A DNA stretch of 64,000 nt. Source: Lignipirellula cremea. GTDB taxonomy: Bacteria > Planctomycetota > Planctomycetia > Pirellulales > Pirellulaceae. Shown here piece after piece: positions 1-64,000 of the stretch. Under the pieces are notes generated by a model. That model did not search any database, was not told where the DNA came from, and saw nothing but the letters and a program-made list of their open reading frames with translations. The stretch is from assembly GCF_007751035.1 (NCBI RefSeq), contig NZ_CP036433.1:3391001-3455000 (forward strand), read 5' to 3'. The stretch's first letter is position 1; every line of letters starts with the position of its first letter. A program made the translations under genes and the position numbers.

Positions 1-415
1 CGCCGTTCTCTGACAACTGATAAGCCAGCCGCAGCAGCAGGTTCGCGTCGGTCGGATCCCGTTCCACCGCCATCACCGCGTAACGGGCTGCTTCCTCGGT
101 GCGTTTCAGGGAAAAAGCCAGCGGCACAATCTTCTGCAGAATGCCGAAGGCGGACGGATCATAACGCCAGGCCCGTTCGTATTGCCGCAACGCATCGGCG
201 TCCTGGTCGCGCTGTTCCAGCACGCGACCGTAAGCGTAACGTGCGGCGGCTTCGACGCGGAACGTCTGTTCTTCGTCGCGCGGGTCCCGCGGTTTCAGTT
301 CGGTGACCGGGTCGACAAAGAACGGATCTTCAAACGGGATACCCTCGATCTCTTCCGACTGGACCCCCAGGCAGGACAGGGCGACAGCCAGGAAACCGGC
401 GATGCGAACAAACAT
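1..415 (-). CDS. TPR-repeat protein, C-terminal part outside window
   Basis: The gene starts at an ATG at 415 and reads leftwards off the window edge; 138 codons are visible without a stop. The first 18 or so residues (MFVRIAGFLAVALSCLG) are hydrophobic after a short basic start and look like a signal peptide. Cys15 could be lipidated, but the preceding residues are a poor lipobox. Residues about 55-138 form helical repeats of TPR type, for example around DADALRQYERAWRYDPS and AARYAVMAVERDPTDANLL. TPR proteins usually act as protein-binding scaffolds; the partner is unknown. It is divergent from the secretion operon that starts at 928, so the two may share a regulatory region. The TPR call is fairly sure, the function unknown. 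Confidence 0.7.
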   Translation of the reverse strand, partial: MFVRIAGFLAVALSCLGVQSEEIEGIPFEDPFFVDPVTELKPRDPRDEEQTFRVEAAARYAYGRVLEQRDQDADALRQYERAWRYDPSAFGILQKIVPLAFSLKRTEEAARYAVMAVERDPTDANLLLRLAYQLSENG

Positions 416-927
416 GAAGACCCTCCGCGACGTACCGGGGCCGCTCCGAATAAACGGCCCTCTCCCCTTATTCTAACAAACGCCCCAATCCGGTTCTATC
501 AGCAGGATTCCCGCGGCGACGCTCCCCCGCCGCAACAGCCAGGCCGCTGCGAACCGGGGCCTGGCTGAATCCGGGGAAGTCGATTTGACAGGCGCCAAAT
601 GCAACCTAAGTTTGGAGTGCACCCGCGCCTTGGGGAGGGGCGTTGGTCATCGACGCGGCGGGGATAGCTAGGAGCTAGAGGGGACCCCGCCGCGTTTTTT
701 GATGCGCTCCCTGCAAGCCCAGCCGAAAACGGCCTGGCTGGACCCGCCGGCGCGCCGCTCCCTGGCGGAGCCCAGGCCGCCAGTCCCGCACCCGCGGGTC
801 ACTAACGCCACGATGATCGTCCGCGTCCGGCGTCGTCCTGAAACAACCAGAGACGACACGGCCGCTTTCCCCCTGACGACTTTCGACACTGATCCACTTC
901 GCCACACCACCAGGGCGGTGACACGCC
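416..927. other. Intergenic region between divergent genes
   Basis: This stretch of 512 bases separates the leftward TPR gene from the rightward secretion operon, so both promoters should lie here. Several short overlapping frames run through it on both strands, but none shows a domain, signal peptide or convincing ribosome binding site. I see no clear promoter boxes, no RNA gene and no repeat. Confidence 0.5.
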
Positions 928-1542
928 ATGCCGAACGGGATTCTTTCTACGCGGACAAGCAATCGCCAGCGTCGCGGCGGCTTTACCCTGGTCGAAGCAA
1001 TGACGGCGTTGACCGTCGCCTCGATGGCCGGCGCCATGATCCTGCTGGCCGTCGAAACCTCAGTGCAAACAACCCACTACGCCATGGAAGAAACCATCGC
1101 GATGGGAATGGCGAAGCAGCTGGTCGATGAAGTGCTGGGATGTCGCTATACGGCCCCGGGCGGCGATCCCTACCAGTACCCGTTCTCCGCCAACAGTTAT
1201 GAGAAGGGCGGCAATGGCCGCGAACGATTCAACGACACCGACGACTTCGTCGACATTGAAACGATCGGCGCCAAAGATATCTGGAACCAGCCCCTGGGAG
1301 ACAGCGACAACCAGGGCGGCCTGCGGCCCGCCGCGTTCCGCGCGCCGGAGAACTTCTTCGCCGACTGGAAACAGGAGATCGACGTCTATTACGTGGACAA
1401 CGATGACCTTTCCCAGCGACTTCCGGCTGGCTGGACAAGCGACCATCGCGCGGTGGAGGCGATCATCTCACGCAAGCTGCCGAACGGAGAATATCAGGAA
1501 CTGGCCCGACTGCGGCGGGTGTTTGCTTATGTGCCCCATTAA
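928..1542 (+). CDS. Prepilin-like protein (GspI/PulG type pseudopilin)
   Basis: This is a protein of 204 residues with a classical type IV prepilin N-terminus. A basic leader ends in RRGG, followed by FTLVEAMTALTVASMAGAM, where Gly-Phe is the prepilin peptidase site and the Glu at +5 is present. The hydrophobic helix is followed by a soluble C-terminal domain without recognisable motifs. Pseudopilins of type II secretion or type IV pili assemble into a short periplasmic fibre that pushes substrate through the secretin. It is the first gene of the cluster and overlaps the next by 14 bases. Which of GspG, H, I or J it corresponds to cannot be settled from sequence alone; second position and small size favour GspI-like. 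Confidence 0.8.
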   Translation: MPNGILSTRTSNRQRRGGFTLVEAMTALTVASMAGAMILLAVETSVQTTHYAMEETIAMGMAKQLVDEVLGCRYTAPGGDPYQYPFSANSYEKGGNGRERFNDTDDFVDIETIGAKDIWNQPLGDSDNQGGLRPAAFRAPENFFADWKQEIDVYYVDNDDLSQRLPAGWTSDHRAVEAIISRKLPNGEYQELARLRRVFAYVPH

Positions 1543-2362
1543 AACCAACGTCAACACCGTGCCGGCCGGCTCCCGGTCGACGACGCGGCCCGTCGGTTCG
1601 CTCCGGCGCGGACTTTCGTTGCTGGAACTCTTGCTGGCGACCGCCATTATGTCGCTGATCGCGCTGGGCGTCAGTGCGATGGCCGGCACGGTACGCATCG
1701 CGGGCGAATACGCGCACTCCCGCAGCCAGGCCGTGCAGCATGGCCGGGTGGCGTCGAACCAGATTGAACAGGCCGTCGCCCACGCCAAGTGCTGCGAAGC
1801 CTTTCCGGGCTGCCTGGCGGTCGACACGTACGTCAGCGGCGTTTCCTATCCCGATGCGCTGGTGGTCTGGCTGCCGGAGGGCGCCGCCGCCGATCCGGAG
1901 GCGCCGCGCATGAACGAGATGCTGCTGTTCACCTGGCATCCGAATAATCCCCAGGTCCTGGTGCGGATCCGCAACCGGTCCGATTCGCGCAACGCCCCCC
2001 ACGCCAGCAACCTGGCGCAGTGGCGGCAAGAGGTCGCTTCGCTCCGCAGCAGTAATGCGGCCGAACGGATCGAAATGACCACGCTGCTCTTCGCCGCCCC
2101 CGCCGGCACAGGCAGCGATCGCGGCGCCGTGCGGTTCCAGGTGCGTCTGCTTCCGTCCGCCGACGAATGGACCTCCTACCAGGCCGGCAGCCTCGCCTGG
2201 GAGGACCTGTCCTGGGCGCAAGACATTTACTCCTCACGCACCGGTCTGCGCCAGATCTGGTGCCACTTTGAAATGCAACTGCTGGTCGAGGACGTCCCCG
2301 GCGAAGACAGCCATGTGCCGTTTTTCGGTTCGGCCGCCATTTACACCCTGCTAGAAAAGTAA
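1529..2362 (+). CDS. Prepilin-like protein (GspJ-type pseudopilin)
   Basis: I place the start at the ATG at 1529, inside the end of the preceding gene (14-base overlap, different frame). The open frame extends upstream to 1127, but that part is only a shadow of the first gene. The 277-residue product has a long basic leader ending in RRG and then LSLLELLLATAIMSLIALG, a prepilin cleavage site with Leu instead of Phe at +1 and Glu at +5. Its large C-terminal domain fits GspJ-like minor pseudopilins, which are bigger than the others. Translational coupling to the first pseudopilin is likely. The family assignment is confident, the exact Gsp letter is not. Confidence 0.75.
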   Translation: MCPIKTNVNTVPAGSRSTTRPVGSLRRGLSLLELLLATAIMSLIALGVSAMAGTVRIAGEYAHSRSQAVQHGRVASNQIEQAVAHAKCCEAFPGCLAVDTYVSGVSYPDALVVWLPEGAAADPEAPRMNEMLLFTWHPNNPQVLVRIRNRSDSRNAPHASNLAQWRQEVASLRSSNAAERIEMTTLLFAAPAGTGSDRGAVRFQVRLLPSADEWTSYQAGSLAWEDLSWAQDIYSSRTGLRQIWCHFEMQLLVEDVPGEDSHVPFFGSAAIYTLLEK

Positions 2363-2373
2363 GGAGCCTGGCC

Positions 2374-3966
2374 ATGCCCTTTGCTAACAGCCGCCGGTTC
2401 CCTGCCGACGGAATTCCCACAACCGCCGCGTCCGGTGGTCGGCCGGCTGGGGTGCGCACGCGCCTGCGACTGCGTGGCCGGCTGCGGCCCGGCATGACGG
2501 TGCTGGTGGTGCTGGGCGTGTTGTCGGTGTCGCTGGCGATTGCCTTTACCATGCTGCACTCGCAGATGGCGTCGGAGCAGTTAACCAGCAACTATTCCCG
2601 GCTGGAGAGTTCCCGGCAGGCCGCCCTGACCGGGGCCGCCGCCGCCCTGCGCCGGCTTGCAAGCTCGGACTGGGGAGGCGTGGACGAAGTGCTGGTCCGG
2701 GTGGTCGAGCGAAATGTCTGGTTCGAGGTCCGATACGCGCCGGGCGATGACCTGCTCACTTCGTCTGACGAGGACTACGCCGAATTGCCGTTTCGCCTGA
2801 CGATCACCTCGACCGGCACCGCGGCCGACCCGGGCAACACGACCCTGGTCAGCCAGTATGTAGTGACCGCGGTGGTGGAGCTCGAACGGAAGAAGCTCAG
2901 CTCGGCGCCTTCCACCTGGGCCAAAGCGCAGAACTACACGGTCTACCAAAGCTCCAACAACGATGCGTTTGTGCAGTTTCCGGTGCAGATCAAAGGCCCG
3001 GCCATGATCCAGGGACCGCTCAAACTGCTGACCGAATATCCGACCGACAGCACCATTCGTCAGGGATACCTGAAGGGTCTCAACGACCTGTATGTGACGG
3101 GCCAGGGGGATATGCGTCCCTTCACCCAGTCCGTCAAACTCGGGACCGGGCGCACCGGCGCCACGACCAAATCCCTGCTGAGCAGCACCCTGCAGCTCTC
3201 CGTCAGCGAAGTTTCGCTCGACGCCGTTCCGCCAGCGACGCCTGCCAATTCTGTCACCAGTTACCAGCTTTACCCGGGCGGCCCGGTTTATGAGATCCCC
3301 AACCTGACATCGCTTTACGGCAGTTCACTGGCCAATCTTTCCCTGGGGCCCGATCCGGTCGACAATCCCCTGGGCGTCTTCCGCACCAACGGCGGCGTCA
3401 CCTTGTGGGACAACGTCTCCTTGCAGGGCGTTCTGATGACCCAGGGCTACCAGGCCGATGTCACGATTGCCGGCGACAACGTACTGCTGCAGGGGGCGGA
3501 TCTGCCCGCCCTGGCGAATTCTTCCACAAAGCGGCAACTGCCGGCCGCTATCATTGCCGACGATCTGCTGCTCAGCGGCGGCTCGGAAAACGGCCAGCTG
3601 CAGGGACTTTGCCTGTGCGGCGACGATTTCACGTTCCTGTCCGGCACGCAAAACACCAGTTTCCGTCTGCAGGGGCGGCTGATAGCCAGCGAACTCAAAC
3701 TGTACGGACGCACCGAATGGATCATGAGCCCCTCCACCTGGAGCAGTTTGTGGTCGCTCTACAATTTCTTCGGCAGCGACGGCGACCTGTTCCCGCTTTG
3801 GGTTTACGTCTGGAAGCGACTAAGCCCGGTTTCGACATTGACGCTGGAGCCGCCTTTAGAGACAGTCTCCTACCACTGGCACGATTGGAGCCAGCCGCTG
3901 TACCAGGCGGACCCCAGCGACGGCGCCTTGCGCTGGAAATTGATTCGCTGGCAGGAGAACGAATAA
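2374..3966 (+). CDS. GspK/PilX-like minor pilin component
   Basis: This 530-residue protein starts 12 bases after the previous stop and lies among the pseudopilin genes. Residues about 45-70 carry RPGMTVLVVLGVLSVSLAIA, a hydrophobic helix resembling that of GspK and PilX, but the canonical Glu at +5 is absent, as is usual for GspK. The large exported domain (residues 75-530) is rich in beta-type segments and Ser/Thr. GspK caps the pseudopilus tip in type II secretion systems, and position plus size suggest the same role here. There is no sequence motif that proves it; it could also be a lineage-specific exported pilin-like protein. Confidence 0.6.
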   Translation: MPFANSRRFPADGIPTTAASGGRPAGVRTRLRLRGRLRPGMTVLVVLGVLSVSLAIAFTMLHSQMASEQLTSNYSRLESSRQAALTGAAAALRRLASSDWGGVDEVLVRVVERNVWFEVRYAPGDDLLTSSDEDYAELPFRLTITSTGTAADPGNTTLVSQYVVTAVVELERKKLSSAPSTWAKAQNYTVYQSSNNDAFVQFPVQIKGPAMIQGPLKLLTEYPTDSTIRQGYLKGLNDLYVTGQGDMRPFTQSVKLGTGRTGATTKSLLSSTLQLSVSEVSLDAVPPATPANSVTSYQLYPGGPVYEIPNLTSLYGSSLANLSLGPDPVDNPLGVFRTNGGVTLWDNVSLQGVLMTQGYQADVTIAGDNVLLQGADLPALANSSTKRQLPAAIIADDLLLSGGSENGQLQGLCLCGDDFTFLSGTQNTSFRLQGRLIASELKLYGRTEWIMSPSTWSSLWSLYNFFGSDGDLFPLWVYVWKRLSPVSTLTLEPPLETVSYHWHDWSQPLYQADPSDGALRWKLIRWQENE

Positions 3967-4078
3967 TGTGCGGCAAGCCAGCTCCCCTTCGCGGGGCGGA
4001 CCGTGCGGCTACAGGCGTGATTTTCCGAGTAATCCTTACTACCTGCACTCCTTATTTCTTCCTGACAGGATGTATCCC

Positions 4079-4312
4079 ATGAACTGGTTTCAATTGCGTT
4101 GGCCTTTACTGCTGTTTGGAAATGTGGCCGTGATCTGCGTGCTATGTTTTTATGAGGCGACGAGCGCCTCGCCCCAGCAGCCTTTTAACAACGCCACGCA
4201 GCAACGGGAAGAGACAATCCGCGAGTTGCGGGAGATCAAAACCTTGCTCCGCGAGCAGAACACCTTGTTACGCAGCGCCAATGAACCGCCAGCGACCGCC
4301 CGACCGCGTTAA
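4079..4312 (+). CDS. Small single-pass membrane protein in secretion operon
   Basis: The chosen start at 4079 follows an ACAGGA element about nine bases upstream; starts at 4070 and 3968 are in frame but less well placed. The 77-residue product has one hydrophobic segment (WPLLLFGNVAVICVLCFY) near the N-terminus and then a short amphipathic, probably coiled-coil tail with repeated REETIRELREIKTLL-like heptads. No family is recognised. It sits between the GspK-like and GspH-like genes and overlaps the next gene by 32 bases, so it is likely a membrane-anchored accessory of the secretion apparatus. Confidence 0.55.
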   Translation: MNWFQLRWPLLLFGNVAVICVLCFYEATSASPQQPFNNATQQREETIRELREIKTLLREQNTLLRSANEPPATARPR

Positions 4313-4913
4313 TCTTCTGGTTCCTGCCAGGGACATGCCTTGCCTGGCATGTCCGCCGGCGGCGCGCCAAGGGTATACGCTGGTGGAGCTGATGATTGTC
4401 ATCGCCCTGCTGAGCATTCTCACCAGCATGGTGCTGCCCCAGTTCCAGCCTTCGGTGCATGAGCAGATTACGGCCGTCGCCCAGATTGTGGCCGACGACC
4501 TGGCTTATTGCCGCACGCTCGCGGTAATGAACAGCAGCGAGTATTCCCTCGCCTTTGACCAGGCGACCAATAGCTACACCTTGACCCATGCCGGGTCGAA
4601 CCCGCAACTGCGGATCCTGCCCTCCGGTCCTTTTGGACGGGAGACTAACCCCTCCCATCAGCGCATTGCCCAGCTCGACGACTTGCCGAGCCTGGGGCCG
4701 CGTGTTGTCATCGTCGGCATCGAAACTGAAGGCAGCCCTGTGGCCGCCAGCGGCAGCTTGACCTTTGGTCCGTTGGGATCGGTTTCCGGCGGCCGCGATA
4801 TCACGATCTGGCTTAGCGCCGGCGCCGGTTCCGCCAGGCGATACATCCCCCTGATCATTCCCGACGTTTCCGGCCTGATTGAAATCGGCGACACCCAGAA
4901 ACAGGCGCCCTGA
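4281..4913 (+). CDS. Prepilin-like protein (GspH-type pseudopilin)
   Basis: The start is placed at the ATG at 4281, which overlaps the upstream small gene by 32 bases; an ATG at 4335 is the alternative. The 210-residue protein has a leader of about 28 residues ending in ARQG, then YTLVELMIVIALLSILTSMV, a textbook prepilin processing site with Glu at +5. The C-terminal part, with FGPLGSVSGG and alternating hydrophobic stretches, fits the GspH/FimT fold. It is expected to be processed by a prepilin peptidase encoded elsewhere and to join the pseudopilus built by the neighbouring proteins. Confidence 0.75.
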   Translation: MNRQRPPDRVNLLVPARDMPCLACPPAARQGYTLVELMIVIALLSILTSMVLPQFQPSVHEQITAVAQIVADDLAYCRTLAVMNSSEYSLAFDQATNSYTLTHAGSNPQLRILPSGPFGRETNPSHQRIAQLDDLPSLGPRVVIVGIETEGSPVAASGSLTFGPLGSVSGGRDITIWLSAGAGSARRYIPLIIPDVSGLIEIGDTQKQAP

Positions 4914-4988
4914 CCCGTTCCTCTCCGGCGTCCCTGGCGTCGGCCCTGTCGCAAGCAGCGTGCGATCCCCTTCCTTTTGAGTAACCTG

Positions 4989-6047
4989 ATGATTCGCTGG
5001 CTTGGAAAGAAAAACGCCTCGCCGATCGGCATCGATCTGGGCGACCGCAGCGTGAAGCTGGTGCAGTTTTCCGGCGACGGTTCCCGCCTGGTGGAATCCG
5101 CGCGCTGGGATCTGCCGCCGGCGCCGGCCGAACAACCGCCCGGTTCGCTCGGCCAGCGCTGGACCGAAGCGATCAAGCGCGCCCTGCATGGGCGTCGGTT
5201 CCAGGGTCGCGAAGCGGTGGTCTGTTTGTCCAACCGCCGCCTGTTCCTGCAGAACATTCGTCTTCCCAAAGTGGAAGACGACGTCCTCGGCCGGCTGGTG
5301 CAACAGGAAGCGGCCTCGCGCATTCCGTTCCCCATCGCCGAAGCAGAGATCCGCTATCTGGCCGCCGCCGAAGTCCGCCAGGGCGACGCCGTGATGCGCG
5401 AAGTTATCCTGATGGCGTGCCATCGCCCGCTGCTGGAAGAAATGCTTCACGCCGTGGAAGGGGCGAAACTCCGCCCGGTCGCAGTCGATGTGGAACCGCT
5501 CGCCATGATGCGCGCCAGCGTGCGGCAATTTCGTCGCGACGAGGACCACATGCAACGCGTCATGTTCGTCCATGTCGGTTTGACCAAAACGATGGTCGTC
5601 ATCTCCCAGGGAAACGACGTACTCTTTATCAAATATATCGATGTCGGCGGCGGCCAGATGGATCGCGCGGTCGCCCGCAGCCTGGGCCTGACCCTCAGCG
5701 ACGCCGTGTCCCTGAGGCGCCATAACGGCGACCGCCGCAGCGACCAGCAAGACCCGGAACTGACCCGCGGCATTGTCGAAGCGGTCCGCGAAGTCATCGA
5801 CCACCTTGGCCAGGAACTGTCGATGTGCATTCGCTACCACAGCGTCACTTTCCGCGGCAAACCCATTGCGCGGCTGCTGCTGGGCGGCGGCGAGGCTTCG
5901 TCGCAACTGGCGGACACCCTGACCGAACGCTTGAACCTGAAGTGCGAACTCAGCGATCCCTTCCGGAGTCTGGCCGAAGGTCGCGCTCCGTCCCGGCCCG
6001 GCCAGTGGGACATTGCCGCCGGGCTTGCCGCCAAACTCCTGCCCTGA
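4989..6047 (+). CDS. pilM: PilM-like actin-fold ATPase of pilus assembly
   Basis: The 352-residue protein starts MIRWLGKKNASPIGIDLGDR at the ATG at 4989; a TTG 12 bases upstream is also in frame. It has the phosphate-1 motif of the actin/FtsA fold (GIDLGDRSVKL), a central IRLPKVEDD segment typical of PilM, and a second nucleotide-binding loop near GGGQMDRAVARSLGL, which is the usual GG-x-x-x-T region of the family. PilM is cytoplasmic and recruits PilN to the inner membrane. The order PilM, PilN, PilO, PilP-like, secretin found here matches type IV pilus loci, whereas the pseudopilins upstream resemble type II secretion. Confidence 0.85.
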   Translation: MIRWLGKKNASPIGIDLGDRSVKLVQFSGDGSRLVESARWDLPPAPAEQPPGSLGQRWTEAIKRALHGRRFQGREAVVCLSNRRLFLQNIRLPKVEDDVLGRLVQQEAASRIPFPIAEAEIRYLAAAEVRQGDAVMREVILMACHRPLLEEMLHAVEGAKLRPVAVDVEPLAMMRASVRQFRRDEDHMQRVMFVHVGLTKTMVVISQGNDVLFIKYIDVGGGQMDRAVARSLGLTLSDAVSLRRHNGDRRSDQQDPELTRGIVEAVREVIDHLGQELSMCIRYHSVTFRGKPIARLLLGGGEASSQLADTLTERLNLKCELSDPFRSLAEGRAPSRPGQWDIAAGLAAKLLP

Positions 6048-6092
6048 TTTTCCCGCTCGCGTAACGGAAGCCTTTGAGGGCTCCCACCCGCT

Positions 6093-6929
6093 ATGAACAC
6101 CATCGACTTCCTGCCGCCTCGCTACCGCGAACAAACCGCTCGCCGCAAAACCCAATTGTGGCGCGTGGTGGTGTTGCTGCTGTTTGGCTGCGCGGTCGCT
6201 TCGGCGGCGGCGGGGCAGTTTCTGTTTCGCCGTTGCCTGCAGCTGGAAATGATCGAAGCCGATTTGGCGCACGCCCAGGCTGTCGCCAAGAACAACGAGC
6301 ACCGCGCCCTGCAGGACGCCCTGGCGCTGCGACAGGCGGAAGCCGACCTGGTCGCTTTCCTGCAAGGGCACTGGCCGCGAACCCGCTTGCTGCACGCAGT
6401 GAGCCAGGTCCAGCCGAAAACCATTACCTTCCTGGAACTGCGACTGAGCCGCATGGCCTCGCCTTCGGCCGCCCGCTCGCCGGCGGGAAATCGCCGCAGC
6501 AAGGCGGACAATCGGACTGAGAAAAAAGAATCCGCCGGCGGCTCTCCCGCCGAGCGCGACTTGCGGGCCCTGCGCGACGAAATGCAGTCGCTGCCGCTGA
6601 GCATTACGATCACTGGCATTACCAGCGACGGCGGCGACCTGCACCTGTTTGTCTCCCAGCTGGATCAATGTCCCTTCTTCCAGGAAGCCGAACTGCGCTC
6701 GCTGGAAGCAGCCCCCGACCGAGAACAGGCAGCAGGCAGCCCGGCCCTCTCGCAGTTTGAAGTACGTTTGTTCGTCCGAGCGCCCGCCTGCGCCGTGGCT
6801 CCGGCCGCTCCCGCCGAACTTGCCGCTCCCGCCGAGATCGACAACCCGGCCAGGCAAGATACGCTGGCGGAAATTGCTGCTCCTGAATCGGTCGCCTCAC
6901 CCGCCCTGCTGTCGCCGGTGTCCAGCTGA
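6093..6929 (+). CDS. PilN-like inner-membrane assembly protein
   Basis: The product has 278 residues and begins MNTIDFLPPRYREQTARRK, the short cytoplasmic motif (NLLPxR-like) by which PilN binds PilM. One membrane helix follows at residues about 24-45 (VVVLLLFGCAVASAAAG), then a coiled-coil-like periplasmic stretch and a domain ending in a proline/alanine-rich tail. PilN pairs with PilO in the periplasm to link the cytoplasmic ring to the secretin. It lies 45 bases after pilM and 15 bases before the PilO-like gene. The Ala/Pro-rich C-terminus is longer than usual for PilN. Confidence 0.75.
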   Translation: MNTIDFLPPRYREQTARRKTQLWRVVVLLLFGCAVASAAAGQFLFRRCLQLEMIEADLAHAQAVAKNNEHRALQDALALRQAEADLVAFLQGHWPRTRLLHAVSQVQPKTITFLELRLSRMASPSAARSPAGNRRSKADNRTEKKESAGGSPAERDLRALRDEMQSLPLSITITGITSDGGDLHLFVSQLDQCPFFQEAELRSLEAAPDREQAAGSPALSQFEVRLFVRAPACAVAPAAPAELAAPAEIDNPARQDTLAEIAAPESVASPALLSPVSS

Positions 6930-6944
6930 AAAAGAACGTTCGTC

Positions 6945-7496
6945 ATGAAAACAGCCCCCCTGACCAAACGCAACTGGATCGTGACCTGCCTGCTCGCCGC
7001 GGCGTCGGTCGCCTATTTGTTCCTCGTCTTCCTGCCGGGTCAAAGTGCGATCCGGGAACTCAGGGCGGAACTCCACCAGCGGCAGCAATACATCGTCGAC
7101 GCCGACCGTTTGCTTTGCGCCATGGAACAAACGCGGCAGGAAATGAAGGAAGCAGAAGCGTATGTCGATCAATGGCGAGAATCGGCCGTCGACCACGGCG
7201 CCTTGTCGGAACTGTTCGGCCAGATGATGACCCAGGCCAAGGATTGCGGCGTGCTGGTCACCCGTTTTGATCCCCAGCCCAAGGTCGCCATGGAAAGCAT
7301 CGTCCAGGCGCCGGCGGTGATCGCCTGCGAGGGAAACTACCACCAGGTGATTGCCTTTGTTTGCGCCCTGGAGAGCATGCCAGCCACCATCTGGATCGAC
7401 GAAGTACTGCTGGCGCCAGCAAGCGACAATGCGACCCGAATGCGAAGCGAGGTAAGATTGCGAGTTTTTGCCGATAATCCGGAAGATTCCAATTAG
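6945..7496 (+). CDS. PilO/GspM-like inner-membrane protein
   Basis: The 183-residue protein has a short cytoplasmic N-terminus, one membrane helix (residues about 12-30, IVTCLLAAASVAYLFLVFLP), a coiled-coil segment (about 35-85) and a small ferredoxin-like C-terminal domain. This is the architecture of PilO and GspM. It starts 15 bases after the PilN-like gene. PilO forms a heterodimer with PilN in the periplasm, and its place in the operon supports that role. Sequence divergence makes PilO versus GspM undecidable here. Confidence 0.7.
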   Translation: MKTAPLTKRNWIVTCLLAAASVAYLFLVFLPGQSAIRELRAELHQRQQYIVDADRLLCAMEQTRQEMKEAEAYVDQWRESAVDHGALSELFGQMMTQAKDCGVLVTRFDPQPKVAMESIVQAPAVIACEGNYHQVIAFVCALESMPATIWIDEVLLAPASDNATRMRSEVRLRVFADNPEDSN

Positions 7497-7562
7497 GCGG
7501 ACCCTTCAGGCTGCCGATAACAAAGGAGCCGGCGTCGTGGAAATCGACGTCGCACCGATGCC

Positions 7563-8375
7563 GTGAATATAGAAAAACTAGGGAAAAAGCTGTCGCGTGA
7601 GTTTTCGCGCAACAAAAGAAAAAGCATCCTGCTGCTGCTGATGTGTCCGGTCGCCGTTTACTTCTGGGCTCCTTTGGTCAGTCCGTATTTTTTTGGGAAG
7701 CAGCCCAAGAAAGCGGTCGCCAAACTGCACCAGGAACTGACGGCCGGCGCGCCGGCGATCGCCCATGCGGATAGGTCCCGCGCCCCGCAAGCGAGCCCTT
7801 CGGCGCCCACGCTCGGCTGGCGACAGATTGTACAGATGCTGGAACACGACGAACGGCTTTCCCCGGCTCCAGCGCATACCGACAACCGAAATCCTTTTTC
7901 GCAGCCGGAACTGGCCATCGTCGAGGAGACGACGGAAGTCGCCACGCAGGCCCAGGCCGCGGAATGGGAATCACTCAAGAACACCCTCGACGAATCAGCG
8001 GCCGAACTGGCGGCCGGCCTGGAGCTAAGCGCCACCTTTGTGGGGCCGCGCGACCGGGTCGCCATCATCGACGGCTATGCCTATCGCGAGCAGGAACTGA
8101 TCGAACTCGACATCCCCAGCAATGCCGCGGTCGCCGCCCTGCCGCTGGCGGCCCTGGCGACTTTTATGGAACAACCCGAGCACGGCGACCAGCCGGACTT
8201 TCCCGAGGCAAACGCCTTACCCTTGCAGGACGCGGGAACCGTGCAGTTCCGGGTGCTGCAGATCAAGGCGGGCGAAGTCACGCTGGTCCACCGCGGCAAA
8301 CCGTACACGCTGCAGCTGATCCACCGCCTGCCGACTGGCAGCATTACCATTTCGCGATCCCCACGGGGCGCCTAG
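7563..8375 (+). CDS. PilP/GspC-like periplasmic linker protein
   Basis: The only suitable start is a GTG at 7563, because an in-frame stop precedes it closely. The 270-residue protein has a basic N-terminus and one hydrophobic helix at about residues 20-42. It then has a segment with DNRNPFSQPE, reminiscent of the NPF/DPF motif in PilP and GspC, and a C-terminal region (from about 170) with DAGTVQFRVLQIKAGEVTLV, like the HR domain that binds the secretin. Such proteins bridge the inner-membrane platform and the secretin. It lies directly before the secretin gene, as expected. Family assignment is an inference from architecture and context. Confidence 0.6.
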   Translation: MNIEKLGKKLSREFSRNKRKSILLLLMCPVAVYFWAPLVSPYFFGKQPKKAVAKLHQELTAGAPAIAHADRSRAPQASPSAPTLGWRQIVQMLEHDERLSPAPAHTDNRNPFSQPELAIVEETTEVATQAQAAEWESLKNTLDESAAELAAGLELSATFVGPRDRVAIIDGYAYREQELIELDIPSNAAVAALPLAALATFMEQPEHGDQPDFPEANALPLQDAGTVQFRVLQIKAGEVTLVHRGKPYTLQLIHRLPTGSITISRSPRGA

Positions 8376-8595
8376 TCCGGCGAAACGGATCCCGCGGAAC
8401 CTGAGCCCAGTCTCCAACTGAACAACAACAAGCCGCAACCTGACAACATGGCCTGGCATTTCAGGAACGACCAACTCGTCGGGAACTTTTGAAAACGAGA
8501 TACAGCCGCTTCAGACCCGGGAACCCGCCGCTTTCGAATCCGCCGCTCTCGTTACCGATCGCTTCAACGCGGGCAAGCCTGGTCAAGGACGACCG

Positions 8596-11232
8596 ATGCA
8601 AGCACTACTTCGAATCTCGTTACTGGGCGTTTTCGCCGCCGCCGGTATTGGCCTGGCGATTGCCTTCGCGCTGCATGGGGATACGTCGAATCTGCTGGAT
8701 TCCCTGCCCGTCGGCCTTGCCGCGACGCAGCCGTTTTCGGCCGATCGTTCCCCGACTGCTGGTCGGGCCGCCTCACGCACGGAGCGCGCCGAATCCGCCG
8801 TTGTCCAGGCGGATACGAAAGAATCCGCAGTCAAGACGGTGTCCCGGATCGAACCGCTGCCCCCACCGGCCAGCCTTCCGGCAGCCCCTCAGCCGACGTC
8901 ACATTCTGGCAGCCCGGTCCCGCAATCCGTCGAGTATCGCGCCCCGGTCGCTTCGCAGATTGACCGCCTGGAAGAGAAGCTCACCCGGATGCAGGAAGCC
9001 CACCAGGCCGAGCAGATCTCTCGTCTGACAGAAACCCGCCAGTCAGAGCAGTTCTCACGTCTGGAAGACAAGCTGGTGCAGTTCCAGTCACTGTCTCAAG
9101 AGACGCAGCAACGCCTGGCTGACCAGCTTGAGCGACTGGCTCAGCAGCAACTGGACGCGGCCGCCGTCCGCGCCGCCGAAAACCAGCGAGCCGCCGAAGT
9201 GCAGCGCGCCGTCGATGACCAGCGCGCCGCTGATGACCAGCGCGCCGCCCAGTCGGTCCGCACGTCCGAGCCGGAACTCGTGGTCGAGCAGCCCCTGCCG
9301 GAACCCATCGCCGTTCCCCCGCCTGCTGTGGCGCCGGGTGCTTCGGTCCCATCGGACATCATTCCCGCGATGATTGTCCCAGGCGAAGGCGATAACCAGC
9401 TGACGATCGATATCAAAAACGGCGACATTCGCGAAGTGCTCGACTACCTCAGCCAGTCGTACGGTCTGAACCTGCTGGTCAGCGACAGCGTGCAGGGCAC
9501 GGTGTCCGCATCACTGCGGAATGTTGACGCGCCGACCGCCCTGGCCGCCATTCTGCGTTCGCGTGGGTACGTGTCGCAGCAGGACGGCGCCTTCATTTAC
9601 GTCGGTACGCCGCAGGATCTCGACGCCATGATTCGCCAGGGCGAACGCCTGTCGACGCGCGTCTATCGGCCCAACTATACCAACGCCCAGGAACTGCTCG
9701 CGCTGATTACGCCGTTGCTTACGCCCGGGCTGGGCCGGGCCACGCCGTCGTCGGCCGCGGAAGTCGATATTGGTCCCGACACCACCCGCACCGGCGGCGA
9801 CAACTTCGCCGGCGCCGACGTGCTGCTGGTCCGCGATTATGAATCGGTGCTGCGCGACGTGGATGCGGTGATCGCCCAGATCGACACGCGGCCGCTGCAG
9901 GTCGCCATTGAAGCGATCGTGCTGAGCGTCTCCCTCGACGACAGCTGCGCGCTGGGCGTCAACTTTGAAGCGCTCAAATCGGCAGGCAACGCACGCCTGA
10001 TCTCGGGTTCTCCCCTGGCCACGCTGGGGCAGATTGATGTCTCGAACGGCGGCCTGAACTTTGGCTTCCTCGATGGCGACTTGGCCGCCTTTGTCGAAGC
10101 GCTCGAGCGCGTCGGCGACACCAACGTGGTGGCCCGACCGCGGCTGATGTGCCTGAATAAACAGCGGGCCGAGATCCTCATCGGCGATCAGATCGGCTTC
10201 GTCAGCACTACGCAAACCGAAACGGCCACGACCCAGACGGTCGAATTCCTCGATGTCGGCACGCAACTGCGGTTGCGCCCTTTCATTGCCGACGACGGCA
10301 TGATCCGCATGGAAGTGCATCCGGAACTTTCCACCGGCGAGGTGAAACTGCTAGGCAACTTCGCCTTGCCGGAGAAAAGCACCACCCAGGTGACCACCAA
10401 CATTATGTGCGTCGACGGCTGCACCGTGGTCATCGGCGGCCTGATCCGCGAAGACACCGCATCGGCGACCACGCAATTGCCGATTCTGGGCAACATTCCC
10501 ATCCTGGGGCTGCCCTTCCGCCAAAGAACCGACTCCGTAAAACGCACCGAGATCATCGTTCTGATCACCCCCCGGATCATCCAGGATCCGACGCTGGCGG
10601 AACGAGAAAACGGCGCCGTGGCGAATTTTGCGGAACGTCAGGCGGCCTCGCTGTACCAGGGACCAACCCGGCTGCAGCGTCGGCATTACTCGGATCGTTA
10701 CGTCCACCTGGCCGAAACGGCCCTGTCGGGAGGGAACGTCCCGGCCGCCCACCGGAACCTGCGGATCGCGCGGAACTTTGAACCGGGCAACCCGGCCGTT
10801 CACAAACTGCAGTGCCGTCTGGATGCCCCTGCCGAAGGCGGACCGCTGGAGTCGCCCCTGTACGGCATGGATTCATCGGGCCCGGATCCGCATCGCATCG
10901 ACCAGCCGGCCAGCATGCTTGGCGCCGGCGACAGCTTCCCCGCATCGGCGGCAGGCCTGCCTCCGGCTGCCGGGACGCCGCCTTCCGTTGGACCAACGAC
11001 GACCAGCCCGGCGACGCCAGACGCCCCAGCGCCCGGCCCCGCCGACCCTTTGCTCGGACCGCCGCGACCTTTACCGGTCAGGCGACGCCTGGAATCCACT
11101 CCAGGCCCGCTGGGACCAGCGCCGGCTCCTCACCGGCAAACGCCGGCGACGCCGATGCCTTTGCCGCCGGCGAACGCGGACCCTTCCCGGCCGGCGCCGA
11201 TCGCCTGGCCGGAACGCCGCCCCGGCCGTTGA
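8596..11232 (+). CDS. Secretin (GspD/PilQ family outer-membrane pore)
   Basis: This is an 878-residue secretin. A hydrophobic N-terminal export segment (residues 5-28) is followed by a coiled-coil region with QRAADDQRAADDQRAAQ repeats. A secretin N-domain follows at about 265-335 (GDIREVLDYLSQSYGLNLLV). The C-terminal secretin domain spans about 495-660, with VVARPRLMCLNKQRAEILIG, VGTQLRLRPFI and the diagnostic GGLIREDT...LPILGNIPILGLPFR stretch. The last 200 residues are a TPR-like helical pair and a Pro-rich tail, an unusual addition. The protein forms the outer-membrane ring of the export machine built by the upstream genes. The next gene is a TPR lipoprotein that could act as its pilotin (inference). 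Confidence 0.92.
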   Translation: MQALLRISLLGVFAAAGIGLAIAFALHGDTSNLLDSLPVGLAATQPFSADRSPTAGRAASRTERAESAVVQADTKESAVKTVSRIEPLPPPASLPAAPQPTSHSGSPVPQSVEYRAPVASQIDRLEEKLTRMQEAHQAEQISRLTETRQSEQFSRLEDKLVQFQSLSQETQQRLADQLERLAQQQLDAAAVRAAENQRAAEVQRAVDDQRAADDQRAAQSVRTSEPELVVEQPLPEPIAVPPPAVAPGASVPSDIIPAMIVPGEGDNQLTIDIKNGDIREVLDYLSQSYGLNLLVSDSVQGTVSASLRNVDAPTALAAILRSRGYVSQQDGAFIYVGTPQDLDAMIRQGERLSTRVYRPNYTNAQELLALITPLLTPGLGRATPSSAAEVDIGPDTTRTGGDNFAGADVLLVRDYESVLRDVDAVIAQIDTRPLQVAIEAIVLSVSLDDSCALGVNFEALKSAGNARLISGSPLATLGQIDVSNGGLNFGFLDGDLAAFVEALERVGDTNVVARPRLMCLNKQRAEILIGDQIGFVSTTQTETATTQTVEFLDVGTQLRLRPFIADDGMIRMEVHPELSTGEVKLLGNFALPEKSTTQVTTNIMCVDGCTVVIGGLIREDTASATTQLPILGNIPILGLPFRQRTDSVKRTEIIVLITPRIIQDPTLAERENGAVANFAERQAASLYQGPTRLQRRHYSDRYVHLAETALSGGNVPAAHRNLRIARNFEPGNPAVHKLQCRLDAPAEGGPLESPLYGMDSSGPDPHRIDQPASMLGAGDSFPASAAGLPPAAGTPPSVGPTTTSPATPDAPAPGPADPLLGPPRPLPVRRRLESTPGPLGPAPAPHRQTPATPMPLPPANADPSRPAPIAWPERRPGR

Positions 11233-11302
11233 GCACCTGAAGATCGGGTGAAACACTTTCGGTGGTGGTTACCCTGCGTCCTGGCGAACATGAAAGCATC
11301 CG

Positions 11303-11872
11303 ATGAAAACACGAACAAATTGCGTACGACGGATGGTCTGGATGCTGCTGCTTCTGTCCTGTTCTGGGTGCGCCGCGCTGATGAAGCCGCTGAACATGGG
11401 GAAACCGATCGATCCGGCCAAGCGTACGGAGCAGGTGCTCAACGACTTTGAGAAACAGCGGAACCACGCCCAGCTCACGGCGGCCGCTTCCCGTTTTGAC
11501 CAGGGCGACGCTCCCGGCGCCCTGTCGCTGGTGGAAGATCTGCTGGAGCGGAAGCCCGACGATCCGGCCGCCCTGTCGCTGCTGGCCGATCTGTGCATGG
11601 TGGAAGGCCGCAACGAAGAAGCGATTGTGCACCGCCGCAAACTGGCCGAAGCGTCCCCCGACGACGCCGAGCAGCACCACCAGCTGGCGATGCTGCTGGA
11701 GTCGTGCGATCGCATCGGGGAAGCCCTGCCGCATTTTGAAAAGGCCGTGCAGCTCGACCCGCACAACACCCTTTATCGCGAAACGCGCGATGCGGCCCTG
11801 GAAAACCAGGCCGTGAACTCCGCTTCGGGGGCCACCGCTTCGCGGACCGCCGCCGCGGGAAAACAGGACTAA
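11303..11872 (+). CDS. TPR-repeat lipoprotein, possible secretin pilotin
   Basis: The 189-residue protein begins with a basic, hydrophobic lipoprotein signal (MKTRTNCVRRMVWMLLLLSC) and a lipobox reading SCSGC, so Cys23 is probably lipidated. Residues about 60-155 contain at least three TPR-like helix pairs (for example ALSLVEDLLERKPDDPAALS and ALPHFEKAVQLDPHNTLY). TPR lipoproteins such as PilF and PilW help secretins reach the outer membrane, and this gene lies 70 bases after the secretin in the same direction. The pilotin role is an inference from that position. Confidence 0.75.
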   Translation: MKTRTNCVRRMVWMLLLLSCSGCAALMKPLNMGKPIDPAKRTEQVLNDFEKQRNHAQLTAAASRFDQGDAPGALSLVEDLLERKPDDPAALSLLADLCMVEGRNEEAIVHRRKLAEASPDDAEQHHQLAMLLESCDRIGEALPHFEKAVQLDPHNTLYRETRDAALENQAVNSASGATASRTAAAGKQD

Positions 11873-12527
11873 CCTGCTTCGTGGCGGCAAAATGCAAATT
11901 CCAGCGCCCGGCGATGGTACGCCGCCGCTGGGATCATGTCCCGCAGATCAAAAACCCCACCTTTGGCTAAGTGTCTCCTCCGCCGCGCCGAGAATTCTAT
12001 TCCGCCGGCGCCGGCCATAACCTCGCCATTTGCGAGTCATACTTCGCTGCCTGGCGAATTCTTTCGGAAAACCGATTGCCTCGACGTCCGCGGAGGCTCC
12101 GTGAAGACAGGATCGGGGCCGTTTTTCGTCCCCGCACCGCCCCGCTTGACACGGGATCATTGCTTTCCCTACTGGCCGTCGGTAAACTAGGAGGACAAGT
12201 TGCCGCTGAAGAGAATCTATATCTTCATCCCAGCTTGCCTTCGCTCACGGCCGGCGGAGCCAGATCGGACTATCGGGAACCTGATCGTCGTGGTTCTGCG
12301 TTGCCGGACCTGCTGAGTGGAGAACAGTAAGGGCTGGAGTTTCGTTGGGTGGCGACACAATTTCAACGATACGCTTTCGACGATCACAAAGCGGGGTTGC
12401 CCGGTGTTCTCACCGGCAAAGGCGATCCTCTGAAACCATCACCAACGCAATTCCAGCGAATGCCTCCCCAGAGTACCGCCACCTTGGCGATCTTCCTTAT
12501 GCTTTCTTTAGCTTTGCAGGCGAATCA
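11873..12527. other. Intergenic region after secretion operon
   Basis: This 655-base stretch holds no convincing large gene. The longer frames here lack domains and overlap each other. A TTGACA hexamer at about 12145 could be a -35 box, but no good -10 box lies at the right distance. The only notable item is an AGGAGG sequence at 12189-12194 placed in front of a short TTG-initiated frame (listed separately). Confidence 0.45.
12200..12316 (+). CDS. Possible 38-residue small protein with strong RBS
   Basis: A perfect AGGAGG (12189-12194) sits five bases before a TTG that opens a frame of 38 codons ending in TGA at 12316. The predicted peptide begins MPLKRIYIFIPACLRSRP and contains a hydrophobic patch and four cysteines. 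No family is recognised. The ribosome binding site is much better than those of most neighbours, but the start is not ATG and the peptide composition is not distinctive. It may be a small protein, a leader peptide for the FHA gene 210 bases downstream, or chance. Confidence 0.2.
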   Translation: MPLKRIYIFIPACLRSRPAEPDRTIGNLIVVVLRCRTC

Positions 12528-13070
12528 ATGAAAGCCAAGCTCATTGTCGTGGGCGGCGACGCGAAATCGGCCGAGATCAATCTCAAACTGCCTACTGTGG
12601 TGGGACGCGGTCGCGAGGCCAGCTTGACCTTGCCGCACCCCTTGGTTAGCCGCCAGCATTGCGAAATTTCCGAAAATGAAGGACGCCTGGTCGTACGCGA
12701 TATGGGGTCGCTCAACGGCACGTTCGTGAACAACCAGAAAATCGAAGAAGCGACCTTTCTGCCCGCCGGCGATCTGCTCACCATTGGCACAGTTACTTTC
12801 CGGGCCGCCTATGCCGACCCGGCCCAGGATAGCGAAGTCGACGCGAACGGCATTGAGGGAACGATCGGGCCCGCCGAGAAAACGTCTGGTCCGTCCCTCG
12901 CCACCGGCGACGCCGACGGCCAGAAGCAGATCGACGCCGCCATTGATCAGACCGTGGCCGAAGCCTACAGCGACGACACGATCGACGCCAAGGACTTCGA
13001 AGAAGACGGCATGGAAATGACCGACGAAGACTGGGCCGAAGAGTTCATCATCGAAGAAGACGACGACTAG
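12528..13070 (+). CDS. FHA-domain protein with acidic tail
   Basis: The start is the ATG at 12528, which places the forkhead-associated domain at the very N-terminus. Its conserved residues are visible: VVGRGREASLTLPHPLVSRQ with the phosphopeptide-binding Arg and Ser, His in RQHCEI, and the SLNGTFVN loop. FHA domains bind phosphothreonine peptides, so the protein probably acts in Ser/Thr-kinase signalling. After about residue 95 the 180-residue protein is acidic and low in complexity, ending EEFIIEEDDD. No kinase gene is nearby. Its TAG stop codon is the first part of a mobile-element end (see 13067-13199). Confidence 0.85.
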   Translation: MKAKLIVVGGDAKSAEINLKLPTVVGRGREASLTLPHPLVSRQHCEISENEGRLVVRDMGSLNGTFVNNQKIEEATFLPAGDLLTIGTVTFRAAYADPAQDSEVDANGIEGTIGPAEKTSGPSLATGDADGQKQIDAAIDQTVAEAYSDDTIDAKDFEEDGMEMTDEDWAEEFIIEEDDD

Positions 13071-13199
13071 TGGGGCGTCAAGTTTCAATTTCAGGTTTGG
13101 CCATTTTCGCGCGAGCCGCTGTTCCTTTTAGTTAACCGTGGCTATCGCCAAAACGGCTAATTGGAAGAACCCGAACTCTTTGCCTTGACGCACCACTAG
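13067..13199. mobile_element. MITE-like element, CTAG-flanked, 133 bp
   Basis: The element starts CTAGTGGGGCGTCAAG at 13067 and ends CTTGACGCACCACTAG at 13199. The two ends are inverted repeats matching at 15 of 16 positions. It encodes no protein. CTAG at both ends is either a 4-bp target duplication or part of the repeat. The left CTAG includes the stop codon of the FHA gene. A homologous element occurs at 21187-22857 once the IS inside it is removed. The size, paired ends and lack of a gene fit a miniature inverted-repeat transposable element moved in trans; the parent transposase is not in this window. Confidence 0.75.
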
Positions 13200-13227
13200 T
13201 GGGGCGTCACCGCTTGATTTTAGGGTA
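13196..13227 (+). repeat. Second, incomplete MITE left end
   Basis: Immediately at the right border of the 133-bp element, the left-end sequence CTAGTGGGGCGTCA appears again (13196-13209), sharing the CTAG. It is followed by a stretch (CTTGATTTTAGGG) still alignable with the first copy, after which similarity fades. No matching right end follows. It looks like the relic of a second copy inserted at, or recombined with, the same CTAG. Confidence 0.55.
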
Positions 13228-13698
13228 GTGGACCCTCGGAAACGATATCTCAAAGGCGACGGGCCCATCGCTTCCCCGATCGAAATCCACCCTTTCCAGG
13301 TCGACGACGCGCCTGCGCTGCGATCCATTTACTGGGAAGCCCGCAGGGCGACGTTCAGCTGGGTTGAGCCGACATCGCTGGCCCTGGAAGACTTCGACCG
13401 CGATACCCAGGGCGAGCGGATCTGGGTCGCCGTCTGCAATTCCCAGACGGTCGGCTTTCTTTCCGTCTGGGAGGCGGAAAACTTCATTCACACCCTGTTC
13501 GTCCATCCGGCCCACGGGCGCCGAGGCGTCGGTTCGGCCCTGCTGCGGCAATGCCTGCCCCAGATCGGCCGGCCTGCCGCCCTCAAGTGCTCGATCCATA
13601 ACCACGCCGCACTGACGTTCTATGACGCCCATGGCTGGCAGCGGGTCGAACAGGCAATCGGACCCGACGGCCCTTATTACCGGCTGCAGCTGGAATAA
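13228..13698 (+). CDS. GNAT-family N-acetyltransferase
   Basis: This 156-residue protein has the GNAT fold. Beta strands lie around IEIHPFQVDDAPALRSIY and VAVCNSQTVGFLSVWE, the acetyl-CoA loop is LFVHPAHGRRGVGSALL (the Q/R-x-x-G-x-G/A motif A), and there is a C-terminal HNHAALTFYDAHGW motif B. Such enzymes transfer acetyl groups to amines of small molecules or proteins; the substrate is unknown. The only normal start is the GTG at 13228, since no ATG occurs before the domain and an in-frame TGA lies at 13186. That start lies at the edge of a MITE relic, so the original 5' end may have been altered by the insertion. Confidence 0.75.
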   Translation: MDPRKRYLKGDGPIASPIEIHPFQVDDAPALRSIYWEARRATFSWVEPTSLALEDFDRDTQGERIWVAVCNSQTVGFLSVWEAENFIHTLFVHPAHGRRGVGSALLRQCLPQIGRPAALKCSIHNHAALTFYDAHGWQRVEQAIGPDGPYYRLQLE

Positions 13699-13782
13699 AG
13701 GGGAGCCACCGATAGCTCCGCACGCTACGGAAGAGCCAAGGAACGAGAAACGGTTAACTGACGGAAGTCGACGGTCAGTCGT

Positions 13783-13799
13783 CTTTTGCTCCGCAAAAG
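13783..13799 (+). terminator. Hairpin after acetyltransferase gene
   Basis: CTTTTGC, a three-base loop TCC, and GCAAAAG form a perfect 7-bp stem between the convergent acetyltransferase and SIS genes. No long T-run follows, so it is a weak terminator candidate that could serve either strand. Confidence 0.35.
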
Positions 13800-13912
13800 A
13801 ACGCGATCTTTCACGGGTTGAATGGCGACTTTCCTGCGTCTGTTTTTCTTTGAAACGTTTAATCAATATCTAGCCGTGATTCGTCTCACGGTCCACGGCT
13901 CTCCCGCAGGCC

Positions 13913-14929
13913 TTAGCCCGCGTACTCGTTGCCGACTTTCCGGGCGCGTTCGGGCTTGTCGAGATCGACGCCTAGCTGAATGCCTGTTTCGACCAGAATG
14001 TTCCAGCCGGCCGCCATTTGAATGAACGGCGACAGATCGCCCAGGTCGGGAATCTGGATCGTAGGCAGGGCTGTCGGAGTGCTGCTGACCGCGATGACGG
14101 TCAACCCAATGCTGTCGACCAGCACCTTCTGAAACTTCTCAACCGAGCCCGGATAGGGATCAATCCAGATCACCACGTCGCTGGGGTTCATCACCTCTTC
14201 GATGCCATGCACGGCGTAGGTGCCTTCGAGAAAGTCCGACGGCTTGCGGGTGATCTCGTTTGTTTTGAGCGTCAGCTCCTCGGCGACGCCATCGTTGCGA
14301 CCGGCCCAGTAGACCACGCCGGCGCCGGCGATCTTGTCGATGATGGCCGGGTCAATCTCCAGCGTCAGCGTCTGCAGGAACTGATGCCCCAGCTCCTGCA
14401 GGCGACCGCCCAGCCCCATCTGGCCGGCGATGTTGTCGAGCAGGGCTCGATAGAACAGGGCCTGTTCGACGACGCTCTTGGTCGCCGCGACCGCCCCTTC
14501 CTCTCCGCACGACAGCACGTATCCCTGGGTGGCCAGGGATTCCAGCTTGCTGTCGGCGAACGCCGTCAGGCTGTACAGGTGCGAATGGCCGTTGTCCGCC
14601 AGCTTGCGGAACAGTTCGATCACTTCGGCCGTCTTGCCGGAATTCGACAAGGCGAATACAGCCCAGTCGTCCAGCTTGTACTCTTGCGCCTGCAGGCCCG
14701 CTTCGGTATGCACATGGATCGGCCAGTCATTCCGCCGAGCATGGGCGATCGCACTCTTGGCGGGGAAGATCCGGCTGGAGCCTTCGCCTGTCAGCAGCAA
14801 ACGGGTCACGTTGGCGATGGCCGCCGCGGTGTCGAGCATTTGATCGGTTTGAAAGTCACGAATCGTCTCGGCCGTCGCAAGCATGTCGCGGACCAGGCCA
14901 AAACGGGAATAAGGTTCGCTGGGTTTCAT
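13913..14929 (-). CDS. SIS-domain sugar isomerase/deaminase-like protein
   Basis: I place the start at the ATG at 14929 (MKPSEPYSRFGLVRDML); an ATG at 14968 adds 13 residues. The 338-residue product contains two sugar-isomerase (SIS) domains, as in the C-terminal half of GlmS and in AgaS/FrlB. The first has LLLTGEGSSRIFPAKSA and the phosphosugar-binding SNSGKTAEV loop. The second has VVYWAGRNDGVAEELTLKTNE followed by YAVHGIEEVM. There is no glutaminase domain, so ammonia from glutamine is unlikely to be used. A deglycase or isomerase acting on amino-sugar phosphates is likely; the substrate is not determinable. It lies next to PPi-phosphofructokinase on the same strand. Confidence 0.8.
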   Translation of the reverse strand: MKPSEPYSRFGLVRDMLATAETIRDFQTDQMLDTAAAIANVTRLLLTGEGSSRIFPAKSAIAHARRNDWPIHVHTEAGLQAQEYKLDDWAVFALSNSGKTAEVIELFRKLADNGHSHLYSLTAFADSKLESLATQGYVLSCGEEGAVAATKSVVEQALFYRALLDNIAGQMGLGGRLQELGHQFLQTLTLEIDPAIIDKIAGAGVVYWAGRNDGVAEELTLKTNEITRKPSDFLEGTYAVHGIEEVMNPSDVVIWIDPYPGSVEKFQKVLVDSIGLTVIAVSSTPTALPTIQIPDLGDLSPFIQMAAGWNILVETGIQLGVDLDKPERARKVGNEYAG

Positions 14930-15026
14930 GGAGTAAACCGGTGGGGGAAAGATGGAAAAATCAGCCATGCCCGGGCGCTGCCTGACGGCTCCGCCCGAAG
15001 TCGACGCTGGGCCAGAATTTGGCCGG

Positions 15027-16250
15027 CTAACTGCGGGCTTTGGCGGAGGCTTTTTTGATCGTCAGGTTCACATAGTCAGGCAGGTCGCCCACCAGCGGCG
15101 CGGCGTATTCCAGGAACGCCTTGGTGACGAACATGCCGTCGCTACGGATGAATTTGTCCGGCATGGGACGCTCGGCGTTGGCTGCTTCCGCGAGGGAGAT
15201 CTGGCCAAAGCCGCTGCGGTACGGTTCGTTCCGCTTCGATTCTCGCGTGAGCGTCACCATCACGCCCGAGGTTCCCTGCTCAGCCAGCTTGACGGCCTGT
15301 TTGCCGCATCCATAGGCCTCGTCGATATCAAGTTTCACGGCCCGATCGGCGGCGCACATCTGCAGGGACTCGGTCACCTGGAACTCGCCCCGCCAGCCAA
15401 ATTCGTCCGAGATCATTTTGTGCAGCATCATCGCAGCACTGGTGCCGCCCATGGCGCCAAACTCCACGTTGGAGAACTTGTCGGTCGTCTCCGACGCACT
15501 CACAGGCGAACCGTCCGGGTTGGTAATGCCTTCGCCGCAAACGATGGAGACAAAGCCATACTTCTTCTGGCAACGGGCGACTTCGGCCAGGAACGCGGCC
15601 CGATCGAAAGGCCGTTCCGGCAGCAGAATGATATGCGGGGCGTCAGCCGCCGAACGTTTGGCGCAGGCGGCCGCCGCCGGCAACCAGCCCGCACTACGGC
15701 CGACCGTCTGAAAAATGGCGAACTGATCCACCCTTTGCATATCACGAGCCAGCAGGCCGCTTTGCAGCACGCTCAGGGCCACATACCGGGCGGCGCTCGC
15801 ATAGCCGGGCGTGTGGTCGGTGCCGTGCAGGTCGTTGTCGACCGTTTTGGAAACGCCGACGCCGATCATCTCGTGCCCAGCGGCGCCGGCATGTTCCACG
15901 ATGCGATGTATCGTATCCATCGTGTCGTTGCCGCCGATCATAAAGAAGTAGCGAATGTCGTACTTCTGCAGCTGCTTCAGAATCGGCGCAAAGTCGTCGT
16001 CGGTCAATTTATGCCGGCTGGATCCGAGCGCGCTGCTGGGCGTGGTCTTCAGCTTTTTCCAGATGTCCGCCGGTTCGGCCGACAAGTCGAGCAGATAGTC
16101 GTTCAGCAAGCCCTCAATGGCGAAGCGCATGCCGAACACACGATCTATGGCCTTGGACTTGCCGGCCGCTTCCACGACGCCAGCTAAAGAAGCGTTGATG
16201 ACGGAGGTCGGTCCGCCCGACTGTCCCACAATCGCGTTTCCCTTCAGCAT
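15027..16250 (-). CDS. pfp: Diphosphate-dependent 6-phosphofructokinase
   Basis: The start is the ATG at 16250 (MLKGNAIVGQSGGPTSVINA), because the phosphofructokinase fold begins there; the longer open frame is spurious. The 407-residue enzyme phosphorylates fructose 6-phosphate. Two positions indicate diphosphate rather than ATP as donor: Asp in IGGNDTMDT, where ATP enzymes have Gly after GGD, and Lys in GVSKTVDNDL, where ATP enzymes have Gly. The reaction is then reversible and serves glycolysis and gluconeogenesis. It is upstream of the SIS gene with about 100 bases between, probably a small sugar-phosphate operon. The Asn instead of Asp in GGN is typical of one long-clade subgroup, as far as I recall. 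Confidence 0.9.
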   Translation of the reverse strand: MLKGNAIVGQSGGPTSVINASLAGVVEAAGKSKAIDRVFGMRFAIEGLLNDYLLDLSAEPADIWKKLKTTPSSALGSSRHKLTDDDFAPILKQLQKYDIRYFFMIGGNDTMDTIHRIVEHAGAAGHEMIGVGVSKTVDNDLHGTDHTPGYASAARYVALSVLQSGLLARDMQRVDQFAIFQTVGRSAGWLPAAAACAKRSAADAPHIILLPERPFDRAAFLAEVARCQKKYGFVSIVCGEGITNPDGSPVSASETTDKFSNVEFGAMGGTSAAMMLHKMISDEFGWRGEFQVTESLQMCAADRAVKLDIDEAYGCGKQAVKLAEQGTSGVMVTLTRESKRNEPYRSGFGQISLAEAANAERPMPDKFIRSDGMFVTKAFLEYAAPLVGDLPDYVNLTIKKASAKARS

Positions 16251-16653
16251 GTCTCTGGTTCTTCCCGGGGATGATGGCTCTTGGATGGAGATAACTTGCG
16301 GGGCGCCCAATGACGCCGCCTGCGATTTGCACAAGGCATGTCTGGCGCGCCAGCCGGAATGCCGTTTTACTGGCCGCGTGGAACGTGCGCTACCGGCCAG
16401 GCGCCGATCACCGCTTGGCGAGCATCGGGCTCGCGGGGTCGCGTGCAGGCGTCCGTCGGGACGGGTCGTTGCCGGGAGTTTGTCTCGAACTCCCGTACTG
16501 GCCGGCGATCGCAACGCGGTTACCGCGACCGCAACTTCGCCAGGGGACGCCCGGCAGCCAGCGTCCAAGGCTTGATTGACGCTGGGCGGCCGATTGTCGT
16601 ATGGTAGTGCGCTTAGCGCTTCCATTGAAGGGGTACACGGTCGGGAACAGCAG
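16251..16653. other. Divergent intergenic region
   Basis: These 403 bases lie between the leftward phosphofructokinase and the rightward amidotransferase-like gene. One promoter candidate is visible at its right end (see 16576-16605). Otherwise I see only overlapping short frames without features. Confidence 0.45.
16576..16605 (+). promoter_or_regulatory. Candidate sigma-70-type promoter
   Basis: TTGACG at 16576-16581 and TATGGT at 16600-16605 are separated by 18 bases, about 50 bases before the ATG at 16654. Four to five positions match each consensus box. Planctomycete promoters are poorly characterised, so this remains a suggestion. Confidence 0.35.
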
Positions 16654-17409
16654 ATGCCATCGATTCTTTATTGCGGCGACACCAGCCTCCTCTCCGCCGC
16701 CGGCTACCTGGCCGGTCTCATGACAAAAGCGGGCTGGCCGTTTGATTACCTGGCCAGCGACCAGCCGCCAGGCGACTCGCTGGAAACGCCCCGGTCGCTC
16801 ATTATTCTAAGCGATTACCCGGCGGCTCAAATGCCCGACGCAGTCCAGCAACAACTGCTAAAACAGGTGGCCAATGGCGCCGGACTGCTCATGTGCGGCG
16901 GCTGGGAATCATTCCACGGCCACGGCGGAAACTGGGATTCCCGCCCCCTCACCGAGGCGTTGCCCGTCCAGATGTTCGACTTTGACGATCGCTGCAACTG
17001 CGACCATCCGGTGGTGCTGGAGGCCGAAGAGGCTCAGCTGGATCACCCCATTCTGCAGGGCTTGCCGTGGGACGAACGCCCGCCGCTGATCGGCGGCTAC
17101 AACCGCGTGCAGGTCAAACCGGAGGCCGAACTACTCCTGGCGGCCCGGCATTACTACTTCACTCGCAGCGAAGGCCGGCTGCTGCTGAAACGCAGGCAAA
17201 GCAGTCCCCTGCTGGTGGTCGGCGCTTACGGAGACGGACGAACGGCCGCCCTGATGACCGACCCGGCGCCGCACTGGGTCGGGCCGCTGATCGACTGGGG
17301 CGACCAGCGAGTCCGAGCGCAGGCCGAGGGGGCCGAAGTGGTCGAAGTCGGCGATCTCTACGCCCAGTTCCTGCAGCAGTTACTCGCCTGGACCGGCAGA
17401 ATCAACTGA
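16654..17409 (+). CDS. Glutamine-amidotransferase-like (ThuA/DJ-1 fold) protein
   Basis: The start is the ATG at 16654 (MPSILYCGDTSLLSAAGYL); the frame upstream is non-coding. The 251-residue protein has a class I glutamine amidotransferase-like fold. A Rossmann-type start is followed by LIILSDYPA, the nucleophile-elbow-like GAGLLMCGGWESFHG (residues about 75-90, with Cys), and a late VVGAYGDGRTAALMTDPAPHW segment. This resembles uncharacterised COG5426-type proteins and ThuA-like domains rather than a true glutaminase, because no clear catalytic His-Glu pair follows. Function is unknown; hydrolase or sugar-related roles are suggested for relatives. Confidence 0.65.
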   Translation: MPSILYCGDTSLLSAAGYLAGLMTKAGWPFDYLASDQPPGDSLETPRSLIILSDYPAAQMPDAVQQQLLKQVANGAGLLMCGGWESFHGHGGNWDSRPLTEALPVQMFDFDDRCNCDHPVVLEAEEAQLDHPILQGLPWDERPPLIGGYNRVQVKPEAELLLAARHYYFTRSEGRLLLKRRQSSPLLVVGAYGDGRTAALMTDPAPHWVGPLIDWGDQRVRAQAEGAEVVEVGDLYAQFLQQLLAWTGRIN

Positions 17410-17432
17410 CAACATTCGCGCCCCATCCCCAC

Positions 17433-17511
17433 AAGTCCATTTCTCAGTTGGATGGACTTGCTCACGGGGCCAGGCAGGCTCGCGCAGGAAGAGGGACTTG
17501 TCGCCAAGTCC
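17433..17511 (+). terminator. Two hairpins between convergent genes
   Basis: AAGTCCAT (17433-17440) pairs with ATGGACTT (17452-17459) across an 11-base loop. GGACTTG (17494-17500) pairs with CAAGTCC (17505-17511) across TCGC. Both contain related stem sequences and lie between the ends of two converging genes, so they may end transcription from both sides. Neither has a strong T-run. Confidence 0.4.
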
Positions 17512-17530
17512 ACTACTTGAAAGCCGAGTT

Positions 17531-18094
17531 CTACGCCCGGGACAGATACGCCCCGGTGCGGGTGTCGACTTTAACCCGCTCGCCTTGCTGCAGGTATTCG
17601 GGCACTTGCACCACCAGACCTGTTTCCAGGGTGGCCGGCTTGGTGCGGCCAGTGGCCGAGTTCCCTTTGACGCCCGGATCGCATTCCGTGACCGTTAATT
17701 CTACGGTCGACGGGACCTGCACGCCGACGCATTCGTCGTTGTAGATCAGCGCGTAGATGCCTTCGAGTTCTTCGGTAATGTAGGGTGACTCTTCGGCGAC
17801 GTCTTCCAGCGGCAGAGTGTACTGGTTGAAGTCAATCTGGTCGAGCAGATGCATGTCGGTCGGATCGACGTACATGAGCTTCACCTCCCGTTTGGTGAAG
17901 TCGGCCATGTCGAGCGACTCGGTCCCTTTCAGGGTGATGTCGGTCTTCTGCTTGGTCACCAGATTGCGACCGCGGAATTTATACAGCGTGGCGGCTCCCC
18001 GGGCGGAAGGGGACTGCACCATGATTCCCTCAATGATCACGGGGGCGCCGTGATAGACAACGATCGTACCCGTTTTAATTTCTTTGGCTTGCAT
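17531..18094 (-). CDS. efpL: EF-P-like translation factor EfpL (YeiP)
   Basis: The start is the ATG at 18094 (MQAKEIKTGTIVVYHGAP). The 187-residue protein has the three beta-barrel domains of elongation factor P: a KOW-like domain I, a central OB domain and a C-terminal OB domain ending in GLVVQVPEYLQQGERVKVDT. The tip loop of domain I reads QSPSARGAATLYKFR, the signature of YeiP/EfpL, in which Arg replaces the modified Lys or Arg of canonical EF-P. Such factors bind the ribosome E site and relieve stalling at proline-rich and some other sequences. No modifying enzyme gene (epmA, earP) is near. A canonical EF-P is expected elsewhere in the genome. Confidence 0.88.
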   Translation of the reverse strand: MQAKEIKTGTIVVYHGAPVIIEGIMVQSPSARGAATLYKFRGRNLVTKQKTDITLKGTESLDMADFTKREVKLMYVDPTDMHLLDQIDFNQYTLPLEDVAEESPYITEELEGIYALIYNDECVGVQVPSTVELTVTECDPGVKGNSATGRTKPATLETGLVVQVPEYLQQGERVKVDTRTGAYLSRA

Positions 18095-18155
18095 GGATGT
18101 CGCCCTGGTTACCGGGGGCGCCTTCGAAGAGCTATGCGGCGCGACCGGGGCAGGT

Positions 18156-18635
18156 CTACATGAGCTCGCCCGATTGAGGGTCGACGCCGACACCGTGACA
18201 AAGTTTTGCGACTCGCTCTAAAACAATCAAGAGCGCTCCAGGATCCAGGATCTCGTCGTCGTCGTCTTCAACCGACAATTGCTCGAAATGATAAATATCC
18301 AGGCGGGCGTCGCAGCTCGCCAGGCGTTTCAATTTCCCTTTTTCCACCGCGGTGAGCGGCTTGTCGCGCATGTCCTCGCGCAACTGGGCGACCGATTCCA
18401 GCGCATCTTCTCCGCCGCAATAGGTAATGTCCATGGCGGCGAAATCCGTCGGGGAATAAATCGTGACCGATTCAAACCGCTCGGACTCGTCGATCCGGAT
18501 TTCAGCAATTTCGTACCGTTCGCCAAGCTCCAGCAAAGCAGCTTTCATGGCCTCGGCGGTGGGACGCTGCTTCTCCTCAAACAGGACGAAGTACGTCTCA
18601 CGCCAGTGGTACAACTCGTTCTCAAATAGCGACAT
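18156..18635 (-). CDS. Conserved hypothetical protein, acidic
   Basis: This 159-residue protein starts MSLFENELYHWRETYFVLFE and is acidic throughout, with a run of aspartates in VEDDDDEILD near residue 125. There is no signal peptide, membrane segment or motif I can tie to a family. It is 61 bases upstream of efpL on the same strand, so the two are probably co-transcribed. Clean codon structure and a conserved-looking amphipathic pattern make it a real gene. Function unknown. Confidence 0.7.
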   Translation of the reverse strand: MSLFENELYHWRETYFVLFEEKQRPTAEAMKAALLELGERYEIAEIRIDESERFESVTIYSPTDFAAMDITYCGGEDALESVAQLREDMRDKPLTAVEKGKLKRLASCDARLDIYHFEQLSVEDDDDEILDPGALLIVLERVAKLCHGVGVDPQSGELM

Positions 18636-19161
18636 AAGAGGGATTCCGCGCGAATACGAGGGCGGCCCGATTTTCGTTTAACTTAACCGCTGGACGAACG
18701 ATCGCCCACAACGGACGGCGAATTTTTCTGTGAATATCTGGCGAATCCAACCGGCCGGACGAGTCTCTCGCGGCAGACAAGTTCGGAAGTCTGACCGGCA
18801 CAGCGAAAGCAGCCCTGCGCCGGCGTTGCGGCAAACCGTCAGGTCTGTGGACCGCGACTCCTGCTAACACGTTTCTTCCGTCCCCGCGTTGCGACGCAGG
18901 CGCCAGCCTCGCGGAACAAGTTAGCACCGATTTCTTGAGTCGGCTGCCGGACCGAACGAAGTTTCTCCACATTTCGCGCGCGGCCGCGACGGTCGCAACG
19001 ATTAAAGGGGTGACTCCGAGAAGGTTTCTTGCATAGCTTGCGTCAGTGCGTTGTCAATTTTTTCCGCGCGAATTAAGATGAATCGCAGGCGACAGGTCGG
19101 CAAGGCGCCTTTCCTGCCGGCTATTTCCCCCTGGAATTTCGAGAAAGGAATCGCTCGTTCC
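18636..19161. other. Divergent intergenic region before surE
   Basis: These 526 bases separate the leftward hypothetical gene from surE. No domain-bearing frame, RNA gene or repeat is seen. An in-frame ATG at 19078 would extend SurE by 28 residues that do not belong to the family and is not used. Confidence 0.45.
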
Positions 19162-19926
19162 GTGCAAATTTTGCTCACCAACGACGACGGAATTTACGCC
19201 CCTGGACTGGCGGCCTTAGAACGCGAACTGCAGCAGTTGGGCGACGTTTGCGTCGTTGCGCCGGCGACCGAGCAAAGCGGAGTCGCTCATTCCATTACGT
19301 TTCTCAGCCCTTTGATCTGTAAAGAGATTTACGACGGCGACCGGAAACGCGGCTGGGCCGTCGAAGGCAGTCCGGCCGACTGCGTGAAGATTGGCGTCTT
19401 TGAATTCCTGCCCAAACCGCCGGACCTGGTGGTCAGCGGGATCAACGGCGGCCTGAACGCCGGCATCAATGTGCTCTATTCGGGCACAGTCGCCGCCGCA
19501 ATCGAAGGCGCTTTTTTTGGATTCAACAGTATTGCCGTGTCGCTCGAATACAACGAACACGCCCAGTTTGACCGGGCCGCCGTCATGGCCCGCGGGGTAA
19601 TCGAACAGATCCTCGCCCATAAAACGGCCGAGCCGCAACTGTACAACCTGAACATTCCGACCGCCGCCATCGCCGAACCCAAAGGCATGGTCGTGGCGCC
19701 GATGGGCGTCGCCCGCTACGGCGAGCACTTTATCAAACGCACCGATCCCCGCGGCCGCAGCTATTACTGGGCGACCAACGATCCGCCGCCCCAGCCGACC
19801 AGCGAACAGACCGATTTGACCGCACTGGCCGCAGGCTACGTCACCCTGACGCCGTTGCAGTTCGACATGACGAAGTCTTCCCTTCTCACGGAGATGCAGC
19901 AATGGAATTTGCAGTTACCCGACTAA
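19162..19926 (+). CDS. surE: 5'/3'-nucleotidase SurE
   Basis: The GTG at 19162 is chosen because the family begins exactly there: MQILLTNDDGIYAPGLAAL. Metal ligands are visible as the Asp pair in TNDDG, Ser in TEQSGVAHS and Asn in SGINGGLNAG. SurE is a survival protein that removes phosphate from nucleoside monophosphates and short polyphosphates using a divalent metal. The 254-residue length is normal. The stop codon lies 22 bases inside the next gene, which suggests translational coupling. Confidence 0.93.
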   Translation: MQILLTNDDGIYAPGLAALERELQQLGDVCVVAPATEQSGVAHSITFLSPLICKEIYDGDRKRGWAVEGSPADCVKIGVFEFLPKPPDLVVSGINGGLNAGINVLYSGTVAAAIEGAFFGFNSIAVSLEYNEHAQFDRAAVMARGVIEQILAHKTAEPQLYNLNIPTAAIAEPKGMVVAPMGVARYGEHFIKRTDPRGRSYYWATNDPPPQPTSEQTDLTALAAGYVTLTPLQFDMTKSSLLTEMQQWNLQLPD

Positions 19927-20426
19927 CGCCCCTCCGCGGCATGGCCCTGGTCACTTTGACCCTGGCCGCCCTGACCGCGGTTTCGGTTGGTTGCGGCAAG
20001 AAGGACGTCCCCCAGGCGAGTGCGCAGAAGGTCGCTCCGGCGCCGCTGGTTCCCATTGATTTCAGCCCGCCGCCCGTCTCGGAACGTCCCGAGGTGGAAA
20101 CCGAGCTGATCAAAGCCGAAGTCGGCGTCGGCGAAAAAGGCCGCCGGCTCAATGATCCCGACGTCGTCCAGGCCATCGCGGCCCCCGCCAAAGCTTTATT
20201 CAGCTCCAAAGAGCGACTGGTATTTGATGTGCAGATCCCGCACGCCCTGAACCTGTACCGCGCGACCAACGACGACAAGGTCCCCGCCACCCATGAGGCG
20301 TTCATGGAAGAGATCGTCAAGTTCAACCAGATCCCGCTGCCGGAATTGCCGCCGGGCCACACCTACCTGTGGGATCCGGACAAGCAGGAATTGATGGTCA
20401 AACGACCCGTCGCCGCCCCTAAATAG
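19902..20426 (+). CDS. Probable lipoprotein, unknown function
   Basis: The gene overlaps the end of surE by 25 bases. Its 174-residue product starts with a basic residue and a hydrophobic stretch (MALVTLTLAALTAVSVGC), with Cys31 at the end of a loose lipobox, then a Pro/Ala-rich linker. The C-terminal half (residues about 90-174) contains NLYRATNDDKVPATHEAFME and LPPGHTYLWDPDKQELMV. That pattern resembles the C-terminal domain of secretion-type pseudopilin-like proteins found in planctomycetes, but I cannot name a family. It is likely exported and anchored in a membrane. Confidence 0.65.
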   Translation: MEFAVTRLTPLRGMALVTLTLAALTAVSVGCGKKDVPQASAQKVAPAPLVPIDFSPPPVSERPEVETELIKAEVGVGEKGRRLNDPDVVQAIAAPAKALFSSKERLVFDVQIPHALNLYRATNDDKVPATHEAFMEEIVKFNQIPLPELPPGHTYLWDPDKQELMVKRPVAAPK

Positions 20427-20614
20427 AGGTGCTGAATCGCTTCGCGGACGAAGCGTCCCCCCGACGACCGCGATCCGCTGTACTTGAGACACTTGCAATA
20501 CCCTTTGCAAAACCCCTTGCGAAGAAGCCTGGAAGGAAAGGAAGCACCAACACTCGCTGGGCAGGGAGGCCGGCCCCACTCTGATCGAACCATCTTCTCT
20601 GAGCGACCTCCCTG

Positions 20615-21190
20615 ATGAAATTTCTACTTCCCTTTCTGGCCGTCTGGTGCTGTGCACTGTCGGCCTGGGCCGGCGACTGGAACGCGGCCCCTTCGTACTT
20701 TACGCACAACCCGCAGACAGGCGAACGGGTCGACCAGTACGCCCCCGATCCGATTGCTGTCGGCGCCGTGCAGCCCGCCAACTATCAGAAGAGCGGCTAT
20801 CGCCAGTATCGCAGCAGCCTGCAGGTGGGCTCGGTGGCGGATAACATTCATGTGGTGGAAGAGTACGGCCGTCCCGTTCGCCCTTATGGCGAATGGCGTT
20901 TCCCGTACCGGCCTTACTCCGTGCCCTATGGCGCCTGGGGCCCGCAAGGATATGGCGGCGGCTTTGGCGGTTATGGCAACATCGGGTTTGGCGGCGGTTT
21001 CCCACGCCAGGCGTTCGAGCCTTACGGTTCCCGTCCGTTCAACGACCGCACCGGCGTGCAGCCGCCGTATTACGACGGCACCTACCCGCAGAACCGCATC
21101 CCGCCGCGATTGCCCTCCGGCGGCTTTGGCCACCAGGGTTTTGGCGGAAACGGTTTCGGAGGAAATGGCTTTGGCGGGAACGGCTTCTAG
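20615..21190 (+). CDS. Secreted Gly/Tyr/Pro-rich protein
   Basis: This 191-residue protein begins with a clear signal peptide (MKFLLPFLAVWCCALSAWAG, cleavage after AWA). The mature part is rich in Tyr, Pro and Gly. From about residue 105 it becomes low in complexity, with GGGFGGYGNIGFGGGF, and it ends in three GGNGF units. Such tails are common in surface or matrix proteins, but no function can be assigned. A GGAGG-like site is absent; the spacing to the lipoprotein gene is 188 bases. The TAG stop at 21188-21190 lies inside the CTAG that begins the second MITE, so the natural C-terminus may once have been different. Confidence 0.65.
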   Translation: MKFLLPFLAVWCCALSAWAGDWNAAPSYFTHNPQTGERVDQYAPDPIAVGAVQPANYQKSGYRQYRSSLQVGSVADNIHVVEEYGRPVRPYGEWRFPYRPYSVPYGAWGPQGYGGGFGGYGNIGFGGGFPRQAFEPYGSRPFNDRTGVQPPYYDGTYPQNRIPPRLPSGGFGHQGFGGNGFGGNGFGGNGF

Positions 21191-21267
21191 TGCTGCGTCA
21201 ATCTTCAATCTTAGAGTGAGCGATTTCGGCCGTGCTGCTGTGCTGCCAAAAAAACCGGGGGCTAGCG

Positions 21268-22800
21268 CCCAATGGCACTGTTTTTACCAAATCCGTTGCC
21301 TGGGGTGGTTTTTGGCATGAATTTTGCGCCGCATGTTTTGGCATGAAATTTGCGCCCCTTCCTGACTTCTTACTCATTGATAAGGAGTCTTGCGATGGCG
21401 GCCAAACAGAAACGTAAGCAGAAAGCACAGAAATCCGAGCAGGCGCGGGCGGCGGAGTTTGACGCCGTGTTTGCCCAGTTGGAAGAGATCGTGGATCTCC
21501 GCCAGGCCGATGAGTTGCAGCCCTCCCACGCCCAAACGATTTACACGTCTGGCGTCGTCCTGTGGCTGTTGGTCTTGCAGCGATTGCGCGGCGGTTGCTC
21601 GATGGCCGAGGCGGTCAAGGCCTTGATCGAGCAGTGCCCGGACATCGTGCCCGACAATAAACGCATCGAAGAAGCGACCCTCTCTTCCAGCACCGCGGCG
21701 TACTCCCGGGGCCGGAGCCGTTTGTCGCTGGAGACCGTCATGTGGCTCTGCAATGCCGTCTGGCGGTCGCTGGTCGACAACGCTCCGCCCACCTTCGGCG
21801 GGCGACGCGTGTTCGCGCTGGACGGCACGACGATCTCGCTGGGACCGGAATGGGAACTGTACGACGTCTTCCCGCCCGCTTCCAATCAGTACGGAGAGTC
21901 GGCCTGGCCGATGGCCTATCTGGTCGTGGCTCATGAGGTCGAAAGTGGAGCGGCGTTGCCCCCGGAAATCGGTGCGATGTACGGCGACCAGGCGGTCTCG
22001 GAAACCAGCCTGATCCACGATCATTTACAACGCATCCCGGCCGATTCGGTGATTCTGGTCGACACAGCTTACGGCATTACGCGTGTCGCCTACGAGTTCC
22101 ACACGGCCAATCAACGCTTCGTGGTGCGGATGAAGAAGGACCGCTTTCGCCGGCTGCAAAAGGACGCCGAGTTGATCGAACAAGGCGAGGACTGGAAAAC
22201 GTATCGAGGACAATGGACGCCCAGTCGCCGCGAGCTGCGCGACAATCCTCAATTGCCGGAGGACTTCTCGCTGCCGATTCGGCTGCACGTGTTCGAAAGC
22301 GTCCACGGCGAAACAATCTATCTGGCGACCGACCTGACCGACGAATTGGACGTCATCGCCGATTTGTATAGTCAGCGGTGGCGTGTGGAAACAGATCTCT
22401 CACAGATCAAGGTGACGCTCGACATCGAGAACATCCTCGCCAAGAGTCCTGAGATGTTCCGCAAAGAACTGATGGCGTCGATCGTGGCCTATAACCTGAC
22501 GATCCAGTTCCGCAAACAGGCGGCGGAACATGCCAACGTACCGCCGCGGCGGCTCAGCTTCACCGGCGTGTGGGACGTGTTCCGCATCTTCCTGCTCCAA
22601 AAAACATTCCCCGACGCCGGCGCCTGGCGCACGGCTTACGCACGAGCGCTCAAGTACGCAGCGCGAGAGAAATTGCCGAACCGCCCCGGCCGGAGCTACT
22701 CCCGCGAAAGCTACAAACGCCGCTCCAAATCCTCGCATTTTAAAAAAAGATCTCCACCCTGGAACCAACCCGAAAACGAGCCAAAGTGAGTGCCATTGGG
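21268..22800 (+). mobile_element. IS4-family insertion sequence, 1533 bp
   Basis: The IS has perfect 12-bp terminal inverted repeats, CCCAATGGCACT at 21268 and AGTGCCATTGGG at 22800. It is flanked by a 6-bp direct repeat CTAGCG (21262-21267 and 22801-22806). It carries one transposase gene with the IS4-family YREK signature. It landed in the centre of a MITE. Both ends and the gene are intact, so it may be active. Confidence 0.9.
21395..22789 (+). CDS. IS4-family transposase
   Basis: The start is the ATG at 21395, eight bases after an AAGGAG site; the in-frame ATG at 21350 has no such site. The 464-residue DDE transposase shows the first Asp in FALDGTTISL, the second in VILVDTAYGI, and the Glu within YSQRWRVETDLSQIK. 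The latter fits the Y-x2-R-x3-E-x6-K signature of the IS4 family. The C-terminus is basic (RSYSRESYKRRSKSSHFKKR). The enzyme cuts at the 12-bp ends of the surrounding IS. No frameshift or missing catalytic residue is seen. Confidence 0.92.
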   Translation: MAAKQKRKQKAQKSEQARAAEFDAVFAQLEEIVDLRQADELQPSHAQTIYTSGVVLWLLVLQRLRGGCSMAEAVKALIEQCPDIVPDNKRIEEATLSSSTAAYSRGRSRLSLETVMWLCNAVWRSLVDNAPPTFGGRRVFALDGTTISLGPEWELYDVFPPASNQYGESAWPMAYLVVAHEVESGAALPPEIGAMYGDQAVSETSLIHDHLQRIPADSVILVDTAYGITRVAYEFHTANQRFVVRMKKDRFRRLQKDAELIEQGEDWKTYRGQWTPSRRELRDNPQLPEDFSLPIRLHVFESVHGETIYLATDLTDELDVIADLYSQRWRVETDLSQIKVTLDIENILAKSPEMFRKELMASIVAYNLTIQFRKQAAEHANVPPRRLSFTGVWDVFRIFLLQKTFPDAGAWRTAYARALKYAAREKLPNRPGRSYSRESYKRRSKSSHFKKRSPPWNQPENEPK

Positions 22801-22977
22801 CTAGCGCCCGGCGGCTGATTTAGAGAAACCTGATTTTATGGTTTGACGCATCACTAGGAGGCCTGCACCGCGGCGTCTGGCACTGTTTACGGCGGGCCGG
22901 GTCGCGTTAGAATCGTGACATCGCTGGTCCTTTCGCCAGGGACGATGCTTGCTTCTACGAACCTGCGGAACTGCCTG

Positions 22978-24066
22978 ATGCGCGCCATTGCTGCTCGACC
23001 TGGATCCTCGGAACCGTATTTCGTCGACGCTCCCGAACCGCCGGAACCGGGCCCGGGCGAGGTGCTCTGCCGCACGCTCGAACTGGGCGTTTGCGGAACC
23101 GACCGGGAGATCCTGGCTTCGAAACAGCCCTGGACGCCGCCCGGCGAATCGCACCTGGTGCTGGGGCACGAATGCCTGGCCAGGGTGGAAGCCGTCGGCG
23201 ACGGAGTGACGCTGGAAGTCGGCAGTCTGGTGACCCCCGTCGTACGCCGGGCCAGGCCCTCAGCCGACCCGGGCATGCGGGTCGACATGCTGACTTTCGG
23301 CGACTACGTCGAACGCGGCATTGTGGAAGAGCACGGCTTCTCTCTGCCGCTCTGGCTCGACCGTCCTGAGCACCTGTTTCTGGTCGATCCCGGCCTGAAA
23401 CCGCTGGCCGTCTTCGCCGAACCGCTGAGCGTGGCTGAGAAAGCAGTCAACGAAGCGATCCGCCTGCAGACCGCTCGGCTGACGCCGGAAACCTGGAGCG
23501 ACCCGCCGCCCCGGGTGCTAGTGACCGGCATGGGGCCGATCGCATTCGCCGCCATTCTGGCCGCCCGGTGTCGCAACTGGCCGGTTGTCATCTACGGTCG
23601 CGACGCCGACGATTCGCCCCGGGCCCAGCTGGCCCAGGAACTGGGCGCCGAGTACCTGCCGGCCGATCGCGCGGCATTCGATCAGCATGATTCTTTCACA
23701 GGCGGATACGATCTGGTGCTGGAATGCACCGGGGCGGAAGAGGTGCTGCTGGCGGCGGCCCACGTGCTGAACGCTCGCGGCGTGATGGTCTGGCTGGGAG
23801 CGGATCGCGTCGGACGCAGCCGCTCCCTCAACCTTGCCAATGCGATGCGACGGGCCGTGGTCGGCAACCACCTTCACCTGGGTAGCGTGAACGCAGCTCC
23901 CCGCGACTTTGCGGACGCCCTGCAACACCTGGCCCAGATGCAAGCCAGCCATCCTCAGCCAATGGCGGCCCTCATCAGCGATCGCGCCCCGTTCCACGAC
24001 GCCCTGGCCCAGTACCAGAACCGGAATAAACAGGGCGTGAAAGCCATCGTCCAGTACGAAAAATAG
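22978..24066 (+). CDS. Zinc-type alcohol/glucose dehydrogenase
   Basis: The ATG at 22978 (MRAIAARPGSSEPYFVDAP) fits the start of medium-chain dehydrogenases; starts at 22945 and 22915 are in frame but add unrelated residues. The 362-residue protein has the catalytic-zinc region GVCGTDREIL and LGHECLARVE. It lacks the four-Cys structural zinc loop in the usual form and has a nucleotide-binding motif VTGMGPIAFAA. The pattern matches the archaeal-type glucose 1-dehydrogenase subgroup (oxidation of glucose to gluconolactone with NAD(P)). The glucose specificity is a family-based guess. It begins 121 bases after the second MITE, which may have displaced its original upstream region. Confidence 0.75.
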   Translation: MRAIAARPGSSEPYFVDAPEPPEPGPGEVLCRTLELGVCGTDREILASKQPWTPPGESHLVLGHECLARVEAVGDGVTLEVGSLVTPVVRRARPSADPGMRVDMLTFGDYVERGIVEEHGFSLPLWLDRPEHLFLVDPGLKPLAVFAEPLSVAEKAVNEAIRLQTARLTPETWSDPPPRVLVTGMGPIAFAAILAARCRNWPVVIYGRDADDSPRAQLAQELGAEYLPADRAAFDQHDSFTGGYDLVLECTGAEEVLLAAAHVLNARGVMVWLGADRVGRSRSLNLANAMRRAVVGNHLHLGSVNAAPRDFADALQHLAQMQASHPQPMAALISDRAPFHDALAQYQNRNKQGVKAIVQYEK

Positions 24067-24077
24067 CGTATCTGACG

Positions 24078-25199
24078 TTAATTATTCAGCAGCTGGTTGC
24101 GATCGCCGAGTCGCGTTTTCAGGCTGACCAGCTTCCGGTCCCGCCAGACGAGAATCTCGATCAGTTTATCGACCGGCGTCAAGCCGACCAGATTGACCAG
24201 GTGGTTATCGTCCTCGATGATTTCACCATCGTACTTCACAACGACGTCGGCGACTTTCAGACCCGTGCGTTCGGCCGGCGAGTTCGGCGTGATGCCCGAC
24301 AATCGGGCGCCCTGGTATCGCGGCAGCCCCATGGCGATGGCCTGCTGGGCGTTGAACTGCGAATCCAGATGCACGCCCAGGAAAGCACGCACCACGCGGC
24401 CGTTAGCGATCAACTGCTCGGCGACCACCCGGGCCATATTGATGGGGATGGCGAAACCGATCCCCTCGCTGCCGCCCGAGTTGCTGGCAATCGCCGTGTT
24501 GAGGCCGATCACCTCGCCGCGCAGGTTGAGCAGCGGACCCCCGCTGTTGCCCGGGTTGATGGAAGCATCGGTCTGCAGGAAGTCCTGGTAGCGAACCCCC
24601 TGCGGCCCCAGTTCCAGATCCCGGCGTCCTTTGGCGCTGATGATGCCGTAGGTGACCGAGTGACTCAAACCGAAAGGACTACCGACGGCGATCACAAAGT
24701 CGCCGATTTCCACATTGCGGCTGTCGCCCAGTCGGGCGGCGAACAGGTTTCCGGCGTTGATCGCCAGCACGGCGATATCGGTCTCGGGATCGTCCCACAC
24801 GCCAATCGGCTGGACCACGCGGCCATCGGACAGGGAGATGTCGATCTTGGCCAGGGGGGAGTCCTTCACCACATGCCGGTTGGTCAGCACATAGAACTTG
24901 CCGGCCACTTCCAGAATGACGCCGGAGCCGGCCTCTTCCACCGTTTTGCTTCCGCCGACGGCCGTTTTCTCGACCTTCTCGGCCTCGATATGGGCGACGT
25001 TCGGTCGCACCAGACGGACGACCTTTTTTAGCAGATTCGCCTGTTGTGCCCAGGCTTCGTATTCAGCCTCGACTTCGGCCTGGAGCCTGGCCCGCTGCTG
25101 GCTCGTCTCCGGCGGCGGAAGTTCCTGGCCTTGGGCCGAAACCGCCAGCAAGGCGATCGTACAAGAGATCGCAACAAAAAACGGCATGCAGGGGTTCAC
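24078..25199 (-). CDS. HtrA/DegP-type serine protease with one PDZ domain
   Basis: I choose the GTG at 25199 because GGAAGG lies seven bases upstream; the ATG at 25187 is 19 bases from it. The 373-residue protein has a signal peptide (CMPFFVAISCTIALLAVSA), a coiled-coil segment and a trypsin-like domain with the complete triad: His in LTNRHVV, Asp in PETDIAVLA and Ser in NPGNSGGPL. A single C-terminal PDZ domain follows from about 265 (FLGVHLDSQF). HtrA proteases degrade or refold misfolded periplasmic proteins. Convergent with the dehydrogenase gene (11 bases apart) and downstream of the DksA-like gene. Confidence 0.9.
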   Translation of the reverse strand: MNPCMPFFVAISCTIALLAVSAQGQELPPPETSQQRARLQAEVEAEYEAWAQQANLLKKVVRLVRPNVAHIEAEKVEKTAVGGSKTVEEAGSGVILEVAGKFYVLTNRHVVKDSPLAKIDISLSDGRVVQPIGVWDDPETDIAVLAINAGNLFAARLGDSRNVEIGDFVIAVGSPFGLSHSVTYGIISAKGRRDLELGPQGVRYQDFLQTDASINPGNSGGPLLNLRGEVIGLNTAIASNSGGSEGIGFAIPINMARVVAEQLIANGRVVRAFLGVHLDSQFNAQQAIAMGLPRYQGARLSGITPNSPAERTGLKVADVVVKYDGEIIEDDNHLVNLVGLTPVDKLIEILVWRDRKLVSLKTRLGDRNQLLNN

Positions 25200-25265
25200 A
25201 GCATTTCCTTCCGTGGAAGCGTGTGTTGGTGGAATCAAATTTTCTGAGGGTCGGCAATACCGCAG

Positions 25266-25329
25266 AACGGGCCGCACGCAGCGGCCCGTTCGTTCAGCGG
25301 AATCGGTTCACCCCGCAAGCCGGGGTGAA
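25266..25329 (-). terminator. Two perfect hairpins between DksA-like and HtrA genes
   Basis: AACGGGCCGC (25266-25275) pairs with GCGGCCCGTT (25281-25290). TTCACCCCG (25307-25315) pairs with CGGGGTGAA (25321-25329). Both stems are perfect with 5-base loops and lie just after the stop of the DksA-like gene. There is no T-run, so they may be Rho-linked or RNA-stability elements. Confidence 0.5.
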
Positions 25330-25337
25330 GGGATCAT

Positions 25338-25784
25338 TCAGGAGACATCGAGTTCGATGTCGGAAATTTTCAAATCGTTGTCGCTGGAAAGATCGACGAC
25401 GCGTCCCCAGTCGGCGGAAGAGGAACCGTGCGTTCCAAATTTCTCCGCCTCACGCTGGCACTGGATGCAAAGCGTGGCGTAGGGCACCGCCTGCAGGCGG
25501 GCCAGGGGGATATTGTTGGAGCAGCCTTCGCAGACTCCATATTCACCGCCGCGCATTCTTTCGAGGGCGGTTTCAATCTGGTTCAATTCGCGACTTTCCA
25601 CTTCGGCCAGCTGCGAGCTGATTTCGTCCTGGGCGGAGTCCAAAGCAAAGTCGACGACGTCGCCTGAAGTCTGCTCGCGCAGTTCTTTGAGCAAACTAAG
25701 GTCCCCGGTCAACGCTCTGCGCAGAGCGTCGCGCCGCTTCACAAGCACCTGATGCAGATTCAAAATTGCGTCTTTTCGGGCCAT
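25338..25784 (-). CDS. DksA/TraR-family zinc-finger protein
   Basis: The 148-residue protein has a coiled-coil N-terminal half (residues about 5-80) and a C4 zinc finger, CEGCSNNIP then CIQCQ, in the DksA/TraR family arrangement. DksA-type proteins reach into the secondary channel of RNA polymerase and, with ppGpp, tune rRNA and stress promoters. The acidic pair expected at the coiled-coil tip could be DFALDSAQDE. A Ser/Asp-rich tail of about 30 residues after the finger is unusual. It lies 138 bases upstream of the HtrA gene. Confidence 0.85.
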   Translation of the reverse strand: MARKDAILNLHQVLVKRRDALRRALTGDLSLLKELREQTSGDVVDFALDSAQDEISSQLAEVESRELNQIETALERMRGGEYGVCEGCSNNIPLARLQAVPYATLCIQCQREAEKFGTHGSSSADWGRVVDLSSDNDLKISDIELDVS

Positions 25785-26391
25785 TGTTTCGCCACCTATG
25801 CCTCGAGTTCGAGTAGATCGGAGGTGTGCCCCCGGGGCCGATCCGTCTCAACCGAAGTTGAAGAGCTTGATAAAGGTTAGTCTGTTCCGAGTGGGGGGGG
25901 GGGGGAGCCGCCGAAAGCGAGGGCCTGTCCCGGCAACCAAAATATAGTACGCATCCCGTCTAGTGCGGCCAGTTTTTTGCGCGGCTTTTCAGGGTTGACC
26001 CGGCCTCTGGAAAACAACACACAATCTGTTTCACAATAATGACTTGCGTTTACTCGAACAGGTCCGTACCAGGGCAAAGAACTCGCGGAGCGCTTTTCCG
26101 TATCGGACACCTTGCCCTCGATTCATGCCATCCGAGGGGGTGGTAGTTGACCGTACCCTGCCTTTCCGCACCGCAGGCGTCGGAGGCGGGGTGAATAATC
26201 GTAAGGTTTGGATATTTCGGAATAATCGGCAATTTTTGAACCACGATCAAGCCGATCTTGTTAAGGAACCCCGAAATTTCCATGCAGGATGAAAAACCGC
26301 TTAGATCTTGCCCCAGGTGGCAATTTCGCGTACTAGAAACCCCACCTGTGTCTGAATCGGAGTGTTGCCGTCCTGAAGAGTAGGATCGAAC
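25785..26391. other. Divergent intergenic region with a G13 tract
   Basis: These 607 bases separate the leftward DksA-like gene from the rightward giant FHA gene. The clearest feature is an uninterrupted run of 13 G at 25893-25905. A TTGACC at about 25997 is a possible -35 box without a good partner. No gene with a domain is visible, although several frames cross the region. Confidence 0.45.
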
Positions 26392-29300
26392 ATGGTAGGC
26401 CCAACCGAACCCCAAACGCCCCTGGGACTGCTAGGAGCCCCGGCCAGCGATCTGGTGCTGCGCGTCCGCGGCGCCCCGCATGATGGCCGGATCATTCGCC
26501 TGGCTTCCAACAAGTGCACGATCGGCGCTGCCGCCGATTGTACGCTCCGGGTGCGCGCCTCGGGGGTGGAGCCCGTCCATTGCCTGATTCTTCGCGGGGA
26601 AACGGGGATGGTGGTGCGGACCTGGTCCTCCTCCACGCGACTTAATGGCCAGCCCTTCACTGAAGCCCGTCTTTTCCCTGGCGACCGTCTGGCGATTGGG
26701 GCCGTATCTTTCGATGTGCTGGGTGAGAATTCGGGCCCTGAAAACCCCTTCCCCGATCTGGCGGAAGAGGGCAGCGAAGAAGCCGCCTCGGCGCTGGCCG
26801 TTTCACCTGCTGAAAACGACGCCCAACTGCTGCTGGCCCGCAAGGAAAGCCAGCGTCTGGTCCAGCAACTGACGCAGCAGCTACAGGCTTCGAAAACCCA
26901 GCTGCATGAGATCCAGCAAAAGGCAGCCGACAATGTCCGCGAAACATCGCGCATTGAGCAGCGTTTGACCGAACTTGAAGACGAACTGGCGCAGGAACGC
27001 TGCGACCGGCTCGATCTGGAATCCAGCAAGCGCGCCGCCGAACAAGACGCCGACGCCCTGCAGCGGGCCGCCGACGACTTGCGCGAACGGTTACGGTCGA
27101 CCCGTCGGGAGCTCGACCAGGAGCGGCAAAAGTGGTTCGCTGACCGGAAACGTCTTGATGACCAGCTCAACGAGCGGTCCCGGCAACTGCAACGCCATGT
27201 GGCGGCCAACCTCGCTGTCGATGAGGCCGCCCGCGATCGCGCCGAGCAGGATCGCCGCCAATGGGAAGATGAACGCGAACTCTACCGCCGACAGCTGGAA
27301 GAAGCCCAGCACAAGTCGGGCGACTACCCCGAGCTGCAGCAGCAACTGGAAACAGCCCTGTCGCAAGTGGAACGGTCCCGCCAGGAAGCGGCCGATCTGC
27401 GCCGTCGCGTGGCCGACTTCGACCAGCAACTGCGTCGGGTGGAAGTCGAACGCGACGCCCTGCTCAATCAACAGGCCGTGCGGGAAAGCGACTGGAAACA
27501 GCGGCTCGAAGAATTCGCCGCGAAGGTCCGTCAGTTCGACCTGGAAAGCCGGCAACAGGAACAGCAGTGGCAAAGCCGTCAGGCCGAACTCGACGAGCAG
27601 CAAGCCGCGCTGGAGGCCCAGCGGGCCCAGTGGAACGAACGCCAGGCCAGCGTCGAAAGCGAACTGGAAGCCCGACAACAGCAGCTTGAAGAGCGCCGCG
27701 CTGAGCTGGAGTCGGGTCATAACCAGCCGCTCGAAGAAGCCCTGGCTCGCCTGGAAGAAGAGCGGCAGGAGCTTCAGTCGCAAAAAAGCGACTGGGAAGA
27801 AGCCCAGAAACGGTACGAACAGCAGCTAGAGCAGCGGCAAGAACAACTGCAGCAGCGGGAGACCGCGCTTGCAGAGACCCTGGCCCGACGCGAAGCAGAT
27901 TCCACCCAGCAGGAACATGCGACCCGCGAGCAGCAGGAGCAGTTTGAACTTGCCCATCGCGAGAACTTCGCCGCGCTCGAGCAGGTTCGCCAGGATCTGA
28001 CGGCCGCGCGCTCAGAGCTGGAAACGCAAAAGCAGCGCTGGCTGCAGGATTGCCAGCGCACCGAGCAGGAACTGCAGCGACGTCGCGAACAGCTGGACGA
28101 GCGCCAGCAGTTCCTGACCGAGTCGTCGGAACAACAACTGAGCGAAGCGCAAGAGCACCTGCTCACCCAACAAAAAGAGCTGGACGCCCAGCAGTCCGCC
28201 TGGGAAAAACAGCAAAGCGAAGAAGAACGCCGCCTGCAGGACCAGCAGACGGCCTTCGCCGCGCAGCAGCGTCAACTAGCGCAGGAACAGCAAGCCCTGG
28301 CCGCTCGTCAATCAGAACTGGTTGCCCGCCAGACCGAACTCGACCAGCGCCAGGACGATCTGAATCAGCAGCAGCAAGAGCTCGTCCAGCGACAACAGGA
28401 TCTCGAACAGCATCAACAGGAGCTGCAGGAAGGCCAGCAGGCCCTCAGCCAGGACCGCGAAAACTTTAATTCGGATCGCGCAGCCGTCTCGCAGGATCGC
28501 GAGGGTTTCGCCGATCTGGAACAGCAGCTTGTCGATGGCCAAAAACTGCTGGCCGAACACCAGCAGGAACTCGACGCCCGCCGCCAGGCTCTGGAAGAAC
28601 AGACCCGGGATCTGGAAGCGCAGAACGAAGAGCTCGCCGCCAAAAGCCAGGCGCTTGCCGCCCGGCAAATCAAACTGACGGAACAGGAAACGGCCCTCCA
28701 GTCCGAACGGGACGCCTGGTCCGCCGAACGGGCGGAAGCAGAACGAGAGCTGGAAACCCGCCGCAAGCAGCTGGATCTGCAGGCCCAGGAAAGGGCCGAA
28801 GAGCAGCGTCGCTCGTGGGAAGAAGCGCTGGACCAGATCGAGCAGGAACGCTCCGCGTTCGCCCGCCAACGTGAACAATGGGAGCGGGAACAAACAGAAC
28901 GCGAACAGCAGTGGGCCGAGCGTGAGAACGCCCTCCTTGGCCAGCAGGAAGAGCTGGATGCGCGCTCCCAGTTGCTGCTGCAACAGGAAGAACAGGCCGT
29001 CCGGCAACAGGCGGAGCTGGAGCAGCTGCGCGCTGTCGCCGCCGAATCGGCTCAACCCGAGCATCTTCTCCAGCAGCAGGAGCTGCAGCAGCAAGAGCTC
29101 CAGTTGCAACAGGCCCAGCTGCAGGAACGACAGGAAGCCCAGGCGGCCGCCGCCAGCGCCGTCCAGGCCGAACTGGCCGCCCTGCGGGAACAACTGGAAA
29201 CAGACCTGCAGCAGTTCCACCGAGACCGGGAAGCCTGGGAGCAGGAGCAGCAGCAGTTTGAAGCGGAATGGCTCGAACGGCAGCAAGAGTTCAACACGCG

Positions 29301-31554
29301 CCAGGAAGCGTTAAAACAGGAAAGCGAGCAACGGGAACACACACAAGCCGAATTCGAAGGCCAGCGGCTGGAGCTGATCGCCCTGCAGCAAACGCTCGCC
29401 CAGGAACAGCAGCACTGGCATGCCCGGCGTAAAGACCTGGAAGCGCAGTGGAAGGATCGCGAGGAGGAACTGGAAGCCCGCCAGCAGCAGCAGGAACTGG
29501 CGGAAAACCAGCCCGCAGATCCAGCCGAAAACCTCGGCGAAATCCCTGGCGAACACCAATCGCACATCGAGGCCCAGCGAGCTGAAGTCGCTGCTGAAAA
29601 ACTGCGTCTGGAGCAGGAACGCGAAGAATGGGAAAACGAACAGCGAGAATTCGAACGTCAGTGGATGGAAAGGGAGACCGAATTTAACCGGCGTTTCGCC
29701 GAACTCGAGGCGGCCCACTCCGCACCGCAAGCCCATGGCGACGTCGCTCCCGCCTTGCTGGCTGATCGCCAGGCGGAAGTCGACGCGCTGAAATCCGATC
29801 TGGAGCAGCGACGCCTGCAGCTGGAAGCAGAGTACGAACAGCGTCTGCTTGATCTGCAGTTGCCGCCTGATTCCGAAAGCGAGGACCTGGCCGCCCTGCG
29901 GCGGGAACTGGAAGCGACCCGCCAGGAACTCCATCAGCAACGCGACGCCTGGGTGACGCAGCAGATGCGTTACGAAGAGGAGATTGCGCGCCGGGAAGAA
30001 GAACTGCAGGATCACCGCAGCCCGCAGGATATCCAGCAAAGCCAGCAGCTTGAACAGGAACGCGATCACCTGGAAAATGATCGACGAGAACTGGAAGCCC
30101 AGCGAGCCGAATGGGAAGCAAAACAGCTGCGTTACGAAAGCGAGTTCAGTCAGTACCGTCAGGAGATCGCCCGGCGACAGGCCGACATCGATGCCGAACG
30201 CAGCTGGCTGACCGGCAGCGGAGTCAAATTGCCCGACGGGATCTCCCCCATCGCGCCGCTTTCATCCCTCGCAGCAGAGCAACCATCGGCGCAGCCGCCG
30301 CTGCACCAGGAAACCTTCGACCAGCATCCTTCTGAAAATCCGCCATACGAATCGTCGCTGCCGGACGCCGAGGACTCCAGCGAACCGTCCTGGTCCGAGG
30401 AGACGCCGGTTTCTGTTTCGCCCGAGACGCCCGCGGAAGAGGACGAAGAGGAATTCCTTTACCAGCGTCGCGGCAAAGCCCAGGACCTGCCGAAAGACGA
30501 ACACGCGGCCGACCAGATGCCGGCGGAAAATCCGTCGTCGGAAGAAGCCCACTACGACGATTATCCGTCGGAAGAAGCCAGCCAGTACGATACCCCCGTA
30601 TCCTACGCCGAGGATCGTCTGCCGGCCGACAATCGCGAGGAATTCGCATCGCCTGAACCGGCGTACGACCCGCATGGCGATCAGGAATACGGCCCGCCGG
30701 AATCCGCAGAACACGACGATGCCTACGACGACGGCGAACCGCACGCAAGGGCGTACGGACTGGAACAGGCCGAAATCGAAGCAGAGGAGGAAGCAGAGGG
30801 AAAGGACGAGCAGGAGCAACTGGAGGCCGACCCGCTCCGTCCGGAACCGCCCGTGAGCGCGGCCGAGATCCTGGCGAAATGGAGCGGCGGCGCCTGGAAA
30901 CCCGAAGAGGTGGAAGAAGAGGAGGAAGAGCCCGTAGCGACGCCTGCACCGCGGCGCCTGCCGGAACCGCAGCAGAAAGCCCGGGCGCCGTTAGTTCCTG
31001 ACGAAGCGGAGCCAGAAGAGGACTCGATCGAAGACTATATGAGTCGGCTGCTGCAGCGTGTCCGCGGCGAAGCGCCTGCCGCCCAGCCACAGGCGCCAAT
31101 GCGACCGGTTGAGAAGCGGCCCGAACCCATCAAATACGACGCATCGTCGGAGGCCATTATCCCTCCGCCGCCGCAGGATCGCGTGAAACCTGAGGACTAC
31201 AAGCCACGCAGCCAGGCTCCCGAAGGCACCTCCAATCTGGCGGCGATGCGCGCCCTGGCGAACCAGTCGGCCCGTAGCGCCATCACCCATAGCGATCGCA
31301 AGATGGGCGTCGGCGCTTCGCTGGGGAAAGGAATCGTCGGCGTGCTTTCGCTGGTGACCAGCGTGGGCCTGTTCGCGGTGGCGCAGTCAACGCTGGACAT
31401 GATCTTCTGGGGCGGCCTCGCCTGCGTCGGCGTCGGCGTTGTATTTTGCCTTGGCGCTTACCAGGAGCTCCATGCGGCCCGTGCAGCCGCCGAAGGGACC
31501 ATCAGCAAGCCCAAGGTGAAAGCGCCGGAAACCCCTCCGCCCAGCGAAGAGTAG
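26392..31554 (+). CDS. Giant FHA / coiled-coil / membrane protein (1720 aa)
   Basis: The N-terminus (residues about 20-115) is an FHA-like domain: LRVRGAPHDGRIIRLASNKC, then CTIGAAADCTLRV and SSTRLNGQPFTEARLFPGDR. The usual SRxH core is weak, so phosphothreonine binding is uncertain. Residues about 140-1270 are one very long Gln/Glu/Arg-rich coiled coil with few breaks. An acidic, Pro-rich linker follows to about 1600. Two hydrophobic segments near the C-terminus (GIVGVLSLVTSVGLFAVA and MIFWGGLACVGVGVVFCLGA) anchor it in a membrane. The design suggests a long tether or scaffold linking signalling to the membrane. No homologous function is known to me. It stands alone and converges with rho. 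Confidence 0.8.
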   Translation: MVGPTEPQTPLGLLGAPASDLVLRVRGAPHDGRIIRLASNKCTIGAAADCTLRVRASGVEPVHCLILRGETGMVVRTWSSSTRLNGQPFTEARLFPGDRLAIGAVSFDVLGENSGPENPFPDLAEEGSEEAASALAVSPAENDAQLLLARKESQRLVQQLTQQLQASKTQLHEIQQKAADNVRETSRIEQRLTELEDELAQERCDRLDLESSKRAAEQDADALQRAADDLRERLRSTRRELDQERQKWFADRKRLDDQLNERSRQLQRHVAANLAVDEAARDRAEQDRRQWEDERELYRRQLEEAQHKSGDYPELQQQLETALSQVERSRQEAADLRRRVADFDQQLRRVEVERDALLNQQAVRESDWKQRLEEFAAKVRQFDLESRQQEQQWQSRQAELDEQQAALEAQRAQWNERQASVESELEARQQQLEERRAELESGHNQPLEEALARLEEERQELQSQKSDWEEAQKRYEQQLEQRQEQLQQRETALAETLARREADSTQQEHATREQQEQFELAHRENFAALEQVRQDLTAARSELETQKQRWLQDCQRTEQELQRRREQLDERQQFLTESSEQQLSEAQEHLLTQQKELDAQQSAWEKQQSEEERRLQDQQTAFAAQQRQLAQEQQALAARQSELVARQTELDQRQDDLNQQQQELVQRQQDLEQHQQELQEGQQALSQDRENFNSDRAAVSQDREGFADLEQQLVDGQKLLAEHQQELDARRQALEEQTRDLEAQNEELAAKSQALAARQIKLTEQETALQSERDAWSAERAEAERELETRRKQLDLQAQERAEEQRRSWEEALDQIEQERSAFARQREQWEREQTEREQQWAERENALLGQQEELDARSQLLLQQEEQAVRQQAELEQLRAVAAESAQPEHLLQQQELQQQELQLQQAQLQERQEAQAAAASAVQAELAALREQLETDLQQFHRDREAWEQEQQQFEAEWLERQQEFNTRQEALKQESEQREHTQAEFEGQRLELIALQQTLAQEQQHWHARRKDLEAQWKDREEELEARQQQQELAENQPADPAENLGEIPGEHQSHIEAQRAEVAAEKLRLEQEREEWENEQREFERQWMERETEFNRRFAELEAAHSAPQAHGDVAPALLADRQAEVDALKSDLEQRRLQLEAEYEQRLLDLQLPPDSESEDLAALRRELEATRQELHQQRDAWVTQQMRYEEEIARREEELQDHRSPQDIQQSQQLEQERDHLENDRRELEAQRAEWEAKQLRYESEFSQYRQEIARRQADIDAERSWLTGSGVKLPDGISPIAPLSSLAAEQPSAQPPLHQETFDQHPSENPPYESSLPDAEDSSEPSWSEETPVSVSPETPAEEDEEEFLYQRRGKAQDLPKDEHAADQMPAENPSSEEAHYDDYPSEEASQYDTPVSYAEDRLPADNREEFASPEPAYDPHGDQEYGPPESAEHDDAYDDGEPHARAYGLEQAEIEAEEEAEGKDEQEQLEADPLRPEPPVSAAEILAKWSGGAWKPEEVEEEEEEPVATPAPRRLPEPQQKARAPLVPDEAEPEEDSIEDYMSRLLQRVRGEAPAAQPQAPMRPVEKRPEPIKYDASSEAIIPPPPQDRVKPEDYKPRSQAPEGTSNLAAMRALANQSARSAITHSDRKMGVGASLGKGIVGVLSLVTSVGLFAVAQSTLDMIFWGGLACVGVGVVFCLGAYQELHAARAAAEGTISKPKVKAPETPPPSEE

Positions 31555-31608
31555 TCGCTTGACAACGCAGCGACAACAACCGGGGAAAAAGAACACCCGG
31601 CAAAGACA

Positions 31609-31666
31609 GCCGGCCGGCTAAAGGCCGGCCAGGCGGACAAAGAGACGCGGGCTCCAGCGAGCCCGC
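31609..31666. terminator. Two hairpins between converging genes
   Basis: GCCGGCC (31609-31615) pairs with GGCCGGC (31623-31629). GCGGGCT (31647-31653) pairs with AGCCCGC (31660-31666). They lie between the ends of the giant FHA gene and rho and probably block read-through in either direction. Confidence 0.45.
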
Positions 31667-31682
31667 GCTGCGACAGGGCGCC

Positions 31683-33185
31683 TTACTTGGCGTTCATGCT
31701 CATCAGGAACTCGGCGTTGGTTTTCGCCTTTTCCAGTCGCGTGACCAGCAGTTCCATCGCGTCGGGCCCGTTCATATCATTGAGCACGCGCCGCATGACA
31801 CAGGTCAAGCGATGTTCTTCCGGATCCATCAGCATCTCTTCGCGGCGGGTGCCGCTGCGGTTGATATCAATCGCCGGATAGATGCGACGGTCGACCAGCT
31901 TCCGGTCCAGCACGATTTCCAGGTTGCCGGTGCCTTTGAACTCTTCAAAAATCACGTCATCCATTTTGCTGCCGGTGTCGATCAGCGCGGTCGCAATAAT
32001 GGTGAGCGAACCGCCTTCTTCGGTCTTGCGGGCGGAGCCAAAGAACGACTTGGGCCGCTGCAAAGCGTTGGCGTCGAGCCCGCCGGAAAGGATCTTGCCG
32101 GACTGCGGGCACTCCGAGTTCCAGGCGCGGGCCAGGCGAGTGATGGAGTCCAGGAAAATGACGACATCGATCCCGCACTCGACCATCCGTTTCGCTTTTT
32201 CGATGACCATCTGCGACACCTGAACATGGCGCGACGACGGTTCATCAAAGGTGGAGCTGACGACTTCACAGTGCGGACCGCGAACCTGCCGCTCCATGTC
32301 GGTGACTTCTTCCGGGCGTTCGTCGATCAACAGCATGATCACGTACGCTTCGGGATAGTTGGCCAGCACGGCCTTGGCCATCCGCTGCATCAGAATGGTT
32401 TTGCCGGCGCGCGGCGGGCTGACAATCAACCCTCGCTGGCCGAAACCAATCGGCGTTACCAGATCGACCACGCGGGTGGAAACATCCTCCGGATCGTGTT
32501 CCATGACAATCCGCGCATCGGGGTGAAGCGGCGTAAGCTCGTCGAACGGCACCCGCTGCGCCATAACGTTCGGGTCCTGGTAATTGATCGCCTCGACCCG
32601 CAGCAACGCGAAGTAACGTTCGTTTTCTTTCGGCGGGCGAATCTGGCCCGAAACGGTTGATCCGGTCCGCAAACCAAAACGCCGGATCTGGCTGGGAGAA
32701 ACGTAGATGTCGTCGGGGCAAGACAGATAGTGGTATTCCGGGCTGCGCAAAAAGCCGAAGCCGTCGGGCAGGATCTCCAGCGTGCCCTCGCCGTACATCA
32801 GCCCGTTCAGCTTGACCCGCTCTTTCAGGATGTTGAAGATCAACTCCTGCCGTTTCATGCTATCCGCATCTTCAACGTTCTGCCGGCGGGCTTCTTCGAT
32901 GAGCTCGGACATCGACATTGCCTGCAGTTTGACAATATGCGTTTCCCCGTCGCCGGCGACAACCGCGTCGCCGTTGGTCCCGGGCTTGGGAACGCCGCGG
33001 TCGGATTCATCAGCGATTTCTTCCGCCAGCGAGAGCGGTTCTTCGTCGAACGGATCGACACTCTCGCCATTGCCATTGTGCGCATATCCGTCGCTGTTCG
33101 CACGCATCGAAGGCCGCGTCAAAGGGCCGTCGCTGCGGCCACGTTTAAAGTTGTCCCGTGAGGACGCGCCGCGGGGTTTCGTCAT
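31683..33185 (-). CDS. rho: Transcription termination factor Rho
   Basis: This 500-residue protein carries all Rho landmarks: the N-terminal RNA-binding OB domain ([20 protein letters not shown]), the Walker A loop [14 protein letters not shown], Walker [16 protein letters not shown] and the Q-loop/R-loop region around [19 protein letters not shown]. The first 85 residues are an extra basic and acidic extension not found in E. coli Rho, as in several high-GC phyla. Rho is a hexameric RNA helicase that ends transcription. The start [16 protein letters not shown] is the first in frame; a later start would remove only the extension. A 457-base leader lies upstream. Confidence 0.97.
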
Positions 33186-33642
33186 GATGGAATATCTCCC
33201 CGAAGAGGAAATCCTGGGTACGGCGCATGAACAGCGCCAAAGGCGGGTGTTGGCAAAATGGGGTCAGGGTCGCTGCCCAAGGCAGTACTCTGAAAGGGAA
33301 ACAAAGTGATGCGGCCAACATTCCATTGACCGGAATCGTTCGGCAATCCGACAGCAATGCGGCGGCTGTCGGCTACATATTGGTTATCGGGGCTACGATC
33401 AAAAAAGGGAAGCGGTCTGTACAACAATTCTACTCGGGAGAACACCATTCCCAGAGGCCCCCTGGCCGCGGTTGGCGTCCCGGCGCCGGGTGCTTGTCGG
33501 ACTTCTCCCCAGGTAAACATCCGGCGCCCGGCAAGTGGATGAAGCGAAGTCCATCGGCAGTCCTGGCCGACCTGCCTGTCGCGGGCGACAGTCTGCCGAT
33601 TACTGGGAACCGGCGATCGTGAATGGGGGGGAAGAATTGGTT
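33186..33642. other. Long leader region upstream of rho
   Basis: These 457 bases lie between the end of coaE and the start of rho, both on the minus strand. In many bacteria rho is autoregulated in its leader; the length here would allow that, but I see no specific element. Frames crossing the region lack domains. Confidence 0.4.
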
Positions 33643-34287
33643 TCATGGCTGATGAGGAGAAGGGGAAGGCGCCACATGCCGACGCCAAAAGTCAATGACT
33701 TGCTGCTGGGTGTGCTGTTCGGACCCGCCGTTATCGATTACATAGTCGGCCCGTTCACGTTTTGTACCCGTGGATTCCTGCGTCAATTCGCGGCGGGAAA
33801 ATTCTTCCGCCGTCCACCCTCGTTGCAAAGCGCGAGCCAAGCGCACATTGGGCGGGGCGTCCACAAATACAAGGTAGTCGCACAGGCGATCCCAGCCAGC
33901 CTTCAGCATGACCGGAGCGTCGAGAACCAAAGCCGCCGGGGCTTCCCCGTTTGCCTGGTCCGCCAGCTGATCGATCTGCTGCTGCAGCCGTTCTCCGATG
34001 CGGGGGTGGGTTGTCTGTTCCAGAAAAGTAAGTTCGTCGGCGCCCTGGGGAGCAAACACAATAGCGGCGACCGCTTTCCGGTCGACCGTGCCATCGTCGT
34101 TAAATACCCGATCGCCCCAGCGGCGACGTAATATGTTTTGTATGGTTGGTTCGGCGAGCGTCTGGTGACCAGCCCGATCGGCGTCGAGCACCACGGCTCC
34201 TTGTTCGGCAAACCGCTGCGACACATAACTTTTGCCGCTGGCGATGCCGCCGAGTACGCCGATGACCAGGGGTTTCGAAGTCGCCAT
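33643..34287 (-). CDS. coaE: Dephospho-CoA kinase
   Basis: The 214-residue protein opens MATSKPLVIGVLGGIASGKS with the P-loop GGIASGKS, followed by VVLDADRAGH (substrate Asp), the CoA-domain segment THPRIGERLQ and the lid region with LARALQRGWTAEEFSRR. It phosphorylates the 3'-hydroxyl of dephospho-CoA, the last step of coenzyme A synthesis. Its length is normal. It is downstream of polA on the same strand; in other bacteria the polA-coaE-rho order also occurs, which supports the assignment. Confidence 0.93.
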   Translation of the reverse strand: MATSKPLVIGVLGGIASGKSYVSQRFAEQGAVVLDADRAGHQTLAEPTIQNILRRRWGDRVFNDDGTVDRKAVAAIVFAPQGADELTFLEQTTHPRIGERLQQQIDQLADQANGEAPAALVLDAPVMLKAGWDRLCDYLVFVDAPPNVRLARALQRGWTAEEFSRRELTQESTGTKRERADYVIDNGGSEQHTQQQVIDFWRRHVAPSPSPHQP

Positions 34288-34777
34288 CGCCGGTGGGGTG
34301 GTTGGGTTTCCAAAGCTCGTTCGAAGGAGCCCGTTGATCTCTTGCGGCCGGAAATTCGATTACCGTCGTCAGTTCCTGGTCGCTCTACTTCCCGAGGGAG
34401 TATTTCCATTGGGTCTGCGAGCAAAGGCGACCTCAAGGCGTTCGATCCTTTCGGATCAGTTCAAGCACAGGATCGAAGTCGACAGAATTACTCCAGCAAC
34501 AACGTTCAGGCAATCAGGGATTTATCTCGAAGGGAATGGGAAAGGGGTGGGCAGCAGGGATCAACCGGGTGAGTCAGGATGGGAGTCATGCAGGTGAGAA
34601 CTCCAGCGTAGCATGGATTTTTTCAAAGGTCTACGCCTTATGGAGTTGTTCTATCGTTTCCTGGGTAAACGCTCCAGGCAAGGGGTTTAAGCCATTTTTG
34701 GGCAAAAAGCCTCGCATCAAATACCTCGTGGGTGAGGCTCCCCCCTCGCAGCCGATCGGCCAACAGGAAAGTGGGGT
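34288..34777. other. Intergenic region between polA and coaE
   Basis: Apart from a terminator at 34704-34739 and a small GATCC/GGATC hairpin near 34443-34456, I see nothing in these 490 bases. Short frames on the plus strand lack domains. Confidence 0.4.
34704..34739 (-). terminator. Rho-independent terminator of polA
   Basis: On the minus strand AGCCTC and GAGGCT form a stem across a 20-base loop and are followed by TTTTT. It lies about 40 bases after the polA stop codon. Confidence 0.5.
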
Positions 34778-37624
34778 TCAAGGAAGCCAAGGTTCGCAGG
34801 CGGACCAGTTCGCTCCCGTTTTAATGTCGACACAAAGCGCTGTTCGCAATTCGCCGACGCTTGTCATTTCCGTGCGGACCATTTCGCACAGCGAGGCAAT
34901 TTCTTCAGGGGGAGCCTCGAAGACAAGTTCATCGTGGATCTGCAGCAACATCCGTGCCTGCATCCCGCTCTCCTTGAGGCGGCGATATACCTGAATCATA
35001 GCTAGTTTGATGAGATCGGCCGCCGATCCTTGAATGACCGTGTTGATCGCAATGCGTTCAGGGAAAGTGCGATTCCGTGCGTTTCGCTGGTTCGCAGCTC
35101 GAATCCCTTCCACCAAACGTCGGCGACCGAGGATGGTTGTAACATACCCCTTTTTGCGGGCGTCGGCCAGAACTTTTTCCAGAAACTCCTCAACACCCGG
35201 ATAACGGGCAAAATAGGCGTCGATAAAATCCGCAGCCAGCCCTTTATCGATTCCCAGCGACTTGGCCAGGCCGAACGCCGTTTGCCCATAAATGATGCCG
35301 AAGTTGATCGCTTTGGCGGCGCGTCGCATGTCGCTTGTGACTTCGTCCGGCGGCGTCTCGTACACCTCGGCAGCGACCCGGGTGTGGATGTCTTCCGCAT
35401 TGGCGAACGCCTCGAGCATGGCGGCGTCGCCGGAAAAGTGGGCCAGCACGCGCAGTTCAATTTGCGAATAGTCGGCCGCCACCAGGCTCCAGCCCGGCGT
35501 GCCCGGTATAAACGCCGAGCGGATCTCCCGGCCCTCTTCGGTGCGGACCGGAATGTTCTGCAGGTTGGGGTCTTTGGACGACAGGCGCCCCGTGGCCGCC
35601 ACATCCTGCATGAACGAAGTATGCACGCGGCCCGTCTCGGGATGCACCAGCAACGGCAACGCATCGACGTACGTACTCTTGAGCTTGGCGGATTGCCGAT
35701 AGGCGATCACCTGGGCCGGCAACGGGTGCTGAATGGCCAGTTGCTGCAGCGTATCGACATCGGTGCTGGGTCCCGTTTTGGTCTTTTTCAGGACCGGCAG
35801 CCCCAGCTCCTGGAACAGCAATTCGCCCAGCTGCTTGGGCGAGTCGATGTTGAACTTGCGCCCCGCCATTTCGTAGATCTCTTTTTCCAGCTCCAGCAGC
35901 CGCTTCCCGTGCTTTTTACTCAGTTCGCCGAGCAGATCCACATCAACCCGGATGCCGTTAAACTCCAGTTCCGCCAGCACCGTGATCAGCGGGATTTCCA
36001 GGTCGTCGTATAGAGAAGCCAGATCGTCGGCCGCCAGTTCACTATGCAACAGCGGGAACAACCGCAACGGCACGTCGGCGTCCTGCGAGGCGTACGGCGT
36101 GATCAGCTCCACCGGCACCTCGTTCATCTTTTTCTGTTTCTTCCCTGTGCCGATCAGCTCGCTGATTTTCGTCGTTTTGTAGTTCAACCGCCGCATCGCC
36201 AGGTCGTCGAGATTATGGTTCCGCTGCCCGGCGTCTAACAGGTAATCGGCCACCATGGTGTCGAACGCCACCCCGCGCAGCTCCACGCCGACGTTGCGGA
36301 GCACGATCATCTCATACTTGAGGTTCTGCCCGATCTTCGCCACCTGGTCGTTCTCAAAGAACGGACGCAGAATCTCCAGCGCCCCCTCCGGATCCAGTTG
36401 CGGATCGCCCTGCGGCGCCCGGACCGGCGCGTAATACGCCTGGCCCGGTTTCCAGGCGAACGAGTAGCCGACAATCTCGGCCCACCGCGGCATGGGGGAA
36501 GTCGTTTCCGTATCGATCGCGACATGCTTCTGCTGCTGCATTTCCTGCACCAGCGACTGCAGCTGCTCCAGGCTGGTCACCGTTTGATAGTCGGTCGTCC
36601 ATTCGACTGTCGGTGGTTCCACCGTGGTGGCGAAGTTCAACGCGCCGATCCGTTCGCCCAGGCGACGAAAGCCGTGGGTCTGGCACAGGTCCAGCGCCTG
36701 CTTCCGGTCGAAAGGACGAATGCGGCATGCTTCCCAGTCGATCTCGATCGGCGCATTCCGGTCCAGTTCCACCAGACGACGGCTCATCTCGGCCGCCTGG
36801 CGGCCGTTCATCAGGTTCTCCCGCCGTTTGGCGCCGGAGACTTCGCTGGCATGGTCCAGCACGCCGTCAAGCGTGTCGTACTTCTCCAGCAGCTCCTTGG
36901 CGATCTTCGGGCCGATCAACGCAATCCCGGGAACATTGTCAACCGAATCGCCGACCAGCGCCTGGAAGTCGACGACCTGGTCCGGCCGCACACCCCAGTC
37001 CTTGAGCAGCGCATCGGCGTCGTAGAACTGATTCTTCCGGATGTTGTAGATCTTCACCCGATCACTGATCAGTTGCCGGCAATCCTTGTCGCTGGAAACC
37101 ACCACGCACGTACCGCCCAGCTTTTCTGTCCGGTCGGCGATCGTCGCCAGCAGGTCGTCGGCCTCGTACCGCGGCAGATCCAGAATCGCCACATCCATCG
37201 CCATCAGCAGCTTGCGGATCTCGCCAATCTGCGGCCGCAAGTCGTCGGGCATCGGATCCCGGGTCCCTTTGTATTCCGGGTAAAACTCGTGGCGAAACGT
37301 GTCGTCGGAATGGTCGAATGCACAGATCAAAAAGTCGGGCTTGTGGTTCTCCAGCAGGTCCAGCACGTCCCGGGTAAAGCCGTTGACCGCGCCCACCGGT
37401 TGCCCGGAAGGGCTGCTCATTGGCGGCAAGGCGTGGAACACCTGGTAAATCAGCGAGTGCGAATCGATGACATAAACAGTACGGCCCTCAAGCGACGTCA
37501 CTTGCCCCTGGGCGTCGACCGGCAAAGGCGCCTGCTCCCGCTCGGCTGCCGGTTCGGCGGCTTCTGGCGGCTGAGGCTTCTCGAATTCTTCAAACCCAGC
37601 TAAGCGACCTTGGGAGTCGGCCAT
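34778..37624 (-). CDS. polA: DNA polymerase I
   Basis: The start is the ATG at 37624 (MADSQGRLAGFEEFEK). The 948-residue enzyme has all three domains. The 5'-nuclease domain lies at about 50-340 (VYVIDSHSLIYQVFHALP, GVLDHASEV). The 3'-5' exonuclease lies at about 375-570 and looks active, since KHVAIDTETTSPMP keeps the DxE metal ligands. The polymerase lies at about 600-948, with VAADYSQIELRVLAHFS (motif A), RRAAKAINFGIIYG (motif B) and LLQIHDELVFEAP (motif C). It fills gaps and removes RNA primers in replication and repair. The first 45 residues, ahead of the nuclease, are an acidic extension without known role. Confidence 0.97.
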   Translation of the reverse strand: MADSQGRLAGFEEFEKPQPPEAAEPAAEREQAPLPVDAQGQVTSLEGRTVYVIDSHSLIYQVFHALPPMSSPSGQPVGAVNGFTRDVLDLLENHKPDFLICAFDHSDDTFRHEFYPEYKGTRDPMPDDLRPQIGEIRKLLMAMDVAILDLPRYEADDLLATIADRTEKLGGTCVVVSSDKDCRQLISDRVKIYNIRKNQFYDADALLKDWGVRPDQVVDFQALVGDSVDNVPGIALIGPKIAKELLEKYDTLDGVLDHASEVSGAKRRENLMNGRQAAEMSRRLVELDRNAPIEIDWEACRIRPFDRKQALDLCQTHGFRRLGERIGALNFATTVEPPTVEWTTDYQTVTSLEQLQSLVQEMQQQKHVAIDTETTSPMPRWAEIVGYSFAWKPGQAYYAPVRAPQGDPQLDPEGALEILRPFFENDQVAKIGQNLKYEMIVLRNVGVELRGVAFDTMVADYLLDAGQRNHNLDDLAMRRLNYKTTKISELIGTGKKQKKMNEVPVELITPYASQDADVPLRLFPLLHSELAADDLASLYDDLEIPLITVLAELEFNGIRVDVDLLGELSKKHGKRLLELEKEIYEMAGRKFNIDSPKQLGELLFQELGLPVLKKTKTGPSTDVDTLQQLAIQHPLPAQVIAYRQSAKLKSTYVDALPLLVHPETGRVHTSFMQDVAATGRLSSKDPNLQNIPVRTEEGREIRSAFIPGTPGWSLVAADYSQIELRVLAHFSGDAAMLEAFANAEDIHTRVAAEVYETPPDEVTSDMRRAAKAINFGIIYGQTAFGLAKSLGIDKGLAADFIDAYFARYPGVEEFLEKVLADARKKGYVTTILGRRRLVEGIRAANQRNARNRTFPERIAINTVIQGSAADLIKLAMIQVYRRLKESGMQARMLLQIHDELVFEAPPEEIASLCEMVRTEMTSVGELRTALCVDIKTGANWSACEPWLP

Positions 37625-37854
37625 CGTGATCCTCTTGGAAAGAGCGGAATCAGTTGCGCGCACGCCATCGTAGGATGCCTCGCCCAGACCGGCAACCGGT
37701 CGCGACCGCCGCGCAACGAACGGGCGGCAGGTTCGCCCCGTTTTGCCGTTCCAGTCGTTTTAACTGCTATTTCCCAACCCCTGCCATCAGGCAATCCTTT
37801 AGTACCATGCCTGACGGTCATGCATCGGGGAATCCTGTCCGATTGTACCGGTAG

Positions 37855-38505
37855 TGCGAACCAGGACGGTTCTCCCAGCACCTCGATTTCAACTACTATC
37901 GCGACACGCGCGACTTCAGCGTGATGACCATCAACGCCGGGGCCAAACTGCCTAACGACTTTGAATATTTCCAGCTGCTCAACCTGTTCGGCACGACCGG
38001 CCAGTCGCCTTCCAATGGAGACTGGACCGGATTTTTCACGGAGATCAACCTGCGGCGACCCATCGCCAAGGACAACCCGTACCTGAGCCACCTGGATTGG
38101 ACGGGCCAACTGGCCGACGGCAGCAGTCCCAGCGATGTGCTGCGACTGGGAGTGCGCTGGCGGTTGCACGACACCCCAGGTCTGTTAGAAAATTTCTTTA
38201 CCGACGTCCTGAAACTCCGTTATGCGGTCAGCTTTCATGTGCTGGAAACCGATGGCAGCGGAGGGCAGCTGGAACACGTTTATCGCCGCGAATTTAGCGA
38301 GGGACGCTTTTACATTGCGGGATTTATCGATCACAACATTAATGAGGGCGGGTTTGAGTCCACCTGGGTCACGGAGCACCAGGCCGGCGTCCGTCTCCAT
38401 GGGCCGTTGTACGCCGTGGCCGAGTTTCGCTACACCGATTTTGAGTTGCCTGGCTTTCGGTCCGGCTGGGGATTCGGGCTCGAATACATCATCCGGTTCC
38501 GCTGA
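37855..38505 (+). pseudogene. 5'-truncated beta-barrel-like outer-membrane protein
   Basis: The frame is open from 37855 to 38505, but the first start codons are a GTG at 37918 and an ATG at 37921. The sequence upstream of them (QHLDFNYYRDTRDFSVMTI) already looks like beta-barrel protein. A TAG at 37852 closes the frame, and no signal peptide can be placed. Downstream are alternating strands with aromatic girdles (FRYTDFELPGFRSGWGFG) ending in IIRFR, a terminal Phe-x-Arg resembling an outer-membrane insertion signal. I read it as the C-terminal two-thirds of an outer-membrane protein whose 5' part is lost. A short functional gene from 37918 is the alternative. Confidence 0.5.
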
Positions 38506-38685
38506 CCTCGCCAACCATGTCCTACACTTGCGTTGCCAGGCCCGCTCTTTGGGTTGGTTGCGCACTTAATTCGCCTCCAGACGATCCTCGACAGAATCCG
38601 CTGCGGCCCCTTTGATCCCTGTCACCCTTTGCCATCGCCCAGGCGTCCCATCGACGCCTGGGGCCCTCCCTGCAGCCTGCCTCCC

Positions 38686-40488
38686 ATGACCAACCTGCGG
38701 CAAATCGAACGCGAAAAGCTGGAACAAGCGGGCACCGTCCACTGGTTCCACTGGCTGATCGTCGGTCTGTCGCTGTGCTGCACCCTGTTCGCCTGGTACT
38801 ACTCCAAGAGCCAGCTGAACGAAAAGATCGAGTCTCGTTTCGAACGGGAGGCCGACCAGGCCGTCGAACTGGTGCGGGAAAGAATGCAACGCTACGAAGA
38901 CGCGCTATGGGGCGGCGTGGCCTATTTCGAAACCACGCAACAGGAAATCGAGCTCCCGCACTGGAAGAAGTATGTCGACAGCCTGAAGTTGATGGATAAA
39001 TACCCCGGCGTCAACGGCATGGGCGTGATCCATCGCATTCAAGCAGACCAGTTGCCGGCCTATCTGGAGAAGCAGCGCCGCTGGCTGCCCGAATATCGCA
39101 TCCACCCGGATCGGGAAGCTGCCGGCGCCTACTGGCCCATCAGCTTTATTGTGCCGGTTGACAGCAACGACAAAGCGATCGGCCTCGATATGGCCCACGA
39201 AACCAACCGTTTTTCCGCCGCGCAACGGGCCCGCGATACGGGCAAAGCGCAAATCACCGCCCCGATTACCCTGGTGCAGGATGAAGGCCAGACCCCTGGA
39301 TTCCTGTTCTTTGCCCCCTTTTACCAGGGCGAACGACCGTCCGGCGTGGAAGAGCGCAGCGCCAGGTTCCAGGGCATGGTGTACGCCCCGTTTGTGGTGA
39401 AGGAACTGGCCGACGGCACGCTGGAAAAAGAGAAACGGCACCTGGGCATTCGTATCACCGACGGCGAACAGGTTCTGCTCGACGAGCATCACGCGGACGA
39501 AAGCGACTACGACCCGCATCCGTTGTTCACCAAAATGGTCCAGGTGCCAATGTACGGACGCACCTGGACATTCGACATCTGGAGTTCACGGTCGTTCCGC
39601 GAGGCGGCCAGTTCCAGCGAGCCCTGGACGATCCTCATCGGCGGCCTGGTGCTGGACGGCCTGCTGGCGGGGCTGTTTGTCATGATCTCCCGCGCCTCAC
39701 GGCAGGCCCTGGTCTATGCCGAGGGAATGACGCACGAGCTGGAACAGCAAAAGCTCGACCTGACCCGCAGCAACGCCGAACTGGAACAGTTCGCTTATGT
39801 CGCTTCGCACGATCTGCAGCAGCCCTTGCGGGCGGTCGCCTCTTGCTGCCAGGTGCTGCTCGACGATCACCGCGACAAACTCGACGATGACGGCAAAAAG
39901 TGGCTCGACATGGCGATCGACGGCTCCACGCGCATGAAAGTGCTGGTGCAGGATCTGCTGGCCTTATCGCGCATTGGCACCCATGGCAAAACCCTGCAGA
40001 CGGTCGACACCCAGGGAGCGGCCGAAGAAGCGGTCAGCAACCTGCGTCTGGAAATCAGCGAAAAAGAGGGGGACATCCGCCTGGATCCGCTGCCGCTCGT
40101 CCAAGGCGACTCCGGCCAGCTCGTCCAGCTGTTCCAGAATCTCATCGAGAACGGCGTCAAATACTCGGGCAAGGAAAAGCCCCTTGTCACCGTCGGAGCA
40201 CGCCGCCAGGGGAAAGAATGGCTGTTTTCCGTTTCCGACAACGGAATCGGGATCGCGGAGCAGTATCGCGAACGGATCTTCGTCATCTTCCAGCGACTCC
40301 ATCGCCGCGACGAGTACTCCGGATCCGGCATCGGACTGGCGATCTGCAAAAAGATCGTCGAACGCCACCGAGGCCGGATCTGGGTGGAATCCAAGCTGGG
40401 CGGCGGAAGTACGTTCTATTTCACCCTGCCCGCCGCGGATCAGCCGCTGGACCGCACGCAGAACGCAACCGATCGCCAACTTACCTAG
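38686..40488 (+). CDS. CHASE-domain sensor histidine kinase
   Basis: The start is the ATG at 38686 (MTNLRQIEREKLEQAGTV). The 600-residue kinase has a membrane helix at about 22-40 and a periplasmic CHASE domain (about 70-290, with KYPGVNGMGVIHRIQADQLP and LGIRITDGEQVLLDEHH). A second helix at about 315-335 (WTILIGGLVLDGLLAGLFVM) follows. Next come a HisKA domain with the phosphorylated His in YVASHDLQQPLRAVAS and an ATPase domain (NLIENGVKYS, SDNGIGIAEQYRERIF, GSGIGLAICKKI). CHASE senses small ligands outside the membrane. The response regulator 10 bases downstream is its likely partner. Confidence 0.92.
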   Translation: MTNLRQIEREKLEQAGTVHWFHWLIVGLSLCCTLFAWYYSKSQLNEKIESRFEREADQAVELVRERMQRYEDALWGGVAYFETTQQEIELPHWKKYVDSLKLMDKYPGVNGMGVIHRIQADQLPAYLEKQRRWLPEYRIHPDREAAGAYWPISFIVPVDSNDKAIGLDMAHETNRFSAAQRARDTGKAQITAPITLVQDEGQTPGFLFFAPFYQGERPSGVEERSARFQGMVYAPFVVKELADGTLEKEKRHLGIRITDGEQVLLDEHHADESDYDPHPLFTKMVQVPMYGRTWTFDIWSSRSFREAASSSEPWTILIGGLVLDGLLAGLFVMISRASRQALVYAEGMTHELEQQKLDLTRSNAELEQFAYVASHDLQQPLRAVASCCQVLLDDHRDKLDDDGKKWLDMAIDGSTRMKVLVQDLLALSRIGTHGKTLQTVDTQGAAEEAVSNLRLEISEKEGDIRLDPLPLVQGDSGQLVQLFQNLIENGVKYSGKEKPLVTVGARRQGKEWLFSVSDNGIGIAEQYRERIFVIFQRLHRRDEYSGSGIGLAICKKIVERHRGRIWVESKLGGGSTFYFTLPAADQPLDRTQNATDRQLT

Positions 40489-40498
40489 GACATCCGCC

Positions 40499-40954
40499 AT
40501 GCCTCCATTTGAAATCCTGCTGGTCGATGACGATCCGATCGATGTGGAGCTGACCCGCCGCGCGCTCAAAAAAGAAGCGACCGAAAAAACGGTCCATGTC
40601 GCTAACGACGGTCTTGAAGCGATGGAATTCCTCCGTCGGCAGGGCCGTTTCGCTGACGCGCCGCAGCCCGATCTGGTGCTGCTTGACCTGAACATGCCGC
40701 GCATGAACGGCTACGAAGTCCTTGATGCGATGAAATCCGACCCCGGCCTGCAGCATATTCCGGTGGTCGTGCTGACCACGTCGGAAGCAGAAACCGACAT
40801 TATGCGGAGCTACTCCCAGCACGCCAACAGCTACGTCGCCAAACCCGTCGATCTGGAGCAGTTCCACTCCGTACTGAAGATCCTGACCAACTACTGGTTC
40901 CACGCGGTAAAGCTTCCGCCCCGGTCCAGCTCTTCGCTCGACGACAATCGCTGA
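40499..40954 (+). CDS. Single-domain response regulator (Rcp1-like)
   Basis: The 151-residue protein is a lone receiver domain: acidic pocket ILLVDDDP, phosphorylated Asp in LVLLDLNMPRMNGYEV, Thr in VVLTTSEAE and Lys in SYVAKPVD. There is no output domain, as in Rcp1/CheY-type regulators, so it must act by protein contact. It begins 10 bases after the histidine kinase stop and is surely co-transcribed with it. The downstream target is unknown. Confidence 0.93.
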   Translation: MPPFEILLVDDDPIDVELTRRALKKEATEKTVHVANDGLEAMEFLRRQGRFADAPQPDLVLLDLNMPRMNGYEVLDAMKSDPGLQHIPVVVLTTSEAETDIMRSYSQHANSYVAKPVDLEQFHSVLKILTNYWFHAVKLPPRSSSSLDDNR

Positions 40955-40984
40955 CCACGCGTTTTACCACGCGTTTGAAAACGC

Positions 40985-42271
40985 TTAAACGAACCGTAGC
41001 AACGCATAACGCTTCTTGCCGCTGCGCAGCACCAGGATCGTTTCGCTGGCCAGATGCTCGGCCGTGAGCCGCGTATCGAGACGATCTTGCCGGCGGTTGT
41101 TCACATAGGCGCCGCCCTGCTCAATGGTGCGACGAGCGTCCCCTTTGCTCTTGGCCAGTCCGGCCTCCACCAGCGCGTCGATCAGCGGCAAGCCTTCGCC
41201 GGACAGCAGGTCGCGCTGAAGCGATTGGCTGGGGGCGTCGGCAAAGATCGCCCCCAGGGAGGAATCTTCCAGCCCTTCAATCTCACCGCCAAAGAAAATC
41301 TGGCTCGCCTTGAGCGCGCCCTGCAGGCCCTGTTCGCCATGGACCAGACGGGTGATTTCCTCGGCCAGGCGCTTCTGGCTGGCGCGTTCGCCCGGGTTGC
41401 TGGCCCGGGATTCGTCCAGGGCGGTGATCTCCTCGTGGTCCAGTTCCGTCAGGAACCGCAGGCACTTGCCGGCGTCTTCGTCGTCGACATTGACCCAGTA
41501 CTGGTAGAACTTGTAAGGGATCGTTTTCTCGGCCGACAGCCAGACCGTGCCTTCCTCTGTTTTCCCCATTTTGCTGCCGTCTTTTTTGGTCAGCAAGGGA
41601 CACGTCATGCCGTACAGTTGCACGCTGTGCATCCGCCGGGCCAGGTCGATGCCGGCCGTAATGTTCCCCCATTGATCACTGCCCCCCAACTGCAGATCGC
41701 AACCGTGCTGCTGGTGCAGGTGCACAAAGTCGTACGCCTGGAGCAGCATATAGCTGAACTCGGTGTAGCTGATGCCGGCGTCGGATTCCAGCCGGTTCTT
41801 GATGGAGTCTTTCGCCCGCATCACATTCACCGGCGCATGCTTGCCGATATCGCGCAGAAACTCGAGGAAGCTGAAATTACGCATCCAGTCGAAGTTGTTC
41901 ACCATGACGGCGCTCTGGTCGCCTTCAAAGTCCAGGAAGCGGTGCATCTGCTCCTGCAGGCTGGCGACGTTATGCTCCAGGATCTCGACCGACAGCAGGT
42001 TCCGTTCCGCACTTTTGCCGGAAGGGTCGCCGATCATCCCCGTCGCCCCGCCGACCAGAGCGATCGGGCGATGGCCCGCTTTCTGAAACCGCCGCAGGTA
42101 TAGCAGCGGAATCAGGCTGCCCACATGCAAGCTATCAGCAGTCGGATCAAAACCGGCGTACACGGTCCGCGAGCCGCTGGCCAGCCACTGGGCCATGTTG
42201 GCGTCGTCGGTCGTCTGGTGGATCAAACCACGCCATTGCAGGTCGGCAAAAAGATCGTTCATGGAACTCAT
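40985..42271 (-). CDS. tyrS: Tyrosyl-tRNA synthetase
   Basis: This 428-residue class I synthetase has the HIGH-type motif TADSLHVGSLIP, Tyr-binding residues YAGFDPTA and QAYDFVHL, the KMSKS loop as KKDGSKMGKTEEG, and a C-terminal S4 RNA-binding domain (about 362-428). It charges tRNA-Tyr. The start may be the ATG at 42271 or the one at 42262. It converges with the response regulator gene (30 bases apart), between which a GCGTTT/AAACGC hairpin lies. Confidence 0.95.
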   Translation of the reverse strand: MSSMNDLFADLQWRGLIHQTTDDANMAQWLASGSRTVYAGFDPTADSLHVGSLIPLLYLRRFQKAGHRPIALVGGATGMIGDPSGKSAERNLLSVEILEHNVASLQEQMHRFLDFEGDQSAVMVNNFDWMRNFSFLEFLRDIGKHAPVNVMRAKDSIKNRLESDAGISYTEFSYMLLQAYDFVHLHQQHGCDLQLGGSDQWGNITAGIDLARRMHSVQLYGMTCPLLTKKDGSKMGKTEEGTVWLSAEKTIPYKFYQYWVNVDDEDAGKCLRFLTELDHEEITALDESRASNPGERASQKRLAEEITRLVHGEQGLQGALKASQIFFGGEIEGLEDSSLGAIFADAPSQSLQRDLLSGEGLPLIDALVEAGLAKSKGDARRTIEQGGAYVNNRRQDRLDTRLTAEHLASETILVLRSGKKRYALLRFV

Positions 42272-42591
42272 CAGGCAAGCGGAGAAAAAGTAAGCAGGCT
42301 TTGCCGGCTATTCAACCGTAAACCACGCTTCCTGGCAAGCGTCGCCAGGCGAACCGTCCAAAACCAGACACGCACCACGATCGCCGGGTTCATTGTGTCG
42401 TCGAGGACCTGGCGAGGCCAGCATTCGCCCCGTACGAGCAACGTTCTCGCAACCGTCCCCCGCCACGACTCCGCCTGCGTCCCGATACAAAAAAAGCTCC
42501 GTCCCGTCAGGCTAAATGCTTGACAGGCGGAGCGTTAGATTCTGGACGACCTGCTTCCCGGCAAACGGAAAATCAGCCGATGCCGTACGAC
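42272..42591. other. Intergenic region with terminator
   Basis: These 320 bases lie between tyrS and the DUF1501 gene, which are both on the minus strand. They contain the terminator at 42489-42533 and presumably the tyrS promoter. No T-box features such as the conserved UGGN stretch could be recognised. Confidence 0.4.
42489..42533 (-). terminator. Rho-independent terminator of DUF1501 gene
   Basis: On the minus strand GCTCCGCC-TGTCA pairs with TGACGGGACGGAGC and is followed directly by seven T. It is the best intrinsic terminator in the window and lies about 60 bases after the stop codon. Confidence 0.75.
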
Positions 42592-43971
42592 TTAAAACAA
42601 CTCGTCGATCACATCGCCGTGGTCGATGGCGATGATCGGCCGGCCAGCCATGTCGTTAAAGTGCAAGTTGGGATCGACGCCCAGCACCTTGAACACGGTG
42701 TGATGCAGGTCGCCCGGTCGTAGCGGCCGATCGAGCGGCGTTTCGCCCAGGCGATTGGTCGAGCCCACGACCTGGCCGCCCTGGATGCCGCCGCCGGCGA
42801 CAAGCACCGACATGGCGTTCCCCCAGTGATCACGGCCGGGCGTGCCTTTACTCAGCGGCGGTCCGCCGTTGCCGCCGTCGTTCATTTTGGGCGTGCGGCC
42901 GAATTCGCTCATCACAATGACCATGGTCGAATCGAGCCGACCGCGATCTTCCAGATCGGTAATCAACGCGCTGACAATCTGATCCACTTGCGGCAGCGTG
43001 GTGTGCATGCGGCCTTCGTGGTTCCAGTGGCTGTCCCAGCCGCCGAAGTGGCACGTGACAAAAGTCGAACCGGCCTCCACCAGACGCCGTGCAAGCAGCG
43101 CCGACTGGCCCCAGGAGTGGCGACCGTAGCGATCGCGCATCTTGTCGTCTTCGGCGGCAATATCAAACGCTTTCTGGGCCCGATCGTCGGTCACCATGTG
43201 GTAGGCCTGGCGATCGAATTCGTCGATCGCATCGAGCGAACCGCGGTTGTCCACATCCCGACGGAGTTTGTCGAACTGGTTCAGCAGGTTGCGACGATCG
43301 GCCAGGCGATCGATCGTGACGCTGCTATCCAGGCTGAGGTTTTTGACCCGGAAATTATCGCGACTGGGATCGGAGCCCACGTCGAACGGATCGTTCTCGG
43401 CGCCCAGGTAATGGCCGCCGAAAAATCCAGGACGCAGGCCAATGCTCATGGCGCTGGGGATGGCCACGTTGGCCGGCAAGCCGGTCTGGCGGGAGCCGAG
43501 CACTTTGGTGGCGATGGCGCCAAAGAACGGGAACTTGGCGGTGCGGTCGGCGCCGCTGGCTCCCCCGCGACCGGTCAGCATGTGATGGCCGCCGGCGAAG
43601 TGGTCGCCGTTGTTGTGATGCATCGAGCGGAGGATCGAAAACTTGTCCGCAATCTTCGCCTGCAGCGGGAACATTTCCGAAATCTGCGTACCCGGCACAT
43701 TCGTCGACTGGGCGCCCCAGATGCCGCGATACTCAGGCGGGGCGGTCGGTTTGGGATCATACGTATCGTGCTGGCTCACGCCGCCATCCAGCCACAGCAG
43801 AATGACCGACGTATCTTTTGAGCTGGCGCCGCCTTCTTTCGCAGCCGCCTTGGCGCGAAGCAGCGAGGAGAGGCCCACAGAGCCCAGACCGGCCATGCCG
43901 ATCTGCAAAAAGTCACGTCGTGAGCGACCGTCACAATAGCGGCTAGTTTTTCCGGCGGGAATGGTAAGCAT
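42592..43971 (-). CDS. DUF1501 protein with Tat signal
   Basis: The ATG at 43971 is chosen because GAGAGG lies six bases upstream; an ATG at 43986 is in frame but badly placed. The 459-residue product has a twin-arginine signal (SRRDFLQIGMAGLGSVGLSS) and the DUF1501 fold related to alkaline phosphatase and sulfatase proteins. Metal-site stretches appear as ILLWLDGGVSQHDTYDPKP, GDHFAGGHHMLTGRGG, and VIVMSEFGRTPKMNDG...GRDHWGN. Planctomycetes have many paralogues, usually beside DUF1549/DUF1553 cytochromes; here it stands alone. Function is not known for the family. Confidence 0.9.
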   Translation of the reverse strand: MLTIPAGKTSRYCDGRSRRDFLQIGMAGLGSVGLSSLLRAKAAAKEGGASSKDTSVILLWLDGGVSQHDTYDPKPTAPPEYRGIWGAQSTNVPGTQISEMFPLQAKIADKFSILRSMHHNNGDHFAGGHHMLTGRGGASGADRTAKFPFFGAIATKVLGSRQTGLPANVAIPSAMSIGLRPGFFGGHYLGAENDPFDVGSDPSRDNFRVKNLSLDSSVTIDRLADRRNLLNQFDKLRRDVDNRGSLDAIDEFDRQAYHMVTDDRAQKAFDIAAEDDKMRDRYGRHSWGQSALLARRLVEAGSTFVTCHFGGWDSHWNHEGRMHTTLPQVDQIVSALITDLEDRGRLDSTMVIVMSEFGRTPKMNDGGNGGPPLSKGTPGRDHWGNAMSVLVAGGGIQGGQVVGSTNRLGETPLDRPLRPGDLHHTVFKVLGVDPNLHFNDMAGRPIIAIDHGDVIDELF

Positions 43972-44357
43972 GGGAACCTCTCTCAAGGTGGGCGTTTAAG
44001 CGAGAGACAAACCAATAAGGTGGGACGTATCCAAGGGGGTTGATTTGGGATTGTAGCAAAAAGATCCCGCCAATGCCAAAGCCAGAAATTTTTTTCACAA
44101 CCCCATCAGGGCATACCTTACGAGCAGTCGGAACGGCAATCGCCCCCGTCCATGAAAGCGCCTGCTTGCCAGGTCAGGCGTCCCGGAGGAAAATAGCCAG
44201 CGTTCCTGATCGCTCGGCCTCCCTTCTGTTTTTCGACAGCCAGGACCGGCCGGCTGGAGCAAGAACCTTTTGACCAATCAAAATTGTTGGATTGGTTCTT
44301 CCCTGGCGATTCCCGCCGCAGCTGGCTGCTAGCAGCCGGGAGATGCTCGCTTCCACA
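43972..44357. other. Divergent intergenic region
   Basis: These 386 bases lie between the leftward DUF1501 gene and the rightward cysteine desulfurase gene. Apart from A/T-richer sequence near 44080, no gene or clear promoter boxes are visible. Confidence 0.4.
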
Positions 44358-45554
44358 ATGAGTAACGGCCTGCCCCTTTATCTGGATAACCACTCCACCA
44401 CCCGTGTCGATCCGCGCGTGGTGGCAGCGATGTTGCCGATGCTGACCGAAAACTACGGCAACGCCGGCAGTGTGAGCCACCCCTATGGCTGGGAAGCGGC
44501 CGAAGCGGTCAACCGCAGCCGCGAGACCATCGCCGCCGCGATTCAGGCGAAACCTCGCGAGATCGTGTTCACCAGCGGAGCCACCGAAAGCAATAACCTG
44601 GCGATTCGCGGAATCGCCGAACATCCCCGGCGCCAGGGGGACCAGATCCTCAGCGTCGCCACCGAGCACAAAGCCGTGCTCGATCCGCTCGCCCGACTGC
44701 AGCGACGGCTGGGCCTGGAGATTCGCCTGCTGCCGGTTGCTGGCGTCGGCAGCGACTGCCCCGGCCGTCTCGATCCACAACAGGTGGCCGATGCGATCAC
44801 CGATCGCACGGCCCTGGTATCGGTCATGCTGGCCAACAACGAGATAGGCGTGATCCAGCCGCTGGCCGAGATTGGCGCTATCTGCCGGGAACGGGGAGTG
44901 CCCCTGCACTGCGATGCGACCCAGGCACTGGGAAAAATCCCGATCGACGCGCGCACGCTGAACGTCGACCTGATGAGCTTCTCGGCCCATAAACTATACG
45001 GGCCCAAAGGCGTGGGTTGCCTTTACATCCGCCGCGGCGCTCCGCGTCTGCGACTGGAGCCGCAAATCGATGGCGGCGGGCAGGAGCAGAACTATCGCAG
45101 CGGAACGCTCAACACGGCCGGCATTGTCGGTTTCGCCAAAGCGGTCGAACTCTGCCTGGCGGAAATGCCGACGGAAAGCGTGCGTCTGCGCGGGTTGCGG
45201 GATCGGTTGTTTGAGCGGCTGGAAACGCGGCTGGATCGGGTCGTCCTGAACGGTCCGCCGCTGACTCCGGAACTGCGGCTGGATAACAACCTCAACTGCA
45301 GCTTTGCCCTGGTCGACGGCGAAGCCCTGATGATGAGCATGGGCGAGTTGGCCGTGTCCAGCGGCAGCGCCTGCACTTCCACCAACCCGGAACCCAGCCA
45401 TGTGCTCAGGGCGATTGGATTAAGCGACGACGCCACCCGCTCGAGTTTGCGGTTTGGGCTGGGTCGGTTCAATACCGAGCAGGAGATCGATCGCGCCAGC
45501 GATCTGATCGTAGAGAGTGTGGCCCGGCTGCGAAAAATGAGCAGCATGGCCTGA
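44358..45554 (+). CDS. Cysteine desulfurase (NifS/IscS type)
   Basis: I use the ATG at 44358 (MSNGLPLYLDNHSTTRVD); one at 44343 adds five residues. The 398-residue enzyme takes sulfur from cysteine for Fe-S clusters and tRNA thiolation. The pyridoxal phosphate Lys is in SFSAHKLYGPKGVG, the cofactor-ring His in SVATEHKAV, and the persulfide-forming Cys in VSSGSACTSTNPEPSH. The loop with Cys is IscS/NifS-like. No iscU or scaffold gene is adjacent. Confidence 0.93.
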   Translation: MSNGLPLYLDNHSTTRVDPRVVAAMLPMLTENYGNAGSVSHPYGWEAAEAVNRSRETIAAAIQAKPREIVFTSGATESNNLAIRGIAEHPRRQGDQILSVATEHKAVLDPLARLQRRLGLEIRLLPVAGVGSDCPGRLDPQQVADAITDRTALVSVMLANNEIGVIQPLAEIGAICRERGVPLHCDATQALGKIPIDARTLNVDLMSFSAHKLYGPKGVGCLYIRRGAPRLRLEPQIDGGGQEQNYRSGTLNTAGIVGFAKAVELCLAEMPTESVRLRGLRDRLFERLETRLDRVVLNGPPLTPELRLDNNLNCSFALVDGEALMMSMGELAVSSGSACTSTNPEPSHVLRAIGLSDDATRSSLRFGLGRFNTEQEIDRASDLIVESVARLRKMSSMA

Positions 45555-45668
45555 ACGGGTTGCGTGGCGAAGAAAGCCTGCGGCAGCTCCGCACCCGGGG
45601 GTGAATTTTGATCTTTGTGCGGGCTTCAAGAACGGAAACCGGGATTCCGGAGACCGAACCTTCCGCGA

Positions 45669-45697
45669 CGCCCCTTTGCCAGAGAAAGGGGCGTTTT
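45669..45697 (+). terminator. Rho-independent terminator after cysteine desulfurase
   Basis: CGCCCCTTT pairs with AAAGGGGCG across a 7-base loop and is followed by TTTT. It lies 115 bases after the stop codon of the cysteine desulfurase gene. Confidence 0.65.
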
Positions 45698-45845
45698 CAC
45701 CGATATCGCGTTCCGTGCTTTTCCGCCGCGTAAACGGGGCGAACACGTCGGTTTCCAATCAAAACCTTCGCCGAAGGGACCGTTGGCCCGTCGTTGGATG
45801 CAGCAGGCGAAACGCAAGACGATTCGTGCTTGCTATGCCGCACAA

Positions 45846-46043
45846 CTACTCTTCTTCTTCCGATTGCGACTGCGTTTGCGTCAAATCGCCATACGGCAAA
45901 GGATCGGCGAAGTAATCGTTTTCCGGAATGGCGGCGCCGTTTTCCCCGTTCCCTTCAGTGCGGCGAGCGCGCTTGGCGTCGGCCTTGGCTTTTTTTTCCA
46001 TCTCACGTCGGCGTTTGGCGAAGGTATTTTGATTTTTTCCGAT
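45846..46043 (-). CDS. Small basic protein, possible AUC start
   Basis: The coding part reads GKNQNTFAKRRREMEKKAKA and continues basic and then acidic to QSQSEEEE. As far as I recall, relatives in planctomycetes begin just at this GKNQNTFAKR segment. There is no ATG, GTG or TTG there. However, an AAGGAG on the minus strand (46050-46055) sits six bases before an ATC codon at 46043-46041, which would give a 65-residue protein. The frame is open upstream to a TTG at 46109, giving 87 residues, but that start has no ribosome binding site. The gene follows the RhlE helicase on the same strand. Function unknown; the composition suggests RNA or ribosome binding. Confidence 0.65.
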   Translation of the reverse strand: MGKNQNTFAKRRREMEKKAKADAKRARRTEGNGENGAAIPENDYFADPLPYGDLTQTQSQSEEEE

Positions 46044-46226
46044 GGTGTGCTCCTTGGCTTCCCAGGGTAGAAATTCGAGTCCACTGAACGGGCCGAAACG
46101 ATCCGGCAATTTCCCAAAAGGAATCGTACCGAAGATCTGTTTCCAGCATCGGTACGAAGATTGTCCGTTCGCTCAGCCTGTCCTACAACGTTCTGAAAGT
46201 GCATTCTGCCAGCCGCCTTCAGGCGA

Positions 46227-47540
46227 CTAGCTGGTTTGCCGCGCGCGAGCACGCGGCTTGCGACGTCGGCGTCGCGGTTTGCTTTGTCCTTCTCCCTCAG
46301 CCGCTTCGGTCGCAGGCCTTGTGGCGGCGGCCGGTCGGGATGCGGCCGGACGGCGGAACGAAGCGTCCCGTCGACCGCCGGAGGACGACTTTTCCGGTTC
46401 CGGAGCGGTCGGCTGCGGCTGGTCGGCAGCGGGCGGAACCCGCTGACCGATGAAGCGTTCAATCGCCCTTAACTCGTTACGTTCACTGGCGGAACAGAAC
46501 GACAGGGCGATCCCTTCCGCGCCGGCCCGGCCAGTGCGTCCGATCCGGTGCACGTAGCTTTCCGGTTCGATCGGGAGATCATAATTCACGACATGGGTAA
46601 TGCCGTCGATATCAATTCCGCGGGCTGCGACATCGGTCGCCACCAGCACCTGCACCGTTTTCCGGCGAAAGGCTTCCAGCGCCCGCTGCCGGGCGCCCTG
46701 GGATTTGTTCCCATGGATGGCGGCCGACTTGAAACCGCTTTTCAACAACTGTTCTGATAGAAGGTTAGCGCCGCGCTTCGTTTTGGTAAAGACCAAAGCC
46801 CGATCGACATCGTCGGCCGACAGAATCTGACGCAGCAGATCGCGTTTGCCGCTGCGCTCGACGAACAGCACGCGTTGTTCGATCCGTTCCACGCTGGTCG
46901 TTTCCGGCGTGACGTTCACGCTCACCGGGTTGTGCAGCAGGCTGCGCGAAAGATCCATGATCTTCGGCGGCATGGTGGCGGAAAAGAACAGCGACTGGCG
47001 ATTTTTCGGCAGTTTGCTGATGATCCGACGCAGGTCCGGCAGAAAGCCCATGTCCAGCATCCGGTCGGCTTCGTCCAGCACGAAAATTTCCAGCATGTCG
47101 AGCGTAATGTAGCCCTGGTTCATCAGGTCCAGCAATCGGCCCGGCGTGGCGACCAGCACATGGGCGCCGCGGCTCAGAGCCCGCACCTGGTGCAACTGGC
47201 TGACGCCGCCGTACACCAGCACCTGGCGAAGTCGCAGATGGCGGCCATACGTGGCGAAGCTCTCGCCAATTTGAATGGCCAGCTCACGCGTCGGAGCCAG
47301 GACCAGCACAAAAGGGCGGTTCGGCGGAGCCTTCCGGTTGGGGTCGCCCAGGTGATCCAGAATGGGCAACGCAAAGGCGGCCGTTTTCCCGGTGCCGGTT
47401 TGCGCACAACCAAGAATATCGCGGCCGTCGAGGGCGGCGGGAATGGTTTGCGCCTGGATCGGCGTGGGCGTTTCGTATTTTTCTTCGGCCAGGGCGCGTT
47501 GCAGGGGTTCCAGCAGTTCTAATTCAGCAAAAGTCTTCAA
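46227..47540 (-). CDS. rhlE: DEAD-box RNA helicase (RhlE type)
   Basis: The start is a TTG at 47540 with AAAGGA six bases upstream. The 437-residue protein has the Q motif (TPTPIQAQTIP), Walker A AQTGTGKTAA, PTRELAIQI, TPGRLLD, DEAD in FVLDEADRMLDMGF, SAT in LFFSATMPP, and the second RecA domain ending HRIGRTGRAG. After about residue 375 comes a Pro-rich then Arg/Lys-rich tail (RRRRRKPRARARQ), which fits RNA binding. RhlE-type helicases unwind RNA in ribosome assembly and decay, often in the cold. Two small genes downstream are probably co-transcribed. Confidence 0.93.
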   Translation of the reverse strand: MKTFAELELLEPLQRALAEEKYETPTPIQAQTIPAALDGRDILGCAQTGTGKTAAFALPILDHLGDPNRKAPPNRPFVLVLAPTRELAIQIGESFATYGRHLRLRQVLVYGGVSQLHQVRALSRGAHVLVATPGRLLDLMNQGYITLDMLEIFVLDEADRMLDMGFLPDLRRIISKLPKNRQSLFFSATMPPKIMDLSRSLLHNPVSVNVTPETTSVERIEQRVLFVERSGKRDLLRQILSADDVDRALVFTKTKRGANLLSEQLLKSGFKSAAIHGNKSQGARQRALEAFRRKTVQVLVATDVAARGIDIDGITHVVNYDLPIEPESYVHRIGRTGRAGAEGIALSFCSASERNELRAIERFIGQRVPPAADQPQPTAPEPEKSSSGGRRDASFRRPAASRPAAATRPATEAAEGEGQSKPRRRRRKPRARARQTS

Positions 47541-47580
47541 GGGTTGTCCTTTAGGGGACAGCGGGGAAAGTTGCCGGCGG

Positions 47581-47599
47581 CGTCAGTTCTAGACTGACG
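47581..47599. promoter_or_regulatory. Perfect palindrome upstream of rhlE
   Basis: CGTCAGT and ACTGACG flank a 5-base centre TCTAG, about 40-60 bases before the rhlE start. It could be a leader hairpin or an operator; nothing in the sequence decides between them. Confidence 0.35.
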
Positions 47600-48565
47600 G
47601 GCTTCAACCTGCAGGCTGTCCGTTCCTGTTTCTTATCCCGGTCCTGGCTTCGAAGAGTTCGAATGCCGCAGTCGCCAAACGTGAAGGCGTGCTGGGTAGC
47701 CGGCCGAGGGAAGATTGTTTCGGTATATCAATCGGGAAAGCGGGCGGGCGACCTAGCTTCTGGCGGGGTATCCGCCCTGTCAGCCTCGTCGCATCGACTC
47801 ACCGTGCGCACAAACAGACGAAACAGTTTTCGCTGTTCTTTGTTGCCATGCCGAATGGTGTTGTTGTTGACCGGCCTGGACTTCGTCTCTGGAAATTTTT
47901 GGAGTTCACCCCTGGCATGGTTGAAAACCCAACCAGCCCAGGCAAACGCCGCTGCAAAGGAACTCAAGACAAACAAGCAGGTCCTTGAATTCAGGGCGTC
48001 CGTTACGACGCCAGCGGCTTTCCAGAGCGGTCAACGTGGCAGGTTGACTGCAGAAATGTGCGACACGAATGTCGTCACAGGTTCAACGGGGCCTTAGAGG
48101 TTCGGGCAATGCCGCTGACCTCGTCGGGTCGGAAAACGTTCTTCAGGCAGATGCGATCCACCCAGGAAAAACGCTACTCGTTTAATTCCGACCTCAATTA
48201 CCCACCTTCCCTGACAAAAGCCAAAGTGTGTTCGAAGTATACCCCGCCCCAGCGACTTCGCCAAGCCGCATTTGCCAGATACCTTGGAATGCCTGAGCGA
48301 TTTGCACACGATTTACCGGCGACGACAGTTAGAAGGCCTGTTTTCCGCGCGCATTTCGAAACCACCCCGCCAGGCGAGGGGTCTTACGCCACCTAAGGTG
48401 CCAGCCAATCCACCCATACTCCGCCAGGGAGGATTGGTAAAGTGGGGCAACCCAGGTCTTGCTACCGTGGGGCAGATAATGGCTGGCCCCTCTGCCCGCC
48501 CCTTTTTCCGCTGCCCCTTTTTCCGCTTTTTCACTTCGGCAGCGCCCATTGTCGCGGCGTTCGGA
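47600..48565. other. Gene-poor region of about 1 kb
   Basis: I see no supportable gene in this stretch. Frames of up to 144 codons occur, but their products have no domain and the codon structure is random. Notable are a repeat segment (about 48425-48512) related to one at 49148-49227, and a hairpin with ACCCC and GGGGT arms near 48365-48382. The region marks the start of the accessory segment. Confidence 0.5.
48425..48512 (+). repeat. Imperfect direct repeat, copy 1
   Basis: This segment shares a pattern with 49148-49227: GG-A-ATTG, AAAGTGGGGCAACCCA, then GGGC and AATGGCTGGCCCC, TCTGCCC. Within each copy GGGCCA or GGGGCA faces TGGCCC or TGCCCC around AATGGC, so a hairpin is preserved by paired changes. 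The two copies flank the gene at 48566-49090. Confidence 0.5.
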
Positions 48566-49090
48566 TCACCAGCCGCGCGCATAACTAAAATCACCGTTGT
48601 CGTCCACGGATTCTTGGTATCCCATTTCACCCAACGTCTTGCCACCCTCTAAGAAGTACGAGTCGAACAACTCAACGGCTTCTGGTGCGCCGAAGTGCCG
48701 GACGTCGTTGTATTTCGCTTCTAAATCGGTGGACAGTTTTCGGGCAGTGTTGTGAAGTAGTGTTAGGCCGATCAGTGTCTCTCGATAATCTTCCTTTAGG
48801 TTCTCGACAAGCAGCGAAGCCAACCCAACTTTCAAGCGTTCAGGATTATTCTCCCGTACTGCCCATGTCGCAGCTCCCTCGGCTGCGCCCAATAACAGCC
48901 CAGAACCTTCTCGACTCATTGCAGCATGAATCGCTTTTCGTTCATCATTTGAAGCCGCCTCAAACTCGGAGAGCATTTCACCAAGCAATTTATCGTACGC
49001 AGCTACGGCACCTGCCGTATTCCCAGACGCTCTGTGAGAGCGCTGGGCAGCGCGAATCTGCTTCAAGTAATCGTTTACAAGGCTTTCCAC
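48566..49090 (-). CDS. Hypothetical soluble protein
   Basis: An AGGAGG lies on the minus strand just before an ATG at 49096 and six bases before a GTG at 49090. The GTG has the ideal distance and is used (product of 174 residues, MESLVNDYLKQIRAAQ). It is largely alpha-helical and acidic, with no signal peptide or membrane segment and no family recognised. It overlaps the stop of a short upstream frame whose C-terminus ends FLPDGRVVMVPGG. The arrangement of a short gene end followed by a small acidic protein resembles toxin and immunity pairs, which is only an inference. Confidence 0.6.
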   Translation of the reverse strand: MESLVNDYLKQIRAAQRSHRASGNTAGAVAAYDKLLGEMLSEFEAASNDERKAIHAAMSREGSGLLLGAAEGAATWAVRENNPERLKVGLASLLVENLKEDYRETLIGLTLLHNTARKLSTDLEAKYNDVRHFGAPEAVELFDSYFLEGGKTLGEMGYQESVDDNGDFSYARGW

Positions 49091-49092
49091 AA

Positions 49093-49386
49093 TCATCCTC
49101 CTGGAACCATTACAACTCGGCCATCTGGCAAGAACTTCTGGATGTAACCAGGAACATTGAAAATGGGGCCACCCAAAGTTTGCCAGTGAGGGCCAAAAAT
49201 GGCTGGCCCCCTTCTGCCCCCTCGTTTCATCGGAAAGAGTCGCAGAACCGCCGTGTCTCTGAACCTACCGATGCAGGCCCAAGAGTCGTTCGCGCTGTCG
49301 ACCAGTCCGGCAAGGCCCGGCGGTCTGCCCATTATTAACGGCCTTGCAATCCGGCAGGGGCGCGGCGTGTGGAGAGATAACAGCAT
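49093..49386 (-). CDS. Doubtful short ORF, possible gene fragment
   Basis: This frame of 97 codons ends MVPGG just where the next gene begins, with the AGGAGG of that gene overlapping its last codons. Its C-terminal segment (IFNVPGYIQKFLPDGRVV) looks protein-like, while the N-terminal half (rich in Arg, Pro and Gly) looks like shadow sequence and includes a genomic repeat. It may be the remaining 3' end of a longer gene. No family is recognised. Confidence 0.25.
   Translation of the reverse strand: MLLSLHTPRPCRIARPLIMGRPPGLAGLVDSANDSWACIGRFRDTAVLRLFPMKRGGRRGPAIFGPHWQTLGGPIFNVPGYIQKFLPDGRVVMVPGG
49148..49227 (+). repeat. Imperfect direct repeat, copy 2
   Basis: Second copy of the segment at 48425-48512, in the same orientation, with GGGGCCACCCA, TTTGCCAGTGAGGGCC and AATGGCTGGCCCC blocks. 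Direct copies on both sides of a small gene could reflect duplication or recombination. Confidence 0.5.
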
Positions 49387-49435
49387 GGGTGTCTGCGCTG
49401 GCCCTTGGCGTCATCCTCGATGGCTTTGGGGTGAA

Positions 49436-49843
49436 TCACCGAGCGGCGATCCAATTCCATACCAGGTAGATTGCGTAGCCGAGCAGCCCCGCACGGGCGA
49501 GCAGGCTGATGGGCGAGAACTTGAGTTTTGCGTCTTGCCGCGTGACCGGAAAGGGAAGTTCCCCTTTCCAGTACCGCCAGCCATTCAGTCCGAAGTGAAA
49601 GGTCAGATGGTCCGTTCGCACCATAAGAACGTATCCGGGAATGCGCAGCAGGGGCGAACGAAAAGACGACAGCACGGCCTCACGAATATCCTCATAGGCA
49701 ATCCTCCAGTCGCCGCACTCCAGTCGGTCGGAATACAGTTTCAAGCGACCCCGTCGAGCCGTAATCCACTTCGGTCCGACCCGCACCTGGTCGCCGTCCG
49801 CAATCACCGCCTTCGTCAAGCAACGATGCAAGGGTTTTTCCAT
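49436..49843 (-). CDS. Hypothetical protein with C-terminal membrane anchor
   Basis: The 135-residue protein starts MEKPLHRCLTKAVIADGDQ. Residues about 20-95 form alternating strands (WITARRGRLKLYSDRLECG, WRIAYEDIREAVLSSF) like a bacterial PH-type domain. The last 25 residues (LLARAGLLGYAIYLVWNWIA) are one membrane segment. Function unknown. No clear ribosome binding site is visible. It lies in the accessory region beside the split pentapeptide gene. Confidence 0.55.
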   Translation of the reverse strand: MEKPLHRCLTKAVIADGDQVRVGPKWITARRGRLKLYSDRLECGDWRIAYEDIREAVLSSFRSPLLRIPGYVLMVRTDHLTFHFGLNGWRYWKGELPFPVTRQDAKLKFSPISLLARAGLLGYAIYLVWNWIAAR

Positions 49844-50491
49844 CTTGAGTCCGACGAGCTAGTGGAAAGGGACGATTCCGCCAATCCATGGCAGACGGCC
49901 AATGCGCGGTCTGGGCTGGGGGCTGGGATGACCCGCAAGCCAGATTTTTCAGAATCGTGGGTGTCTGGTCAATGCGTGTTGTGTTACCCGCGACGTGGGT
50001 CTTTGCCTTTGCCGCCCCATTTCATTTCTTCAGGGATCACGAAGCCTTCGGGAAAGACGGTGGTGTGATCAAACAAGGCGTCGTCGAAAATCACTGACTT
50101 CAGTGTGGCGCCAGTAAAGTTCACGCCGCGGAGTTTAGCGTGGACGAAGTCGGAGCCGGTCAGATTCGCGTTGGTGAAATCCGCGCTGGTCAACGGGCAT
50201 TCCATAAAGTCGGCTTTTGCCAGGTTGGCGCCGGTGAAATTCGATCGCGAAAAGTTGCCAAAACGGGCTTTGGTTTTTCGCAGATCCGCATTCGTGAAGT
50301 CAGCATCGAATGGCATTCAATCCGCGTAACTCTTTATTCTTTGCCGGGTTGGTGGCTGTGACGGGGCTTGGTCATGAGCTTGTACGGATTGGGCCGGCGT
50401 TTGCGGACTCGCGGTTCGTAGCGGTCCGGGCGATTGCCAACGACATGCTGCAAGCAGCAATCATAAAACACGTCGCAGAGCGGATCGGCGT

Positions 50492-51989
50492 CCAGGGCTT
50501 TAAAGCTAGCACTTCTTGCGTTTAGCAAGAATTTTGGCGGTGGAAACGTGGGGTTGGTCGTTCCGTTTGGTTCGCTTCGGCGGCGGGCGTTTTGGGCCGC
50601 GTTTGTGTTTCTGAAAGGCGGATAGACGCACGTTCCCCGCCAACTCCACTAACATTTTTGATAACTGTTTCAGCGTCAAAGGCGACAGCGCTTCGCGCCA
50701 TTCATCTTCCGGGATGGCGATCATCATGCCGCGCCACACCATGCTCATTTCATCCGCCATGTAGTAGAAGGAAAAATTCTTCTCAATCTTTTCCACGCCG
50801 TGCGCCGCCCGCAGCGCGGCTTTCACTACAGCCAACGCATTGAAAATCACCAGTCCCAGGCTAAAACCGAATAACGCCGCCGGCGGATAGCCCAGCGTGT
50901 TGATCTCGTTGTTGAGCGACAGTCGCAGTTCGTTGAAGGCGGCTTCAATGCTCCAGCGCGTGCGGTATGTGTCAGAGATTGTCACTGCGTCGACGTCCGC
51001 CGGCAGATTGGAAAGGATGTGAATCTCCTGTTCTCCGCCACGGCCCGATTGGAACAATTCGACGCTGATGCGGCGAGCCGGCAGCTTGGCGCCAAAGTCG
51101 TCGGTGATCAGAATGGACTGCTCGAAGACTTGGCCCGTTTCGCTTTCGCCCCGTAAAACACGGTCTCCCGTGGGCTTCCAGCGGACATTCGCGGCGTGTT
51201 GCCGAATGACGAAAAACGCTTCATTCAAGGCGATCTCTTGGAGGAACACCGACGTGCAGAAATTGCGATCGGCGACCCACACCTCGCCTGGCACCAAGCG
51301 ATTGATCAACTCGATCAGCAGCGAACGCTCTTGCGCATGGCCGTCTTCCGCCAGTTCCACATCGTCGATGAGACCGAGTTGGGGGTCGAGCACCGCCAGC
51401 ACCACGCCTGGCAAAGGACCGGCGGCGATGGTCCGTAACTCCTGGATGCGATGCTGCGTGGCGCCGGGATGATTGCCGTCCAGGATGCGCACGCGATAAC
51501 CGGGCAACAGGCTGGGACGGGCGCTGTTCATCGGCTCGATCAGTTCCCGAAACAGCGTCGCCGTCTCGCGCACCAACGCGGCGGACACCAGCGGCTCAAC
51601 GCCGTTGAGTTTGTCATAGACGCTGTTCACGGAGACGGAGATATCTTGCTTGCAAGCTTGATAAGCGGCGTTGGTGCTTTTGCGAGTTTTGGCGACCACC
51701 ATGCCCATCAAATTGACCAACACCGAAAACGACAATTCCGACACCCGTTGCGACACAGCATGGTCGGCGAAGATCTGATCCAACCGATCCGGCGTCAAGG
51801 CCGCACCGAGCGCCGCTTTGGTCATGACGGGGATGGGACCCTCCTTTTCAAACCGCGCAAACACCTCGCCGAGAATCATGATACGCCTCCGAATTGCCGT
51901 AAATGGTTAGTTCTACTGCAATTATTGCAATCCGAGCCAACGCGTCACCCCACACCGCCGGGGAGGTGGTGCTAGCTTTAAAGCCCTGG
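50492..51989 (-). mobile_element. Inner IS4-family IS, 1498 bp
   Basis: Perfect terminal inverted repeats of 21 bp begin CCAGGGCTTTAAAGCTAGCA at 50492 and its complement ends at 51989. They are flanked by the 8-bp duplication ATCGGCGT (50484-50491 and 51990-51997). One intact transposase gene lies inside, ending within the left repeat. It is the youngest element of the nest. Confidence 0.9.
50506..51879 (-). CDS. IS4-family transposase (inner IS)
   Basis: The 457-residue protein starts MILGEVFARFEKEGPIPVMT. DDE residues are Asp in YRVRILDGNHPGATQ, Asp in VWVADRNFCTSV, and Glu in YRTRWSIEAAFNELR, where the last position of the signature is Arg instead of Lys. The tail is basic and ends KILAKRKKC; its stop codon TAG lies inside the terminal repeat. 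The gene is complete and probably active. Confidence 0.9.
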   Translation of the reverse strand: MILGEVFARFEKEGPIPVMTKAALGAALTPDRLDQIFADHAVSQRVSELSFSVLVNLMGMVVAKTRKSTNAAYQACKQDISVSVNSVYDKLNGVEPLVSAALVRETATLFRELIEPMNSARPSLLPGYRVRILDGNHPGATQHRIQELRTIAAGPLPGVVLAVLDPQLGLIDDVELAEDGHAQERSLLIELINRLVPGEVWVADRNFCTSVFLQEIALNEAFFVIRQHAANVRWKPTGDRVLRGESETGQVFEQSILITDDFGAKLPARRISVELFQSGRGGEQEIHILSNLPADVDAVTISDTYRTRWSIEAAFNELRLSLNNEINTLGYPPAALFGFSLGLVIFNALAVVKAALRAAHGVEKIEKNFSFYYMADEMSMVWRGMMIAIPEDEWREALSPLTLKQLSKMLVELAGNVRLSAFQKHKRGPKRPPPKRTKRNDQPHVSTAKILAKRKKC

Positions 51990-53873
51990 ATCGGCGTCCC
52001 CTGTCATGCACAACACCGGCAGCAACTCGTTAAGCGTTTGCATCGTCCCCTTAAAGCTGATTTGCCAGGGTTGCACGTCGCCGCGGATCGCTGCCTCGCA
52101 CATCATCTGACGGACCAAGTTATAGGCCGTGAAGTGAGCTCGGATTTCGTTCCGCACACGATGGGGTTGCTTGCAGCGCAAGTGGTCCATTTGCATCACC
52201 GTTTTCAACGATCTTAGATTTAATTCTGCTTGCCACCGCCGACGATAAAGAGCCGCCAGATCCTCCTTGTTGTACTCGATGTCGTCGAGCAAGTTGGTCA
52301 CAATGATGACCTCACGCGTGCGAAAGCCGGGCGTGGCGATCCGCACCCGGATCTCACGCAGTGTCAGGAATACGTCATAGCCGGCGTACTCTTCTGCGGT
52401 CATCCAGGCAGGCCGTGGCGGCTTGTCCCAGAACACCGCGTGTTCGTCTTTGCTGTAGCGCACGCCGGTGCGGAAATCGGTCCTTCGCGATTGATGTTTT
52501 CGCAGCACCACATGCACCCCTCGGGCCAGCTGCCGGGCGATGTCGAACCAGCCAGAATAGGCTCGATCTGCGAGATAAACGTCGTCTTCTTCGAGGATTT
52601 TGTCGATCTCACGGAACAGGCTGACCTCGGCCGTCAGCTTGCCTTTATAGCGACCCATGGCGGCTTCCAGCACGACGCCGGTGGCCAGGCCGAAGAAGAC
52701 CACCATCCGCATGATGGGAAATCCACAGCCGGGTTTTTGCCCCGCCATTTGCGGATAGGCTTCTTGGTTTTCAGGAGTGTCAGCCATTGTCAGCGTGCAA
52801 CCGTCGCCGACGATAACGCGATGTCCTCGCCAGAGCCATTGATCGGGGACGGAATCTTCGATCGCGGCGCCAGAATCTGTCACCAGGCGGTGCATGCCGG
52901 CTTCGTTAAGTTTGTCTCGCGCCATGCAGTAGGCGCCGCTTAGAGCGGCAGGAATCGGCAGGCCTTTAGCGGCGCGAAAGGCGATCAATTTGGCAACCGC
53001 CTGGACGCAGTTGTGGCCGGAAGTGAGGGTTTGCGAGAGGAACACCCAAACGGTGACGGCGGTGTCGTAAATTCGCGCGGAATCGAGGATTGTACTTGCG
53101 TCGCCAAAGCTGGATCGGATAGTCTGTTGATCGATCAGCGCAGCGAAGAACAGTTGATCATCACGTCGGGCCGCAGCCAACCGCGAGCGAAAAGAATCGA
53201 ACATCGAAGGGGCCTCCTTGCCTTTGAGAATTTGAGCGTTCCCAAAGAATATGCCCGCGAGGCCCCTTCCTTGTCGATATCAACTTATCCGCTAGCCCGA
53301 GAAGGACTTAGGCGGATTGAGTGCCATTCAAGTCAGCATCGCTGGATTTCGACCCTAACAGGTTAATGCCTTGCGCCTTGGCGGAATGAAAGCATGACTT
53401 CTTGAGATCCGCGTAGCGAAGACAGGCATCCTTCAGTTTAGCGCTTGTAAAGTTCGTTTCTTGTAAATTGAAGTCCCGGAAATTGATCTTGTCCAAACGG
53501 TATTTGGAAAAATCGCCGCCGCGAAAGCCGCTCAATAGAATACGCTCGTCACGACTCAGCTGGTTAAACCATTCTACTCCCGCAGCGCCCGTCTTCAATT
53601 GCGACATGGCATACTCCCGCAGTTCTTTCCGCGTTCTTCCCGGCTTGCTACTCGTCATGGGAAATCCTTCCAGGAAAACGAAAGACGCCTGCCGCCTCCG
53701 CAACTTAGTGCCCCGGTCCGCATCCAATTTCAACCCGACGCACACTTTTCGCCATTAACCGCCAGACCGATTAGCGGAAAGGAAAAAACTTTCATCAGGC
53801 GGAACGACAATCCCGCACACCTTGAGGTAAAAAACTGGGTTATAGCGCTGGCGCCTGAATGGTTGTGGCGACC

Positions 53874-54743
53874 TTACGTGTTGGCTCCGTTGAAGGCTTC
53901 CGTCAGCACTTTAATGATTGTCTCCATTTGTTTTTCCATGTCGACTGGCGTCAGTCGAATACGATACCGACCCCAATTGTCGTCGTAATCCATGACATCC
54001 AGACCGGCTGTTTCGAGTTGCTCTTGCGTTTCATCCGATTTGGCGAGTCGAGGTTCAATACGCAGGAAACTTTTTTTCGGGCGGAATAGAACGAAATTGT
54101 AAGGTTGGCCGTTTTTAGCGAGACCAATGTAGAATTTGTTGTATTTCAATTCCAGCTCGGAATCGAGCGGCTTGATGGCTTCGAGAATTTTGTCGCACAT
54201 TCCGACGGTTTTTTCAGAAGCGCGATTGAGCCAATAGGCGCGATCCGTTGTTTCTTGGACTTCTTCGTCTTCATCGACGAGGCCAAGCGTCATTTGATCG
54301 AGAACCTTGGTAAAGACGAGACCAATATGATCGTTTAATTTAAGGGCGTTCATTTGTATCGCAACCAACGGAATCATTCCGTTGAACAAGCCAATTACGT
54401 TGAGGAAACGGGCGGTGATGTTTTCAGCAACGATTACTGCCGTATGTTCATACTGCGGATAGCGTTTTCGTTCGATGTCCCAGTATTCAATGGTGCGGAT
54501 GATGTGGCTCTCATCCGTCCCGCCGAGTTGGATTTCGACCTCGTACCGGTGGCTAGATTCGGCCGCCTGTAGCAGTAGATCAAGACGACCGGCGCGTGGT
54601 TGGATGCGTTCTTTGTCTTTAAGGATGAGGTCGCCAAGACCCAGTATCGACGGGTCTTCTGCGATACGGTCTTGCACCCAGCGCTCGTTAAATTCCGAGT
54701 TCCCCTTGAGCGACACGGTATCGAATTTCGCGTAAGTTGGCAT
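53874..54743 (-). CDS. Putative PD-(D/E)XK nuclease-like protein
   Basis: The 289-residue protein starts MPTYAKFDTVSLKGNSEFN. A core of the restriction-endonuclease fold is visible: ERWVQDRIAEDPSILGLGDL, then AGRLDLLLQAAESSHRYEVEIQLG, with Asp in RLD and the ExQ pair in EVEIQ as likely metal ligands. Further on come TIEYWDIERKRYPQYEHTAV and a C-terminal domain that binds small partners in relatives (DUF5655-like, uncertain). Such stand-alone proteins are widespread and without known role; defence or repair is a guess. It lies just outside the tRNA-linked integrative element. Confidence 0.6.
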   Translation of the reverse strand: MPTYAKFDTVSLKGNSEFNERWVQDRIAEDPSILGLGDLILKDKERIQPRAGRLDLLLQAAESSHRYEVEIQLGGTDESHIIRTIEYWDIERKRYPQYEHTAVIVAENITARFLNVIGLFNGMIPLVAIQMNALKLNDHIGLVFTKVLDQMTLGLVDEDEEVQETTDRAYWLNRASEKTVGMCDKILEAIKPLDSELELKYNKFYIGLAKNGQPYNFVLFRPKKSFLRIEPRLAKSDETQEQLETAGLDVMDYDDNWGRYRIRLTPVDMEKQMETIIKVLTEAFNGANT

Positions 54744-54805
54744 CAGTTCTTTCGTGCGGAGTTAGTCGGCATATTACACGCGAAATCCGACGGCTTGGGT
54801 GGACC

Positions 54806-55180
54806 CTAAGTCAGTGGTTGCCACTCACCAAACGTAGAGTCTGGCTTGTGACCTGTATCAGGCGCATTGCCGCGGAGCAGGGCCATGCTACGCAATCGCA
54901 AGTATACGGTCCAGTCAGGGATTTCTTCGTGCTTGAAGTAGGGGGGAATCTCTGAATCGGTAACCAGAGCTTCGATATCCGCCAGCGTTTTCAGCGAATA
55001 CGATGGATTGGGCGGCGGGCTTCGCCGAAGCATTTGACCCGCGAGATAGTCACGAATCACCCAGCCGTCTTGACTGATCTGGGACAGGTGGACGAGGCGA
55101 TTGCCACACACCGAGGGAAGGTGGACAATCGCGACGCGAGATCCGGAGTGATTTGAGTACTGAATTTCGGAGGATTCCAA
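54806..55180 (-). CDS. Hypothetical protein
   Basis: This frame of 124 codons begins at a TTG (MESSEIQYSNHSGSRVAIVH) and reads well as a soluble protein, for example LVHLSQISQDGWVIRDYLAG and YFKHEEIPDWTVYLRLRSMA. No family is recognised. Its composition is less GC-skewed than the core genes, which suggests recent acquisition. It is 62 bases upstream of the nuclease-like gene on the same strand. Confidence 0.5.
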   Translation of the reverse strand: MESSEIQYSNHSGSRVAIVHLPSVCGNRLVHLSQISQDGWVIRDYLAGQMLRRSPPPNPSYSLKTLADIEALVTDSEIPPYFKHEEIPDWTVYLRLRSMALLRGNAPDTGHKPDSTFGEWQPLT

Positions 55181-55381
55181 ACTATCACCGCCTTTAGCAT
55201 TTACGTGCGATCGAAACGGGAAAACGTCTGCCTGCTCCGCACACCCACCCGAACGTCAAGCGATGGGCGATCACGCCGCCTTCCAAAGGTGTGCTTCTGA
55301 ATTCCTTTTGTACCTTTATTAGTCCTGTACCTGCTTGCCCCGTACCCAGGTACAGATCACCCCCGCATCATGCCCCATCCC

Positions 55382-55428
55382 AAGCACGCCCAGAAGGATT
55401 CGAACCTTCGACCTGCGGATTAGAAGTC
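55382..55428. repeat. attL: 47-bp copy of the tRNA-Arg 3' part
   Basis: The 47 bases match 61454-61500 exactly. They cover the T arm, variable loop and anticodon loop region of tRNA-Arg(TCT) and end before the D arm, so no second functional tRNA exists here. Confidence 0.9.
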
Positions 55429-55668
55429 GCCAACAGTGACGCAGTTAGCCCTCGGTTAGCCGTCGCATGCCAATTTTCGCAGAGAATTCTGCCGAACTCA
55501 AGTTCTTTCGTGTGCCCGAAATAAGCCCTCCGGGTGACATTTCCGGTGACCGTCACCCTCGCGCCGCCGCCAGTTCCTGGCCACTTGGCCGATGGTTGGC
55601 CGAAAAAATAATCGGGAAAGTCTGCACAACCGGCCGAATCGTGCCGATCTTACCGAATGAGTTCTTTA

Positions 55669-55847
55669 CCCTCGTCACAAAAGGCGTGCGCTGGAATCCT
55701 GCTCGCAAGCGGGCCAGTAGCGGAAAAGCCAGACGAACACAAAGTGGTAGCCCTCGCCATAAAAGGAATGCGCTGGAAAAGCGCTCGGCCTGTTTTGCGC
55801 CGACGCTTTCCAGAAGCGGAAAATCCAGGCGAACGATAAGCGGCAGC
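55669..55847 (+). repeat. Two-copy direct repeat of about 80-96 bp
   Basis: 55669-55750 and 55751-55847 share starting CCCTCG-CA-AAAAGG-TGCGCTGGAA and ending AGCGGAAAA-CCAG-CGAAC. The second copy includes a long hairpin (GGAAAAGCGCTCGGC facing GCCGACGCTTTCC, loop CTGTTTTGC). The repeats precede the small gene at 55984 and could bind a regulator or serve replication. Confidence 0.5.
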
Positions 55848-55983
55848 TTAGGGCTCTCTATCTCGCTTCACAAGCGACACCATTTTCGACTTCCCTTGCG
55901 CGGTTCTTGCTTGCGCTTTGGTCGTCATCGTTTCACCGTCTGTGCGACGTTGCGCGCACAGGCACCGTCTGGAAGGATTCATC

Positions 55984-56241
55984 ATGTCCAAGAAATCCGT
56001 GCAAGTCCGTGGGGCTCGTATTCCTCTCGCCGTTTGGGGCGCTGTGCTGCGCGAAGCCGAAGTCAGCAGGCAACCGCCCGGCCGACTCATGTCGGAAGCC
56101 GTCGCCAACGCATTTCGTCCGCAGGGCGGCGACTTGCAAACAGCGGTCGAATTCGAGGAGCGCCGCAAGCGTCGACTCGACCAGCAGCGCGAGATTCGCG
56201 AGCGAACGATGAAGCTCCTTATGGACGACGAAGCGGCATAG
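55984..56241 (+). CDS. Small basic protein of integrative element
   Basis: The ATG at 55984 follows GGAAGGA by six bases. The 85-residue product MSKKSVQVRGARIPLAVWGA... is basic and helical, with a Glu/Arg-rich second half (EFEERRKRRLDQQREIRER). It has no recognised domain. Similar small basic proteins precede rep genes in rolling-circle elements, where they repress transcription or help mobilization; that role is an inference. Confidence 0.6.
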   Translation: MSKKSVQVRGARIPLAVWGAVLREAEVSRQPPGRLMSEAVANAFRPQGGDLQTAVEFEERRKRRLDQQREIRERTMKLLMDDEAA

Positions 56242-56276
56242 TCCACCAGTTAACCAAGGCCCTCGATGAGCCCCGG

Positions 56277-56354
56277 GCCTCCCTTCGCTTTCGCATCAGT
56301 CGGTCACCCTTGAGCCCGGAGGGCCTTGCCGACGGTGCGAAAGCGAAGGGAGGC
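56277..56354. promoter_or_regulatory. Long inverted repeat before rep, candidate origin or terminator
   Basis: GCCTCCCTTCGCTTTCGCA at 56277 pairs perfectly over 19 bp with the complement ending at 56354. A further GTCGG/CCGAC pairing follows, with a loop of about 25 bases. It lies between the small gene and rep. It may be the Rep nicking origin, a regulator-binding site or a transcription terminator (no T-run follows). Confidence 0.5.
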
Positions 56355-56499
56355 GGAAAGGGGCGTCCCTGGGCCTTTCGAGCAGAGCGGAAAGAGGGAC
56401 CTATTCGGTAACCATTTCATTCAACGAAAAAACCGCTCTTGACCTTGTGCTTTGGCGAGGACAGGTCAGGAGCGGCGCAACCATGAAAGGGGTGCTCTC

Positions 56500-57654
56500 A
56501 TGCACCACCAGGATAGCACATGCGCGCGCTCCGCGTCAGCGCCGGTTCGTGATCGGACTGGCCTGCTTGCGTGGCTCGCTGGCGATTCGGAGCCGTTGGA
56601 GGCGTATCGAAGAGACGCCGCCGCTGCGGCGGACGGAGCGGAGCGCAGCGAGCACCGCCCGCGGCAGCGCGGCGTTGCTCCGGACTCTTATCTTGAACCA
56701 GAAGCGAAAAGTTGTGGACACGAGACAGACCAGCGGCAATTCGAAGTTCGCCCTTGTCGGTGCAAGTGTTGGTATTGTCCTTCCTGCTGTGTCGGAAAGG
56801 GATTGAAGTTGCGCGACCGACTGCTTCCCATCGTCGAAACCTTTCGCGGCGTCTTCATGCTCACGCTGACGATCGACCCAAAGCTGTTCCCTTCGCCGGC
56901 TGCCGCCCTCGATCACATCCGCCGCAAGCACGCCATTGGCGAATTCGTCAAGGCTCTTCGGAAAGAGGGATGCCTGCACAGCCGTCGCTACTTCTGCGCG
57001 ATCGAATGGCAGAAGAACGGCATGCCTCACTTCCACCTGTTGCTCGACGCAAGCCGGATCGACATCCATACCGCACGGCGTCTGTGGAATCGGTTCTATC
57101 CCACTTCTGCGCCGCCCATCGAAGAGTCAGACGCGGGGTTCGGCTGGGTGAAATACTCCGCAGCAAAGACCGCCGACAAAATGAAGGCTGCAAAGTACGT
57201 CTGCAAGTATCTCATCAAGCATCCGGACGAAGGCTTCCCGGATTGGGTGCTTGATAGCGAAAACAATATCGTCCGTTACTACAAGAGTCATGGCTTGTGG
57301 GGCGAAACTGCCGGGCCGCAGCTCGGCCAGGAGGCCGAAGAGCCAGGTCCGCATGATCCGGCGTGTGAGTGTGAATCCTGTCAGAAGGAATCCTCTTCCA
57401 AAGAGAACAAACCGCAGCAACAGCGACGAACGATCAGGGATCGGCTCAGCAGCTGCGGGCAAGGCAGCGTGATCTTTGAAGTGACGCCGCATTTCATCGG
57501 CGATGACGAGGTGCGATTCCTTGAAAACCTCTCGATCCCTTTCCATGAAGTGCAGCGACGATTGGGCATTCCCGAAGGTCAGCGGCGCGTGCGCATCTCT
57601 CGTAGCAAACTTGCCGAACTTCGCTGCGTGCATTTTGGAAAGGAATCCCCATGA
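56500..57654 (+). CDS. Rolling-circle replication initiator (HUH endonuclease)
   Basis: The ATG at 56500 has AAAGGGG eight bases upstream; the open frame begins earlier at a TTG without support. The 384-residue protein has a Cys cluster (CRCKCWYCPSCC, residues about 85-96) and the HUH motif GMPHFHLLLDA. Upstream is a conserved FMLTLTIDP motif, and two tyrosines appear in AAKYVCKYLIK as nicking residues. It should nick one DNA strand at an origin and start rolling-circle replication. A C-terminal region of about 150 residues is unlike known Reps to me. It overlaps the next gene by 4 bases (ATGA). Confidence 0.82.
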   Translation: MHHQDSTCARSASAPVRDRTGLLAWLAGDSEPLEAYRRDAAAAADGAERSEHRPRQRGVAPDSYLEPEAKSCGHETDQRQFEVRPCRCKCWYCPSCCVGKGLKLRDRLLPIVETFRGVFMLTLTIDPKLFPSPAAALDHIRRKHAIGEFVKALRKEGCLHSRRYFCAIEWQKNGMPHFHLLLDASRIDIHTARRLWNRFYPTSAPPIEESDAGFGWVKYSAAKTADKMKAAKYVCKYLIKHPDEGFPDWVLDSENNIVRYYKSHGLWGETAGPQLGQEAEEPGPHDPACECESCQKESSSKENKPQQQRRTIRDRLSSCGQGSVIFEVTPHFIGDDEVRFLENLSIPFHEVQRRLGIPEGQRRVRISRSKLAELRCVHFGKESP

Positions 57655-57854
57655 AACCGGAATCAACCGGCGTGATTCACGCTGCGGAACTTTACACCGT
57701 GAACCAGCTGAAGGCTCGGCTGGGGCTGACGGAATCTGCCTGGCGTACGCTCCGCCGCCTCGGGCTGCCAGTCATTCGCGTTGGGAAACGGGCGTTCGCC
57801 TCGGGGCGCCAGGTCATCGAATTTATGGAAAGGAGAATACCCGATGCAAGTTAG
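57651..57854 (+). CDS. Excisionase-like / MerR-type helix-turn-helix protein
   Basis: This 67-residue protein contains a winged helix-turn-helix of the excisionase (AlpA/MerR-like) kind: YTVNQLKARLGLTESAWRTL, then GLPVIRVGKRAFASGRQVIE. It begins inside the rep stop codon and ends inside the integrase start, so the three are translationally coupled. It should steer the integrase towards excision, or control the operon. Confidence 0.8.
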   Translation: MKPESTGVIHAAELYTVNQLKARLGLTESAWRTLRRLGLPVIRVGKRAFASGRQVIEFMERRIPDAS

Positions 57855-58442
57855 CGTGAAGGTCGTCGACATCGGCCGCGAAAACCTTGTGCTGCGTTGG
57901 AACGAACTGGAATCGGGAAGGGTGCGCCAACAGTCGGCGAAAACCAAAAAATGGACGCCTCGCCGAGCGTGCAGCGGCCAAACTGGAAGCCGATCTCCAG
58001 CAAGGCCGCTACCAGGAACCGCAACGGATCTCCTGGGAGGAATTTCGCGAACGGTACGAAACCGAGAAAACGCCTTCGCTCTCGCCGCGTTCCGCTCATG
58101 CGTACTCGACGGCCCTCAACGCCTATGAACGCCTGATGAAACCGAAACGGCTCAGCCATGTAACGACTAGCCAGGTCAGCAAGTTTCAAGTGCACTTGCG
58201 AGAAGCCGGCCTGCGGGAAGCGACGATTGCCAACCGGTTGCGACATCTCAAAGCGGCGTTCCGCTGGGCGGCGTCGATGGGGCTGCTGGCGAAACCTCCC
58301 AAGATTCAAATGCCTAAACGCGCCAAGGGCTCAAAGATGATGAAAGGCCGGCCGATCACGACCCGCGAATGCGTTCAAATGCTGCGGGCAGTCGAAAGCG
58401 TTGTCGGTCCCGAAGCCGCTCCGTCCTGGCGGTTCTATCTCA

Positions 58443-59885
58443 GAGGTATTCTCAAAAGTTGTGTTCTTGAAAAGCGCAAAAAAGCGGCGCATCCTGCTGA
58501 TGTCTTCACACTTCAGCCGCCCGACGTGGGCACAAGGATACGCCATGAATCAGAGTACAACAGACCGTCGTTCCATTCCAGTCGCCGACGAACTCGATTC
58601 CGAGGTGGTCGCTTTTCGCCAGCAATTTGACGGCCGAAGCGCCCTCGATGAGCTGATCCGCGAGGGAGCCAGGAAGATGCTGCAGGCCGCCATCGACGCC
58701 GAAGTGGAGGCCTTTCTCCTCGAGCATCACCATCGTCGCGACGACCAGGGCCGCCGGCTCGTCATCAAAAACGGTACGCTGCCGGCCAGGGAGATTCTCA
58801 CCGGCGCTGGTCCCATTGAGGTCCAGCAAGGCCGCGTTCGCGATAACACGCGGGACCCGGAGCAGCGCGTCCAATTTTCGCCGAGCGTGCTGCCGGCTTA
58901 CTTGCGAAAGACCGAAGCGATCGAAGATTTGATCCCCTGGCTGTACCTCAAAGGCGTCTCCACCAACGACTTCACGGAGGCCTTGCAGGCGATCGTCGGC
59001 GAGCGCGCCAAAGGACTCAGTGCGAATGTCATCGTGCGACTCAAAGAGCAATGGTCGACCGAATACGAGACCTGGTCGCGCCGCGATCTGACCGGCAAGC
59101 AGTACGTTTACGTCTGGGCCGACGGCATCCATGTGAAGGTGCGATTAGAGGACGACGCCAATAAAAAGCAATGTATTCTGGTGCTGATCGGGGCCACGCC
59201 CGAAGGCAAAAAGGAACTGATCGCGGTGCTCGACGGCTATCGCGAAAGCGAGCAAAGCTGGTCGGAACTGCTGCTCGACCTGAAGCAGCGCGGCCTGGAA
59301 ACACCGCCGAAGATCGCCATCGGCGACGGCGCACTCGGCTTCTGGGCGGCGTTACGCAAGATCTTTCCGACGACAAAAGAACAACGCTGCTGGGTGCACA
59401 AAACGGCGAACGTGCTCAACAGCATGCCCAAGAGCGTGCAGCCGAAAGCGAAAGCCGACCTGCATGAAATCTATCTGGCCGAGACGAAAAAGGACGACTT
59501 AACCGCGCTCGCTTTCTTCCTGGAAAAGTACGAAGTCAAGTACAGCAAGGCGTGCGATTGCCTCCGGAAAGATCGCGACGAACTGCTGGCTTTCTATGAC
59601 TTCCCGGCAGAGCACTGGGGCCACCTGCGGACAACGAATCCGATCGAATCGACCTTCGCAACGATTCGCCTCCGCCATCGCAAGACCAAAGGCAACGGCA
59701 CCCGTCGCACCAGCCTGGCAATGATGTTCAAGCTGGCCCAGTCGGCCGCGAAACGCTGGCGACGCCTTTCCGGCCACGAAAAGATCGCCTTCATCCTCCA
59801 AGGAAAAACCTTCCACGACGGCATCATGCAGGAAGAAAACGCCGCCTAAACGCGAAGCTCAAAACACAACAATTGACAGTAGCTC
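58443..59885 (+). mobile_element. IS256-family IS, 1443 bp
   Basis: The ends read GAGGTATTCTCAAAAGTTGT (left) and, as complement, GAGCTACTGTCAATTGTTGT (right), imperfect inverted repeats of about 25 bp. A 9-bp duplication TCTATCTCA (58434-58442 and 59886-59894) flanks them. The IS has one intact transposase gene and interrupts the integrase. Confidence 0.9.
58545..59849 (+). CDS. IS256-family (mutator-type) transposase
   Basis: The ATG at 58545 (MNQSTTDRRSIPVADELDSE) follows AAGGA by seven bases. The 434-residue protein shows the family landmarks: KGVSTNDFTEAL in the N-terminal half, the first Asp in YVYVWADGIHVKVR, the second Asp in AIGDGALGFWAAL, a CWVHK motif, and Glu in HLRTTNPIESTFATIRLR. 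It is complete, so this IS may still be mobile. It lies between the two halves of the integrase. Confidence 0.92.
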   Translation: MNQSTTDRRSIPVADELDSEVVAFRQQFDGRSALDELIREGARKMLQAAIDAEVEAFLLEHHHRRDDQGRRLVIKNGTLPAREILTGAGPIEVQQGRVRDNTRDPEQRVQFSPSVLPAYLRKTEAIEDLIPWLYLKGVSTNDFTEALQAIVGERAKGLSANVIVRLKEQWSTEYETWSRRDLTGKQYVYVWADGIHVKVRLEDDANKKQCILVLIGATPEGKKELIAVLDGYRESEQSWSELLLDLKQRGLETPPKIAIGDGALGFWAALRKIFPTTKEQRCWVHKTANVLNSMPKSVQPKAKADLHEIYLAETKKDDLTALAFFLEKYEVKYSKACDCLRKDRDELLAFYDFPAEHWGHLRTTNPIESTFATIRLRHRKTKGNGTRRTSLAMMFKLAQSAAKRWRRLSGHEKIAFILQGKTFHDGIMQEENAA

Positions 59886-60418
59886 TCTATCTCAAAGGCA
59901 TGTGGTGGTCTGGGCTCCGCGTCAGCGAATCGCTCGAACTCTACTGGGATCGCCTCGACCGGCTCTGCGTTGACTTCAGCCGAAGCCGGCCACTGCTCTC
60001 AATCCCAGGCGAATTCGAAAAGGGAAATAAAGACAGACTGCACCCAATGGCGCCCCAGTTCGCAAACCTGCTACAAACCGTTCTCCCATCCCATCGCGTC
60101 GGGACAGTCTTCAATCCGCTCGGCTACAAAGGCGATCGACCGCGTTCGGACTGGATTTCAAAACGAGTTACCGCGATCGGCAAAGCAGCGGGCGTCCATG
60201 TGGCGAGCGCCGGCCAGAGTGAGCGATTCGCCGGTCTGCATGATTTCCGGCGATCATTCGGCGAACGCTGGGCTGCGTTACTGCTCCCCCAGCAGCTAAA
60301 GGAACTCATGCGGCATGAGGACATCACAACAACGCTGAAATTTTACGTTGGTCGCGACGCCGAGCGAACGGCTCAAATACTTTGGCTGGAATACGACAAG
60401 CGAAGGGGCGGACAGGCT

Positions 60419-61339
60419 TTATAGGCTAGAAGCGTCACTATTTCGACTGTTCTGAGGGGATTCAACCGTATCGACAATCAGTCCCTTACTCCTCCAGTAG
60501 TCAAAGACGTAGACTTTGAACGCCTCGGACTTCGATGACTTAACCACTTGAGCCAGCTGTTGCCCGCTTTCCGAAAGCATTACATGTCCCATGTCTAACG
60601 CATTCTCATTCTCCTTTGGAAATTCAAGCCTAACCCTTTCACCGTAGTAAAAAAAATCAATTTTCTTTGGCAGGTGGCTCAGTCGTAGGCCGGCGACGCC
60701 TTGAAAGTTGATCAAGCCGATCGCATCAAGGTGAGAAAGGGACTGAAAGGTAATTCCTTGCGTCGAATAGATTGGGTTTGCCAGATCGAACACAAGAGCC
60801 GCTGGGCCACTAATCATCCATACAAATCCACAAAGACGTTGAAAAAGGGCAGCATCTTTTTTGTCGAGCGAAGACAGCATCGTGACAGTTCGTTTGGAAT
60901 AAGTTCCAGGCGTGTTTGCTTCGCCAGCGAGAACTGCCGACCAAATCTTTTGCATTTCTTCATCTGAAACAGTTCTACATTCGCCGAAGAAATGGCTAAG
61001 CCAGTCGTCCTCTACATCGACAGCCTTTGCATCTTCCTTAACATAAGGAAGCGCCTCTTGGGTAATGGCCTCAATATTGGCTTGATGTTTGGCCTCTTCT
61101 GCGATAAATCGGCGAAGGGCTCGCTGATGCAATTCGGTGATCTCTATTTGACCCGCCGCCCGAATTTTTTCGGCCTCTACCTCAGCCTTCGCGATCTCGC
61201 GTATCTGATAGGGCTTCCAGTATCCACCGATCGCATTAGAAACCTTCTCGATGAGTACAACCGCTGGCTTCGTAAGATCCATGTCGATTTTGATCAATGA
61301 ATTGCTTACAGAACTCGCCGAAGAATTCTCGCCGCTCAT
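60419..61339 (-). CDS. DUF2806-like hypothetical protein, cargo of element
   Basis: The 306-residue protein may start at the ATG at 61339 or at 61285 (MDLTKPAVVLIEKVSNAIGG). A first half with a long helical segment (IREIAKAEVEAEKIRAAGQI) precedes a conserved centre, WLSHFFGECRTVSDEEMQKI, then VLAGEANTPGTYSKRTVTML and a C-terminal beta-type part. I recognise it as similar to the uncharacterised DUF2806 family. It lies in a mobile element and ends 6 bases inside the integrase end on the other strand. A defence function is possible by context only. Confidence 0.55.
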   Translation of the reverse strand: MSGENSSASSVSNSLIKIDMDLTKPAVVLIEKVSNAIGGYWKPYQIREIAKAEVEAEKIRAAGQIEITELHQRALRRFIAEEAKHQANIEAITQEALPYVKEDAKAVDVEDDWLSHFFGECRTVSDEEMQKIWSAVLAGEANTPGTYSKRTVTMLSSLDKKDAALFQRLCGFVWMISGPAALVFDLANPIYSTQGITFQSLSHLDAIGLINFQGVAGLRLSHLPKKIDFFYYGERVRLEFPKENENALDMGHVMLSESGQQLAQVVKSSKSEAFKVYVFDYWRSKGLIVDTVESPQNSRNSDASSL

Positions 61340-61454
61340 AACCTGCCCCAGGTGTGGTATTGAAAGCAGTTACCGAATGGGTGACAATTTAACAAATCAC
61401 AATTTTCCTCACGACTGCTGTCGCTGTAACGCCTTGGCGTTTAACGACTTCTAA
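61281..61454 (+). CDS. Possible small zinc-ribbon protein
   Basis: Reading from the ATG at 61281 gives 57 residues with a CPRCGIESS...CCRCNALAF pattern, two CxxC pairs spaced like a zinc ribbon. Its start overlaps the 5' end of the minus-strand DUF2806-like gene. The stop codon ends exactly where the att repeat begins (61454). The CxxC pairs favour a real gene, the antisense overlap argues against; I cannot decide. Confidence 0.35.
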   Translation: MSILINELLTELAEEFSPLITCPRCGIESSYRMGDNLTNHNFPHDCCRCNALAFNDF

Positions 61455-61500
61455 AGCACGCCCAGAAGGATTCGAACCTTCGACCTGCGGATTAGAAGTC
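61454..61500. repeat. attR: 47-bp repeat within tRNA-Arg
   Basis: Identical to 55382-55428. It overlaps the intact tRNA gene from its 3' end to the anticodon loop region, as expected for integration into the 3' half of a tRNA gene. Confidence 0.9.
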
Positions 61501-61530
61501 CGCTGCTCTATCCAACTGAGCTATGGGCGC
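61457..61530 (-). tRNA. tRNA-Arg (anticodon TCT)
   Basis: The 74-base minus-strand sequence folds as a tRNA. The acceptor stem is GCGCCCA with TGGGCGT (one G-U pair). The D arm is GCTC...GAGC, and the anticodon stem GCGGA/TCCGC has loop CTTCTAA giving anticodon TCT. The T arm is GAAGG/CCTTC with loop TTCGAAT. CCA is not encoded. It reads AGA codons of arginine. The 3' half is duplicated at 55382-55428 by element integration. Confidence 0.95.
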
Positions 61531-61784
61531 GTGACGCCCGCGACGGGGGGGCGCCGCGGGTGGTGGTCGGAAATTTTACCAGATTCTTGACTCGACGGCA
61601 GATGGGTCCAGACAACTGCAGTTGGGCGCGGAGGGAAGGGCCGGCGGGGGGCTGGCCGGCGGGGGCCTGGAAATTGGTTCTGCACCAGGGATTTGCGGGC
61701 GGAAATCGCGGGCGGACCGCATGACCGCTTGAGCCTGGGGGGGAAATCGGGGACGATGGAGGGATTCGGGCCGAGTTTTACGTT

Positions 61785-62840
61785 ATGGTCGCTGGCATGC
61801 CCCACATTCTGGAATCCCCTGCGGAGTCGCTGCCGCCCTGGCTGGCCGCTCATCGTTATCCGGCGTATCGCGCCCTGCAGATCCGCTCCTGGCTGTTCCA
61901 GCGACGAGCGAAAACCTGGGAAGAGATGAGCGATCTGCCCAAAAAGCTCAGGGCGGAGCTGGCTGAGGAATTTGACCTGTGGACCTCGACCGTCGTCAAA
62001 CATAGCCAGACCGAGGACGGCACCGAAAAACTCCTGCTGCAGCTGCATGACGGCGGCCGGATTGAATGCGTCCTGCTCCGCGACGGAGAACGCCGCACGA
62101 TCTGTATCAGTACGCAAGTCGGTTGCGCCATGGGCTGCGTGTTTTGCGCCAGCGGGCTCGATGGCGTTGATCGGAATCTGACCACGGGCGAAATCGTCGA
62201 GCAGATGCTGCTGCTGGCCCGTCTGTTGCCGGAGGACGAACGTCTCAGCCATATCGTGGTGATGGGAATGGGCGAGCCTCTGGCCAATCTCGACAACCTG
62301 CTGCCGGCTTTGCATGCGGCCAGCGACGAGCAGGGGCTGGGCATCAGCCGCCGGCGGATCACCATCTCGACCGTCGGCCTGCCGCCTGCCATTCGCCGTT
62401 TGAGCCAGATCGATGCCCGGTATTCGCTGGCCGTGTCGCTGCATGCGCCCGACGACGAGCTGCGGAATCAGCTGGTGCCGGTCAACAAAAAGATCGGCCT
62501 GGACGACATCCTGGAAGCGGCCGACGAGTACTTCCAGGTATCGGGCCGCCGGCTGACGTTTGAATACGTCCTGCTGGGCGGGCTGAACGACGGCGAAGAC
62601 CACGCCTTGAAACTGGCCCGACTGCTCCGCGGCAGGGCGGCCCTGCTGAACGTGATTCCCTACAACCCGGTCGCCGGTCTGCCATACGCCACGCCCACCC
62701 AGGCGGCCCAGGATCGGTTCCGCGATATTTTGACCCACGGCGGCATCAATGTGCAGTTCCGCCAGCGCAAAGGGGACAAAATCAACGCCGCCTGCGGCCA
62801 GCTCCGCCGGATGACGGCGCCGGGGTTACCGCAGGTGTAA
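61785..62840 (+). CDS. rlmN: 23S rRNA (adenine2503-C2)-methyltransferase RlmN
   Basis: The ATG at 61785 is used; one at 61797 is in frame (MPHILESPAESLPPWLAAHR). The 351-residue radical-SAM enzyme has the cluster motif CAMGCVFCASG (CxxxCxxC), the N-terminal helical domain, GMGEPLANLDNLL, the SVSLHAP-like stretch VSLHAPDDELRNQL and a C-terminal catalytic Cys in INAACGQLR. It methylates C2 of A2503 in 23S rRNA and A37 of some tRNAs. It lies 254 bases beyond the tRNA gene. Confidence 0.93.
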   Translation: MVAGMPHILESPAESLPPWLAAHRYPAYRALQIRSWLFQRRAKTWEEMSDLPKKLRAELAEEFDLWTSTVVKHSQTEDGTEKLLLQLHDGGRIECVLLRDGERRTICISTQVGCAMGCVFCASGLDGVDRNLTTGEIVEQMLLLARLLPEDERLSHIVVMGMGEPLANLDNLLPALHAASDEQGLGISRRRITISTVGLPPAIRRLSQIDARYSLAVSLHAPDDELRNQLVPVNKKIGLDDILEAADEYFQVSGRRLTFEYVLLGGLNDGEDHALKLARLLRGRAALLNVIPYNPVAGLPYATPTQAAQDRFRDILTHGGINVQFRQRKGDKINAACGQLRRMTAPGLPQV

Positions 62841-62885
62841 AGAAGCGGTGTAAAGAAGCTGCGGGGGCAATGACGACGTCGCACG

Positions 62886-64000
62886 TTACCGCGGACGTCG
62901 GGCCGACTGCAGCAGACGCTGGCAATGTTCGATCGCTCCCTGCGGCGCCAGGGTCTTGGCCAGCTCTTCCGGTCGACGGCGAAAGTAACCGCCGATCATC
63001 TGCAGGAACGGGAAGTCGCCGGCCTCGATCGTTTCTGGACGGGCCGTCTTTTCGTACACGCGTTCCAGAATCTCCAGGGCCGCGCGCGCCTGGTTGGCGG
63101 CTTGCGGCTCTTCGATCGCCGCTTCCATGCGTCCGTCGCGGATCACGTGCCACACGGTTTTCTGCTCTTGCGCGAGCGGATAGATGAACCGCTGCTGGGC
63201 CGCGTTCCGGGCTTGCCTGGTCAGAGCGGAAAGCAGCTCCAGGTTCTGGTGCGCATCGCGCAGCCGGGCGGCCCGTTCGAAGAGCTGCCGGCCGGCGGCG
63301 TCTTGCATGTCGCGGGCCAGGTTCGGCAGGGTGTGCGAATCCTGGCCATCGAGGAACGCCCTGGCGGCATCGATCTGGCGACGATAGGCGGCGCGACTGC
63401 AGCCGCCGGCGCAAGGGGCCAGGCAACCGGCGATCTCGCCCCGCAGGCAGCCGGCCCGGAGCGGATCGTTGAACAGGTCCAGCTGGTCGGCGTAATGCAT
63501 GGGCGTGCTGCTGGCGCAATCGCGCAGCTGAAACTGCAGGTTCAAACAGTCGACGGCCTTGGTCGTGCGTTTGCTCCAGGTGACCGGTCCCCATTGATAC
63601 ACGCAGCCCCGCGGCGCGGATCGGGCAATGCGGAACCGGGGTGCTTCTTCGGTCGTGAGGTAGATATAGCCGACCCGCACCCGGCCTGGTCGTCCTTTGG
63701 CGTTGAACCGCGGCGCGAAGCGGCGGATCAGCTCCAGCTCGCGCAGCTGGGCCGTCAGCTCATGGCCGGACGGTTCCCAGACGAGACTATGGCTGGCAAG
63801 CGAGATGCGATACTGCTTGACCTCGAGCCCGTCGGCCGGCTCGTAAAAATAGGAGACGACCCGCGACCGAAGATTGGTCGACATGCCCACATAGACCAGG
63901 CGGCGGTCGTTATCGAGCATGCCGTACACGCCCGGCGCCTGGGGAAATTCGCGACGGATTTCGGCCCGGGTCACGGCCCGATCGGGAGCAATCTGCAGAC
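62886..64000 (-). CDS. GIY-YIG nuclease of UvrC/Cho type, 5' end outside window
   Basis: The frame is open to the right edge, so the start is not certain; a GTG at 63974 exists, but upstream codons (LQIAPDRAVTRAEIRREFP) already look coding. A GIY-YIG domain occupies the visible N-terminus: GVYGMLDNDRRLVYVGMSTN followed by SRVVSYF. A C-terminal helical region with GEIAGCLAPCAGGCS (Cys cluster) follows. There is no UvrC C-terminal RNase H-like half, so it resembles Cho and related endonucleases in repair. It converges with rlmN. Confidence 0.8.
   Translation of the reverse strand, partial: LQIAPDRAVTRAEIRREFPQAPGVYGMLDNDRRLVYVGMSTNLRSRVVSYFYEPADGLEVKQYRISLASHSLVWEPSGHELTAQLRELELIRRFAPRFNAKGRPGRVRVGYIYLTTEEAPRFRIARSAPRGCVYQWGPVTWSKRTTKAVDCLNLQFQLRDCASSTPMHYADQLDLFNDPLRAGCLRGEIAGCLAPCAGGCSRAAYRRQIDAARAFLDGQDSHTLPNLARDMQDAAGRQLFERAARLRDAHQNLELLSALTRQARNAAQQRFIYPLAQEQKTVWHVIRDGRMEAAIEEPQAANQARAALEILERVYEKTARPETIEAGDFPFLQMIGGYFRRRPEELAKTLAPQGAIEHCQRLLQSARRPR

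Follow-up and report, generated by a model that had tools for sequence, protein, structure and literature searches.

The pocket with which FHA domains usually bind phosphothreonine is formed by the Arg of a GR turn, the Ser of an SxxH motif, a His and an Asn, of which the Arg and the Ser contact the phosphothreonine. GarA and OdhI are small soluble regulators in which this pocket is intact. YscD and PrgH carry a degenerate FHA-like cytoplasmic domain, followed by a single transmembrane segment and then a periplasmic ring domain. In eukaryotes, the yeast proteins Far9 and Far10 are presumably similar in architecture to SLMAP. SLMAP is described as having an N-terminal FHA domain, a body of mostly coiled coil and a C-terminal membrane anchor, and its authors raise the possibility of a role in tethering either proteins or two membrane systems (PMC2712456). 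It is also reported to bind autophosphorylated MST2 (PMC5663475).

Here, we describe a gene of Lignipirellula cremea whose product, a member of an unnamed family common to two planctomycete groups, is predicted to be a long, rod-like protein anchored in the inner membrane. The window that we analyzed is a stretch of 64,000 nucleotides (NZ_CP036433.1, positions 3,391,001 to 3,455,000 of the forward strand).

A long reading frame with a head, a rod and a membrane hairpin

The reading frame starts with ATG at position 3417392 of the genome, which consists of one contig of 9.57 Mb, and runs without an internal stop. Its features, in window coordinates, are as follows.

26392..31554, + strand: whole reading frame, 1720 aa (reading frame; homologues in relatives)
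26476..26715, + strand: FHA-fold head, residues 29-108, with a degenerate phosphothreonine pocket (Pfam, alignment, AlphaFold2, Foldseek)
26878..30279, + strand: Gln/Glu-rich heptad coil, residues 163-1296, weaker and with prolines at about 1041-1211 (heptad periodicity tests)
30232..31023, + strand: acidic, proline-rich linker, residues 1281-1544, probably disordered (sequence, periodicity tests)
31024..31059, + strand: SIxxYMxxLLxR motif (YM motif), residues 1545-1556, a short predicted helix (alignments, model)
31204..31284, + strand: PRSxAPExxxxLxAMRELANxSARxAI motif, residues 1605-1631, at the start of a long helix into TM1 (alignments, model)
31330..31386, + strand: membrane helix 1 (TM1), residues 1647-1665 (hydropathy, model, charge count)
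31399..31455, + strand: membrane helix 2 (TM2), residues 1670-1688 (hydropathy, model, charge count)
31456..31551, + strand: C-terminal tail, residues 1689-1720, probably cytoplasmic (sequence, charge count)

An earlier, sequence-only reading had proposed this design of 1720 residues with an FHA domain, a Gln-rich coil and a two-helix membrane part, and Pfam, AlphaFold2, the heptad tests and hydropathy bore it out. Pfam covers only the head, and NCBIfam matches only the coil, far below cut-off.

Distribution of the family

With the C-terminal segment of the window protein alone as the query, matches were found in 32 of 60 relatives, the own genome counted. Twenty of these 32 genomes were fetched at length, and 15 loci from a family labelled f21 and five more loci from the own order were added later. 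We take f21 to be Planctomycetaceae, its genome G558 being probably Planctopirus limnophila. A 20-row profile matched 130 of 196 genomes of the order (own genome counted), 125 of the 130 with one match, and 17 of 294 genomes in a phylum sample. A profile built from both groups matched 113 of 248 genomes in a class sample and 38 of 392 across the phylum; 35 of the latter belong to the own order or f21, and three weak matches (E 3e-4 to 1e-3) lie elsewhere. Strong phylum-wide matches were confined to the own order (Pirellulales) and f21. The profile counts, which likewise include the own genome, reflect 11-23 candidates scored per genome, so that the 66 of 196 order genomes without a match (at most 23 candidates each) represent misses and should not be equated with absence.

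Counts of motifs, FHA domains and synteny exclude L059, whose contig begins beside the gene, and those of FHA domains and motifs also exclude the second copies L096 and L098. Alignments A1 and A2 contain the window protein and 19 homologues (without L059), and A4 is a 30-row selection. A5 omits L043, L048, L055 and L088; A6 omits L059, L088, L095, L096 and L098, and A7 the same loci and L054.

A further set of 61 named loci includes Rhodopirellula baltica (L140), R. europaea, R. maiorica, Stieleria, Rubripirellula, Roseimaritima and Bythopirellula, and Planctopirus limnophila probably has a homologue, a frame of 1169 aa that ends near position 1,671,620 of the chromosome. The R. baltica frame has 1510 residues; the R. 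baltica FHA gene RB1789, described with 243 aa (PMC2754498), is not this homologue. The sequence-only reading had named homologues of known function as what would count against it; the data searched contained many homologues, none of them characterized. The published literature searched, including PMC10632474, PMC2754498 and PMC10936438, contained no description of an FHA/coil/hairpin family in the parts of the text consulted, nor was an FHA/hairpin gene mentioned in the consulted main text of the P. limnophila essentiality study (PMC10632474).

The distribution bears on the possibility that the protein is a scaffold for cell division, budding or polarity in a planctomycete lineage without FtsZ. 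A single match per genome in nearly all positive genomes of the order (125/130) and the restriction to two groups of one class would suit such a role, and both groups are known for budding and for lacking FtsZ. However, the family is not universal within the order, and families f111-f114 of the same class gave no matches or weak ones (three, in f111 and f112, E 2e-5 to 4e-4 with the two-group profile). If f111-f114 are Gemmataceae and Isosphaeraceae, as we guess, and these bud too, the distribution of the family does not follow budding. We consider a division or budding scaffold unlikely.

The FHA-fold head and its pocket

The head was matched best by the Pfam family Yop-YscD_cpl (PF16697; residues 29-108, E 1.6e-9, 38.3 bits against a cut-off of 33.2) and also by FHA (residues 42-103, E 3.7e-5, above the curated cut-off). 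From a 34-row alignment, AlphaFold2 predicted an FHA-like beta-sandwich with high confidence (pLDDT 90.0, pTM 0.81). A Foldseek search with this model returned 105 PDB chains at E ≤ 0.001, and the 50 listed were FHA or FHA-containing entries. The FHA domains of GarA, OdhI and Rv0020c were the best fold matches, followed closely by Ki-67, YscD and Chlamydia CT664.

Pfam scans of the window protein and 19 homologues found Yop-YscD_cpl in 18 and FHA in 13 (E ≤ 0.01). An iterated profile seeded with the window head (E ≤ 1) detected an FHA head in the window protein and in all 37 homologues, L059, L096 and L098 having been excluded in advance. L055 showed a partial FHA domain by profile and none by Pfam, and the Pfam scan of L098, L190, L195 and L196 gave no match.

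In the window protein, A46 replaces the pocket Arg and E60 replaces the Ser; H63 and N85 are kept. This confirmed the earlier remark that canonical SRxH residues were missing. Across the aligned heads, the His (35 of 38) and the Asn (37 of 37) are widely kept, whereas the Arg is present in 3 of 37 heads (L062, L084, L097) and the SxxH Ser in a single one of 38 (L085); L043 and L055 are poorly aligned in the 38-head alignment. As a control, among the 23 FHA matches of the genome, the eight with the best scores all have both Arg and Ser (8/8). Judged from these residues, the head is an FHA fold minus two of the usual phosphothreonine contacts. Elsewhere in the genome, two more FHA-like proteins (L041, L042) have GS in place of GR, and a second long FHA frame of 1481 aa lies at 7920452; it was not among the complete ORFs listed for the 8-kb stretch there and so may run off its end.

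The protein had earlier been proposed to connect phospho-signalling to internal membranes; the predicted hairpin would suit internal and cytoplasmic membranes equally. In this scheme, the head would read Thr phosphorylation by Hanks-type kinases and recruit phosphorylated clients to the membrane, in line with the confidently predicted FHA fold, the retained His and Asn, and a genome with 23 FHA-domain matches. However, the Arg and Ser that contact phosphothreonine are absent in nearly all homologues examined while the genome's eight best FHA domains keep both, which leaves the link to phospho-signalling unsupported. It was dropped as the leading reading after the pocket-residue counts, and we regard a phospho-dependent tether as decidedly unlikely.

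The coiled-coil rod

Residues 141-1380 are rich in Gln (fraction 0.177) and Glu (0.175). When heptad periodicity was tested in 84-residue segments, those from 163-246 through 961-1044 were reached by 0-5 of 200 shuffles, except for 499-582 (19 of 200), and the same held for 1171-1254 and 1213-1296. Four segments starting at 1003-1129, which contain prolines, were weaker (5-34 of 200 shuffles). A cruder first test, with 98-residue segments, periods of 3.3-3.9 only and Ala scored as hydrophobic, reached 5 of 100 or better only for segments starting at 150, 248, 297, 444 and 640, plus one at 1473 outside the coil. The shuffle tests thus show that the coiled coil of about 1100 residues postulated earlier was roughly right; the accompanying length of 150 nm stands as an upper bound only, given the proline breaks.

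In 37 homologues, 308 to 1614 residues (median 880) separate the end of the FHA domain from the YM motif, a roughly fivefold range, so rod length is not conserved. The DNA repeats detected were short and imperfect.

The coil also raises the question of an SMC-like chromosome protein, as it is matched by NCBIfam SMC_prok_B at 3.5e-5. This match scored 21.7 bits against a cut-off of 567 and was limited to the coil of a protein that has an FHA head and a membrane hairpin. Pfam found no ATPase head, which excludes membership of the SMC family. We therefore treat the match as coil spill-over, and an SMC-like identity is barely credible.

The C-terminal module and membrane hairpin

The C-terminal module of the window protein consists, in order, of SIxxYMxxLLxR, the AMRELANxSARxAI helix and the hairpin. 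The YM motif and RELAN are separated by 58-109 residues in 37 homologues, and the R, A, N and A of the AMRELANxSARxAI helix do not vary in any of the 30 rows, which come from both groups. A loose YM pattern matched 34 of the 37 homologues; the motif was placed by hand in the other three. Within the own genome, the YM motif has one significant copy (E 1.2e-10; the next at E 1.13), ruling out a docking motif common to other proteins of the genome. Several f21 homologues (among L084-L098) show, by eye, an extra LRxxLAxxFGM-like motif within the acidic linker, ahead of the YM motif.

The predicted module (overall pLDDT 78.9, pTM 0.54) contains three helices, a short one at 1546-1557, a long one at 1613-1663 that passes through TM1, and a further one at 1670-1704. 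Comparison with the PDB gave no sequence match at E ≤ 0.1 and no fold match at E ≤ 0.001, and Pfam gave no match up to E 1 for the window's own C-terminal segment. In the C-terminal parts of the other proteins, Pfam matches were scattered, the commonest being DUF2207_C (5 of 36, best E 7.7e-4).

Two hydrophobic segments were found in the window protein (1647-1665 and 1670-1688), and a hydropathy average of 30 sequences likewise had two peaks. Across 30 sequences, Lys and Arg numbered 4.1 per sequence before TM1, 0.5 in the loop and 2.5 after TM2, a charge bias that most likely places both hairpin ends in the cytoplasm. Both segments reached a mean hydropathy of 1.6 in 15 of 39 sequences, 1.4 in 28 of 39 and 1.2 in 35 of 39, indicating that many homologues have a weak second membrane segment.

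Cadherin proteins with the same module

Sixteen stretches were fetched from genomes with second or odd copies. Four f21 proteins from these stretches (L191, L193, L197, L199), and L096 from the earlier set, start with cadherin domains that Pfam matched at E 5.4e-10 to 5.3e-49. A membrane span follows, its first residue lying between 363 and 545, and after a further region come the juxtamembrane helix and hairpin. All five proteins matched the two-group module profile at E 9.4e-6 to 2.0e-13. The YM motif was clear in L191, L193 and L199 and not clear in L096 and L197; three of the five proteins (L096, L191, L193) also had a flagged hydrophobic segment at the N-terminus. These proteins share the juxtamembrane helix and hairpin, and in three cases a clear YM motif, with the FHA protein; where the latter has its FHA domain and long coil, they have cadherin domains and one more membrane span. 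Genomes G485, G615 and G651 have both forms (the FHA domain of G615 falling below the Pfam cut-off), and in G645 and G621 the cadherin form alone was found. Because the stretches were chosen for being unusual, the examples give no frequency.

The position of the module after the cadherin and membrane part agrees with a cytoplasmic side for the module. The FHA-rod and cadherin forms might even join one complex through a common partner and so link the cell outside to a cytoplasmic scaffold; we offer this as a speculation that is rather improbable. If true, the complex would be a bacterial counterpart of adhesion-to-cytoskeleton coupling.

Neighboring genes and the intergenic region

The region upstream of the FHA gene contains the following features.

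24078..25277, - strand: Do/HtrA serine protease with PDZ, behind the dksA-like gene (NCBIfam 1.8e-94, below curated cut-off; conserved neighbor)
25338..25784, - strand: divergent DksA/TraR-family gene, 148 aa, zinc-finger protein (Pfam 5.1e-12; conserved neighbor)
25943..25952, no strand assigned: intergenic element TATAGTACGC, lying 158 bp from the start of dksA (recurrence among loci)
26221..26232, + strand: intergenic element AATAATCGGCAA, lying about 170 bp before the FHA gene (recurrence among loci)

An all-against-all comparison of ORFs from the window and 20 own-order loci found the divergent small ORF in 20 of 21 (L059 being cut), followed by the protease ORF in 18 of 21. In the 24 usable own-order loci, tblastn placed the dksA-like gene upstream of the ORF start, at a distance of 249-993 bp in 23 and of 2.8 kb in one (L048). 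With the window counted, the dksA-like neighbor was present in 25 of 25 own-order loci and HtrA in 22 of 25 (21 of 24 without the window). The named loci partly overlap the first own-order set (several common records); 18 of the 61 had no ORF by pattern and 8 had too little upstream DNA. Among the 35 usable ones, 29 had the dksA-like gene, and L107, L110, L116, L128, L132 and L147 did not. Near the f21 homologues, tblastn found neither the dksA-like nor the HtrA gene (0 of 15 loci), and the only clusters present in at least 6 of the 15 loci were the gene itself and a repeated-ORF cluster (6 loci). The Rho and PolA genes downstream in the window are not conserved neighbors (1 of 40 and 0 of 40 loci, respectively). 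In R. baltica, none of the first six start codons of the neighbor frame gives the 121 aa of RB11260, a 'dnaK suppressor'. The window also holds a DDE transposase ORF (21350-22789, +; Pfam DDE_Tnp_1, 2.8e-13) a few kb from the protease gene, and a CHASE-domain histidine kinase (38533-40488, +) beyond polA.

The intergenic region (25785-26391) has two elements that reappear in many of its homologues: TATAGTACGC near dksA and RATAATCGGCAA ahead of the FHA gene. Among 22 delimited dksA/FHA-gene intergenic regions, window included, TATAGTACGC was found in 14 with at most one mismatch, and GGATAATCGGCAA in 10 of 22 with at most three; three more loci could not be delimited. Exact 8-mers were shared by up to 10 of 24 intergenic regions; ten mononucleotide shuffles, a lenient control, gave at most 7. 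A longer form of the RATAATCGGCAA element has one mismatch-free copy in the genome, and Rfam at the gathering threshold found nothing in window positions 20000-40000. For one order only, the dksA-htrA linkage hints that the FHA gene may be regulated jointly with envelope or stringent stress. Since 6 of the 35 usable named loci and all 15 f21 loci lack the dksA linkage, a stress role is not general.

These neighbors also weigh on a membrane-ring or secretion-like machine related to YscD/PrgH, an idea suggested by Yop-YscD_cpl as the best Pfam match, found in 18 of 20 proteins scanned, and by the presence of the YscD and PscD cytoplasmic domains in the PDB hits to the head model. Against it, Foldseek puts GarA, OdhI and Rv0020c above YscD, and the protein ends in a hairpin and a tail of 32 residues, too little for a periplasmic ring domain. 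The two constant neighbors that could be assigned are dksA-like and htrA genes rather than secretion genes, and no type III secretion gene was found among the seven neighboring window proteins with a Pfam match. We find such a machine highly unlikely.

Discussion

The elongated membrane tether proposed earlier is supported by the fold, the heptads, the hairpin and a middle that drifts in length between conserved ends. Together with the degenerate head and the conserved juxtamembrane helix, the conserved ends and drifting middle fit a membrane-anchored cytoplasmic scaffold. We consider it somewhat better than an even chance that the protein is a cytoplasm-facing membrane-hairpin scaffold or tether, in which the module binds a conserved partner, the coil serves as a spacer and the head acts as a phospho-independent adaptor. 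The hairpin would anchor the scaffold in the membrane, with the rest facing the cytoplasm. The C-terminal module, comprising the two motifs, the juxtamembrane helix and the hairpin, may be the functional core, responsible for membrane placement and for binding one conserved partner. The long coil would be a length-tolerant spacer and oligomerization rod, and the FHA head may bind a protein without phosphate, holding this putative client tens of nm, and at most about 150 nm, from the membrane. Expression of the FHA gene may be co-regulated with the DksA/HtrA genes. Against this reading, three homologues keep the FHA Arg, 66 of 196 order genomes have no match, and the second membrane segment is often weak.

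Planctomycetes have an unusual cell organization and few named cell-biology proteins. The family would be a membrane scaffold that two planctomycete groups have kept widely and usually as a single copy. The change from phospho-reader to pseudo-FHA and the head swap for cadherins offer a handle on the function of the C-terminal module. With homologues in R. baltica and probably P. limnophila, and a transposon essentiality map published for the latter (PMC10632474), the role of the family is directly testable.

Compared with known systems, the FHA domains of GarA/OdhI and Rv0020c are the closest solved folds by Foldseek and are also among the profile matches of the head, behind Ki-67. Like YscD/PrgH (PF16697), the window protein is a membrane protein with an FHA-like cytoplasmic N-terminal domain; it differs in having a hairpin instead of one span, a coil of about 1100 residues and a tail too short for a periplasmic ring domain. 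The sequence-only reading knew of no described protein of this design. That view did not hold, since eukaryotic SLMAP, as described, has its FHA domain, coil and C-terminal membrane anchor in the same order, a likeness of architecture (PMC2712456). SLMAP differs in its single tail anchor, whereas the window protein has a hairpin, a degenerate FHA domain and C-terminal motifs of its own. SLMAP may thus be regarded as the best architectural analogue, without family membership, and the same would apply to YscD, which shares the FHA-like head.
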